Under the pieces are notes generated by a model. That model searched no databases, was not told the DNA's origin, and worked only from the letters and a program-made list of their open reading frames with translations. Below, in pieces: positions 1 through 64,000 of a stretch of DNA of 64,000 nucleotides; position 1 is the first letter of the stretch, and each line of letters begins with the position of its first letter. The translations under genes were made by a program, and so were the position numbers. The DNA comes from Armigeres subalbatus (lineage: Eukaryota > Arthropoda > Insecta > Diptera > Culicidae), in contig NC_085139.1 in NCBI RefSeq assembly GCF_024139115.2, positions 6,047,533 through 6,111,532 of the forward strand, written 5' to 3'.

Positions 1-458
<458 letters not shown>

Positions 459-1260
459 CAAAAATCTCACATCAAGATCTCAGCCGTCCGTGAACCGATT
501 TGCACGATTTTAACACTAAACGAAAGCTATGACTTTGTCATTGTACGAGTTCAATTTTTTTTGCAATCGGTCATTTGGTTCCAGAGATATGTGAGAAATA
601 CGAACATGAAGTGCATTTTCAGAAAACTAACAAAATAATGTCACATGAATATCTCAGCCGTCTGTAAACCAATTTGCATGATTTTATCTTTAAACGAAAG
701 CTATGACTTTGTCATTGTACGAGTTCAATTTTTTTTGCAATCGGTCATTTGGTTCCAGAGATATGTGAGAAATACGAACATGAAGTGCATTTTCAGAAAA
801 CTAACAAAATAATGTCACATGAATATCTCAGCCGTCTGTAAACCAATTTGCATGATTTTATCTTTAAACGAAAGCTATGACTTTGCCATTGAACCCATTG
901 TATTTTGTTTTTGCAATTAGACATTGGGTTCCGGAGATATCTCTGAAATACGAACATAAAGCATTAGACGTATCAACTTCACACATTGGTAAAATATGTC
1001 CCATCAAGATCTCAGTCGTCCTTGGACCGATTTGTGCGATTTTATCTTTAAACGAAAGCTATGTTTTTGTCATTGGACCCATTCATTTTTTTCTGCAATA
1101 GGAAATTCGGTTTCAGAGATATCTGTGAAATACGAATATGAGACATATTTTCAGACTACTAATGAAGAATTGTCACACCAATATCTCAGCCGTCTATGAC
1201 CCGATTTGAACTCTTTTGGGCTTAAACAGAAGCTGTAATATTGCCATTTAAGGCGGCAAA
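459..1260. repeat. 174-bp tandem satellite, about 4.5 copies
   Basis: The phrase TCWCATSAAKATCTCAG recurs at about 467, 641, 815, 999 and 1172, giving spacings of 174, 174, 184 and 173 bp. Copies 1 and 2 are almost identical; the later ones diverge. It directly abuts the GT tract. No coding potential is seen. The interval 1261-1603 that follows holds no recognisable gene and is probably the POLE1 3' UTR and flank. Confidence 0.85.
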
Positions 1261-1321
1261 TCAAATCTGCAGTCTTTTTGTATCTTTTAAAAAATTTTAA
1301 GTTTCCAGAAATATCCCTTTT

Positions 1322-1327
1322 TTTATT
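1322..1327 (-). terminator. possible POLE1 polyadenylation signal
   Basis: AATAAA on the minus strand, about 280 bp past the POLE1 stop codon. The motif is exact but the region is AT-rich, so chance occurrence is quite possible. Confidence 0.3.
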
Positions 1328-1603
1328 TTGAAATCGTTAAAAGCATGATAATATCAGTTATTTTACATTCAATTGAAGGTCATATGCATAGAAATTGTAA
1401 TATGCACTGGGCACACACAACCATTCAAAAGTGTAAGAAGGGTTGCGTTCACTGTAGGTGGATTAAGTCGGGTTTTCTTGAAAGAAAAGGACATTTCTCT
1501 ATCTGAATATCGACACCTTTTTAAAGTTACAAATGTTTAAAAACCAAATTACGTGTATTGAATATAAATATCCAGGAAGTGAATTACCTTTTTTCACGTC
1601 CGC

Positions 1604-2083
1604 TTAGGTGGTATTCAACATGTGCTCAACCGACTCCTTCAGCAAAGGCATCTTGCAATTTTCGGCCACGGTCAGAAAGCTGTTAAGCAACCGTCGCAGT
1701 TCACCAGCAGAAATCAAATTCTCAAAGCTTCCAGCACACGAGCAAAACTCGGCCAAGTTCTCCCGCTTGATTTGCTTGCACCGCCCGCAGCGCAGATCCT
1801 GCAGCGTGTAGGACATCATCTTCCGCTCGACCACCTCCAGCAGGCGCATTTCCAATTCTACCGAATCGTAATCCGCATTACACTGCGGACACATCCACAC
1901 TACGCCGCCGTCCCGGATCGCACGATTCCCATCTTTGCGCAGATCCACGTCCCGGCAATGATTGCAAGCCTTGCAGATCACCTCGCTCAGAACGTACGAT
2001 TTCTGCGGCTCCTTCCAGACGGCTTTGTCGCTAAAATCGCCGATTCCCACCAGATGTAGCATATTTCGACGGAGACTTGTTAA
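1604..2083 (-). CDS. POLE1: POLE1 exon 4, C-terminal zinc-binding region
   Basis: Last coding exon: 159 residues plus a TAA stop at 1606-1604. It carries the two metal-binding modules of the polymerase epsilon tail: CysA (C-x2-C then C-x2-C) and CysB (C-x2-C then C-x-C). In the B-family polymerases the second module binds an iron-sulfur cluster and the region contacts the B subunit, here POLE2. The acceptor at 2084 (CTAATAG) keeps phase 0 with the GTAAGT donor at 2142, leaving a 59-nt intron. Another AG eight bases on would shift the frame. Confidence 0.92.
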
Positions 2084-5000
2084 CTATTAGATTTAAAAAA
2101 AAATGTTATTCTCAAAATAACAAATTTGATTATCTGACTTACCTCCTCGCCAATGTCTTTATTCACCTCCAGTACCTTGCACAGTGCCTTGATAAATTCA
2201 AGCGCCGGTCCCTCCATGCCTCGGCCATAGTTTTTATGCATCCTCTGCACCATACCGTACGCCACGTGGGACAAATCCTGTACCGATGTTGCAGGTGGAA
2301 CGCCGTTCGCCAACTTTTGCATAAACATAATAATAAAGCTGTCAAAGTTATTCTTACAATCCGCTTCCGCCGGTAGCTGTTCCGCTATGTTCCAGTGCAC
2401 TTGAAGCTGGGCTTCTTCCTCCCCAGTAGGCTCACTTTGGCTTCCATCCGCATTCGGACGTTTTGGCACACTAATTCCGCTGTAGTTGGCCGGATCGATC
2501 CACAACAAAATCTCCCACGCGCGCTTATACGAGATCGATATGCTGTGAAAGAGCTCCTTGTTGCGGATACTTTGCACCACGTAATCGGTGTAACCGATCG
2601 CGTCCGCCACCGTTTTCTTGCCAGTGTTGATCAAAATCCGGTTGAAATCCGCGTAGATGATCTCCGCCTTCAACCGCTGGAACTCGGATATCATCTGAAG
2701 GAACAGCTTTCTCATGAGATTGTTCAGCGCCCGCCGCAGGGCGGGATCGTACAACAGTGCCCGTGACGATCGCACCCACCGGTAAAAGTGGATGATCTGG
2801 TAGTCGGCAAAGTCGCTCTTACTGAGTGAAACATCACGCAGCCAGACGTTAACCATCGATCGCATCACGCGGAACGCCTGTGAACACAACGCCGTTTCGT
2901 CGTAGCTCGGGAGGGCTTGGCCCTGATTGGTGATCATGTCGTTCAAGGATGCCTGCGGTACCACATCGAAAGTGATCGCCGAAGCTGCTCCTTCCATCTC
3001 CTGGACGCGACTTGCCTGCAGCAGCGCTGAAATGGCCAAACTATCGATGGCCAATTCCACGCACACGTTGCCATAAAAGCCCTGTCGGTTTTGAACCACC
3101 GATATGTTGTCTTCGAACTCCGCCAACAGTCGACTGTCGTCCGCTTCGCGGCCTCCCAAGTCCGGTCTTGAAGATGGCGAACACCACAGAACAAAATTAT
3201 GCTTCTGCAAGTGGCGAGCGAAGGTCAGATCCGACCCAAACAGGATAGCATCAGCGGGCATATTGCCGAGCGGAATCTGGAAGTAGCGACACTGATCCAG
3301 CATCATGCGGGTCACATTATGCAGATTAAGATAGTGACGAATCATAATCCGCGCGCCAATCCGTTGCCAGTCCAAGCCGTACAGCAACGATGCGTCATCG
3401 GAGATGTGAATTTGAGCCTCCGGAAACTCCGTACAGGCCGGAATCAGCTGGTTAAGCTTCTGAAGACTGAATCTGGTCTGGGCGCACAGGATGGTTGGGC
3501 CACGTTTCTCTTCCTTGTAACCGATCAAAGTTAAGGCAAGCCGTTTGTAGACTTGGGTGATGTCGACTTCGACGAAGTCACGGAACGTCAAATCATCCGG
3601 CGGAAGGTCCTCTTCTTTGCTTAATCCAGTAGAAATAAGGACCCTTCGTTCTGACTGGTAGAGGCTTTTTAGCGTGGGGAGCTGATGGGTACGAACGCTG
3701 TCGAAAATGATGATCACAACCACTTTGCTGGCACCCATGAACAGACCCCAAATTTCTCGCTTTCCCGAGATAATGCTGTGTTGGTAAAGGTAGATCTTTT
3801 TCATACTTCTTTCGTTTTGCAAGTAGGATGCAGAATCGTTGGGTTTCAGTTCCAGCTGACGAATGTTGAAAGTGTCCATTTCTTTGGTGGTCATGTTTGC
3901 CAGGATCCGGGACTCTGATCGCTGCACAGCGCACGTACAGCCCATATCCATGATTGCACGGAATTCAAGCGAGACTTGGGTCTCGTAAATTCCTTCGATA
4001 TCTGGAGTGGCCAAATCTGCCAACAATCCCAAACTATTTTCTTGGAAGATCTGTTCGGGAACCACATACTGATACAGTTGATGAGCTGGGCGTGATCGCG
4101 GCAGTATGCGATGAACCTTTTTCCACAAAGCCCCTTCCTCCGGAGGCGCCGACCAGCGTTGGTTGACGTAGAAAATCCTGGGAATGACCAGCTTGATCCT
4201 GTGAAGCTCCTCTCCAACCATGGCCCAAATTACAAAGTTACCCATTTCATCTGACTGCAAGATCTGGAGTACCTGCCAGGTTCTCTCGATCAGCGATCGT
4301 TGCGTCTTTCGAAGGAAACCACCCAAAGTAGCCGCCGCGCGGCCGGATGCGATCGTAGTCGAGGGTGCTTCGCGATCATCCACACGAGCTCGTTTATTTC
4401 CAGTGTTACGGAACTTACTTCTTTGCGCCAGTTGCCATTTCCATTTCTTCTTGTGGAACGCCAACCACGCTTGGAGCTCCTTCTTCGTGTCTCCAATCGG
4501 CGGAGGTGACCCTAAGGCTTCTCGCCAGGTTTTCGGCTCTGGTGTTGCCGCAGCGTCTTCTGTTGACGGCGTTCTGCGACGTTTGGAATTTGCAATCGGA
4601 ACATTCGGACCGACGCTAGGCGATCGCGATCGCGCTCGACCCAGATCCTCAATATCCTGCATCGGGGGTTTCTCCTTAACCGTAAACATCTCACTGATTC
4701 TCCTCTGCTTCAACGTGTCATTTTTCTCCAGCATCTTTTTGTGCAACCAGTCCGGGTGTTGAACTCGCGGCACGGGATTATTCAAACCTTGCAACGCCGC
4801 TGGAATTGTGATGATCTTCTGGATAGTTCCACCTAATCGTTCAATGTAGTACTGCCAGTCCAGCACATCTCGGATGTCAGCGTCTCCCATTGAGTTATCC
4901 TTCAGCCATTTACGCAGGTAGTGCCTTCGAATGCTCGGCTCAGACTGGAAAATCGCCAGCGGGATCGCCCTCTCCGTAACCGGTGCCCCATCTGGCTTTC

Positions 5001-8000
5001 TCGATATGACAAACTTGCAGGCCAAACCCGCGTCCTTCACCATTTGATCGCCCAAAAATTCTGCCAGACGCTTCGCCGTCGAAATCGAGGTAGACTTCTG
5101 TTCGCCATAGTCCTCCAGCTTCCTGGACATGGACCGATTTTCTGAAATCAACTCAAATAATTCACTATCTGGCATATTGTGACCCTTGCTGTACAACACA
5201 TCCAACCAGTAGTCGGCGATCTTGGCCACGGAGGCATAGCACTGTTCCAGCGTCGAACCCTGCAGAAACGCCTCGAACACCGAACTCTGGAAGATCTTGA
5301 TCAATTGCAATTCACCTCGCCGTTTGACCTCGAAACCCTTCAGTTCGGCCAGCGATCCATCGAAGTTGAACACAGCGTAACGTTTTTTCAGCTTTTTGCC
5401 CTCTTCTTTGGCTGCCGGCAAGACCATTGCCAAATACGGTCCGTCCACTTCAAAGAAGATCGAGTTCTCCGGCTTGATCGAATAAACCGCTGGACTCCCG
5501 GATTCATATGGCTTATCCAGCACATGGTACTGATCGTTTGTGAAGTGATCTTTCACCATGGTGTTCAGCACGGCGTTCGGATACGACACGTTGATCTTCT
5601 TCTTTTTGGCGTGGTTGGTCAACACGGTGAACTCCTGGGGAAAGGAAGCCGGCAGAATGCACCAAATACCGTCGGTATCGAGTTCCAGTGGACGACCAAC
5701 TTTTTCGATGATCTCCCTTGCTTTTGTGATTATATTCGCACCTGTCAGACACACGATCCCTGCCATTGACATACTATGCCAGCGGGCTCCCTTTCGCATC
5801 ACGTATCCGTAGAAGGAATTTAGAATACATTTGTGCGCCAACTGGAGGGAATCGTATAGGACTTCTCTGCCCTTGGCCGCCTTAATTTCGCCTGCGTCGC
5901 CACTCTTCAGCGCCGAAGCCACGGCTGCCTTAGCCACCTTCGTTAAAGCCTTGTACTCGTAACGACGATCACGGAACGCTCTCACCGTGTCCACATAGAA
6001 ACTGTTCTCCTTTTGACAGATGGTGGACGTCCGGGTTTCCAACTTGGTGATCTTTGTCTTCTTGTACGCCTTCCTACAGTAGTCAGCCAATCGTTTCTTC
6101 TCATAGTTGGCTTGGTCTTCTTTGGAAAGCTCATGGAAGGCTCTGACTGGACCGCCGGGGAAAAGTGGCGGAAATTTCTCTGTTTCCAGCTGCTGTTGAA
6201 TTCGCTGAAACTCGTTTCGACTGGCCGGAAGCATCTCTCCACGCCACATCCATTCCATGTCGCGCTTACACTGAGCGTCGGGTTTGTTAAAATCACACGC
6301 GGCGCAATCCGTCTCCGATATCATGGACGATGGCTGCAACCGGTTGGTCAGAATGATGTTCGGGTACATAGCTCCGACGTCCAGATGGTAGATTACGGGC
6401 TGCTCAATACGGGACGGGGCATCATGGAGCTGCTGCAACGCTGCCCGAATCTGTTCCGCAACCTCCTCCATATTAGTGACCTGATCCAATGGAACCCCCT
6501 CTTCGGTGACGATCGCGTGCTCCAGCACTTTATCCACATTGTCATGCAGCTGCATCAGCATGTCTTGATCCAATCGGAAACGGGTGGAAATATCCGCTCG
6601 AAAAACTCCAGACTCCAGAGCTTCCACGTGACCTCCAACGTACGTTTCCATGTCAAGGACATGCCCATCGGGGGTCAGTTTATTCAGTTCCGAGACTTGC
6701 TTGTTAGGAAACACAATCCGCGCGTGGAAAGCCTCCTTCATGAGAAGTGATTCGCACAGCGTTCCCGAGCCCTTGCGAAGAATTTCATCCGGTTCCATCG
6801 GAATAATTGTGGCCAAGGCAAATATGAACGGATGCACGTACTTCATGTACAGATAATAAGTGGCAACAGCGTCCGATACAGAATAGTTCGACAGCACTTG
6901 CGGTTGCTCCACAGCCATTTTACACATCTCCTCGGGATCCAGCTCGACCGGATCGTACCGCAGCTTACTCTTCGCGACGGCCTTCAAACCTTGCGACCCA
7001 ACCGGCAAATACGAATCTCGCTTCACCCAGCACAAACAATCCATGTGCATCGCCGGTCGGCACAGATAGTTCCCATCTCTCTGGTTCACCTTCGAAAACC
7101 CAATCTCCCGCTTCATATCCAGATCGTAGACGGCCGCTCTGGCCTCCACAAACGGCCAATCGAAAAAGTCACCGTTGTACGTCACAAAAATGTGCGGTTT
7201 CACGTCAAGAATATGATCGAAAAATTTCTGAATCAACGCCATCTCGCTCAGTTCGTTGAACACAATGAACTGCCCCTCGAACTCCGGTTTCGGTGTGTAC
7301 TCGAAGTCCTCTACCTCGGCACTGATGATTTCCCGATTCGTAATCAGATAGCCTTGCCCGTCGATCATGTACGAAATCATCATGATCTGATCCGTCTGCG
7401 CATCAGGAAACTTCAACGGCAGCTTAGTCGTCTCGATGTCGAACGCCAGCACCACCGGTTCCGGTCGGTCCAGAATATCCGGCCGCGGCGTAACGATCGG
7501 TGGTTCATCGTCCCCTCGGCCACGCATCGTGTACCACAAACCGCAAAAGATGTTCAAATCGATCGACACCCGCACGTGATAGGGGACGTCGTGCTCTCGC
7601 ATATCCATGATGCTTTCGTAGAAGTCCGTGTTCTGGACGGCCGATGAATTCCCCGCGCTCTCCGAGGAAACGGTCAGCGCACTACTCAGCATCTGCATGT
7701 AGATCGTGTTGGTCTTGTCACGTTCCTTGTTCTTCCGCACCGCCGCCGACAGATCCTTCTTAACCTTATTCATGTGGCTGGTGTTGGCAAAAGTCAGCTT
7801 CAAAAGGTTCTGCTTTAGCCCGCTCAAATGGTTGGGCAAATCCAGATCCTCCTTACTTATGTGTTCGACCTTCTGCAGCTGACCTTCGTACTTTCGCGAG
7901 AGAAATTTGGCAACCTCTAAGGCGTGACCCTCCTTGGTGATCAGCAGTAGGTAGGGTGCGTAAACAATCGACATCTTGTAGCGAGAGCCATCCATCTGGA

Positions 8001-11000
8001 GAAAGTACAGGTCCAAGGCAGCCACTAGGCGACGATCTTGGTTCAGAAGTTCCGTCTGCAAATAAATGAAGCATTATTAGAAAAACGACATACACAATAC
8101 ATACAGAAAATATTTATTTGGTATCTCAGAAATTACTTCTGCTAGGGTCGATTTCTTAACTTCCGCTTAGTGCTTAAACCAGGTTTAATCGTATGGGCAC
8201 CGCTTAATAGTTAAAAGGAGGTGAAGAAATTGACCATTCGTAACTTTAATGGGAAATGTACTTCAAAGAAAATTATAAATTAAAAAATCTGCCTGAAGTA
8301 GTTCGTACGTTGAAAGTATGGCGAATAGGAACTAAGTTTTATTACCAATAATTATGAACAAAGTGAAATCTTTTCCATCCACTTAATATGGGAGCAACGC
8401 ACAACTGTCATTTTTATTATTTCAAATTTGCTGCGTCGAAATAGGAAAAAATACAGTTGTGCGTTGCTTCCATTTGCTTCCGTATTGAGTAATGTGCCCT
8501 TGAAATCCTTGAAAACCCGAAGGAATTTATTAACAACATACAGATTGTGCTGAAAAAGCTTAGTATGGAGATCTCAAGGAAAATTTTATCAAATTACCAA
8601 AGTAATATTGACGTAAATGCATTCTATAAAGTAGGCGAAAACATGTTTGTCTGTCTTCAAGCAGGAAGAGAATGAATGAATGAATTTCATCAACTATTGG
8701 ATCCGGCTCCTGATGTTGATCCAGGTTTCTAACTATTCCTGCATATGATTTCTGCTGACTCCAATTCAATCTTTCTGGACAGGAATTTTTTCGGTGTCCT
8801 TCCGATTGACACACAAAGCATTTGTTTTTTAGTCCATCATAGAAAACCTTTCCTTTTTTGTTGCATACCTCAATCGATGACGGAATATCATCTTCAAGAA
8901 CAATATATACACCTCTGACGCCCGTGTACACGTAATCGAGACCCAAGCCTGCAGAGAACTTTTCACGCACAATTCGATCCACTTTTCCATATTTTCCAAA
9001 GACCGAGGACAGTTCTTTGTCAATGATTTCCGGATGGAGGTCAAACACCCGGGCATAGTGTGCATTTTGTCCTGCAACCGTCATACACACTTCAATCGAT
9101 TTTTCCGTCGCCGTATACGAAATTTTTGGTTGGCGCGTTTTCGATTATAGACTCCGGCATTGCCTCCTTCGTGATGTACTTCATACAAATACTTCGGTTC
9201 TCCGTCATTTTATACACTGGTTCGACGTATGCAACATCACCATCCAATTGTTTGATAAAATTTGCAATTTCGCTCCACGACGGGCGCGGAGAATTGGCAG
9301 GAAAGCAAAATTGCACGGTACTGATGATTTCTCGCTTAACTTTTCAAAAAGACCTAAGCAACATTTTTTTCATGAATTAATTTGAATAGCGCAATCATCA
9401 GTACAGCACGAAAGCTATTGATTGCAGTATTCAAATTAATTCATGAAAAAATGTTACTTAGGTCCTTTTGAAAAGTTAAGCGAGATTTCCATAATATCGT
9501 GCCGTTGCTCCAATAACTCCAATAAATAACTCCAAAACGTCCGAGCGAATATAATTCTGCAGAGCTATCTGCAATCGCGAGCGTCGAACACGACAGATAG
9601 AGAACAACTGAAGAATATGTTTGTTTTTATCGTAGTTTTTTCTGCGTGATTTCAAGAGATCCGGTTCTCTGCCGCTACGCCTAAGTAGATCTTCGTTTTC
9701 TCATGAAGATATTGTTCAAAGTTTGGAAGATAGTTGTCTCTTGTATTTTTGCAAAAGTCATCTTTAAAATTTTTGAAAGGAGAAATAGCAAAAGGCTGCA
9801 TGACAAGTAGCTATAGATATCGCGCATCAACTGCTCTAAATAAATACGACAGCAGTTTTCAAATGCGTAATTTGCGCAGAGAACCAAGGAATGGCAGGTA
9901 CATTGAATAACAATCAAAGCCGGACAGTCGATTTTCAGCAGTCGCATGACAGACCTCTCCGACCCCATCACAACTGATCGATGCACCATCCTAACCGAAA
10001 CCGTCGAGATGTTTCTTATAATCGATTTTATCTTCATGGAACTGTTGCCCGACGTTTCGGTCTGGTGTATTAGACCTTTTTTCAAGGGATAAGGTGTCGG
10101 CCTACCTTACAGCCACGTACGAAGTGACGGCTTACGAAGAACAATCAGGGTGGCCACTGAAATTCGATTTTCAAATTCCCGGTTTTTTCCCGCTTTTCCC
10201 GGTAATTTTTGTCAAATTTTCCCGGTTTTAATTTGACTTGAAACAAATTATGGTAAGAGTTTTTATACTTTAACTAGATATTTTATTTTCTGACCAAACT
10301 GGAGGTTAGTTTTATATCGAAGGAACTGATAATTTGTAACGAACCTTTAAGATAGATACATGAAATAACCAGCAACGTGTTTACGAAAATGGTTTAAAAA
10401 AAAGGCATACTGAAATTGTGCGCTTCGTTACCATGTAGTGAATGTTAACCGGCATTTAATCAATATCGAATTGTAATTCTACATTGGCACCTAATTACAA
10501 TGATTTGATTCTTTTCTTAGAACTTGTAACTTTGCAAAACATTCGTATTTTTTTCTGGGATGCACAACTTTTGTTAGTTTCTGACAGTGCCAATGGAAAT
10601 TGCATGCCAGTCTAGTAGGGTTCTTCCTTCATAGAGCATAATGTTCACAGAAAGCAATAAAGTTATAGTTATAGTATACACACTTAACTCATTTCACCGT
10701 ATTCGGTAAATTTCACCGAAATCTCAACAGCAGAACTGTTCGGTAATTATTTTACAGATTTTGTATTTTTCCATTGTTCAACTGTCAAAATCACCGAAAA
10801 TCAGTAAAATTATTTACCGAATAGTTCTACTGTTGTGATTTCGGTAAAATTTACCGAATTCGGCGATTTATTTTAAGTGTGTAGCCAACATCTTTTTAAT
10901 GTTTAGCTTTCGGTTTCATCTTCTTCTTCTTCTTCTTTGTTGGCCTTACATCCCTCACTGGGACAGAGCCGCCTCGCAGCTTAGTGTTCATTAAGCACTT

Positions 11001-14000
11001 CCACAGTTATTAACTGCAAGGTTTCTAAGCCAAGTTACCATTTCTGCATATCATGAGGCTAACACGATGATACTTTTATGCCCAGGGAAGTCGAGACAAT
11101 TTCCAATCCGAAATTGTCTAGAGTGGCACCGGGAATCGAACCCAGCCACCCTCAGCATGGTCTTGCTTTGTAGCCACGCATCTTACCGCACAGCTAAGGA
11201 GGGCCCGGTTTCATCGTAATCAGACTATTTCAAAGAATACCTTCCTGAGTAACTGATGGAGCTTTTTGAATTATCGCAACATTATGTGAGGAAAGACACA
11301 ATTATTTCTTATAAAGTAAATTAAACTCAATTACAGTGTTAAACCTAGGAACTTAGCAATGAAATAAGTGAAGCACTGTATAACCTCATTATAGTGATTG
11401 GCATAACTTTTCTAAAGATCTACAAAACTATTAAATAACTTATTTGAACACAAATTCAACCCGAAGATAATCTTTGTTATTATTCAGTTATTCAGTTTTC
11501 CAAACAAAAATTAAACACATTTTAGGCAATCAAAACATTCGATTCGTAATTTATTTAACTTAACTTTTTTAATTTCTAGAATTAATGTCTTGAAAGTAAA
11601 TCTTGGATTTTTATTGAAGACTTTGAACGGCCCCATTCAATATTTGTATATTGAAATGTTCTAAGCTTTGGAACCTATTCATTATTCCCCGTGTAACAAA
11701 TTAGAAAACTATCTTAAAGTATCTTTTTCACCATCATAACCTTCTATAGTATTAGGTTAGTTGTGGAAAAATACTAAACTAAAGATATTTTATTCTTCAG
11801 AATATGACAGATATATTCACGAAGTAACCATTTTCAATTATTTGAAGAATTTTCAAATATAATTCCAAACAACTCTTGAACATGTGTTAAAATATATATT
11901 TTTACTATATTCAGTTTTTTTGCGAATTATGTGTAATTGGAAATTACATACAAATAACAGAAGTACAAAGACATACTTGGACATTAGATTCGAAAGAATG
12001 AATATTTCGATATTCGATTATATGATTTTATGCTTTATAACATTATTTTTATTACATATGGCCGGGGTTCTACCAAATCACACCAAGCGCCAAAAAAAAA
12101 AATCATATTTGGCCCAAGTTTTTGATTGACAGATTCAATTGATCACAAATCGTATAGGTCCTATACTATAGAATAGCCTTCAACCACATAACTGAGGATA
12201 TCCAACAACAAATGTTCGCATGAATTGATTTGAAATAATTTCCGCTTTCCTTTTACGTACAAAATATTGTGCCTTGCAACACAATGTCAACTCTCGTCAT
12301 CATTTTCCAAGGCTCTCATAGATGTGGAAAATGTATCCGCAGTACAAACATCACGTGCTATCAAAGCATTCATCGCCACAATCTACCACGTGACGGCAGA
12401 ATTTTCAAAAATATCAAAGTTGTAGCTTTTTTTCTGGATGTTTGTTTCTCTTAGGCGACTATCTGGCGCTCATTTTTCGTTGCGATTATAAATAAGCGGA
12501 GGAGTAGATTTTTTTTATGAGCGGTACAATATCACACGTCAGTCAAAAAACCGCTTACTCGAAATTACAATAAATTAGAATCAAAATGATGAAGAGAAAA
12601 TTTGATCTAGAAAAAAACTACTTATGTTTTATAAGTCAAACATTCTGTACTAAAATCAAATAACTCAGTTAGAATGCAATTGAATAATGAATATAAAAAG
12701 TGAAAATATTTCCCTTTTATATCAAGCTCATTAAAAACTTTGAAGAATTTTGAATGTAAGTTGTCAAGAATTAATTTTTTCCCGGTTAATGTTCTGAATT
12801 CCCGGTTTTTCCCGCTTTTTTTCCCGGTGACTTCAATTTCCCGTCTTTTTCCCGCTTTTCCCGTTTTTCCCGGTTCGGTGGCCACCCTGCCGGCACGCAT
12901 TACCGGCACGCATTACCAAACCGTAGCTGGAACGTCGGCTAAGTAGTTGCCGTTCTATATCGTAATTGCTTCTAATGTACATCGGGGTGGTATGTAGTAC
13001 CTTGAGTTTGCGTATCTCGAGATGATCTTCATCGGCGACTGGATCGTAGGGTTCAATCTTATGAAATTCCTGATCCATGTGCAGCCACTGCGGTCCCTTA
13101 AACCAAAGTTCGAAGGACACGAATTCTTCAGGAGAAAGGCCACGAGAGGCGCAGTCAGCAGGGTTATCTTGGCTGCTGACATGATTCCAGCACTCGCGAG
13201 GCAGGGATTCTAGTATTGTGGAAATGCGATTTGCGACATAGGTCTTCCACTTACGGGGGTGGGAAGACAACCACTGAAGCACAATAGTGCTGTCTGTCCA
13301 TGCCCAATATTGCACTGTGAGATGAGAAAGCGCTTGAGTAATACGCGTCAAAAATTCTACCAATAGCACCGCTGCGTTCAACTCCAAGCGTTGCAACGAA
13401 ACTTGTTTGATAAGGGCCACCCTGGTTTTGGCGGCTATATACTACCGCACTGTACGCCATCTCGGAGGCATCTGAAACCCCGTGCAATTCCAGTGTGTCG
13501 TTGAAATTCACTATAAACCGAGGGATTCGAATTTGCTTCAAAAGGTGCAGACCTTCCTTGATCTCCTTCCATGGTACCTGAATTGTCGCAGGCAAGGAAT
13601 CGTCCCACAATACTGCGCTCAACCACATTTGTTGAAAAATGATCTTGATTTTCACTATAACTGGAGACAAACACCCGTACGGAGAGTAATTGTCTTTTGG
13701 TGTGTACGCTGTGCACTGAAAGGCTGACCTTGAAGGAAAACACGTCTTCGGTAGACAGCCAGTTGATACCAAGAGCCTTGATTGCATCCGACTGCTCAGC
13801 AAGCTTCATCACTACTGATTCTTGTTTCACACATTCACCTTCTCTCAGCAGCTCTGGTCGATTGGATGTCCATTTCCGTAGGTTAAATCCCGCGGAGCTC
13901 AGAATCTCGCAAACTTGATTTCTAAGTTTTCTTGCTTCGTTGTTGTTCTTCGCTCCAGATAAAAAATCGTCCATATACATGTCCAGTGCTTTCTTCAGAG

Positions 14001-17000
14001 CAGCTACTGGATACAAAGATTCGTAATTTCTTGCTGCTTCCCGCATAGCTTGAATTGCTAGATACAGGGGTTAGGCAAAATGATTGAGATAGCCAAAATT
14101 TGGCCCAAATTCAAATCCTTATAACTTTTTGAAAAATTGATGAAATTGGACAAAACCGGAAGCATTCGAGGGCAAATTTAGTCAAGATTTAGGAACATGT
14201 GCGGTCACGAATACTGGCCACCGGACACCGGAGATGTTCCGGATTTTCGGAGGCCATGTCAAAAACACATTTTTTCTGCCGCTCGTATTTTTGTGTGGTT
14301 TGAAGTTACATCGATAGACACTTTTTTCCTAGAAACTAGATCTTATTGAAAATTGAATGCGGGCTGTTGCGCTAAGATCCGTTGAAAAACATCCGAGATA
14401 TGGCCATTTCAGTAAACCTGGTTCCGGATACTATGGTCAATTATGTATATCCTTCCAATCACGTATATATTATCCGGTACCATATCAATATTGGTATCAA
14501 ACTTCAAGATTTTTTATGGAGATGCTTCAGGAAGCATATGCAGGACGATCAGTTGCCCTGACCACTCTGTAGTAGGTTCCAGGTGCTCCGGGGGAAGTGG
14601 CCAATTTGAAAAACGTTCAGAACCCTATCAATATGGGTATCAAACTTCAAGATTTTTCATGGAGATGCTTCAGGAAGCATATTCAGGACGATCAGTTGCC
14701 CTGACCACTCTGTGGTAGGTTCCAGGTGCCCTGGGAAGTGGCCAATTTGAAAACATTAAGAACCCTATCAATATGGGTATCAAACTTCAAGATTTTTCAT
14801 GGAGATGCTTCAGGAAGCATATGCAGGACGATCAGTTGCCCTGACCACTCTGTAGTAGGTTCCAGGTGCCCCGGGGGAAGTGGCCAATTTGAAAAACGTT
14901 CAGAACCCGAGCAATATGGGTATTAAACTTCAAGATCTTTCATGGAGATGCTTCAGGAAGCATATCCAGGACGATCAGTTGCCCTGACCACTCTGTAGTA
15001 GGTTCCAGGTGCCCCGGGGGAAGTGGCCAATTTGAAAAACATTCAGAACCCTATCAATATGGGTATCAAACTTCAAGATTTTTCGTGGAGATGCTTCAGG
15101 AAGCATATGCCGGACGATCAGTGGCCCTGACCACTCTGTGGTAGGTTTCAGGTGCCCTGGGGAAGTGGCCAATTTGAAAACGTTCAGAACCCAATCAATA
15201 TGGGTATCAAACTTCAAGATTTTCATGGAGATGCTTCAGGAAGCATATGCAGGACGACGATCAGTTGCCCTGACCACTCTGTAGTAGGTTCCAGGTGCCC
15301 CGGGGGAAGTGGCCAATTTGAAAAACGTTCAGAACCCTATCAATATGGGTATCAAACTTCAAGATTTTTCATGAAGATGCTTCAGGAAGCATATTCAGGA
15401 TGATCAGTTGCCCTGACCATTCTGTAGTAGGTTAAAGGTGCCCTGGGGGAAGTGGCCAATTTGAAAAACGTTCAGAACCCTATCAATATGGGTATCAAAC
15501 TTCAAGATTTTTCATGGAGATGCTTCAGGAAGCATATTCAGGACGATCAGTTGCCCTGACCACTCTGTAGTAGGTTCCAGGTGCCCCGGGGGAAGTGGCC
15601 AATTTCAAAAGCGTTCAGAACCCTATCAATATGGGTATCAAACTTCAAGATTGTTCATGGAGATGCTTCAGGAAGCAGATTCAGGACGATCAGTGGCCCT
15701 GACCGCTCTGTGGTAGGTTCCGGGTGCCCAGAAGTGGCCAATTTGAAAACGTTCAGAACCCAATCAATATGGGTATCAAACTTCAAGATTTTTCGAGGTG
15801 ATACTATAAAATGCATTTTAGAACCAGCAGCTGTCATGACCACTCCATGACCATGACCAGTAGGTTCCAGGTGTCCTGGGGGAGTGGCCAATATGCAAAA
15901 TGTTCGAAACCATATCAAAATGAGTAGCAAACTTCAGGATTTTTCATGGAGGTGCTTCAGGAAGCATATTCAGGACGATCTATTACCCTGACCGCTTTGT
16001 AGTAGGTTCCAGGTGCCCCGGGGGAAGTGGTCAATTTGAAAAACGTTCAGAACCCTATCAATATGGGTATCAAACTTCAAGATTTTTCGAGGTGATACTT
16101 TTAAATGCATTTTAGAACCAGCAGCTATCACGACCACTCTGTAGTAGGTTCCAGGTGTCCTGGGGAAGTGGCCAATTAGCAAAATGTTCGAAACCATATC
16201 AAAATGAGTATCAAAGTTCAAAGTTTTTCATGGAAATGCTTTTGGACTCTCCTGTCGAATAGAGTTCACCGCAGCACGAAGTTGACCATCCTGCAAAACG
16301 CTCATTAGACTGGTCTGCCTCTATGGCCACGAAAGTTGGATGTTGCTGGCGAAGGACCAACGCGCCCTTGGAGTTTCCGAATGGAAGGTGTTGCGGACCA
16401 TTTATGGTAGAATGCAGATGGAAGCCAATGGAGGTGCCATAACAGAAACATGGCCATGTCAAGATATAGCACCCCACACAATTGCTAAGTCATGCTTGCG
16501 ACCTGCTGCCATTGATGGCAGGCCATCTTACACTTGGTCGATCCACCGTGACCGCATCGCGACTCTTCTTCTTGTACCGGTCGGATCATTATCGAGCACC
16601 ATCTTAATCGGGTTGTCGTCTGACATTCTGGCTACATGCCCGGCCCACCGTAACCGCCAAACTTGTACCATGTGCTAGTTCTCCTAACAGTTACAACTCG
16701 AGGTTCATTGGCCTCCACCACCACCTCTATTGGCTTCCATCTGCATTCTACCATAAATAGTCCGCAACACCTTCCATTCGGAAACTCCAAGGGCGCGTTG
16801 GTCCTTCGCCAGCAACATCCAACTTTCGTGGCCATAGAGGCCGACCAGTCTAATGAGCGTTTTGTAGATGGTCAACTTCGTGCGGCGACGAACTCTATTC
16901 GACAGGAGAGTCCAAAAGCATCTCCATGAAAAACCTTGAACTTTGATGCTCATTTTGATATGGTTTCGAACATTTTGCAAATTGGCCACTTCTCCAGGAC

Positions 17001-20000
17001 ACCTGGAACCTACTACAGAGTGGTCATGACAGCTGCTGGTTCTAAAATGCATTTAAAAGTATCACCTCGAAAAATCTTGAGGTTTGATACCCATATTGAT
17101 ATGGTTCTGAACGTTTTTCAAATTGGCCACTTCCCCCGGGGCACCTGGAACCTACCACAGAGTGGTCAGGGCAACTGATCGTCCTGAATATGCTTCCTGA
17201 AGCATCTCCATGAAAAACCTTGAACTTTGATACTCATTTTGATATAGTTTCGAACATTTTGCAAATTGGCCACTTCCCAGGACACCTGGAACCTACTACA
17301 GAGTGGTCATGACAGCTGCTGGTTCTAAAATGCATTTAAAGGTATCACCTCGAAAAATCTTGAAGTGTGGTACCCATATTGATAGGGTTCTGAACGTTTT
17401 TCAAATTGGCCACTTCCCCCGGGGCACCTGGAACCTACTACAGAGTGGCCAGGGAAACTGATCGTCCTGAATATGCTTTCTGAAACATCTCCATGAAAAA
17501 TCTTGAAGTTTGATTCCCATATTGATAGGGTTCTGAACGTTTTTCAAATTGGCCACTTCCCCCGGGGCACCTGGAACCTACTACAGAGTGGTCAGGGCAA
17601 CTGATCGTCCTGAATATGCTTCTTAAGCATCTCCATGAAAATCATGAAGTTTGATACCCATATTGATAGGGCTCTGAACGTTTTTCAAATTGGCCACTTC
17701 CCCCGGGGCACCTGGAACCTACCACAGAGTGGTCAGGGTAACTGATCGTCCTGCATATGCTTCCTGAAGCATCTCCATGAAAAATCTTGAAGTTTGATAC
17801 CCATATTGATAGGGTTCTGAATGTTTTTCAAATTGGCCACTTCCCCCGGGGCACCTGGAACCTACTACAGAGTGGTCAGGGCAACTGATCGTCCTGCATA
17901 TGCTTCCTGAAGCATCTCCATGAAAAATCTTGAAGTTTGATACCCATATTGATAGGGTTCTGAATGTTTTTCAAATTGGCCACTTCTGGGCACCTGGAAC
18001 CTACTACAGAGTGGTCAGGGCAACTGATCGTCCTGAATATGCTTCCTGAAGCATCTCCATGAAAAATCTTGAAGTTTGATACCCATATTGATAGGGTTCT
18101 GAACGTTTTTCAAATTGGCCACTTCCCCCGGGGCACCACCTACTACAGAGTGGTCAGGGCAACTGATCGTCCTGCATATGCTTCCTGAAGCATCTCCATG
18201 AAAAATCTTGAAGTTTGATACCCATATTGATTGGGTTCTGAACGTTTTTCAAATTGGCCACTTCCCCCGGGGCACCTGGAACCTACCACAGAGTGGTCAG
18301 GGCAACTGATCGTCCTGCATATGCTTCCTGAAGCATCTCCATGAAAAATCTTGAAGTTTGATACCCATATTGATAGGGTTTTGAATGTTTTTCGAATTGG
18401 CCTTTTCGAACCTACTACAGAGTGGTCAGGGCAACTGATTGTCCTGCATATGCTTCCTGAAGCATCTCCATAAAAAATCTTGAAGTTTGATACCAATATT
18501 GATATGGTTCTGAACGTTTTTCAAATTGGCCACTTCCCCAGGGCACCTGGAACCTACCACAGAGTGGTCAGGGCAACTGATCGTCCTGAATATGCTTCCT
18601 GAAGCATCTTCATGAAAAATCTTGAAGTTTGATACCCATATTGATAGGGTTCCGAACGTTTTCAAATTAACCACTTCCCCAGGGCACCTGGAACCTACTA
18701 CAGAGTGGTCAGGGCAACTGATCGTCCTGCATATGCTTCCTGAAGCATCTCCATAAAAAATCTTGAAGTTTGATACCAATATTGATATGGTACCGGATAA
18801 TATATACGTGATTGGGAGGTTATACATAATTGACCATAGTATCCGGAACCAGGTTTACTGAAATGGCCATATCGCGGATGTTTTCAACGGATCTTAGCGC
18901 AACAGCCCGCATTCAATTTTCAATAAGATCTAGTTTCTAGGAAAAAGTGTCTATCGATGTAACTTCAAACCACACAAAAATACGATCGGCAGAAAAAATG
19001 TGTTTTTGACATGGCCTCCAAAAATCCGGAACATCTCCGGTGTCCGGTGGCCAGTATTCGTGACCGCACATGTTCCTACGATGTAGGCTTCGTGCCGTAT
19101 GTGACTGTGCAAAGTCGAAAATTCTTGATGGGTTCTTCGGGGTCTCCCCGCCAAACCACTCGTTGATAGTCTATGTCTAGCGGATGCGACTTCATTTGAT
19201 CTGAAGCGCAAATGAATATCGAAAAGTTCCTGATTCACATTTGGTCCGGCTAAGAGCCGGTCATTGAGAGAAACGCCTGACCCTGATGCACTGGAGGCAT
19301 CGAAAACAACGCGTAGCTTTGTTGTCGAGCTCTCCGTCTTCACCACCGCATGGTGTGGTAGGTAGAAGCTCTTGGCTGCTTCCACACTTAGCTCGCTCGT
19401 TGGTACCTCCTCCATGTGTCCTAGAGCAAGGTATTCTTCGATAAAATTCGAATACTGCTGTTTGAAAACCGGATCTCGTTCGAAACGTTTCTCCATAGAC
19501 CTCAACCGCTTGATGGCTGGCGTGAGAAACTGTCATGAGTAGTGGTGGACCTGAATAAATCAACCGCCGCTTGATCAGAAAAAAATGAGCTGCTGGCAGG
19601 AATCTCCTCCTGTTCCCAGAATTGTCCAATGTACGATTGATGTCCATCTCCATATGTAGGGTTATGATGGAGAAATTGCTGGGAACTCCTGCTGTGTAAA
19701 TCGATTGATTGCCGCACACGATCCAGCCGAAAACCGTGTTTTGCATGACGGGGGCACCAAATTCGTCCTTGACTTGCCCGGGTTGGAGAATGGCAAGAAA
19801 AACATCCGAACCCACAATGATGTCTACTCGACCCGGTTGATTGTAGGTATGACGGATCCACCAGAGCTTCATAGATCTCCTTCTGTAATAGCTTCGAGTT
19901 TGATTGCACGCGCTGTGCAGGGAGCGTTGACGTAAGCTTGCCTATTACGAATGCACTGCTTTGCAGAATCACGGTATTATTGTATCGGTTGGCCATCGAA

Positions 20001-23000
20001 AGCTTCACAATTCCTCGGGTTGTCCCCGAGATCTTATGTTGATTAACGCTGTTGGTAAGATGAACACCTCTTTCAATGGTTCTGATACCTGAACCACCAG
20101 CGAATTGACCGTTCCTTCCGATGATTGTGGGGTAGGGTGGCTCAAATTAGTATGGGAAAAACTTTTTTCATTTTTTTCTGATGGGCCGTCCTCTTATTCG
20201 GTTCTATTTGATGCCCTGATGCTCTGGACAAAATTTCAGCCAAATCGGTTAACGTTTGGGCGGTGCTTAACTCGTTGGAAGTTTATATGCAAAAATGTAT
20301 GCAGAAACATCCAAAAACAGTAAATTGCAGCTGGACTACACAACTAACGATGAAGAACTATGATACTCATTCAGATCTTGGAGAATTTAATACAGAATGT
20401 TGTGCGTAATAAACTCTAATCTTCTCGCGGTTTTCAGCATAACATTCTGTATTTAATTCTACAATAACTGAATGAGTATCATGGTTCTTGATTGTAAATT
20501 GTGCCGTCCAACTGCAAATCCCTATTTTTGGATGTTTCTGCATGCATTTTCCATATAAACTTCAAGGAATTTAGCACCGTCCAAACGTTGACCGTTTTGG
20601 CTGAAATTTTGTCCAAAGAATCAGGGCATCAAATAGAACTGAATAAGACGGCGGCCCATCAAAAAATTTGAAAAAGTGTTTTTTGAGCCACCCTACTGTG
20701 GGGATTGCATCGGGTCTCCAGTTTGCTCTGCTTCCTACCCTTTGGTATCATCATGTGCCTTTGAACACAGCAGAGTGTGGTGTCGCTGCTGGTTGTCCGA
20801 CATTTCGCGGTAAAACATTCCGCGGTAAACCATTTCGCGGTCTGTATCATTTGGCGGTAATCTGTTTCGCGGTTTATACAATTTGGCGGTATTCCGTTTC
20901 GCGGTATTCAAGCTTAGCTTATCTTCTTAACTTTTTTTTTGTATTTTTAAGAGTTCGCCATTCTTTTCTACCAACTCTTAATTTCCTTTTCTTTATATGG
21001 CCGTTACTTTCGTTGCGTTTCCCTTTCAAGTATTTTAGCTTTTCTTTTACGCATTATTTTATGTTATTTCCAAAAGACATATACATTATTGTCAATATGA
21101 TAATTAGATGTGTGAGCTTTGTCATCAATAATGTGGTTTCGGATGGACTAAGAGGAAGACCGAATAAACCGGAAAACACAGTTTTACTATTAGAAAAGAA
21201 AAATGAGTTTTATTCTCTCGTGTGTTTAGCATGTACTGATATTACACTGTATGACAGTTCTAGCTGCAGTGCCGCAGCACAGCAGTGGGGGCAAACCGTG
21301 CAGTGGTTGCCATCCCAACACCCCTGCTCAACCATGGCAAGGTTCAATTCCCAGCGCCGACCGTAATTTTCTGAAAGAAGGCGACGGCAGGGCCTTCGTC
21401 ATAATATCCGCCTGTTGATCCGATGAACAGACGAACTTGACTGCAATTACCGCTTCTTGTATGAGCTCCCTTATGAAATGGAACTTCGTATCCACGTGCT
21501 TAAGACCGAGCTTAAGACGTCCATGGTCTCGAGGATTCTCAACAATCCGTATTGTCGACTGATTATCCTCCAGTATCACTATGGGACCGGTAGGTCTTTG
21601 ACCCAGATCCAGAAGAGCACGTTTCATCCAGAGAGTTTGACACGCCGCTGTAACCAATGCTGCAAGCTCGGCTTCTGTAGATGACAGTGAAACTGTATGC
21701 TGCTTTCTTGTAGTCCAGCTGACTGTACACCCGAAGACCTTAAATACACATCCTGTCACAGATCGCCGATCGATGAGATCATTCGCCCAATCTGCGTCTG
21801 AATAAACTCCCAGCATCTCAGCTTCCACCTCTGCTTTAAATGTTAATCCGTAGTCCACAGTCCCCTTTACGTATCTTAAGACCCGTTTAAGATGCACCCA
21901 GTGCTCCTCGTTTGGGCAGGCCTGGAACTGGCTGTAGAAGTTCACGGCTGCTGACAAGTCCGGCCGGGCAGTGAGCGAAGCATACATCAAACAGCCCACG
22001 AGTTCTCGGAATGGCTTTTCCGTTCTTCGCTCCTCAACTCCCTTTTCCAACCGTAGACGACTCTCCATCGGCGTCGATATTGGTTTACACTCCGTCATCT
22101 CAAACCGTCTCAATAAACTCTCAAGATATCCCCTCTGGCTAATCTTCATGGTTCCATCTTTGACGTTCCTATCAATTGTCATTCCGAGAAACTGCTTAAC
22201 CACTCCAGCATCGGTCATTTCAAATTCTTCGCTGAATTCCTGTTTAATTGCTTTTACCATCTCCAGCGACGCTCCTACGATCAAAACATCATCGACGTAC
22301 ACTATTATGATGATCCTTTCTCCTCCCTTTCCTCTGGTGTATAAACATTGGTCATTGGCACTCTGCTTCATCCCCAGCTTCTTGGTAAACTCGTGGAATC
22401 TCTGGTTCCATGCATGGGACGCTTGCTTTAGCCCGTAGATGGAACGATGCAAACGGCATACCAGATTTACCCCCTGCTGAAATCCATCAGGCTGCGTCAT
22501 GTAAATCTCCTCACTTAGCGTGCCGTTTAAAAACGCCGTGCGCACATCCATTTGATGAACATGGAAACCCTCGCTAAAACCATACGCAATGTGTCCAATT
22601 TTGCTTTTTCGGTATAATCGAAGCCTTGCCTCTGGCTAAACCCTCTAGCAACAAGCCTTGCTTTATACCGGTTCGAAACCATTTCATCACCACGCTTGAT
22701 GCAAAACACCTACTTACAGGTAACCGCCTTCATTCCGGGAGGGAGTTCAACCAATGTCCATGTGTGATTTCGCTGACAAAGAATTAATTTCCTCTTCAAT
22801 GGAGACTTTCTATTTGTCCCAATCATCTCGCTTTTTCAGTTCCGCAATCGTACTCGGGATGTTATCAACGTAGCTCATTGCATTCAGTGCAAATCCGGCA
22901 TAATCCATTTCAAATTCATTGTGCCAAGCAGGTGGAACACGATTCCGATGCGGCCTTGCTTCATCCAAACGATTATCCACCACGTCGTCATCCGTTCCAT

Positions 23001-26000
23001 CAGGCTCCCGGTCAGATTCCACCAGATCATCATTCACGAAACTGTTGAATTCCTCTCCCGACGATTCAGCGCCATCCGAGGCGCCCTCCGCATCACTAAT
23101 CACGTCCTCTTCTTCCTCTGGGACAAAACTAGATGAAACTCGGAAATACTGATCAACTGCTGTTTGCTTGGGGTTCTCTTTGGTGTGCATCTCTACAAAA
23201 TCTACATCCCGAGCAGATACAATCCGGCGCTTCACCGGATTCCAAACTCTGTGGCCATTGGGAGAATAGCCGACAAAAAATCCGTAGTACGACTTGAAAT
23301 CCAGCTTCTTCTGCAGCTGCGATGGCACGTGCACGAACACGGAACACCGAAACACTTTCAGCTTCGATACGTCCGGCTTCTTTGATTCCCTCAACTCGAA
23401 CAGCGTTTTCTTCGACTTCCCAGCACAGGTGGGACTTCTGTTCAGCTTACAACCGAATCGATGATCATTGTCCTGGCTTTCTCACTGAAAGTGCGGTTCA
23501 TCCGCTCGCTGATGCCGTTTTGTTAGGGGGTGTACGGCACCGTCATCTCCAGCTGAATCCCCTTTTTCGCACGGAATGTCTTAAAATGTTTTCCGGTGTA
23601 CTCACCTCCACCTCCGTTATCACATCGCAATCGGGATATTTTCTGTCCGAACTTGGCTGTCGCCAACGCCTCGTACTTTTTAAAACATTGCAGCACCTCA
23701 CTCTTCGACTCCATTAAAATACCATGGTGAAATGTGTCCAATCGTCGATGAAGGTTACGAAAAACTTTGTGTTGAACAGTCCCACCGGCGTCATGGGACC
23801 ACAAACGTCCGAGTGAACGAGTTCGAGCACTCGCGACGATCGTCTCTCTTCATTCCTCGCGAACGGCTTTCTCGTTTGCTTCCCGGCAACACATGACTCG
23901 CAAACAACTAAATCACTCTTCTGCTTATCAATGTCCACTTTGAGTCCCGATACCATGTCATTGCGAATAAGCACTTCCAGATTCTTCTCGGATATGTGGC
24001 CGAACCGCCGATGCCACAATTCGGAGTCTTTTCTAATTCGACCGCACGACAACAGCGACGTTTCGTTATCACTTCGCTTAATCGGTTGGAAATCTAGTTC
24101 GTACAACGACTCGCGACGTGTTCCACTAGCCACAAGTTCGGAATTGCGATAGATTAACGCTTTTCCTCGTTCAAACACTACACGCATACCGGCTTTTTCG
24201 ACTCGTACTACCGAAAACAGGTTGTATCACAAATTCGGTATGAAGAGAACATTTTTCGCCGTGCACTCAATGTCTCTTCCGTCCACCATCGAAAGTACCT
24301 TCACTGTTCCGATGTGTTCAGCAATAATGGACTCATCATCTTTCGCGACCGTAATTTGAATCGGTTTAGTCAGCCGACGAAGTTCCGTAAAAAACTCTCT
24401 GTTCCGAATCAGATGGTCTGACGCTCCGGAATCGATGAACCATTTCGTTTGCTGTACCTGTTGCGCACCGCATCCACTGACACCAACAAAACAAACACCA
24501 TCCCGATTGTCAGATTTGGCAATTGCCCCTTCTGTTCTGACGGCTTCTTCTTCTCCGTACAATCGGCCAACTTATGCCCTTCTTTCTTGCACCGAAAACA
24601 TCGGATCTTCTTCGATTGTTTTTCTCCCGAAAAAGCAGCTGAATCACTGTTGGAGGAAAACTTCTCCGAATTAATAACACTTCTTTGTTTCGTTTCCTCG
24701 TGCACTTTACACTTTACGTGTTTCCTCTGCACTTTACGAATCCCATGGTGAGATTCTCTTCTGGCATGGTTTCAATAGCTGTGACAACAATAAAAAATAC
24801 GCTGGACCAAGAATCAACAGCAGATGGCATACTGCGTCCAGCTCCTCCAGTGATCCTGCAGTCGCCCTCCGTCAAGTCGTATACTCAACATTTGACGTTT
24901 GATATGCATCCGACTGGCGATGCTCTTCCTTTCAAAAACACACTCTATAGCGCATCCCAAACTTGCTTTGGTGGAGTTTTGTCCTGGACGTACTCTAGTT
25001 GCGAGTCGTGAATCCGTGAGATGAGAATTGATTTGCACTTTCGCTCTCTTTTTAGCCGCTTCTCACGCAACTTTTTCTTTTCTTCCCTCTGCGCCGCATG
25101 ATCCGCTATCGCCACCAAATCATCGAGCTCTATTTGCACACATTCAAAGAGCTCGTGCTCCTCCAGCAACACTTGAACTCGAAATTTCCACGCGGCGTAA
25201 TTTGACCCGTCGAACAAAGCAACATGAAAACGGTCGTTTTGCACTTCCTCTGTCATCGCGTCGTTTTGACTTTTTCCGCGAATTGAAACGTCCGGGGCCC
25301 ACAACCTAATGAGGTTTCGGATGGACTAAGAGGAAGACCGAATAAACCGGAAAACACAGTTTTACTATTAGAAAAGAAAATTGAGTTTTTATTCTCTCGT
25401 GTGTTTAGCATGTACTGTTATTACACTGTATGACAGTTCTAGCTGCAGTGCCGCAGCACAGCAGTGGGGGCAAACCGTGCAGTGGTTGCCATCCCAACAA
25501 TCAAGATACACTATATCATATGATAAAGGTCACTGTCTTAATACCTTAAAAGGCTATGGTATTCTGGTAGAACTTAGAAGATGGAATAACTGAAAATTAT
25601 CCATAAAGCAAAATGTATCTTCCTTAAATGTTAGCCGGCATTAGGCGAAATATCATGTGCTGTCTTCTTCAAATGTTTTGCCCAGTATAAGACAAAATGT
25701 GTTGTTTCGTCTTTCCACGCTGCATGAGGACGCACAAATGCGCGAGACTCTACATGACTTTACGATGGTTTACATACATTCCCGCTCCAATCAGCTGTTG
25801 TATCTCGTGAAAATTAGTAACGAGTGCTTTTAATTGCATTCTCACTAATTTTCCACTCGAAATATAATGTGAAAATATTTGTTACAAAGAATACAAAACT
25901 CAATCTAAGTTTATTTTTATTTTTTTTCCCAAATAATAACAATACTTCTCAATATAGGATCTGAAACGAACATAACCACAATCTTCAATGTTTGGCTCCG

Positions 26001-29000
26001 GCACAATAGAAAAGTTTGGCTTCAGTTTGACAACCAAATCGATTCTATTCGCACCACCCAGGTTTCGCCTTCTTTAAATGTTTGCATTTGCCCGGTATAA
26101 GGCCGTACCGTCGTAGGGGGTGAGAATGAGTCACTATTTCAACCACTTAGGACGTTTTCATCGCTGGTCTATTTTTTGGTCTATTTTTCTAACAGTTTCA
26201 AAAATATGTGTTCAATAAGTTCGAATACACTTTCAAATTTGTTTAAAAAAATGTAGTTAAATTATTTCTTTTCCCGGTTACATTTCATTGGAAGTATTGT
26301 TTATAAGGAACGTTTGTGACATTTCTTCTGGAATGACCTTTATTTTGTACTTCTTCACGAGCTTCAAACGTTTCGCATGGGCATTTCGTTCCAGATTTAG
26401 AGAATTACGTCTTTAACATAATAAAGGATCAAACAAGAAAATTAAGAGGGTTCAAATCCGGAAAGCTGGGAGGTCGCAAAGTTTTGTCCAAAAAGTCGAT
26501 GAAATTGTCCCCATATAAAGCTTAAATAGCATTTTCCGTGTATAAAGGGTTATCGTCCATGTAGGGCTGATCTCCGTCTTATCACCGGGCCACTGGGGGT
26601 ATAAATCTTCCCCAAAATCTCAGTTTTGTAGTACACCGCAATGATTTTGACCTTCCAAAAATGCTGTTTACAATGCCCCAATCCATGTTCACCGCGCGTA
26701 ATAAACAAACAACAAGTGACAGAATGTCAACACCACACACATCCGTTAGCGTATATAGATAGTACAATCTATAGATGAGCGAAAGCATGGCTGAGTCGAT
26801 TTTTTGCCCGTGCACACGCGCATATGACGTCACAGCCCTTAACGTTACCATTGAAATCGTGACGTCATGCTCGTTTGGAGACACGTTTGACAGTTCGTTT
26901 GGAGACAGAGGATTTATCTTCGCTCATCTATATATTCCACTATCTATATTAGCGTATATATACCGCTAACGCTGACACCAATACTTATACAGAATATGTA
27001 CATTGGGCTTACAAACACAATGATCAAACATTTGTATTCGACCTTATTGAACACCCTGTAGACCACCAAAAATAGACCAAAAAATTGCCGTTTTTACCGG
27101 TGATGTTTTAAAATGATTGTTTTTGTTATTTATTTTTGACATTGGATGTTTGTTCTTTTTTTTATTCGTCTAGGAGAAAAAAGCTAATTGTTCGTTCAGG
27201 ATTTTTTTTTCAAATTAAGTGTTTTCTCTTGAGATTTCCACAATATATTTAGATGTGTTCCTTCTCATACACTGAAAACCAAAACTACCCAAAAGTGGGT
27301 TGTTTGCACTCAAAACCGTGGTTTGGGCCAATAACCCAAATTTGAGTTAAATGACTTTTCTGGCACTAGGTAGTTTGCCTTTAATCCCATGTAAACAATT
27401 TACCCAAAGCTGAGTTTAATTTATCCAAAGCGGACCTTGATCAACCCAAAATAGAGAATATTGAATTTACTCAAATTTGGGTTATTGGGCTGAGCAACCT
27501 CGGTGAGGTGTTTGCATCTTGCTCTAGTTTTGATAGCAATCATGGGAAAAAAGGGAAAACTACCCAAATTTGGGTAAATTTTTTCTGCGATATTCTCAAT
27601 AGTGCGTATATTGAACTCAAAGTTTGGGTTGATTTATCTGTCCGTGTACTACAGAGAGGAATTAAGTTATCAGGACAGGATGACCGTCAAAATCCGCGGG
27701 GGGTAGGAAAACACCAGTTCCGTAGCGGTCGTTGCAAAGAAAATCTTCCCACGCCGGGTTCTAGTTCCTCGGGGGCAGCCTACAAAGGAAATTATTAAAA
27801 CTGAACCTTCGAACTGACTACAGAACGAGGCTCCGTCGAACTACACAAATAAGCTGGGTGAAAAACGTTCAATGGCATCAACACTCCTCCATCGGCTGAT
27901 AAACGGCGACAACCAATACTACTCTATCGTCCTGGATAGTACGATACACTCTTGAAGGAGTTCTTGAAGTAAGTCCTGGAGGAGTTTTTGGAGGAACTTC
28001 TGGAGGAGGAATTCTTGTAGGAGTTCCTGGAAGAACTTCTGGACTTCCTGGAGAAAATTTTGAAAGAATTGCTGAAGAAACTCCTGAAAGAATTTTTGGA
28101 GGAATTTGTGACGGATGAATTCTTAGAGGTACTCCTGGAGGATTTCTTAGAGAAACTCCTGAAGGAATTCTTGGAGGAACTCCAGGAAAATTTCTCCGAG
28201 GAACTCCTAGAGATTTTCTTCGAGGAACTTCTGGAATAGTTCCTGAAGGAACTTCTTATGAAACTTTTGGAGTTCTTGTATTCTTATTATTATTTTTTTT
28301 TGAAAGAATGGCTGGAGAAACTTCAAAGGAATTCTTAGAGGAACTCCTGGAGCAGTTCTTGGAAAAACTTCTGGAGGAATTCCTGGAAGAATTCTTAAAG
28401 AAACTCTTGCAGGAGGAATTCTTGGAGGAACTCCTGGAAGATCTCCTTGAGGATCTTTTAGAGGAATTCCAAGAGGAACTCCTGGAGAAATTCTTGAAGG
28501 AACTTCTAGAGGAACTTCCAGACGATTTTTTGGAAAAATCCCTGATGGATTTCTTGGAGGAAATTCTAAAGAAATTCTGGGAAGAATTCTTGGAGAAACT
28601 CCTGGAGGAATTCTTGGAGGAACTTCTGGAGGAGGAATTCTTGTAGGAGCTCCTGGAGGAATTTCTGGAAGACTTTCTGAAGGTGTTCGTGGAGGACCTG
28701 CTGAAGGACTTCCTGGAGAAATTTTTGATAGAATTGCTGGAGAACTGAACTTCTGAAAGAATTCTTTGAGGAATTCATGGAGGAGTTCTTGGAGGAATTT
28801 TTAGAGAAAGTCCTGGAGGAACTCTTGCAGAAAGAATTCTTGGAGGAACTTCTGGAAGATCTCATTGATGAACTTTTAGAGGAATTCCAGGAGAAATTCG
28901 TGAAGGAACTTTTCAAGGAATTCCTGGAAGAATTCTTGGAGGAACTGCTGGAGGAATTTTTGAAGGAACTCCTGAAATAACTTTCGGACGAATTCCTTGT

Positions 29001-32000
29001 GAAACTCCTGGCGGAATTCGTGGAGGAACTGCTGGACGAATTCTTGAAGGAACTCCTAGAGGAATTTCTGGAGCATCTCCTGAAGCAGTTTCTGGAAGAA
29101 TTCTTTGAGGAATTCCTGGAGGAATTCTTGAAAAAAATCCAGGAGGAATTATTGGAGGAATTTTAAGAAAAAATTCAAGAGAGAAGGAACTCCGGAGAAG
29201 CTTATGGAGGAATTCTTGAAGAAGTTCCTGAGAGAATTCTGGAAGGAACTCCTGGTGGAATTCTTAGGGGAACCCCTAGCGAAATTTGTGGAGGAGCTTC
29301 TGGAGGAATTCTTTGAGGAAGTTCTGGAGGAATTCTTGAACGAACCCCTGGAAGAATTCTATGGAGAACTCCTGGAGGAATTATTTGAGGGACTCCTGGA
29401 GGAAGTATGCAAGGAATTCTTTGAGGAACTCCTGGTGGAATTTCTGGAGGAACTTTAAGAGGAGCTCTGGAGAAACTTCTGGAGGAATTCTTGAAGGAAC
29501 TCCTGGAAGAATTCTTGAAGTAACATTGGCATTTGGGGGACGTTCTGGAGGAATTCTTGAAGGAACTCCTAGAGAAATTCTTTGAGGTACTCCTGCATGA
29601 GTTCTTGTCGGAACTCCTAGACGAATTTTTGGAGGAACTTCTGGATAAATTTTTGGCGGAGCTCCTGTAGAAATTTCTGGATAATCTCCTGAAGGAGTTT
29701 TTGGTGGAATTCTTCGAAAAACTCCTGGGTGAATTCTTGGGGGAACTCCTTGAGAAATTCTTGAAGGAACACCTGAAGACATTTTTGAAGAAATTCTCTG
29801 AGAAACTCCTGAATATTTCCTGAAGGAACTCCAGGAAGAATTTCTGGAGGAATTTCAAGAGAAACTCCTTGTCAAAATCATTAAATGATTCCCGCCGAAA
29901 CACTGGAAGGATTCACGCCAGAATCCGCGAAGGGTTTGTAAAGAATGTGAAGAATTTCCGTCGGAATCCGCGAAGAAATCTTGTCGTAATCGCTGATGAA
30001 TTTTTGTCGGCATCTGCGAAGGATTGAGTCAAAAACGGGAAGGATTTCATTCAGAATTTGCTACGGGTTCACATTAGAAATCGAACGGTTCCCGTTAATT
30101 TTTTGCGAAGTATTCCTGACGGTACTCGCGAAGAACTTTTACGTCAGAAACCGCGGATTCCCGTCGGAATCTGCGAGTTTCCCGCCGTAATTTGCAAAGG
30201 ATTCCCTACGGTATCTGCTATAAATTCCACTCGGATTATGTGAAGGATTCCAGATGGAGCTGCGAAGGAATCTTGTCAAAATCCTCAACGGACTCCTTTC
30301 AAATTTCGCGTATGATTCTGTGGATTGCCTCTCAGCTCTTTCAATTCACAGTGAACCTAAAAAGATTAAATTTTGTTAAATAGTATGCGTTAAAAATATT
30401 TATAATTACCAACATTGTCGGAATCTGGTGAAATATTATTTAAAATAAATAAAATCCGCGGAAGATATTCATCAAAATACGCGAACATAAACATAAATAA
30501 AACTCTTCTTTGTATTTTTATTGGGTTACAAAATTTGGAGCAGACTGCAAATTCTGGTCTAAAACTCAGAAAAAATGAAACAGTTTTAATTTTTTGAATC
30601 AAAACTGTTCGAAAAATAAATTTAGACCGCTCCGGTGAAAATGGTGAAAATGGAAAATTTTTGGTCTATTAAACTGTCAAAATTTGGAATATACTGACAC
30701 CAGTGAAAACGTCCTTAGATTGGATTGAGGGCAAGAAGACTAAAGACTAAAGGCTCCCCCAGACCTAAGCGGTTCGCCGCGACGGCGACAACCAATCACC
30801 GCGATTCTATCGTTGGGTCGCTGCAGGCAATATCCTATTTACGCTTCCATACCTACGGCGACAGAATCGCTGTCGCCAAGCGATGGAATCGCGTCACGGC
30901 TGTCGCGTCGCATGTGTTTGAGGGAACCTTAAAATATAAGAGACCTTTTTGGACGATTTTGCTCTTTGACCTCCACACTGCCAGAGTGAAAGCGATGACC
31001 CATTCTCACCCCCAGACCCATTGTCACCCCCGTTGTGGTGTCGGTAGTCGTATTTGCAAATATGTTTTGCTTCAAAACATTCTAAATTAATGATTTCGTG
31101 TGTGTTACTTCTACGTGAAGTTAAACGATTTACAATGATATGGAAATGCTAATATCATCTTCCAAACTTGGACGTACATGTTCATGATAGCATTAGAGGC
31201 GAAAGTATAGAATTGATAGTTCCGTTAGGATACGGCAGGCATGAAGAATGTTTTTATAGAAGTCGATTTGACAGCGAGCGGAGGGCAATATTTGAACCGG
31301 TGCCAGCGAAAGTGGTACATGTTACATTGAGTAAATTTTACAGGAGACGCATTTTTCCAAAAACCTCAAAAATAAAATTCGAATTAGCTATTTTCTGCAA
31401 TTTAACTGTACCAACGTGTTATGACTGGTGTGCCTAAAGGTAGTAATGAGAAATATGTGAAGTTTCTTGACAAATTTCAAGTTTGTTTGAACAAAATGCA
31501 CATGTACCACTATTAATGGGAACAAAATGCAACAGAAACCGAAAATCGTTGCCAGTAAAAGTGGTACATGTTCATTTATAAAATTATTTTAAACGGCAGT
31601 AAACCGTTTTGAAATTTAAAATAGTGTTAGAATCTGTTGCGGGAACATCTTTGTTGTTGATTTTTCTTTTCAATAAGCTGATTTTAGCGGGTAGAACTGT
31701 ACATGTACCACTTTTCCTGTCAACGAAATTGCCATTGTGATATATACCAGAAATTAAAAAGTGCATATCTCCAGATTTAGTTGTCAAAAATCACTTTTTC
31801 GTCATTCCCTTACCAGATCTTTGCTAATAGAAGCCGTTGGTGTGAAAAACACAAAATCGACGAAAATGGTTTATGTACCACTTTCGCTGGCACCGGTTCA
31901 TTTGTGATGGCACATATCGCACGACCTTCCTTCTGCCAAGCTCCCGTATGAAGGGGGAGGGAAGAATATCAGTGTGGAAGCTGATATAGCCAGTGGAGAT

Positions 32001-35000
32001 ATACGATGATATACGATGATATACGAATGCAAAAATGGTAACTTGGCTTAGAAACCTCGCATCGCAGTTAATAACTGTGCTGAATGAACACTAAGCGGCG
32101 AGGCGGCTCTGTCCCAGTGTGGGGATGTAATGCCAATAAGAAGAAGAAGAAGAATGTAAACTCAATGATTATTCGCTTTACATAATAATTAGGTGAATTT
32201 TGAGGCTTTACAAAGCTAAAGAACACATTATTGAACTACTTGTAACATAAGTAAAATTAAACCTGCAAATTGGTATTCACCGCGAAAAGTTTCACCGCGA
32301 AATAGTACTAACCGCGGAATGGTATACCGCCAAATAATATAAACCGCGAAATGTTATACCGCGATATGATACTGAACGCGAAGTGGTAGACCGCGAAATG
32401 GTTAACCGCGGAATGTTTTACCGCGAAATGTCGTACAATCGTCGCTGCTTGCAACCCACATTGCGGCATACCAATTTCGGTCCACAGTTTTTCACTGAAT
32501 GCGAACATCAAATTAACTAAAAGCGTCTTGTTTTTCCTGCTTCCTCTCTTCCGCTCCTTAGCATTTTCGGATTGGAAATTGTCTCGACCTCCCTGGGCAT
32601 AAAAGTATCATCGTGTTGGCATCATGATATAGGAATGCAGAAATGGTAACTTGGCTTAGAAACCTCGCAGATAATAACTGTAGAAGTGCTTGATGAATAC
32701 CAAGCTGCGAGGCGGCAATGTCGCAGTGGGGGATGTAATGCCAATGAAGATTGAAGACGAAGACGACCGATTTCCAAAACAAAAGCCGCCTCCGGTTTTA
32801 CACTTTTTCACGATCTATAATCCAAATCCTGTGGGTGTTGTTTTGACACACAAGACGTTTTGAAGTAAAAAGAAGCAGTACCTACGGGTTATTGGTGAGA
32901 ATGTTTAGATTTTGGAGTTTCACCAACAGGAACTAATTTTTCCACAAGCACATGTAGCAAAAGGCGTGAAGATAAAATTTTGGATTGCAATTATGTGAAT
33001 TCGTCTATGGAAAAAGGCCTACAGAACAAACACGAGCCCTTTTACCTTATGTAGCATCATCGTCATCATTACCACCGTCATGCACTGTAGGTCGGTGTGG
33101 CAATCACAGCATCCTACCTGAGAGGATGCAACATCCACCGAGGAATGATACTCTACTCCAATAAATTATTCTCTCTTAGAATCTCACACATTAAACTATT
33201 GTATCGATACCTATTCTTTTCCAACACTCTACACACGAACAATTGTACCCGAATTGAATTTTATAATAAAGCAGACCAATTAGTATTAGCTCACTACTCA
33301 ATCGGAGCACATCTTTCTTTGCCTCATACAAATTAATTGTACGTCGGGCTGATCGCCGAAAGATAATCCCACCGATTGAAAGAGCACTAAAGTGGTGACC
33401 CCGACGTGATCATCCACACAATAGACACTGTGTTTTTTTTTGTCTATCGCGAATCGTGAAGTCGAAGTATTTGTCGGTCGATTACGTTTGCTCAAAATGT
33501 CGTTGGAAGAAAAATCCAGCTCCAGCGGTGCGGTTGGGAATCAACCAACAGTCGTCGAGGCAATAAACGCACCACGACTAAATCCCCCCAGCATGGCCGA
33601 CACGAATATCGAGACATACTTTATGTCGCTCGAATTCTGGTTCGCAGCATCAGGGATTAGTACCCATCCCCAGCACGACTCCCGCAAGTATAACATCGTG
33701 ATGGCACAGGTGCCGCCAACCAAGTTGACCGAGCTACGGTCGATTATCGAGGCTACCCCAGTGAATGACAAATACGTTTACATCAAGACCAAGCTGACCG
33801 AGTATTTTGCGGATAGTCAGCAGCGACGTCTCCAGCGTGTTTTGTCCGATATGCCCCTAGGGGACCTAAAACCCAGCCAGCTCTTCAACGAGATGAAGCG
33901 AGTTGCAGGAAATTCGCTCGGTGAAGCGGTGCTGCTCGACCTGTGGGCAACCAGATTGCCGCCGCATGCCCAATAGACTGGCCCAGGAAACAAAAAGTTG
34001 TCTAATTCCACGGGGCACCCCCCAGAATTGTGTCTTTGGGTGAGAAAATCAATCTCTGAAAATTTCAGCTCAATCGCTTGTTGCATAAGCTGGCGCATTT
34101 GATTTGAAGTTTGTATGGGGATTTCAGCCAAAATGTATAGGAAAATACACCTCCGTCACTCATTCGATCTGGAAATTGGTTCTGATTGCTCGATTAACCT
34201 CAGAATTGCAAAAAGTGCAGTTAGGATGTTACAGAGCTATTTTACAGAACATTGTACAATGATTAAATGAACTTTTATATAGTTTTCAACAACAACAACA
34301 ACAACAACATTTTGTCTCCCCATACTAAGCTGGGCCAGTCTAATGCCCAAGCAGCAGTGATCGCCTCGAGAGGAGATGCAGCAGATAAAATCACCATCGC
34401 CGACGCCATTGTGGACTCGATGGTTTTGCGTAAAATTAATTCTATCGACCATCACGCGCAAAATTTTGCAATGGCGGTTTCAAGCGATCTGGAGCCTTCA
34501 GCTATTGATCCGTTGCAGGAGCTTAAGCGGAAATTGCGGAGTTATCCAGGCGGCTCGAAAAGTATTGCCTTCATCAAAAAATGTTCGCGGTCGTTCTCGT
34601 TCCCGTTCACGTGGGGGCGAAAAGCATCGCACACGTCGTGAAGAAGGATCGTCAACTGGACCATGTTGGTATCATCGCACATTCGGGAACGATGCCCGAA
34701 GATGCCGCAAACCCTGCACACATTGCCAACAAAGTTCCTCCAACCAACAATGACATCACTTTGCTGATACTGTGGTGGAAATTGGCGAACTTTCCAACAC
34801 AGCCGCAATTTATCGCCTAAAATTTCCGGACTCTACGACGCATATGCAGTTTTAATTGACACCGGAGCTGATGTGTCCGTCGTACCGAAAGAAATGAATT
34901 CAGCTAAAGTGAAACCAACAACGATGAAATTGTTCGCCGCGAATGGGACGCCAATTCAAGTTTACGGTGAGGTGTTGCTTAAAGTGAATCTCGGTCTCCG

Positions 35001-38000
35001 CCGCGAGTTTTTGTGGACGTTTATAATCGCCGACGTTACTTCGGGAATAATCGGTGCCGATTTTATATGCCACTTCGGTTTATTAATTATCGACAACAAC
35101 ACCCATCTTGAGTCGGCCGGGCTGCTTACCCGGACCAGTGAATATTCGATTAAGACTTTTAGTGCAATGTCGCCGTTCGCTGAGATACTGGCCGAATTTT
35201 CAAGCATCACTCGCCTTGCAGCCCCGGGTACTATCAGCAAATCATCGATCGTTCACCGCATCGAGACAACCGGCCAGCCAGTCTCCGCCAAACCACGCCG
35301 ACTTCCACCGGATAAACTCGAAGCTGCCCGCACCGAATTCGAACATCTTATGAAGCTAGGAATCTGCCGACCGTCCAGCAGCAACTGGGCCAGCCCGCTC
35401 CATATGGTAAAGAAAGCGGATGGTTCCTGGCGGCCATGTGGAGACTATCGTGCCTTGAACGCCCAGACAATACCTGATCGATACCCGTTGCCGTACCTAC
35501 AGGACTTCACGACCATTTTGCAAGGTAAAACAATATTTTCTAAAGTTGACTTGCAGAAGGCCTTCCATCAGGTACCGATCCATCCAGATGACATCTCGAA
35601 AACAGCCATCACGACGCCGTTCGGTCTGTTTGGTTTCTCGTTCATGACGTTTGGATTGCGAAACGCAGCTCAAACATTTCAACTTTCCACGAGGTTGTTC
35701 GGGGATTGGACTTCATATTTCCCTACATCGACGATTTGTTCATCGCCTCCTCATCCCCCGAGGAACACCGTGACCATTTACGCCAGCTGTTTGAGAGGCT
35801 CAAGCAGCACAATCTGGCAATAAACGTTGCTAAATGTGAATTCGGCCGTGAGGCTCTAGACTTTCTGGGACATTCCGTTTCCGCCGAAGGCATTCGGCCT
35901 TTACCGGAGCGCGTTGAGGCCATCCAGAACTTTAACCAACCATCAACAGTGAAGGAGTTGAAGTCATTCTTGGCCATGATAAACTTTTATCGAAGATTTA
36001 TACCGAAAGCCATCGAAGCTCAGATTCCGTTGCTGGCAATGACCCCTGGCAACAAACGCAACGATCGCTCCAAATTGGCATGGACTAGTGAAGCCACAGC
36101 CGCATTTGAGAAATGCAAGCAGCAACTTTCTCAAGCTACACTTCTCGCACATCCCGCCAAATCCGCAGAATTGTCGCTGTGGGTCGACGCATCCGACGTT
36201 GCAGCAGGGGCGGTGTTGCATCAGGTCATCGCCGAAGAAGTTCAGCCATTGGGTTTTTCTCGAAAAAGTTCGACAAAGCTCAGTTACGCTACAGCACCTA
36301 CGATCGCGAGCTTACAGCGATCTTCCTCGCAGTTCGGCACTTCAAGTTCATGTTAGAAGGACGAAGCTGCCACATCTACACGGACCATAAACCGATCATC
36401 TTCGCCTTCCGTCAGAAACTCGATAAGGCATCCGATCGCCAAGCTCGTCAGCTGGACTTCATTGGGCAAATAACAACGGATATCCGACACATCGTTGGCA
36501 GGGACAACATCGTCGCTAATTTACTTTCCCGTAGAGTAGAGTGGGGCAAGAGTACGCACTTAGTTTTCAATCGATCATGTGGCCCTTATGAAACAAGCTT
36601 CTGCATATCAAATCAGTGTCGATGATTCATATACTCTTCCTTTATGTTACCCAGTGGAAAAAATATTGAAATTATTGAGATTCGGTTTAGTAGAACCCTT
36701 ATTGCAAGACAAGTGAAAAACGCACTCTTACCCCACCGGTGGGGTAAAAGTGCGCATTGGGTGGGGTAAGAGTACGCATTTATCCAATCATGTGCTTTAA
36801 GTATATATTAACACAGATAAGAGTTAATAACATTTAATTGATGTTTAATGAGCATATATTAGGGAATGTTTAAAGATTACGTAACTTTTAAAAGGGGAGG
36901 GGTCCTAAAAATGTGCACTTTCATACGAAAAACCATTGTTTTTTATATATACAAAAAACTACAGAGGTAAAAATATATATCAGGTTTTGCGTGGCGTATA
37001 CAAAGGCATTTTCCTTAAAGAAAGTCCACCAATCACGTAACGTAAAATTTGGCTATTTCATCACCCCTCCCCCCCTATCTTACACTATTTGTATGAATCC
37101 TCTAAAATTATATGGATCGTCACACATCTCACAACCCCTCCCAGCAAAACGTTGCGTAATTTATGAATGTTTCTTTTGATTAAATGAAATTATAATTTTG
37201 ATGAAATTGTGTTTTCGTACTATGTTTAGGTGTACAACAAGTCCTAATACAGTTTCATTATTTCGCTTCAGTGCTTTGTTCGCTAAGTCCTTTCTAACAC
37301 CGAATTACTTCAACTTATCCTAAAAACTTGTGATAATTTCAAATTTTGTCCCTTTTTTCTTAGTTGTGGATCTTTACGCTTTGGAAGAAGTCTTATTTCA
37401 GCCGGAGATACGGGTTTGACATCATAACTTGAAGATTCATATGCGTACTCTTGCCCCACCGGTTCATGCGTACTTTTACCCCACAGTCCCAAAAATTATT
37501 CAAGTAATGGTTTTGATTTCTTGGAAAACCAACCGGATTGGTGTTCTGTACCATAAAGTACTCTATACAATAGGTTATCGAAATGGTATAATGTTCACCT
37601 GATTGAACGTATATGTGGTAATGAAATACTAGTTGCGGAAACCCAATTATTTTAAGCAAAATGACTTAAAAGTTATTTAACTCCATATCTCCCTTGTTGT
37701 TTATTCAAATCGTTTACAATTACACATGATAATAGTTGGCCAGAATACCTGTCAAACTGATGCAGTGCTACTAGTTTATCTTTTTTTATTACTTCAAAAA
37801 TCGAAAACGTACTCTTACCCCACGCGCACTCTTGCCCCACTCTACTCTATAGCTGCCATCCAAAGCACGCCCTCTCTAGATTTCGGCGCACTTGCCGAAG
37901 ACCAACAAACCGACGATGAACTTCGAAATATTATAGAAGGTAAATCGCATTCCTCATTGAAGTTAAAACTTTTTACTATTCCAGGCAGCGCAAAACAACT

Positions 38001-40097
38001 GTTTTGTGATGCCTCCGGTGGTCACATTCGCCCATTCGTTACGAAACGCTTTCGTAAAGTCGCTCTCCAAGCGACGCACCATCTGGCACACCCTGGCACT
38101 CGTGCGACAGCTAAATTGATGACGGAGAGATTCGTTTGGCCAGGAATTCGTAAAGACAGCATCACTTTCGCCAGATGTTGTTTACAGTGCCAACGTTCAA
38201 AAGTTACACGCCACACCCAGTCACCGGTAACCCGGTACCCAATGACGGACTGTCGATTTGCGCACATCAACATCGACATAGTTGGACCGTTCCCTCCAAG
38301 TAGAGGAAATCGCTACTGCCTTACTGTTATCGACAGGTTCTCAAGGTGGCCCGAAGCATTTCCCGTTCCGGACATGACTGCACCAACCATCGCTGAAGCT
38401 TTAGTCACCGGATGGATTGCTCGTTTTGGCGTGCCAACCTACATCACGACCGACCAAGGACGTCAATTCGAGTCATTACTATTTTCCGAGCTAACTCGCA
38501 TGCTTGGAGCAATGCACATACGCACGACTGCATACCACCCTCAATCGAATGGTATAATCGAACGGTGGCACAGGAGTCTTAAGGCGTCGATTCTTTGCCA
38601 CGACACCGAGCGCTGGTGTGACCACCTACCGGTGATTCTGCTCGGGCTGCGGACGGTATATAAGGAGGACATCAAAGCTTCACCTGCTGAGATGGTATAT
38701 GGAACAACTCTCCGAATACCGTCTGAGTTTTTTGTCGACAAGTCAAAGATTTCCAACGAAGTTGAATTCGTTGCTAACCTTCGAAAAGCCATGCGTAATC
38801 CGCGACCGAAGGAAAGTGCTTTTCATGGAAGTCGCAACGTCTTCGTTCATCAGGACCTTCAATCATGCCAACATGTTTTTGTACGGAACGATTCAGTGCG
38901 ACCATCGTTATCACCTCCATATGAAGGACCATTCGAGGTGATAAACCGTTCTAACAAGTTCTTCGTCGTGAAAATGAAGGGACGATCAGCAAATGTTGCG
39001 GTCGACAGACTGAAACCTGCCTACACTCTGGAAGAACAACAATCACCAGGAATTTCTGCATCCTCACCTACTTGCACCGCCACGACTCCATCGACTAAGG
39101 TCACTCGTTCTGGTAGACGAGTTATTATCCCCTTCGCTATCGCTAGATGGAAACCTAGTCTAGGAGGGAGTACTGTAGCATCATCGTCATCATTACCACC
39201 GTCATGCACTGTAGGTCGGTGTGGCAATCACAGCATCCTACCTGAGAGGATGCAACATCCACCGAGGAATGATACTCTACTCCAATAAATTATTCTCTCT
39301 TAGAATCTCACACATTAAACTATTGTATCGATACCTATTCTTTTCCAACACTCTACACACGAACAATTGTACCGAATTGAATTTTATAATAAAGCAGACC
39401 AATTAGTATTAGCTCACTACTCAATCGGAGCACATCTTTCTTTGCCTCATACAAATTAATTGTACGTCGGGCTGATCGCCGAAAGATAATCCCACCGATT
39501 GAAAGAGCACAAAGAATTATAAGGCAGCCTATTGCATGTCATGTTAAAGTGTTAAATTGTAATTGTAATTTTTATTGGGAACGATAACCGGTTAATTTAC
39601 ATTTATTATCGGGTCAAGGAAGGGAAATTATAATAAATTTCTATCTGTGTCCAACCGGGTTAGACTATGTTTGCACTAGGGCCTTGTAACATGTTATTCG
39701 GCTATCTTGATGAGCTTTCTTTTGTCGATAACTATGACATGTTATTTAGACCGTAGGTAGTGCGGTATTACGGGATTTCTCGAAATAACTTGCATTAAAA
39801 AAAAACGATATTTGGGGAAAATGGGCAAAATCGAAAACAAATCACATACCGAATGCATGTTGACCAAGTATCCGGTTCGTTCCTGCGTGTCCTTGACTCG
39901 CTCGTATCCATACTTGAGATCGATTTTGTCATTCTCCTTCGACTGCCGATATCCGATCTCGTTGGTGTCATCTCTATAGGAAACAAAACCATAAAAAATC
40001 ACTAGAATAAACTTCCGAATTTCACTAAATTCAACTGCACTTACCCTTCCGCTTTCTCTGGAATATATTTTCCGGTGTTTTGTACGTAATTTGTCAT
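1604..40097 (-). CDS. POLE1: DNA polymerase epsilon catalytic subunit, 4 exons
   Basis: Leading-strand replicative DNA polymerase with 3'-5' proofreading, acting in the nucleus with POLE2 and two small histone-fold subunits. Joined exons on the minus strand are 40097-40045, 39973-39850, 8055-2143 and 2083-1604. All junctions are GT/AG and keep frame, giving 2189 codons; animal orthologues are about 2200-2290. Exonuclease motifs are visible: Exo I with FDIETTK near residue 265, Exo II with [10 protein letters not shown] near 352, Exo III with SDAVATYY near 453. Polymerase motif A ([10 protein letters not shown], near 618), B (NSFYG, near 805) and C (DTDG, near 852) are also present. A basic, Ser-rich linker separates this half from the inactive polymerase half. 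Two C-terminal Cys pairs of pairs follow, near 2067-2098 and 2129-2146. The ORF starting at 8061 begins with Met-Gln from the intron; that start is false, because family alignment needs the upstream exons. Identification is firm; intron 2 length depends on correct assembly. Confidence 0.93.
2143..8055 (-). CDS. POLE1: POLE1 exon 3, catalytic core and inactive second polymerase half
   Basis: One exon of 5913 nt (1971 codons) without interruption. It holds the exonuclease domain, the whole polymerase fold, the linker and most of the degenerate second polymerase module. A QRRISEMF stretch just before the linker resembles a PCNA-interacting motif (Q-x2-I-x3-F), which is only suggestive. The acceptor TTTGCAG ends at 8056. 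The first codons (TELLNQD) continue directly from exon 2, which ends in NMHS; this matches the NMHPTE segment of animal orthologues. Base composition is clearly richer in G+C than the flanking intron. Confidence 0.95.
8370..8505. mobile_element. decayed foldback MITE copy
   Basis: Arms containing GGAGCAACGCACAACTG (8391-8407) and CAGTTGTGCGTTGCTTCC (8454-8471) are inverted to each other around an AT-rich centre. The same arm sequence occurs in the intact 220-bp palindrome at 50993-51212, so this is an older, eroded relative. Ends cannot be set precisely. Confidence 0.5.
8566..9316 (-). pseudogene. non-LTR retrotransposon ORF1 (gag-like) relic
   Basis: Two minus-strand open frames (9316-9092 and 9090-8560) read as one protein broken by a frameshift near 9091. 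The distal part has a CCHC zinc knuckle, C-x2-C-x4-H-x4-C ([14 protein letters not shown]), as in ORF1 proteins of I/R1-type non-LTR elements, which bind element RNA. No reverse transcriptase follows it, so it is a fragment. The upstream end is cut by the foldback MITE at 9331. The exact clade is not determined. Confidence 0.6.
9331..9484. mobile_element. 154-bp foldback MITE, CTCGCTTAAC family
   Basis: Termini CTCGCTTAAC and GTTAAGCGAG; the arms are inverted over about 65 bp each (ACCTAAGYAACATTTTTTTC and its complement). A 4-bp ATTT duplication flanks it (9327-9330 and 9485-9488). A longer relative with a 4-bp AATT duplication is at 52988-55701. Confidence 0.8.
9680..10090 (-). pseudogene. 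hAT-like transposase fragment
   Basis: A minus-strand open frame (10085-9681) contains C-x-CHSL...A, then an [12 protein letters not shown] stretch about 25 residues on. This arrangement is typical of the catalytic C-terminal half of hAT/DUF4371-type transposases and their domesticated relatives. The reading frame appears shifted near 9770. No start, no N-terminal BED finger and no intact DDE triad were found, so it is a relic. The assignment rests on a short motif and is tentative. Confidence 0.4.
10679..10881. mobile_element. 203-bp MITE with TA duplication
   Basis: Inverted ends CACACTTAA and TTAAGTGTG, flanked by TA on both sides. The two arms are inverted copies of a segment rich in TTCGGTAAATTTCACCGA, so it folds into a long hairpin. 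Tc1/mariner-type by its TA target. Confidence 0.75.
10921..11205 (-). mobile_element. full-length tRNA-derived SINE (Feilai-like)
   Basis: Minus-strand SINE of 285 bp. The B box GGTTCGATTCC is at 11142-11132 and the A-box-like TTAGCTGTGCGG at 11197-11186, giving an internal RNA polymerase III promoter. The 3' end is a (GAA)n tail (TTCTTC on the plus strand at 10921-10938). A 10-bp duplication CGGTTTCATC flanks it at 10911-10920 and 11206-11215, showing a clean insertion. Sequence and layout match what I know of Feilai from Aedes aegypti; this is the best clue to the organism. Confidence 0.88.
12890..14063 (-). pseudogene. Pao/Bel retrotransposon pol, RT tail and RNase H part
   Basis: Minus-strand frames 14046-13435 and 13420-12833 carry the YMDD-type catalytic box of reverse transcriptase (MYMDDFLSG) and the Pao-specific region after it. 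An RNase H-like part follows ([11 protein letters not shown], then [14 protein letters not shown]). Frames are shifted near 13430. Upstream sequence of the same element continues at 19079 after the 5.0-kb foldback insert. The 3' end abuts the hAT-like element end at 12889 and no LTR is seen, so the copy is truncated and inactive. Confidence 0.85.
14487..16230 (+). repeat. left arm array of 141-bp units
   Basis: Spacings of the phrase ACCACTCTGT are 143, 140, 143 and 143 bp over 14561-15130. Unit variants differ by single bases and by small indels around CCCCGGGGGAAGTGGCC. The last units (from about 15790) carry a variant block with ATTTTAGAACCAGCAGCT. Confidence 0.9.
16240..16900. pseudogene. 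captured non-LTR reverse transcriptase tail pieces in the foldback centre
   Basis: Minus-strand translation of 16890-16705 gives the C-terminal reverse transcriptase segment with [16 protein letters not shown] and [14 protein letters not shown]. The same piece lies inverted at 16250-16435. The core between them (16440-16690, minus) gives [10 protein letters not shown], another hallmark of the extreme C-terminus of such proteins. So the palindrome centre is built from two parts of one retroelement tail. Confidence 0.7.
16930..18790 (-). repeat. right arm array of 141-bp units (inverted)
   Basis: About 13 copies of the same unit as the left arm in opposite orientation. One copy near 18400 is shortened (the CCCCGGGGG block is lost) and one near 17985 lacks part of the same block. 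Outside the array the arm ends with about 290 bp that mirror 14187-14480. Confidence 0.9.
19079..20132 (-). pseudogene. Pao/Bel retrotransposon protease and RT start
   Basis: Minus-strand frames give an aspartic-protease-type DUF1758 region ([10 protein letters not shown], then FGWIVCG), then the start of reverse transcriptase ([21 protein letters not shown], split here only by length). Several frameshifts lie around 19500 and 19870. This is the same element as 12890-14063, interrupted by the foldback insert, and continues upstream at 20704 after the hAT-like MITE. Confidence 0.82.
20133..20695. mobile_element. 563-bp hAT-like foldback MITE in Pao
   Basis: Inverted ends TAGGGTGGCTC and GAGCCACCCTA. 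The arms are inverted copies over more than 200 bp (for example GGGCCGTC/GGCGGCCC zones and the AACATTCTGTATTTAATTC zone). Flanks TTGTGGGG (20125-20132) and CTGTGGGG (20696-20703) form an 8-bp duplication with one mismatch, as expected for an older hAT insertion. Confidence 0.8.
20704..20781 (-). pseudogene. Pao/Bel fragment between two insertions
   Basis: Short Pao segment lying between the hAT-like MITE and the 11.65-kb element. It has the HHTLL stretch that follows the zinc-knuckle cysteines of Pao polyproteins. The cysteines themselves lie on the far side of the insertion, at about 32450-32480. Confidence 0.75.
21129..21320 (-). repeat. copia 3' LTR
   Basis: 192 bp, starting TGTTGGGATGG and ending CATTA on the minus strand. 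It differs from the other LTR by a few bases and one indel in the AAAATGAGTTTTATTC zone. Confidence 0.92.
21328..22551 (-). pseudogene. copia reverse transcriptase and RNase H
   Basis: A 407-residue open block beginning at the FLNGTL segment of copia reverse transcriptase. YVDDVLI is the catalytic box. RNase H features follow: the SDADWA motif, then the LSSTEAEL motif with its conserved Glu. The N-terminal part of the domain is in another frame (22709-22527), so a frameshift near 22550 breaks the protein. It ends 8 bp before the 3' LTR, which is usual for copia. Confidence 0.9.
22810..24187 (-). pseudogene. copia integrase region, frameshifted
   Basis: Three minus-strand blocks (24187-23714, 23804-23523, 23394-22810). 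The first has the H-x3-H...C-x2-C zinc site ([16 protein letters not shown], then CESCVAGK). The second has [18 protein letters not shown] sequence holding a catalytic Asp. The third has the chromatin-binding-side linker ([14 protein letters not shown], then [10 protein letters not shown]). Frameshifts lie near 23715 and 23460. Confidence 0.88.
24227..25304 (-). pseudogene. copia gag and protease region, frameshifted
   Basis: Gag ([20 protein letters not shown]) starts right after the primer site. A basic stretch follows, then the CCHC knuckle, then the protease active site [12 protein letters not shown]. Breaks occur near 24940 and 24560. Confidence 0.88.
25307..25499 (-). repeat. copia 5' LTR
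   Basis: 193 bp, near-identical to the 3' LTR, with the tRNA-Met-type primer site starting directly at its inner end (25306 downwards). Confidence 0.92.
26770..26932. mobile_element. 163-bp MITE with TA target
   Basis: Inverted ends TATAGATGAGCGAA and TTCGCTCATCTATA. Subterminal inverted TGACGTCA-containing segments lie at 26825-26832 and 26859-26866. TA duplications are included in the ends. No coding capacity. Confidence 0.75.
27270..27645. mobile_element. MITE rich in AACCCAAATTTGGGT motifs
   Basis: Ends resemble those of the better preserved relative at 60938-61286 (AAACTACCCAA at the left; GTCCGTGTA at the right). Inside are many direct and inverted ACCCAAA/TTTGGGT motifs. Boundaries approximate. 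Confidence 0.5.
27958..29890. repeat. degenerate minisatellite, GGAACTCCTGGAGGAATTCTTGA unit family
   Basis: About 1.9 kb of units alternating GAGGAACTCCTGGA and GGAATTCTTGGA, roughly 12 and 24 bp, much diverged. Units of 12 bp keep frame, so long Leu-Glu-rich frames ([10 protein letters not shown]) appear on the plus strand and Ser/Pro-rich ones on the minus. These are by-products of the repeat and I do not call them genes. The interval between 28270 and 28300 is a T-rich spacer. Confidence 0.85.
29890..30330. repeat. second degenerate minisatellite, AAGGATTCCCGTCGGAATCCGCG family
   Basis: Units of roughly 25-30 bp with cores GATTCC and GTCGGAATC(C/T)GCGAAG, directly adjoining the previous array but with a different consensus. 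Heavily mutated, non-coding. Confidence 0.65.
31294..31899. mobile_element. 606-bp MITE with long inverted ends
   Basis: GAACCGGTGCCAGCGAAAGT at 31294 mirrors the right end exactly (ends at 31899), with GTGGTACATG/CATGTACCAC zones repeated internally in both orientations. ATTT flanks both sides, a possible 4-bp duplication. No transposase. Confidence 0.75.
32040..32155 (+). mobile_element. 5'-truncated Feilai-like SINE
   Basis: Starts in the AACTTGGCTTAGAAACCTCG zone and runs to a (AAG)n tail near 32150; A and B boxes are missing. It is the same family as 10921-11205 in the opposite orientation. Confidence 0.8.
32450..32530 (-). pseudogene. Pao/Bel fragment upstream of the 11.65-kb insert
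   Basis: The minus strand carries the Cys residues of the Pao zinc knuckle (CRNVGCK), immediately upstream of the point where the HHTLL part continues at 20781. Stops appear upstream, so the element is already decayed or truncated here. Confidence 0.7.
32572..32770 (+). mobile_element. partial Feilai-like SINE
   Basis: Contains the GGAAATTGTCTCGACCTCCC, GGCATAAAAGTATCATCGTG and AACTTGGCTTAGAAACCTCG blocks and an A-rich tail with GAAGA repeats; the tRNA-like head is missing. More diverged than the copy at 10921. Confidence 0.75.
33050..33387 (+). repeat. gypsy 5' LTR
   Basis: 338 bp beginning TGTAGCATCATCG and ending near GAAAGAGCAC. It contains AATAAA at 33160-33165 and ATAATAAAG near 33264. 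It differs from the 3' LTR by one extra C near 33245. Confidence 0.92.
33497..34760 (+). pseudogene. gypsy gag, split by a hAT-like MITE
   Basis: Starts at ATG 33497 (MSLEEKSSS). The capsid-like part runs to 33965, and the frame resumes at 34351 after the 369-bp insertion. The CHCC finger is in the frame 34376-34753 after a shift near 34600. The protein would package element RNA, but this copy is broken. Confidence 0.8.
33974..34342. mobile_element. 369-bp hAT-like MITE in gypsy gag
   Basis: Inverted ends TAGACTGGCCCAG and CTGGGCCAGTCTA. Exact 8-bp duplication ATGCCCAA at 33966-33973 and 34343-34350; it fits the hAT preference nTnnnnAn. A CAA microsatellite lies at 34291-34311. Gag is continuous if the insert and one duplication are ignored. 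Confidence 0.88.
34800..36533 (+). pseudogene. gypsy protease, reverse transcriptase and RNase H
   Basis: Protease active site DTGAD at about 34857. Reverse transcriptase: [13 protein letters not shown] near 35545, [10 protein letters not shown] near 35650, then a frameshift before YIDDLF at about 35722. RNase [15 protein letters not shown] near 36185, then a frameshift near 36250 before STYDREL and YTDHKP. It ends at the TA insertion site of the next element. Confidence 0.88.
36534..37847. mobile_element. 1.3-kb TA-target element with GTGGGGYAAGAGT motifs
   Basis: Inverted ends GAGTAGAGTGGGGCAAGAGT and its complement, flanked by TA (36532-36533, 37848-37849) inside the gypsy frame. The end motif GTGGGGYAARAGTRCGCA recurs inside: direct at 36736-36780, inverted near 37443-37490 and 37805-37840. 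An inner zone (36880-37180) looks like a separate MITE (CCCCTCCC and GGGGAGGGG). No transposase. Confidence 0.82.
37850..39173 (+). pseudogene. gypsy integrase
   Basis: Zinc site H-x3-H...C-x2-C (HHLAHPG, then CCLQC), catalytic Asp in [10 protein letters not shown] and TTDQGRQFE, and Glu in NGIIERWHR. This domain appears uninterrupted, about 440 residues, but lacks its upstream partners in frame. Confidence 0.88.
39174..39510 (+). repeat. gypsy 3' LTR
   Basis: 337 bp, near-identical to 33050-33387. It lies about 340 bp from POLE1 exon 2. The interval 39511-39849 shows no further repeat structure I can name. Confidence 0.92.
39850..39973 (-). CDS. POLE1: POLE1 exon 2
   Basis: 124 nt between the acceptor CCTATAG (39980-39974) and the donor GTATGT. 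It encodes [14 protein letters not shown] and [11 protein letters not shown], which matches the conserved N-terminal segment of animal POLE1 (DKMDLRFGFERLK, then TGWLINMH). Frame joins exon 1 after two bases (GG|A) and ends in phase 0, which fits exon 3. Confidence 0.92.
40045..40097 (-). CDS. POLE1: POLE1 exon 1
   Basis: ATG at 40097-40095, 17 codons plus two bases, donor GTAAGT at 40044-40039. No longer upstream frame is available. The N-terminal tail of POLE1 is poorly conserved in the family, so the start rests on splicing logic. Confidence 0.85.
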
Positions 40098-40509
40098 TGT
40101 AATTCACAAAAAAATAACTTCACATAATGCAAACTGCGACTCAAATGTTTTCGTGAAATTGACGAACCTTCGAGTTTTGACAGCAGTTGGGCTGCATTTC
40201 GCGCCTTTCGTGAATAGAGCTGTGCGCCGTTTGTTGTGGTTTGTGCAAGGCGTCGGTGTGGAGTTGTCATCCCCAAACTGCTTGACGAACGATCGTTTGG
40301 TTCAGAGTGGACCGTCTTTTGCAGTGACCAATGCCACATCTTATGATTCGCGACGCTCGCAACTGATGAACAGAAAGAAGAAAGCGCGCATTTTTGTTGA
40401 CGTCTCTTGAGTTGATCTGCGCTGCGCGCGGCGCAAACAAACATCAACAATAACTGATGTGAGGTGCGGTGTTGAGTGTTTAATTTATGGTAGAATAATT
40501 TTCAAAAAA
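40098..40509. promoter_or_regulatory. shared bidirectional promoter of POLE1 and POLE2
   Basis: 412 bp between two divergent start codons; it must hold both 5' UTRs and both promoters. It contains TTTCGCGCC at 40197-40205, a full match to the E2F consensus TTTSSCGC that drives S-phase genes in animals. It also has a near match, GGCGCAAA, at 40430-40437, and a locally G+C-rich stretch around 40380-40440. No TATA box is obvious on either strand. Co-regulation of the two subunits is inference. Confidence 0.75.
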
Positions 40510-42316
40510 ATGAGTGAAATACCAAAATTAAAGGCGCAAATTGTGTCATGGTTTAATATAAGCGGATTTCAGATACGAAGGTGAGTACCAGAAATGATTT
40601 TTTACAAAATTAAGACTATAATTCAACTCTAAAGCAGTCTTTAGTTGGCATGATGGATCAATTTCATCCATTTAATAATTTCCCTATCCCCCTCAACAGC
40701 GAAGCAAGTGTGTTTCTAGCGGAACAAATCGTTTCACTCGCCGAACCGACCCGTAAGCAATGGCTGCAAAACATTGCCGGTCACGTGCAAGGCCAGAACC
40801 TCGATCTACCGGTCGTAGAGAAGAAACATATCGAACTGGCCATCAAGGAAGCGAACAACACCGGCTTGGAAGACAACGAAACCATCTTCAGCGTGATCAA
40901 CGCCTATGACGTTCCCCGCTTTCGCTTCAACGAGGAGAAGAAAAAGTTTTTGCCGGACAGTGGCAAACGGGGCTTCCTGCCGGGGCCGGACGCCAAAGCC
41001 GAATACATTCGGGAGCGATATCTGACGTTGTGGCAGAAGACCAGCCGGCATGAGATGTTCAATACCAGTAAGGTTTCGATGCAAGATGTTAAGCGATTGA
41101 CGCTGAGAAAGATCGAACTGTTACTGTCGACATCCAAAATGAAAGAGGTTCGTGAATCCTTGTTTTTTGTTCCATTTTATAGTCTTAAGTTTTTTTTGCA
41201 GGTGGTAGTCCTTGGCCTCCTGACCCAACTGACCGAAGGTAAATTTTATCTGGAAGATCCTACCGGTGTCGTACCGATTGATCTTAGCGAAACTGTTTTC
41301 TCATCCGGACTGTTCTGTGAGGGCTGCTTCGTACTGGCCAGTGGGACCTATAGCGACGGCACGCTCAAAATCGATGAACTGGGGTTCCCTGTAACAGAGC
41401 CGGCCTCCAGTAGCAGGGCATTCTACGGTACGGTCAACACCTGGGGAGGACGATCCAAAACTCTGCTCAAGTACTCAAAAAATTTGACCGAACTGGAGCG
41501 TAATTCCGGTGGAGATAGCATCGTATTCTTGGCTGATTGTTGGTTGGATAATTCGATAGTGATGAAAAAGTTGACGCAGTTGCTAGTTGGTTACAACTCT
41601 TTTCCTCCACGGGCAATTGTACTAATGGGACCATTCAGTAAATCTAATGACAATCCTTACCATTTGAAGGAACGATTCCAAGCGTTGGGTGAGATCTTGG
41701 CATCATATGACTCGTTAAAAAGAGAAACAGATATAGTCTTAGTGCCTTCTTGTGAAGATCCCACAATAGCCAACATCCTTCCCCGCCCTCCGCTACCACA
41801 ATATCTAACGGCTGACCTAAAAAGAAGCTATCCCCGACTAGTACTGGCAACCAATCCGTGCCGGCTGCAATACTGCACTCAGCAAATCGTAGTTTGTCGG
41901 TCAGATCTGGTCACAAAGCTCTGTCGTAATACGATCCATTTTCCGAAGAGTGGCCAACTTGCCGATCATGTAAGTCAACACCATAGTCATCAACGTTTCA
42001 TGCGGTCATTCTTTAACTTCTAACTTGTCAACGTTTACAGTTTGCCCGTACTCTCATCAGTCAGGGAACGTTGGCGCCGCTCCATCCGATCGCTTGCCCT
42101 ATCCATTGGAACTACGACGCTGCCCTAACGCTTTACCCGCTGCCGGATCTGATAGTCATCGGCGACACCTGCCAAGGGTTTCAAACGACCGAACAAAGTT
42201 GCACGGTGTTGAACACCGGATCGTTCCCCAAGTCCAATTTTGGGTTTAAAGTTTACATTCCGACATCGCGGGTTGTGGAGGATTCACAGATCCCGGATGA
42301 TCACGGTGGGCAGTGA
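40510..42316 (+). CDS. POLE2: DNA polymerase epsilon subunit 2 (B subunit), 4 exons
   Basis: Non-catalytic second subunit of the replicative polymerase epsilon. Exons are 40510-40580, 40700-41147, 41202-41969 and 42041-42316; the product is 520 residues (human about 527). Exon 1 gives the small N-terminal helical domain start (SGFQIRS, completed across intron 1 by EASVFLAEQ). The OB-fold-type region (VLGLLTQLTEGKFYLEDPTG) and the inactive calcineurin-like phosphoesterase domain follow (VFLADCWLDN, PFSKSND, FVLVPSCEDP-like zone, ATNPCRLQYCTQ, NTGSFPKSNFGFKVY at the end). Metal-binding residues of active phosphatases are not conserved, as usual for B subunits. Introns are 119, 54 and 71 nt. The 54-nt intron has a weak donor (GTTCGT) and is in frame, as is an ATG at 40650 inside intron 1. 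Confidence 0.95.
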
Positions 42317-42345
42317 TTTGGACGGTGATGTTCGCAATTATGATT

Positions 42346-42351
42346 AATAAA
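42346..42351 (+). terminator. POLE2 polyadenylation signal
   Basis: AATAAA 30 bp past the POLE2 stop codon; close spacing makes it a good candidate. Confidence 0.6.
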
Positions 42352-42649
42352 CTCCCTTATTGGTTTGCCAAAGTATTTTTTCATAACATTTTCAGGCTTA
42401 TTGCTTTTATCCCAATTGTAACAATAAGTGTAGGAGTTTCAGCTCACATTCGAAGGTCCACACAACTCTCTTGTGTGTGTCAAGTAAATTGTTGTGAGCA
42501 ACTCAACCTAAAATTTACAGGGTTTTTTTTGGGTGGTCTAGTCCGCCAACTACGAGTGTGTTGTTTAAAAAGCTGTCGCTTGCAATTGCAAATTATTTTG
42601 TGGTAGAATGTTAATTGAGAAAACAATTTTTGAGCTTCCAACGTATGGG

Positions 42650-43370
42650 GTCGCCAGCTCATCTCATCATGCTACGTGAATACCCCTGTAGTTGACGAAG
42701 CACAGGAATTCCATCTGACTGCCAAAGTTGTAGAGAAGGACAGCTACATCGATTACTTCCTAACGGTAGAAGAGTCCCGGAACAGAATTAGAATATAGCG
42801 AGGAGCATCGTAGCAGACACCATCAAAGCAGGACAGCACAGGCCAACGAACTAAGAATAAGATTTTGAAGGAATTGAATGAGAAACCAATCTACTACATG
42901 AAAGCGGAATAACAGGTAATGGTAATGGACAAAGAGGACTACGACGAACAAATGACGACGAAATCAACGGAGGACCATACAGGCATTTGAGAAGGATCCG
43001 CTAAGACTAACGGAGAAAACGATAAAGGTGTGTAAGGTGATCATCGGATAAGCTCGAATGAAACCCGGTGGTACAGAGGATTAAAGAATAACTAAAGATG
43101 AAAAAACCCGGAAAGGATATGCGGTTTCATCAGTTGGTTATACCCTACCCAAAACTTGGCAAAACAGTTAGTGAAGGAGTTTTGAAGTTTGCCGAAACCA
43201 TTCCGCACCAGGTCTGTCATCAATAACAAGGAGTTCACCCAGATGCTGTTGTAATCAGGACATATTGCAGAAGAGCACATCATGGTATTATTCGAGGTAG
43301 TGGCATTGTTCCCACGCTTCCAGTTAAAGACGCTCTGAATCTTCTGGAGGATTGGTTGCTAACAACTCAA
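42650..43370 (+). pseudogene. Penelope-like retroelement fragment
   Basis: Plus-strand pieces in shifting frames give a Penelope-type reverse transcriptase context: PTQNLAKQLVKEF near 43140, SVINNKEFTQML near 43215, then MVLFEVVALFP near 43280 and ALNLLEDWL near 43335. The catalytic Asp position is altered in this copy (FEVV rather than FDVV). Upstream part 42650-43000 is open in places but not recognised. Non-functional. The stretch 42352-42650 shows nothing certain. Confidence 0.6.
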
Positions 43371-43490
43371 GACCCAAAAAAACAATTTTTTTGGTTGTTA
43401 AGGGTTTTAAATGTTCAATACAACCTTAACAGTCTATATGTTGATCTGAGGTGTCAGAAGTGGGTTGAACGCTCGCCTGGGTCTAAACGG

Positions 43491-44000
43491 TGTTTTACTT
43501 AGTTTTCAACAAATTGTCACCTATATGGATTCGCAGTATGCGTTTTTTTTACAATGTGCTTTGTGTATGTTACCTATATGGATTCGCATTATGCGTTTTT
43601 TCACAGTGTCTCTGTCTCTGTGTCTCGTCCTTGACGTTTGGCTTCGGCTACTCTTGTTCAATCTCAACGTGAGGTTAAATAAGAGTGGGGTTATGAATAT
43701 GTGTTTTACTTAGTTTTCAACAAATTGCCACTTATGTGGGTTCGCATTATGCGTTTTTTTACAATGTACTTTCTGTATGTTACCTATATGGATTCGCATT
43801 ATGCGTTTTTCACAGTGAACTTCGTGTCACGTCCTTGACGTTCGGGTTCGGCTACTCTTGTTCAATCTCAACGTGAGGTTAAATAAGAGTGGGGTAATGA
43901 ATATGTGTTTTACTTAGTTTTCAACAAATTGCCACTTATGTGGGTTCGCATTATGCGTTTTCCACAGTGCACTCTGTTTTTCGTCTTTCACGTTCGTCCA
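43491..44000. repeat. tandem repeat, about 205-211-bp period, 2.5 copies
   Basis: TGTTTTACTTAGTTTTCAAC starts copies at 43491, 43702 and 43906. Each unit holds GGATTCGCATTATGCGTTTTT twice in diverged form and ends with AATAAGAGTGGGG. After it, 44001-44250 is AT-rich, with nothing named; 44255-44499 starts like a GGGTCGTTCACAAATGATGTC MITE. Confidence 0.8.
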
Positions 44001-44499
44001 TTGTTACATCCTCTGTGTTTTTGTGACACCTCTCTTTAGTCCCTAGCTGAATGCGTGTGAGTCTACATAATTGGTTTTCCTATAAATGGTTCCATTCTCC
44101 CTTTCCAACTTCACTTCCTCTTCCTTTCCCCTTTTCACTTCCTTTTCCGTCAGGTAAATGATGAGAAAGGCCAGTGAAGGCGATGGCACAAATCTCCCAA
44201 ATTGAGGGGAACGTGCCTCCTGAGCCGACGTTCTGATACCTGATACCTGATAGGGGTCGTTCACAAATGATGTCATAGGTTTTAGGGGGGAGGGGGTGTG
44301 ATATGTTGTGACAGTACGTGTACTAGGTATACAAAAAAGCGTGACAGAGGGGAGAGGGGGGTCTTTTTTTTACAAGGGAGAATGCATTTACACACTAACC
44401 CAGTACACGTGCATTGTAGTTGCCAAACTACCACACGGAAGTGTACTGGAGTGTCGGACTCGACCATACCGGTAATACCGACGAAACTCCCTTTCGCTC

Positions 44500-46835
44500 T
44501 GTGGTGGACATAATTGAGATTAATATAATAAAAATACAATTATTTTGAATAAAACGCAAAATGATTATTATTCTTTTATTTGCGATATAATCTTGTTTTC
44601 TGATTGCATTTTGTTACGAGTGCAGTCGATCAAACACTTTGATCGAGTGTGACTGCTTGTTCGTTTCAACGAGAGTTCTGACGAAAACAAAGAAGAGAAT
44701 GGGAGAAAGAGTATATCGTTCTTCTTGTGACGGATCTCGACGCGAACAGTCGCACCTCGTTTAGTTTTCTTGGTTCGGCTGGCTTTTAAGTTTTGTTTAC
44801 CACATGGCGCAGTCGGTAAGTAATAAAAATGGTAGAAGTTAAATTTGGGAGCGACAGGTCTCCGTGATGTGTTTTTTGTTCGTTCCGGAACAACTGGTCT
44901 CTAGGAAAAATGCCCGAGCGACAGGTCTCTGAGGCGAATTATTTGTAATGCCGGAGCGACAGGACTCCGAGGATTAATGCCCGAGCGACAGGTCTCTGAG
45001 GCGAATTATTTGTAATGCCGGAGCGACAGGTCTCCGAGGATTAATGTCCGAGCGAAGGTCTCTGAGGAGATTTATTTGTAATGCCGGAGCGACAGGTCTC
45101 CGAGGATTAATGCCCGAGCGACAGGTCTCTGAGGCGAATTATTTGTAATGCCGGAGCGACAGGTCTCCGAGGATTAATGCCCGAGCGATAGGTCTCTGAG
45201 GCGATTTAGTTGTAATGCCAGAGCGACAGATCTCCGGGGGTGCTGGTGAAACAGGTCTTTGCAACATTTGTTTGGTTTGATCAGTGCAATCGGTCTGCAG
45301 TCAAAAGATTTTCTGCCGGAAACGATATAATTGCCGGAATTGAGCGACAGATTTTTGAAAATAAATATTCGATATTATTCGAATAACAAGTCTTTGAAAC
45401 AATGAATTTTTTTAATACATATTTTAATGTGGGGACTGATGCACAGGGCTGTTTCGGAGAGACATTTCCACACTTTAAAAGCAGAAAATATGTGTTTTAT
45501 TGGTTTGTACAAAACATAGATTGGATCTAGAAAGGAATTGGATTTTAATGGGATTTGAACTAAACCTAATTTAAATTTTTAGTGAATTAAATTGTGATAG
45601 ATTTCCAGGGCTGTTTCATGAAGACAGGTGTCCTATGATTGATTTCGATATTTATCTCATGTTTGATTGGGTTTGGATAAAATTTGGATTGCAGTCGTAT
45701 TGGATTTGGATATGAATTGATTGTGGATATAGAATTCCTCGGCTATTTTGAAGAAACCTCACCTCATTGAATTAAAAACAAATTTTGGGTTTGATTAGAT
45801 TTGGATGACATTTAAATTGGATTTCTATTGAGTTTTGATTTTGATTCGTCGAGGGGCGAATTAAGATTGTATTTGGATAAAACTTGAATTGGATTTGAAT
45901 TGATTTCGGATGAGGATTGGATTTATATTGGATATGGATTGGATTTGGAGTGAATTTGGATTTGAATTTTTTGTTTTATTTGAAACGAATTTTAATAAGA
46001 TTTTAATTGGATTTGGATTGAATTTGAATGGTATTTGGATTAGATTTGGATTGAATTTGGTTGGACTTTGATTGGCTTTTGATTGGATTTGGTTTGATTT
46101 GAATTTGGATTGGATTTTGATTAGATTTAGATAATTTGTATTTTGTTTTGGATCGAATTTTGATTGATTTGGATGTCGATTGGATTCAGATTGTATTGGG
46201 ATTGTATTTTGATAGGATTTCGGTTGAATTTGGATTGGATTTAGTTTTGATTGGATTTTTATTGGATTTTGTTGGACTTTGATATTTAGATTTGAATTTG
46301 GATTGGATTTTGATCGGATTTGGATTGGATATCGATTGAATTTGAATAATTTTGATTTGGTTTGGAATCATATTTTGATTGGATTTGGTGTGAGTTTGGA
46401 TTCGATTTAGTTTTGATTCTGATTGGATTCGGATTTTACATTGTTTTTCAATAGAATTGGATTGTCTCTTATTTGTTATAAATGACAATTTATACTCCAT
46501 GCCTTATTTGAGAGTACAGGAGGAAGCGAATGTGGTGGACATAATTGAGATTAATATAATAAAAATACAATTATTTTGAATAAAACGCAAAATGATTATT
46601 ATTCTTTTATTTGCGATATAATCTTGTTTTCTGATTGCATTTTGTTACGAGTGCAGTCGATCAAACACTTTGATCGAGTGTGACTGCTTGTTCGTTTCAA
46701 CGAGAGTTCTGACGAAAACAAAGAAGAGAATGGGAGAAAGAGTATATCGTTCTTCTTGTGACGGATCTCGACGCGAACAGTCGCACCTCGTTTAGTTTTC
46801 TTGGTTCGGCTGGCTTTTAAGTTTTGTTTACCACA
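44500..46835 (+). mobile_element. 2.3-kb non-coding LTR element (TRIM-like)
   Basis: LTRs 44500-44804 and 46531-46835 look identical by eye over 305 bp. TGGCGCAGTCGGTA follows each, a tRNA-Ser-type primer site known from 17.6/297-like elements. The inside has no gag or pol. Instead there is a 67-bp tandem array (44848-45240, cores GAGCGACAGGTCTC(T/C)GAGG) and about 900 bp of degenerate GATTGGATTTGGATT repeats (45540-46470). It must be moved by another element's proteins. Confidence 0.85.
44848..45240 (+). repeat. 67-bp minisatellite inside the LTR element
   Basis: Alternating half-units ATGCCGGAGCGACAGGTCTC and ATGCCCGAGCGACAGGTCTC, each about 33 bp, five to six full units. Placed just after the primer site, where RNA packaging signals usually lie. 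Confidence 0.85.
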
Positions 46836-47178
46836 TGGCGCAGTCGGTAGGATTTAGTTTAAAACGTGGCTTTGTTGGCTGCCAAAGGCGTTCGACGGGT
46901 TTGTAGACCCTTTTTAGGAGCAGAGGTTGGATTCGAATACTTTTGTGGGTTGGCTTGGTCGAAAGAGGCTCGACTCGAAGAATGATGTGGCTTGGATGTT
47001 TGTCGAAGGCGTCCTATACGGGTTTGAAGACCCGTTCCTCGAAACGGCGGTTGGTCTCGCCGACTTTCTAGTGGCTTGGGTTGGTCGAACGAGGCGTTCA
47101 CCAGGTTCGTTGGCCTGTTTTTCAGAGTGGAGCTTGGACTTGAAGAATCAAGAGTCTTGGTTAGTTTCCGAAGGCGTC
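46836..47178 (+). other. second internal segment between a direct and an inverted LTR
   Basis: Begins with the primer site TGGCGCAGTCGGTAGGA, showing that it followed the LTR at 46531 in a retrotransposon. It contains repeats of a GGTTTGWAGACCC phrase and TTGGTCGAA phrases, different from the first internal segment. No open frame of note. It ends at an inverted LTR. Confidence 0.7.
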
Positions 47179-47476
47179 TGTGGTAAACAAAACTTAAAAG
47201 CCAGCCGAACCAAGAAAACTAAACGAGGTGCGACTGTTCGCGTCGAGATCCGTCACAAGAAGAACGATATACTCTTTCTCCCATTCTCTTTGTTTTCGTC
47301 AGAACTCGTTGAAACGAATAGCAGTCACACTCGATCAAAGTGTTTGATCGACTGCACTGTAACAAAATGCAATCAGAAAACAAGATTATATCGCAAATAA
47401 AAGAATAATAATCATTTTGCGTTTTATTCAAAATAATTGTATTTTTATTATATTAATCTCAATTATGTCCACCACA
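47179..47476 (-). repeat. third LTR copy, inverted
   Basis: 298 bp, the reverse complement of the LTRs at 44500 and 46531, with a few differences (a 5-7-bp loss in all). With the LTR at 46531 it makes a 946-bp inverted structure with 300-bp arms. Confidence 0.88.
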
Positions 47477-47479
47477 GGC

Positions 47480-48206
47480 TCCACTCATCGTTTCCCCAGG
47501 AACTACCTCGCAGTACTACTTCTGGGGATGGCAGTACTAAGCGTACTCGCTCATTATCGCTCACACAGGCACTCGTCCCATGCGAGACTGACTTGGGTGC
47601 TCGCACACCATTCACTCCATTTGAGTCTTACTTGGATGCTCTCCTGGGCGCTCCGCTGCCATGCCTCGAGGTGTCAATAGCGGTAACTGCCTGGGCCTAC
47701 AGATATTACGCTACGACACTCCTGCCTCAGCACGAGCAGATCAATCACACCACTGCCGAAGCAGACCACACGCTACCCTGCCGAAGAAGGGACACTCCGC
47801 ATGCACCACATGTGCACAACTGTAGATGTGTGGGTACAACCCACTGCTACCCTGCCGCCGAAGCAGCTTCTCCAAAGACCATTCGCTCCATGTGACCCTT
47901 TTCGGGTGCTCACTCCTAACACTCCACTGCCATGCCTCGAGGTGTCGATAGGTACCTCGACTCCTACCTCAGCATGTGCAGTCCATACTCAGACGCTGCG
48001 CTTCGAGGTGACAATAGCGGCGACACGCTATGACACTCCTGCCTCAGCACAACCAGATCACTCACTCCCTGCCGAAGCAGCTCACGCGCTACCCTACCGA
48101 AGTAGGGACACTCCCCAACTCACTCTAACACTCCACTGCCATGCCTCGAGGTGTCGATAGCGGTATGTAGGGACAAATCAACGATACTACGCTACGACAC
48201 TCCTAC
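47480..48206. repeat. degenerate GC-richer tandem blocks
   Basis: Repeated phrases CCATGCCTCGAGGTGTC(G/A)ATAG (47660, 47931, 48138), CTGCCTCAGCAC (47721, 48031) and CTACCCTACCGAAGTAGGGACAC (48092). These continue after the MITE at 48207-48458 (48535-48620). There is no single clean period. Coding potential is not credible. 48620-48990 includes a stretch resembling part of a non-LTR element on the minus strand. Confidence 0.6.
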
Positions 48207-48458
48207 CACAGAGAAACAGACGTCTCACTCAGCACATGTTCCATCGTTCACCTTTTTAACGGTTAATTTAATTTTATGTAGGTGGTCAATCGGCCACCGA
48301 TGGCGCTTCCATCGATTTTGCTTGTGTTTGATGTTTGCGCACTACCGCCATCTGGTTGCCGCTTGACCACACACAGTGATTTTAGCATTGGGGATAATGT
48401 TTTCGTGACGATGATTTTGATTGCATTTTGTTCTAAGTGAGACGTCTGTTTCTCTGTG
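48207..48458. mobile_element. 252-bp MITE with 23-bp perfect inverted ends
   Basis: Ends CACAGAGAAACAGACG at the left and the exact complement at the right, perfect over 23 bp. CTCCTAC duplicated at 48200-48206 and 48459-48465 (7 bp, or 8 with one shared base). Internal part non-coding. Confidence 0.85.
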
Positions 48459-49266
48459 CTCCTACCTTAGCATGTGCAGTCCATACTCAGACTTCTGCTG
48501 CGCTTCGAGGTGACAATAGCGGTGACGCGCTATGACACTCCTGCCTCAGCACAAACAGATCACTCACTCCCTGCCGAAGCAGCTCACGCGCTACCCTACC
48601 GAAGTAGGGACACTCCCCATGCCAATTGGCACTCCCTGGGCTTGTGCTTTTGAAGCGGCACACAGTCGCTTTGATAGAGTCTGATTACGGGCACTTGTGG
48701 TTTTTTGGGAGGGATTTTAGCAGAGCCCACTGCTAAATCCCACCACGCCCTAGGCAGTTCTCCCTGACTCGCAGACAGCTGGGGAGGGGTCGTCAAGCCC
48801 TTGGACATGGTCCATGCTGTCCCTGCTGCCGTCATATTTGACTCACCCCCTATGCAAAATTTCAGCTTAATCGGACGTCGTTAAGTGTTTGACCAAAGTG
48901 GTCAAAGTTTGCCTTTTTTGAAACACGAAAATTTTCCAAGGGGGGCCGGGAGGGTGGAACACAGCTAACAGGAAAATTTCGAAATCTAATTTTTATTTTT
49001 GATGCCAAATGTCCCAAAAATGCATGAAACGTCGAGATCTGGTTTTACCTCGGATATTTTTTTTTACCTCGGATTCCGTCTGCTATCGAAGAACGAAAAT
49101 GTCCCGCCGGGAGAATCTGCTCCACTCTACACCCCGGAGCAAAGGATGCCCATCTTCGAGCTACTCGCCACTCGCCACTCGGCTGCGCGGATGTAAAACC
49201 CGTTTCGACCAGGTCTTCAGTCTTATGTTCATTCTTGAAAATAGCTGCTAGGGTAGGCCTGTCCAA

Positions 49267-49320
49267 GTACGTTTTTCGCTTAAGCAGCTCAGTGAAGCTG
49301 ATTAAGCGAAAAACGTACTC
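49267..49320. other. 54-bp near-perfect hairpin
   Basis: AGTACGTTTTTCGCTTAA, a short CAGCTCAGTGAAGCTG loop zone, then TTAAGCGAAAAACGTACT. It could be the remnant of a tiny foldback element or a transcribed small hairpin; no flanking duplication is evident. Confidence 0.75.
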
Positions 49321-49329
49321 TTAAAGGAA

Positions 49330-50447
49330 CTTTTGGTTACTTGGGTGGTCAACTGGAACGCAACGCCATCGAGCTGAAGGATTTCCTTGAGGAGAAGGAA
49401 ACAGATGTGGCGTTCATCACCGAAACGCACCTAAAACCGAAGATGAGCGTCTACATCCCGGACCGCATCGTGCGACTCGATCGGCCGACCAGGGCAGGTG
49501 GTGTGGCCATCGCACTTCGATACATCAACTGCCGCCACCGCCAAGCTTCTAGCTGAGCATCATCGAGGCCATCGGTGTCGAAATTATTACCTCTGTCGGC
49601 ACAATCACGCTCATCGCGGCGTACTGCCCAACTCAAGCCAAATTGTACCAAGCCTGGGGCAACAGTTGCTGCAATCGGAACGAATCCATATAGAGCAACG
49701 GATGGATGGTCACTATACGATCCTGATCCCGGTCCGGCGTCCATTCAACAATTGACTTGTACATCACAAACATGAACGACCACATCCCCAGCCGGTCGTC
49801 TACCAGGAGCTCAGCTCGGATCACTACCCGGTGGTGGCGGAGTGGGCTCCTCGGTCAATCGGCATCAGCAGTTTCGGCGAAACTACCATCGAGTAAACTG
49901 GCAGCGGTTTCGGCAGTGTGTTGACTCCAACGTCGACTACGAGGGGCGGCCTGAAACGCAATCGGCAGCTGCGTGCCCCGGTAACATGTGCCAAAAGCTC
50001 GACAGGTAAGCAACAACCTAACCATTGATACACTTACCGAAGATTTGATCCATCTGCGAAATGTGCCTGTCCTTAAGACACGTTGCAATCGCTTGACAAA
50101 AATCTTCCAGGCCAGAATGCTGGACCTCTGAATTCAGGAATAGTGATTTCTCCAATATGATCCGCGCTCTCCCAGACTGTGCTTAGCCGTTCGGAAAAAT
50201 AACCAACATTTTAAGGTATTCGAAAAAGGTCGTCACTTCGTCAGCTCAGGATTATCCAAGTTATTCGAAAAGGCCATCTACAGCCGGCTACTTGAGTCTA
50301 CCGAACATAACAACATCTTGCTCGAGGAACAGTTTGGTTTCCGACGCGGTCGTTTCACCGTGAACCAACTTACCCGAGTGGCCAACGTCCTCAGACGGAT
50401 CAAGTCTGATTCTAAGACATCAGCCACGGCCTTACTCGATGTCGAGA
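49330..50447 (+). pseudogene. Jockey-type non-LTR element, endonuclease and RT start
   Basis: Plus-strand endonuclease segment: VAFITETHLKP and TRAGGVAIALRY, the usual exo-endo-phosphatase signature that nicks target DNA. Further decayed pieces include SRSSARITTRWWRSGL-like frame debris and a reverse transcriptase start (near 50300: LLEEQFGFRRGR). It is cut at 50448 by the hAT-like element and continues at 52895. Confidence 0.8.
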
Positions 50448-50992
50448 TAGGCTGACCATACGTACCGTATTTAACGGGACAGTCCCGTTTTTTAGACCTT
50501 ATTGTGCTGTCCCGTCGTAATCTAAAAAATCCTCAATTTGTCCCGTATTTTTATTGATTCTTTCAAAGAGCTCCAAAATATTATTCAAACAAATTCATTA
50601 TTTTAGGCAATTAATGTTCATTTTCGATTATTCTTAAAGGAAATTCATTTTTTTTGTTCATGGGAACAAAATCAATAGACAAGATTCCCAAGGTGTGAGG
50701 CTACTTTAAGCATCATTTAAATCAATTTCGATCAAAAACAGAACGTGAATAGATAAGATTTGACATTTGCAGGGATGTTACGGAGATCCTGAAATATTTT
50801 CCGCGCCAAATCCGCGCTGACTAAAATAAAATCCGCGCGTGAAATCCATTTTGCGCCAAATCCGCGCGACATAGAACTAAATTTTAAGCAAATACACGTG
50901 ACATATAAATTTTGGTATTGGTATTCCACAATATACTAAACATCTTCTCTTCGAGCTCGTTTTTTAATATTCCTGATGTTAAATATGATTAA

Positions 50993-51212
50993 GGTCACTC
51001 CTGACGGAATCCAAGTTTCAAAGTGCTCGCGATTTCGGGGGCACACCACTCGATACGGAAGCAACGCACAACTGTCATTTTTATTTTTCACGCATGCTGC
51101 GATGCAGCAAAACTAAATCAACAAAAATGACAGTTGTGTGTTGCTTCCGTATCGAGTGGTGTGCCCCCGAAATCGCGAGCACTTTGAAACTTGGATTCCG
51201 TCAGGAGTGACC
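50993..51212. mobile_element. 220-bp palindromic MITE with TTAA duplication
   Basis: Ends GGTCACTCCTGACGG and complement; arms of about 90 bp are almost perfect inverted copies. TTAA flanks exactly (50989-50992, 51213-51216), the piggyBac target. A transcript would form a long double-stranded hairpin. Confidence 0.88.
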
Positions 51213-51987
51213 TTAAAAGCTTCAATTTTTCACATGTTTGTACCAATTTGAAAATAGGACTAAGAAAATCGCAGTTAATTTAACAACAGTTGCGGACATC
51301 CCTTCATTAATTCCTGTAGAAAACGGTTTGGAAATTCATGCAGAAATTGACTGCGGGTGACTTGCTGCATAAAAACTTCCGAAAAACCTTTCGTCAAATT
51401 CGAGGCGCAATTTGTAAGGTTTTTTTTACAGATATTCCTGTGGTTACCGCAAACTAAATGTTTGAGAAAATCGCAACGTGAATTCTTGCGGAAATTTCTC
51501 TGGGAATCTGGGAAAAAATCTTCCAGAAATAAATTCGGAGTTTCCTTATGAATTCCTGTGGAAATCAGTTTGGAAATTTCTAAAGACTTCTTTTGGTGAA
51601 TGCCGGTGGACAACATTCCAAAAATTATTTCGTATATTCTAGGCAACATTACTGCAACCTTTTTTACAGTAATTGCTGCGGTCAGCGCTTCAAGAATTTA
51701 CGCAGAAATTCCCCCATTTTTTTATACAATTTAACGGATTCTAAATGCAAGAAATCCTCTTTAGGCTGTAGACATATATTTATTAAATTCTTCAAAGAAT
51801 CTTTGTCAAAATTTCTTAGGAGGTTTCGTAATTTTTCTGTGTGAATCATCGGAGTTATCCGAAAATATTGCAAAAATACTCATGAAATTACCGCATTTTT
51901 ACAGGAATATCTTTTGAAGATCTCCTTTTAATATTTGAACAAATTTCTGCGGAAGCACTTACCACAGAGAATTATCTGTGCACTTAC

Positions 51988-52200
51988 CGTTTTGACTCAA
52001 ATTCCGAACGTGACTCATATTTCAAACACTCGTTTTGAAAAGGCCATTTTGGCTTTTTTCGTGTATTTTTATCCATAGGAGCTTGAATTCGTTTGTAATC
52101 CTCATACTCAGTTCGGAAAACCGATGAAAATGATAGTGTTAGGGCGCTAAAACGCCAGTGTTCGGAATATGAGTCATGTTCGGGATTTGAGTCAAAACGC
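51988..52200. mobile_element. 213-bp MITE with GTTTTGACTCAAAT ends
   Basis: CGTTTTGACTCAAATTCCGA at the left mirrors GATTTGAGTCAAAACG at the right with a few mismatches, and TGACTCATATT zones mirror each other further in. Target duplication unclear. Confidence 0.7.
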
Positions 52201-52902
52201 TAATGAAAATGAAGCCCATCTAGATAGACCATAAAACTAATTTTCAAATAAACGTCCAGAGAATCCTGAGATCTAGCATTTTATTTATAAAATTTTCACC
52301 TTGAACTAAATCCGCGAAATCCGCGTAGTTGGAACAACCCTGCATTTGTTCTCATGCGCCAACAATATTCATGGAAATAATTAAAATTAGATTTTCTTGT
52401 TTGGATTCTTGTTATTCTTATCTGCAGATTTTTTCCCACTTCATGATAAATTGATTTTCCCAAAACCTTAGGCAGAGTACTTTAACTGTTTGTTATTTTC
52501 AATTGTTCAGAATTGGAAAAGTTTTTGATATCGGTTAAAAATTAAATCCTTAATGCATGTCTAAGAGTACATCAAAATAAAATTTCAAAATTCTACTTTA
52601 TTTTAAATATTGAAAATTGCGTAATTTTCTTTTCCTTTGTGTTTTTGTCCGCGTTTCTTTGAAGATTGAAATATTTGTAGTTGCGTATTTTTCCACAACT
52701 TACTTAATTCAGTAGAATGTTATGGTGGTGTATGACTCTAAAATATATCTGATTTCTTAAACGGAAAATGAAAATGAAGCTCATAAATTTTGAAATTTCC
52801 ACAACTTTTAAATATAATCACAAGGTTTATTGAGATGTCTCGTTTTGCAAGCGCGTTTGTCCCGTTTTTTCACCTAAATGATCTGGTCAGCCTATGTCGA
52901 GA

Positions 52903-52987
52903 AGGCCTTCGACAATGTATGCCATGATGGTGTTCAAAATACAACGATGCAATCTTCCCAGCTACTTGGTGAAAATCATCGACAATT
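52903..52987 (+). pseudogene. Jockey-type reverse transcriptase, middle piece
   Basis: Reads EKAFDNV, the conserved catalytic-Asp region of the palm, then a frameshift. It links the part before 50448 to the part after 55702. Confidence 0.75.
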
Positions 52988-53113
52988 CTCGCTTAACGTT
53001 TCAAAAGGACCTAAGTAATAATGTTTTAATGAATTCATTTGAATACTGCAATCAATAGCTTTCATGTTGTTCTGTTGATTGCGCTATTCAAAATAATTAA
53101 AGAAAAAAATGTT

Positions 53114-55254
53114 TTTTTTTATCTATTGCGTTTATTTGACAGGCTCAGGCGTGTATAACACTTAACGGAGCCGAGACTTTATGATATTTACAATCGATAT
53201 CATCTTATTATCAACAGTTAGTAAGGGGAAAGGGTATAGACCAAGATACTCGTGGCGACTCAAAGTTAGATTGCGTAGTTTCAGGACGGACTAGGTTGGG
53301 ATTTAGGTTTGAGGTATTACAGCTGCTCATCCGGGTATTTGACGTCATTAACGGTATGGCGTAGCGTCGGGCTCGAGTTGTGGTTCGTCAGGGAGCATCT
53401 TCCGGATGGCCATAGCTTCGTATTACACAGAACAATAAGACAAAAACCAAACAAAACCGAGAAAGAAAAAATAGGGAATTAGACTTTTATGTCAGACGAG
53501 CAAAGAAACGCATAAATGGCCAGCATATAAACCACATCGCGAATCCCTAAAACACCTCTTACTTCCCTGTAGGGTTGTTTACCTCGGTCCACAAGGGTAT
53601 CCAATAGTTGCTCTTTGGAGGCGTCGTTTTCCGAGCAATACCAAACTACGTGATCGATGTCATCGTAACCGGCTCCACACCTACATAGGTTGCTATCGAC
53701 CAGGTTTATTCTATAGAGGTGTGCGTTTAGTGAATAGTGATTGGACATAAGTCTCGACATCGTGCGAATGAAGCCTCGGCGTAAGTCCTCACCGCTGAAC
53801 CACGCTCGCGCAGAAACTTTAGGAACTATGGAAAATAGCCACCGTCCAAGTTCATTGTGTGACCAAATCATTTGCCAATTTTGAAGAGTACTCTGACGGA
53901 CTAATGGGAAAAACTTGTTGTTCGAGATTTGTCTATCATAAACTTCACCTTCCTGTGCGCCCACCTTTGCTAGCGAGTCCGCCTTCTCATTGCCATAGAT
54001 TAGGCAATGGGATGGGACCCATACAAAGGTAATCTTGAATGATCTTTCGACCAAATCACGCATCTGCTCTCTTACAGTTGTAAGAAAGTAAGATGCGTGC
54101 TTAACAGGTTTCATCGACCGGAGTGCCTCGATAGAACTAAGACTATCCGAGAAGATGAAATAATGGTCTACGGGCTGATCGGAAATTATCCCCAAAGCGA
54201 AATTAATTGCTGCCAGCTCAGCAACATAAACCGAACACGGTTCTTGAAGTTTTCGGAAGGTGGTTGAATTCACGTTGAAAACACCGAAGCCAGTGGATCC
54301 GTCAATGCGAGAACCATCAGTGAAATATCTGTTATTGACTTCTCCAAATAAATGAAAGTGTGCGTGACTTCGCTGTATTCCTGTCAATGTGTGCTGTCTT
54401 CCTCCAAAAGTATTCGTGATATTTTTGCCGCAACAAGATTACCACCCACTTTTATTTTATATATCCTTAACAGTGACGTTGGTGTGCGAAAAACTGCGCT
54501 TGGAGAACTCAATTGCAATTGACATGTTCATATTTTTCAGAAAAAATGGAAGGGATAGATATTTGTCGGAGATGATCTGGTATTCCTTGAATAGGACAGA
54601 TCGTATTCAATTGAGGAACTGTCGTTGACGAAGTGAACTCGAGGTGGATTATAACATGGAAGACAGAGATCTAACGATATGTAGTTGAGATAGACTCGCA
54701 GGTATCTTGAACGATGAGCCAGTTCAAGCATATTATCGAAGTTTTCTAATACAAGTGTGTTACTTGTTCCACATTTGATCAGTATTCTAAGTGAGAGCTC
54801 CCAGTAACGGTGCTTTATAGGAGTGACTCCAGCAAGCACCTCCAGGCTCATGTTATGCGTTGAATGCATACAGCCAAGGGCAATACGCAAACAACGATAT
54901 TGAATTCGTTCGTTCGTTCCAATTTGATTAGGTGGCACTCAGCTGCTGAGAGGAAGCAGAAAGAGCCATACTCTAAAACAGAGAGAATAGTCGTTTTATA
55001 TAGTTTGATGAGGTCTTCCGGGTGAGCGCCCCACCATGTTCCGGAGATAGAACGGAGAAAATGGATCCTTTTTCGGCATTTCTCTAACAAATAATCAATA
55101 TGGGTCTTCCAGGTACACTTAGAATCAAACCAGACCCCAAGGTATTTAGAAGATAAAGATTGGTTTATGTCATCTTTCAACAGCTTTAGTTTCAGTTGAG
55201 CAGGGTACCGCTTCTTAGTAAACACAACCAATTGAGTTTTTTGCGGAGAGAACT
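53114..55254 (-). mobile_element. 5'-truncated I/LOA-type non-LTR element
   Basis: Flanked by an exact 12-bp duplication GAAAAAAATGTT (53102-53113, 55255-55266). The 3' end on the minus strand is a short A tail at 53120-53114. Contents are the C-terminal reverse transcriptase part (55231-54537: KYLGVWFDSKCTWKTHI, then VLEYGSFCFL) and an RNase H domain (54387-53479: FTDGSRI, AELAAI, FSDSLSSIEAL, VWVPSHCLIYGNEKAD). A CRCG...DH..WYC tail finger ends it. A retained RNase H domain is typical of the I, R1 and LOA groups. Broken by a frameshift near 54540. Confidence 0.9.
53479..54387 (-). pseudogene. RNase H domain and tail of the I/LOA-type element
   Basis: 302 codons, uninterrupted. Catalytic acidic residues of RNase H are all in place (D in FTDGS, E in AELAA, D in FSDS, D in NEKAD). 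The frame opens inside the protein, so the Met at its start is not a true start. The domain would remove RNA from the RNA-DNA hybrid. Confidence 0.88.
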
Positions 55255-55705
55255 GAAAAAAATGTTATTGCGATTTGCAAATACATAAAATTAGCATTGC
55301 AGACAACCTGCAAGCAACTTGCAAAGGAACGAGCTGTCAAAATTCATGCTGATTCGTCTATTTTAGGGGTGTTATTCATTGGATTCACGTTAGTTGTAGT
55401 TTGATGTGTACATTAGAGCAGTGGTGCTAACATATTTTACTTACTTTTCAGGGAAAGTATGTCAAACATTGGCACTTTATTTATTAGTTTTATGATACTT
55501 TCCTGTAAATTATTTTCCATTATATTTTGCTTAAATAGAATGACAAATCATTAAGACTTCGATTATAACATAATCTTCTTAAAAGATAAAATAGCCAGCA
55601 ACACTGTATGCAAGGTCTTTTGCATGTTTGCTGCAACTTCGTGCATTTGGCGAACTCAACGCAAACTGCAATACTTAGGTCCTTTTGAAAAGTTAAGCGA
55701 GAATT

Positions 55706-56150
55706 ATCTGTCGGCAAGCATAATCTGGGTCTCAATCAGCGGAGCGTTCTAATGCGCATGACATCGTCGCAGGCGTCCCACTGGGCAGTATCCTCGGGGC
55801 CCCTGCCATTTAACCTGTTCACCTCCGACATCCCAGAACCTCTAGAAGGCGGCATGTGGTCTCTGTTCGCAGATAACACCTCCATCATCTACAACGGTAG
55901 AGTGATCAGATCGCTTGTGGACGAAACCTGGATGCCCTGACAGAGTAAGACCAGCTGTAAGATCTGTAAATCTGTAAAATCATCCTCAATGGCAGGACTG
56001 TGGTATGGGCCAATGAAGCCGACTAGCTTGGCTTGACCCTCGACAGCAAGCTAATTTTCCAGCAACAAGTTGACAAACTACTGTACCCTTTGATCACCGC
56101 CGGTTTCAAAACACTCCATTTCCCTGTCATGAGAACATCAACAACATCTT
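55706..56150 (+). pseudogene. Jockey-type reverse transcriptase, last piece
   Basis: Resumes after the foldback: GVPLGSILG-like box near 55775, then LFADNTSIIYNG near 55865. The canonical FADDT is changed to FADNT, so one catalytic Asp is lost. Frameshifts follow to about 56100. Confidence 0.8.
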
Positions 56151-56159
56151 ATAAGCTCG

Positions 56160-56475
56160 AAAAAAGGCAGAAAATATCTTGTCCGCCAGTTTGTATGGGG
56201 TGTGAACGATGGATGGTTCCCAACAGCTGATGCAACTCGTGGTTCATTCGCCGTCTCTACGTACCATTCGCCATCTGCACCTCCCCATAGATGGTACGCG
56301 AGACTTTCCTTTCGAAAACTCCAAGTGTGCGTTGGTCCTCCACGAGCATCGTCCAGGTCTCGTGTCCGTAGAGAACTACCGGTCTAATGCGGGTTTTGTA
56401 GATAGTCAGTTTTGTGTAGCGGCGAACTCTATTTGATCGGAAAGTCCATACCCCGTAACACTTAGTAGACACCGT
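56160..56475 (-). pseudogene. fragment of another non-LTR reverse transcriptase tail
   Basis: Minus strand 56472-56257 gives LTIYKTRIRPVVLYGHETW and LGVFERKVSRTIYG. It is related to the pieces captured in the foldback centre at 16240-16900 but a separate, diverged copy. Confidence 0.75.
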
Positions 56476-56857
56476 TGCGTGGTGTGTTACGGTGTTGGAT
56501 ATATCATGGTTACATTGTCAGCTACAGACAAATCCTGAACCAACGAATAGCTTCCCAAATATCCAACTCCGTGGTACTTTTGAGCACCCACACCCACCTT
56601 GATTTCTGATAGCAATCTGGATAGGGATTTCAAAAGTAAAACATGAGTAACTATGCTATGCTATGGAGCATCCTGCGGAGTCTAAAGTACGTGTTCGATT
56701 TCCTATCACGATGCGTCTCCGATTTTCTCTGCTAGTATCGTTATCGGAGGTCACCAGTGAGCTCAAGTATACGAATTCTTTAACCACCTCGATTTCGTCG
56801 CCACCGATACAAACTCGTGGTGAATGGCTAACATTGTCATCTCTACACTTCCGCTAA

Positions 56858-56930
56858 TCGCAAGTCAGACTTATCTTTATATGGCACCCATGTACAGATA
56901 AGTCTGACTTGCGGTTAGCGGCAGTACAGC
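56858..56930. other. 73-bp hairpin
   Basis: CCGCTAATCGCAAGTCAGAC and TTATCTTTATATGG on one side, CCATGTACAGATAA and GTCTGACTTGCGGTTAGCGG on the other, with only a few mismatches and a very short loop. Likely a micro-MITE; a small-RNA precursor is possible. Confidence 0.75.
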
Positions 56931-57054
56931 CAATTCCTATCATGTACTTCGTCATCGACGTATTCATCACTTGAAACGCTTTGCTTTCCTCTTCAGTCTG
57001 ATGTAGGGAGTGAAAATCGTACCACTCGTGTCAATCGCTAATGCTCGAGGGGAG

Positions 57055-57300
57055 TATGCTGGGGACGAATTCCAGAAGACGCTGGAGAAAGATGACATCC
57101 GTTATCAGATGTCGTGACCATACTCTCCACAACATAATGGCATGACAGAAACAATGAATAGAACCCTTGTGAAAAATATTCAGATCCAAAGATCCAAAAG
57201 CGGTAAAGGGTGTCTTTCGAAGCTATTGCGCGGAAACGAAGGGATTCTGGGTTCTCGGAGAGCCTCAAATTGAAGATCAGTCGTAATGTGGAGATGGTCG
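57055..57300 (+). pseudogene. copia integrase fragment
   Basis: Plus-strand pieces: GDEFQ, YSPQHNGMTETMNRTLV (integrase core end with its Glu changed in context), then near 57235 a KISRNVEMV linker segment. Only about 240 bp survive. Confidence 0.6.
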
Positions 57301-57365
57301 ACAAGGACAGGTAGGGTTCAAGGACGTTCGTTCATTTATTTACTTGTTAATAACTCATTTCAGAG

Positions 57366-57500
57366 GCTGAAATTAAATATTCTGATAATTTTCATGGACG
57401 ACCAACGATTGAAGAGAAAGCTCAAGCACTTCTTGATGAGGAGGTTCGCCTCGGCATTCGGATCCCGCGAGATCGACGTGGTATCAAGCTTTCGTTAAAT
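57366..57500 (+). other. unidentified exon-like open segment
   Basis: After a good acceptor (TAACTCATTTCAG, ends 57362), one frame reads EAEIKYSDNFHGRPTIEEKA, then ALLDEEVRLGIRIPRDRRG and a stop near 57522. The composition looks coding, yet I cannot name the family. It could be the last exon of a plus-strand gene, a processed fragment or transposon debris. 57523-58414 shows no gene. Confidence 0.25.
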
Positions 57501-58414
57501 CAACAAGCACACAAGAGGGATTGATTAACAGAACATACTTAAATCTATTCTTCTAGATTTCAAGGCTTTCGGATACTTCGAGCAGTTTTCTAGCTACCGC
57601 TTCTAGGACTAAACATTTTTATTCAAACTTTTGAAACGTCTTTGCTGCTACTGGCATACATTTTCAGCTAAATACCCGTTCCAATCTGCTTTCCATAATA
57701 TGTTCTAGGACTTGATTTTAGTCTCCATTCCTTCATCTCTTTACGAAAATATCTCTGCAAAAGTATCTCTAATTCTTGGATCTATGATCATAGAAAAAAG
57801 GAGTTCAAACTGTACCTAACTACCTATGACTGTAAGATTTTATCGAATTTCATCTGTGTAATTGGCCTTCTTTTCCTAATTTCACCTCCAGATCCCACTG
57901 GACAAGATTTGACCAGCGAATTTGGTAGCATTATCGTCAGATGGCGCTATGTGCGACTGTTTGCAACACTTCGTGTAGTCACTATCTAAAAGCTAACATT
58001 TGACTAACTTTGAAAGCTGCTTCTGCTCTTTAGTATGAATATCGAGTTTTGTCTGCAGGGCAAATGTAGAGTTAACGCAAAATCTAGTTGAAAAATATAG
58101 CTAATGCGGTTAATAACAATTACTAAGCATTTCTCTCTTAATCGTTAGGACAATATCACATTCTCGGTTATCAGTATTCAATTGTGTATAATAAGTTTAG
58201 CTAAATAAATTATTCGACTTTGTCTCATACCTTCGTTCACGTTCGGTTCTCTGGTAGATTTTTTTTTAATGTAAATGATACTTTCTTAAACCCTATAGAA
58301 CTCTAATCTACCTATTTCTACATTTTTTACAATGACAAAAAAGTCAACAATCCGACCTAGAGCGCTAAGCCAAACAATGATGTGACTTACCGCCGTCGCA
58401 TATCCCGAGAAAGC

Positions 58415-60937
<2,523 letters not shown>

Positions 60938-61286
60938 TACACGGAAGAAATAAACTACCCAATAGTGAGTTTAATTCACCCAACCTCGAACATCCGTACG
61001 GGAAGCCAAAATTGAGTAAGTAGGGTCGAAGTAGTTTGCCTTTACTCCCATGTTAAAAAAGTACCCAACGGAAAATTTATTGACCCAAATTTAAGTTTAA
61101 TTCACTCAATTTTGACTTCAGGCAATAAACTCAAAATTGGCTTCCCGTATTGAACTGGCGTCGTTAGATTGTTTGGCTCTTTTGTTTTTGACAACAAAAG
61201 AAAGAGTGGATGAAAGCGAAGAGAAAAAATAACTCAAAAGTAAATTTAAAAGTACTCAATTTTGGGTACTTTTTTTCTTCCGTGTA
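60938..61286. mobile_element. 349-bp MITE, ACCCAA family
   Basis: Ends TACACGGAAGAAA and TTTTTCTTCCGTGTA with TA included on both sides, a Tc1/mariner-type target. Inside are ACTCAAAATTG and CCCAAATTT motifs in both orientations. Relative of 27270-27645. Confidence 0.78.
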
Positions 61287-61830
61287 TAAAGTAATTCGAC
61301 TAGGAAGCAGTGTTGGGAAAAACTCAAAAATCGTGAACGAATCAAATCAACCATATATTGTAACACACCTGACTCAACATTTAAAACTCATGGCTGAGTT
61401 GAACATGCATTTGAATAATCGTAGCTTTCCTTTTGTTCTCCTTCGTTAAAAAACAAGTAATTGACGTTCGTCGGATAGAACAATGGAGACCCTTTTGTGT
61501 GTAAACAATAAATTTCCCGATTTTAAACGCTTTTTGGAGCAAAATGAGTGAAACAACGCGTTTTGGCATAAAAACGCAGACGTGATGCATTTCTTTATTC
61601 TCACAAACGAGTTTGCTCACGAAGGAAGGCTAGATTATTAAGATTTGTGAACAGTTTTACCAACACTGGCACTGACAGTACAAACAGAATCAGGTTTGAG
61701 GATGATGAACAAGCTGTGGAGCCAGTTCTGTTATTGATACCATACTCTGTTATCAACTAGTCCTGCATAAGAGGTAAAATACCAAAGGAATAGTAACAAA
61801 AATTAATATGCCGACTTGAGCCATAACATA

Positions 61831-61982
61831 GGGGCCATCCACAAAGTACGTCACGCTCCTAGGGGAGGGTTCTGAATAGCGTGATGATTCATACAAAATT
61901 TTAGAGGTTTAATACAAAAGTGTGACGAAGGAGGGGGTTGAAAACAGCCAAATTTTGCGTGACGTACTTTATGGATCTTCCC
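61831..61982. mobile_element. 152-bp MITE, GGGGCCATCCACAAAGTACG family
   Basis: GGGGCCATCCACAAAGTACG followed by TCACGC mirrors GCGTGACGTACTTTATGGAT near the right end. ATA lies on both sides, a possible 3-bp duplication. Confidence 0.75.
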
Positions 61983-62467
61983 ATACTCTGTTATTAAATT
62001 ATATTTCAATACGATATGCATAACCAATTATTATTCGTTTGGTATTAAAATACCTAAACATGTTATGCCACAAGTATTCTGCATATAAGTTTTTGGCATT
62101 ATTTTTTAGTATTTCACCTCTTATGCAAGGCTAGTTCATACCAATTTCTGTTATTGAGGTCGTCGCTCCTGCTCGGGTAGACGAACTGAGAGAAGGACGG
62201 AATCCCGGCCCAACTTCTAAAAGTTGGAGCAAAGAGCGTCAGATTCTTTGGTGAGACATCCGATTCGTTCGTGACATTAGATGGATGGAATCAGAGTGAT
62301 GCGCTCTCTAATCTGCTAATCAACAATAGTTCTGGAAGGTGCAATACGAAGATCTGGTGCGCAAAGAAACGGAACCATCATCAAAAACTCATCATTGGTG
62401 TAGGCCGCAGAGCAGTGGAAGAGGTTCGTATGCCTTTTACACGGGAGACTTAAAGACAGGCTGGCAG

Positions 62468-62592
62468 AGAACGGGGTAGAGGTGTGCGCCGGTCCGATAT
62501 TTAGCGGCGGCGGCGTTTGTTAGAATTTTGGTCGACGGCGGCGGCGTTTTCGGCGTCACGCCGATAGGCATTTTAGCCGGCGGCGGCGTGAA
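62468..62592. repeat. GC-rich GGCGGCGGCGT tract
   Basis: Four GGCGGCGGCGT-type clusters separated by TTTTRG spacers, in otherwise AT-rich DNA. Not an open frame of interest. Confidence 0.7.
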
Positions 62593-62780
62593 TCGGCGTG
62601 GAGAATTTTTTTTATTAGGTTTCTTTAAGATTTTTTACTGCTTTCTTTCGGGATATTTTAACGGAATAACGGGATAACATTAACGGAAGAATCTTTCGAA
62701 TTTCGCCTAAAAAATCTTTTGAACTTCTCCAGAAAATTCATTAAGTTTTTCCAAAATATTCTTGACTATATGGTCTGAAC

Positions 62781-63641
62781 TAGGGATCCTATATTAAGAG
62801 ATGTGCGAATACTTTTCCAGACGATTTAGCAACGCTGTTACTTTCGTAAACAAATGCTGCCAGCACTTGCCGCAGTGAAAAATGTTTAGGCTTGCACATG
62901 ACTTTACATTCGAAGACACTTTTTGATTATTTTATCTATCCTCTAGCAGTGTAATTTCGCTAAAATTAAAGAGCAATACGAACCCAGACAACCACACATC
63001 GCATAAGAATGTACGATTAAAATCGTTTACCGATCCAAATTTCATCAAAATCGCATTGTGGTGCGAAGCTCATCAGTTTATTTATAAATTTTCCCGCACA
63101 GTAGGATATTTTGCGAGTTTATTCCAGCTTCATATGTTGTCATCGCATATTCCTGCAAACAAACTCAAATGAAATCGGATTATCTGTCAAACAGAGTTTG
63201 TTATCACAAACTACATCGCAATGTATAACGATCAAACTCGCATAAAAATCGTGCATATCGCATACACTGCTGTTCAACGTCGGATAAGAAATACACATAT
63301 ATCGCCTCCACTTTTGTACGCAAAAAGCGTTTTAGCGACTGGTAAGCGATGAAATTTGTGTGCATAGGCATCGCATAACAGAAAAACAATTCTATTATGC
63401 ATGCATTCTGGTTGTCTGGGAAAGAACACGATATAAGGCATCAACTAGACTACTTTCACTTACGAAAGCAAAACAAATTGTTTATTCGATAAAACTTTTC
63501 ATAAAATCTATTTCACCAAAATCGCAATACCTTTCGGTCTGCAACAATAACGATGTTCATTTGGCTCAGATTTTGGCAGTTCTCAATGCTCGATTGGCTC
63601 AAGATGGCCGCTTTCGCATATCTCTGAATGTAGGATCCCTA
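62781..63641. mobile_element. 861-bp hAT-like element with nested MITE
   Basis: Ends TAGGGATCCTA and TAGGATCCCTA; flanks GTCTGAAC (62773-62780) and GTCTAAAC (63642-63649), an 8-bp duplication with one mismatch. Subterminal AGAGATRTGCGAA is shared by both ends. Inside, CCCAGACAACC (62993) mirrors GGTTGTCTGGG (ends 63420), marking a second nested element. No transposase. 63650-64000 is AT-rich with nothing named. Confidence 0.8.
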
Positions 63642-64000
63642 GTCTAAACTAAAATTAAAACTCCCTCTGAAAATTTTTAAATTTTCCATAAAATAGGAAC
63701 CTGCAAATGAAGAAATCAGGATACAAACAATAAATAATTTTTTTCCTGAATTATGCAAAATTTCCATAAACTATTGAGAATTTTCCACACAACAAAATTA
63801 AATTCGCACTTTTTTAATAGCGTTTGATGTTTATTGAAAATTTTATAAATTTTTTTGCTTTTTTGTTTCTTTATTGGAAATTCTCTTATTTTTTGTTGTT
63901 TATTGATTTTTTTCGGAGAAAGTTTTTTTTTATGGAAAAAACTATTATTTTGGAAATAAATATTGCCGATTTCACCAATTTAAAGAGTTATGTGTAGATT

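Follow-up and report, generated by a model that had tools for sequence, protein, structure and literature searches.

To our knowledge, genes for partners of one complex seldom adjoin in animals. A locus in the mosquito Armigeres subalbatus, in a window of 64,000 nucleotides (the whole stretch analysed) on contig NC_085139.1, raises the question of why POLE1 and POLE2, the genes for two core subunits of DNA polymerase epsilon, a replicative enzyme, lie back to back. The 412-bp strip between them is a plausible but unproven candidate for a shared promoter that may switch on both genes together, because the two appear to be neighbours in malaria mosquitoes and seemingly lie apart in fruit flies and moths. 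No earlier report of the pairing was found in the literature searched.

Gene models and arrangement

POLE1 and POLE2 form a divergent pair of intact genes over 412 bp, each at one locus. They encode proteins from opposite strands and are transcribed outward, their ATG codons (40097 on the minus strand and 40510 on the plus strand, respectively) pointing apart. The 412 bp are counted from ATG to ATG, and a noncoding exon may lie further upstream of either; a bidirectional gene pair has been defined by <1000 bp between the starts of both genes (PMC2871058). The preliminary description had reported this head-to-head order, and its coordinates for the two start codons, the POLE1 exon 2/3 junction (39850|8055) and the POLE2 end (42316) were all exact. 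The features are as follows.

1604..2083, minus strand: POLE1 exon 4, cysteine-rich C terminus and stop codon
2143..8055, minus strand: POLE1 exon 3, from residue 60 to roughly residue 2030, with exonuclease, polymerase and the greater part of the C-terminal half
8056..39849, minus strand: POLE1 intron 2, 31,794 bp, with many repeats and transposon remnants
39850..39973, minus strand: POLE1 exon 2, running to codon 59; aligned; genome match C1:6087379-6087507
40045..40097, minus strand: POLE1 exon 1, from the ATG at 40097 through codon 17 plus two bases; N terminus aligned
40098..40509, no strand: spacer between the start codons, 412 bp, presumably containing a divergent promoter region and the 5' leader of each gene
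40197..40204, plus strand: E2F-like 8-mer TTTCGCGC within the spacer; weak evidence
40398..40403, plus strand: CRE-like half site TGACGT within the spacer (0.19 expected); weak evidence
40510..40580, plus strand: POLE2 exon 1, beginning with the ATG at 40510
40700..41147, plus strand: POLE2 exon 2, in-frame join
41202..41969, plus strand: POLE2 exon 3, in-frame join; genome search
42041..42316, plus strand: POLE2 exon 4, stop codon; genome search

The four POLE1 exons, on the minus strand, are intact and join in frame to encode 2189 aa, and the introns (71, 31,794 and 59 bp) are all GT..AG. Residues 1-512 match the solved POLE1 structure 9f6k, which we take to be human, with an E value of 1.2e-208, and the match to known POLE1 spans the full length. 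POLE2, intact and likewise of four exons, lies on the plus strand at a single locus in the genome and encodes 520 aa. It matches the solved POLE2 structure 5vbn, presumably the human protein, with an E value of 1.7e-135 and 455.9 bits, against 22.5 bits for POLA2, and no POLD2 chain was listed at E 0.001 in the solved-structure search. Both predictions are 100% identical to NCBI Ar. subalbatus proteins across 2189 and 520 aa, respectively; because this identity extends along the whole length, the NCBI models include the tiny POLE1 exons. The earlier suggestion that models lacking POLE1 exons 1 and 2 would hide the pairing is thus inapplicable to this species, but incomplete POLE1 models may hide it elsewhere, e.g. 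in Toxorhynchites, where the isoform listed has 1785 aa.

The 31.8-kb intron, long and full of repeats, is the feature that could point to exons 1 and 2 being a pseudogene or part of a misplaced contig, with the real start of POLE1 elsewhere. Such an artefact of assembly or annotation is extremely improbable. The two exons encode a conserved N terminus that continues without a gap into exon 3 in 17 of 17 POLE1 proteins chosen for alignment from the protein search (Ar. subalbatus, 15 other named Diptera and one further record); some of these vary by a few residues in length around the exon 1/2 junction. A search of the whole assembly (six candidates scored, exon 1 being too short for a match of its own) gave three POLE1 matches, all at the present locus and one of them exon 2, and found no second copy of exon 2. 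The segment 40000-40600, spacer included, is single copy, its one genome match being itself. The identical NCBI POLE1 sequence, the linkage in other mosquito assemblies and the consecutive An. gambiae identifiers (see below) also speak against an artefact. Neither a misassembled POLE1 pseudogene nor the use of other 5' exons, both raised beforehand as objections, found genomic support.

Linkage in other insects

Linkage was scored where both genes lie on contigs of equal length, a measure from which adjacency and orientation are not readable. Such contigs carry both genes in six of seven mosquito rows (Ar. subalbatus counted) and in both sand fly rows, and in none of those for Brachycera (0/7), a chironomid (Clunio; 0/1), Lepidoptera (0/13) and other insects (0/2), so that the genes are on different contigs in all 23 non-mosquito, non-sand-fly rows. 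The Uranotaenia value of 50,000 is apparently a cut-off; for An. darlingi the two values are unequal, possibly owing to the use of different assemblies. The equal-length contigs point to linkage in five mosquitoes besides Ar. subalbatus and in the two sand flies. Together with the order of the An. gambiae identifiers (see below), this suggests a neighbourhood that predates Ar. subalbatus. The earlier remark that no such pairing is known in Drosophila agrees with contigs of unequal length in all three drosophilid rows.

In An. gambiae, POLE2 is AGAP004614, as read from the name of its An. sinensis homologue, and AGAP004615 is listed against the fly gene FBgn0264326 (PMC6150542), which is Drosophila PolE1 (PMC7714529); the POLE2 and POLE1 identifiers are therefore consecutive. 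In Ae. aegypti, the corresponding identifiers are AAEL002800 (POLE) and AAEL002785 (POLE2), with POLE3 being AAEL001764 and POLE4 AAEL010085 (PMC6849265). The identifiers and equal-length contigs make it probable that the neighbourhood is of long standing in mosquitoes, Anopheles and culicines alike. In whole-assembly searches of Ar. subalbatus, POLA1 and POLA2 are on different large contigs, as are POLD1 and POLD2, which indicates that pairing of catalytic and B subunits is no general habit.

A rearrangement may simply have placed the two genes back to back, each with its own promoter and independent regulation, the pair then surviving because any break inside the 412 bp would harm one or other of two essential genes, with joint output irrelevant. 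We give this account appreciable weight, although we consider it the less probable one. The separate contigs in all 23 of the rows named above favour it, indicating that the pairing is dispensable. In mouse, the gene for the same catalytic subunit, Pole1, likewise has a close head-to-head neighbour, the two start codons being 393 bp apart; the partner there, however, is Pxmp2, an unrelated peroxisomal channel gene, and 'independently regulated expression' is reported (PMC2662417), so close head-to-head spacing by itself is no proof of co-regulation. Against chance adjacency, the mosquito partner gene encodes a subunit of the very enzyme to which POLE1 belongs, and one that binds it directly, the fly PolE2 protein being described as binding PolE1 in this way (PMC7714529). 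The neighbourhood also seems to persist across mosquitoes despite transposon-rich genomes (the Armigeres genome paper gives a transposon share of 63.0%; PMC12333114).

The spacer as a candidate promoter

Among 22 motif patterns tried on the spacer, 10 had matches, including the E2F-like 8-mer and the CRE-like half site. An E2F-like 8-mer is present in 6.5% of the window's 412-bp stretches and in 3.7% of shuffled spacers, so the single site is near chance and weak as evidence. The spacer also carries CCAAT (1.15 expected) and, on the minus strand, a pair of initiator-like sites, whereas the pattern scan of the 412 bp found no match to DRE, TATA or Motif-1. CpG content is mildly raised, 17% of intron windows having as many CpGs. 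Pattern scan and shuffling revealed no clear shared motif, as would be expected of neighbours with separate promoters.

On balance, we nevertheless favour a true divergent pair, whose promoter region would contain common elements and activate both genes jointly, the integrity of the region helping to keep them together. Within the 412 bp, two core promoters would lie back to back in a single region of open chromatin and share activating elements, so that POLE1 and POLE2 expression would increase in step when cells divide or endoreplicate; the need to keep the region intact would have helped to hold them side by side. Less firmly, we suggest that what selection maintained may have been the supply of the two subunits at exactly 1:1. 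In D. melanogaster, co-expression of divergent genes increases as the distance between them shortens (rho -0.16; PMC3129673), and functional relatedness is likelier in conserved divergent pairs of metazoa and fungi (PMC2871058). A paper on Cyc knockout in Ae. aegypti names AAEL002800 (POLE) as upregulated; AAEL002785 (POLE2) was not found in a search of the main text, which is no test of the POLE2 response. Two promoters within 412 bp might instead compete or interfere, one gene being limited when the other fires. For divergent pairs at large, anti-regulation has been mentioned (PMC2871058), with nothing specific to POLE1-POLE2, but both proteins are presumably needed simultaneously in one complex, which makes opposite regulation quite unlikely.

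Known divergent pairs and significance

COL4A1 and COL4A2 likewise encode two chains of one assembly and diverge from a short shared region. They reportedly have a bidirectional promoter and a shared enhancer, whereas a shared promoter of POLE1-POLE2 is a candidate. Unlike the two collagen genes, which are related, POLE1 and POLE2 are not known to be homologous. The collagen region measures 118 bp in human (PMC2871058, Table 2), and the pair is conserved across metazoans with few exceptions (PMC12141075). The Hsp60/Hsp10 genes (HSPD1-HSPE1) and histone H2A-H2B are also divergent partners of one complex with short spacers (49 and 304 bp in human, respectively), but have higher conservation scores (0.39 and 0.54, against 0.15 for COL4A1-COL4A2; PMC2871058), whereas POLE1-POLE2 linkage is confined to the mosquito and sand fly rows.

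A bolder and doubtful extension is that, since POLE2 and POLE1 met in the fly lineages from which mosquitoes, and perhaps sand flies, descend, one bidirectional promoter has jointly set both outputs for well over a hundred million years, with the polymerase alpha and delta genes scattered. The apparent contrast between paired and unpaired genes within one insect order allows a direct question: does promoter sharing tighten subunit balance? If the proposal is true, Diptera would be a natural experiment, with paired genes in mosquitoes and split genes in Drosophila, on linked promoters and the stoichiometry of the replication machine, and a compact two-way promoter of dividing cells, if functional both ways, could become a tool for mosquito genetics.

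Gene models and genomic copy number of POLE1 and POLE2

The genes for the catalytic (POLE1) and B (POLE2) subunits of DNA polymerase epsilon are arranged head to head in the window, which corresponds to positions 6047533–6111532 of the large contig C1 in the 1.34-Gb assembly. The features are as follows.

40097–40045, 39973–39850, 8055–2143 and 2083–1604, minus strand: POLE1, 4 exons, 2189 aa
40098–40509: spacer between the two ATGs
40510–40580, 40700–41147, 41202–41969 and 42041–42316, plus strand: POLE2, 4 exons, 520 aa

The two start codons point apart and are separated by 412 bp, and the head-to-head arrangement noted in the preliminary description is exact in both gene models and ATG-to-ATG spacing. 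The POLE1 ATG is preceded by an in-frame stop codon at a distance of 9 bases and the POLE2 ATG by one at 102 bases; therefore, neither coding frame crosses the spacer. On its plus strand the spacer contains 7 ATGs and on its minus strand 6, and some of these would fall in long 5′ leaders.

The window derives from Armigeres subalbatus, as NCBI proteins of this species match the two predicted proteins end to end at 100% identity. The concern that gene models missing POLE1 exons 1 and 2 would hide the pair does not apply to the NCBI annotation of this species. POLE2 matched the solved POLE2 5vbn (E = 1.7e-135), and residues 1–512 of POLE1 matched the solved POLE1 9f6k (E = 1.2e-208). POLE1 exons 1 and 2 encode the conserved N terminus, and no gap separates it from the exon 3 portion in an alignment of 17 proteins picked from the homologue matches (Armigeres subalbatus, 15 other named Diptera and 1 further record). 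A whole-genome search with POLE1 yielded three matches, all at the POLE1 locus (exon 3, exon 4 and, at C1:6087379–6087507, exon 2); exon 1 gave no match of its own because its 53 bases are too short. The DNA around the spacer (window positions 40000–40600) matched only itself in the genome, and a search for the POLE2 family (PF04042) returned four matches, namely two POLE2 exons at the locus, POLD2 and POLA2. The possibility that the 5′ exons of POLE1 represent a pseudogene or a misassembly was rejected on the basis of the gapless N-terminal alignment and the single genomic locus. No published report of the POLE1–POLE2 pair was found by title or abstract opening in the open-licence literature, and the Armigeres genome paper (PMC12333114) does not use the term 'polymerase epsilon' in its main text.

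Repeats and transposon remnants around the two genes

POLE1 intron 2 contains two arrays of a 143-bp satellite (14479–16241 and 16916–18791), which lie 674 bp apart in opposite orientation and form a 1.76-kb inverted repeat with 92% identity. In the RNA of the intron, they could pair to give a very long double-stranded hairpin, from which small RNAs might arise. An LTR-type retrotransposon remnant encoding reverse transcriptase, RNase H and integrase (34768–39288, plus strand) is also intronic, runs opposite to POLE1 and ends ~560 bp from POLE1 exon 2. Pao-type peptidase, Copia-type reverse transcriptase and SH3-like fragments were found on the minus strand of intron 2 (12833–13441, 21328–22635 and 22810–23481). 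Downstream of the POLE1 stop codon are a 453-bp (GT)n run (1–453) and about four 174-bp tandem units (460–1195), and the tandem arrays downstream of POLE2 (44909–45236 and 45884–46435) are built of a 67-bp unit, with 94% matches, and of short repeats resembling GGATTT.

The spacer as a candidate divergent promoter

In a scan of the spacer with 22 motif patterns, 10 were matched, including a single E2F-like 8-mer, a single CRE-like half site and two minus-strand initiator-like sites; TATA, DRE and Motif-1 patterns were not found in the same scan. Among 412-bp stretches of the window, 6.5% contain such an E2F 8-mer, and the copy in the spacer is thus weak evidence. Closely spaced divergent genes in Drosophila tend toward co-expression, although the study that shows this reports such gene order as not conserved (PMC3129673). 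Several pairs of partner genes, e.g. COL4A1/COL4A2, HSPD1/HSPE1 and H2A/H2B, are described in head-to-head layout (PMC2871058). That POLE1 and POLE2 share a divergent promoter region and are expressed in a coordinated way appears somewhat probable. Neutral adjacency of two genes with independent promoters is a less probable reading, for which there is a precedent in mouse Pole1 and Pxmp2, unrelated genes that lie 393 bp apart head to head and are reported as independently regulated (PMC2662417). The preliminary description, which suggested a shared bidirectional promoter, exceeds the evidence in its interpretation.

Linkage of polymerase subunit genes within the genome and among insects

POLD1 (locus L012) resides on contig C3 whereas POLD2 is on C2, and POLA1 (locus L014) resides on C3 whereas POLA2 is on C1 at 39.1 Mb; a REV3-like gene is likewise on C3. 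The PF00136 search of the genome gave 30 matches, among which three loci (L012, L013 and L014) were identified, the others including weaker fragments; POLE1 itself scored only 28.8 bits. No tblastn matches to POLE1 or POLE2 were found in the flanks of POLA2 and POLD2 (~7–10 kb on each side, E threshold 0.01). From the locations of the alpha and delta genes, it follows that, among the three replicative polymerases, the catalytic and B subunits are linked only in epsilon. The idea that the catalytic and B subunit genes of replicative polymerases are generally paired in this genome was rejected, as those of alpha and delta are on different contigs. The remaining epsilon subunits are not obviously nearby, judging from the distant identifiers of Aedes aegypti POLE3 and POLE4 (PMC6849265). 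Downstream of POLA2, an open frame (L007:8347–8949, in the POLA2 flank region) resembles, as judged by eye, an IMMP1-type mitochondrial inner membrane peptidase.

As AGAP numbers run in gene order, the consecutive numbers AGAP004614 and AGAP004615 point to POLE1–POLE2 adjacency in Anopheles gambiae. The former is POLE2, as taken from the name on an An. sinensis homologue; the latter is listed beside the fly gene FBgn0264326 with the label 'Pol theta' (table in PMC6150542), and FBgn0264326 is Drosophila PolE1 (table in PMC7714529). The number just below these two, AGAP004613, belongs to the dopamine receptor GPRDOP1, located on 2R (PMC3265452). In Ae. aegypti, the identifiers of POLE1 and POLE2 (AAEL002800 and AAEL002785) are close (PMC6849265), which suggests that both lay on one old supercontig without implying adjacency.

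A linkage table was compiled by hand for 32 species that are named representatives in both the POLE1 and POLE2 homologue listings (120 rows each) and for which both listings give the size of the carrying contig; species present in a single listing, or with no contig size in one of the two, were dropped, e.g. Anopheles atroparvus, An. funestus, Culicoides, Vanessa tameamea and Helicoverpa armigera. Rows represent 90% clusters, with the longest contig taken as the named species' own, and the Armigeres row carries the true size of C1 (318,640,189). POLE1 and POLE2 were on contigs of equal size in two of two sand fly rows and in six of seven mosquito rows (Armigeres subalbatus counted), of which the Uranotaenia row, with a value of 50,000, is uninformative. 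Contig sizes differed in all rows of Brachycera (7), chironomids (1), Lepidoptera (13) and other insects (2). No Bradysia or Chironomus POLE1, wanted for dating the linkage, was present among the 120 matches listed for a Pseudolycoriella POLE1 query, and scans of IMG/VR and of prokaryote genomes with POLE2 yielded no relatives. The best reading is that the pair was already present in the mosquito ancestor. Sand flies may either truly share the pair or just have the two genes on the same chromosome; in the former case, the Clunio row would imply loss in chironomids or separate gains.
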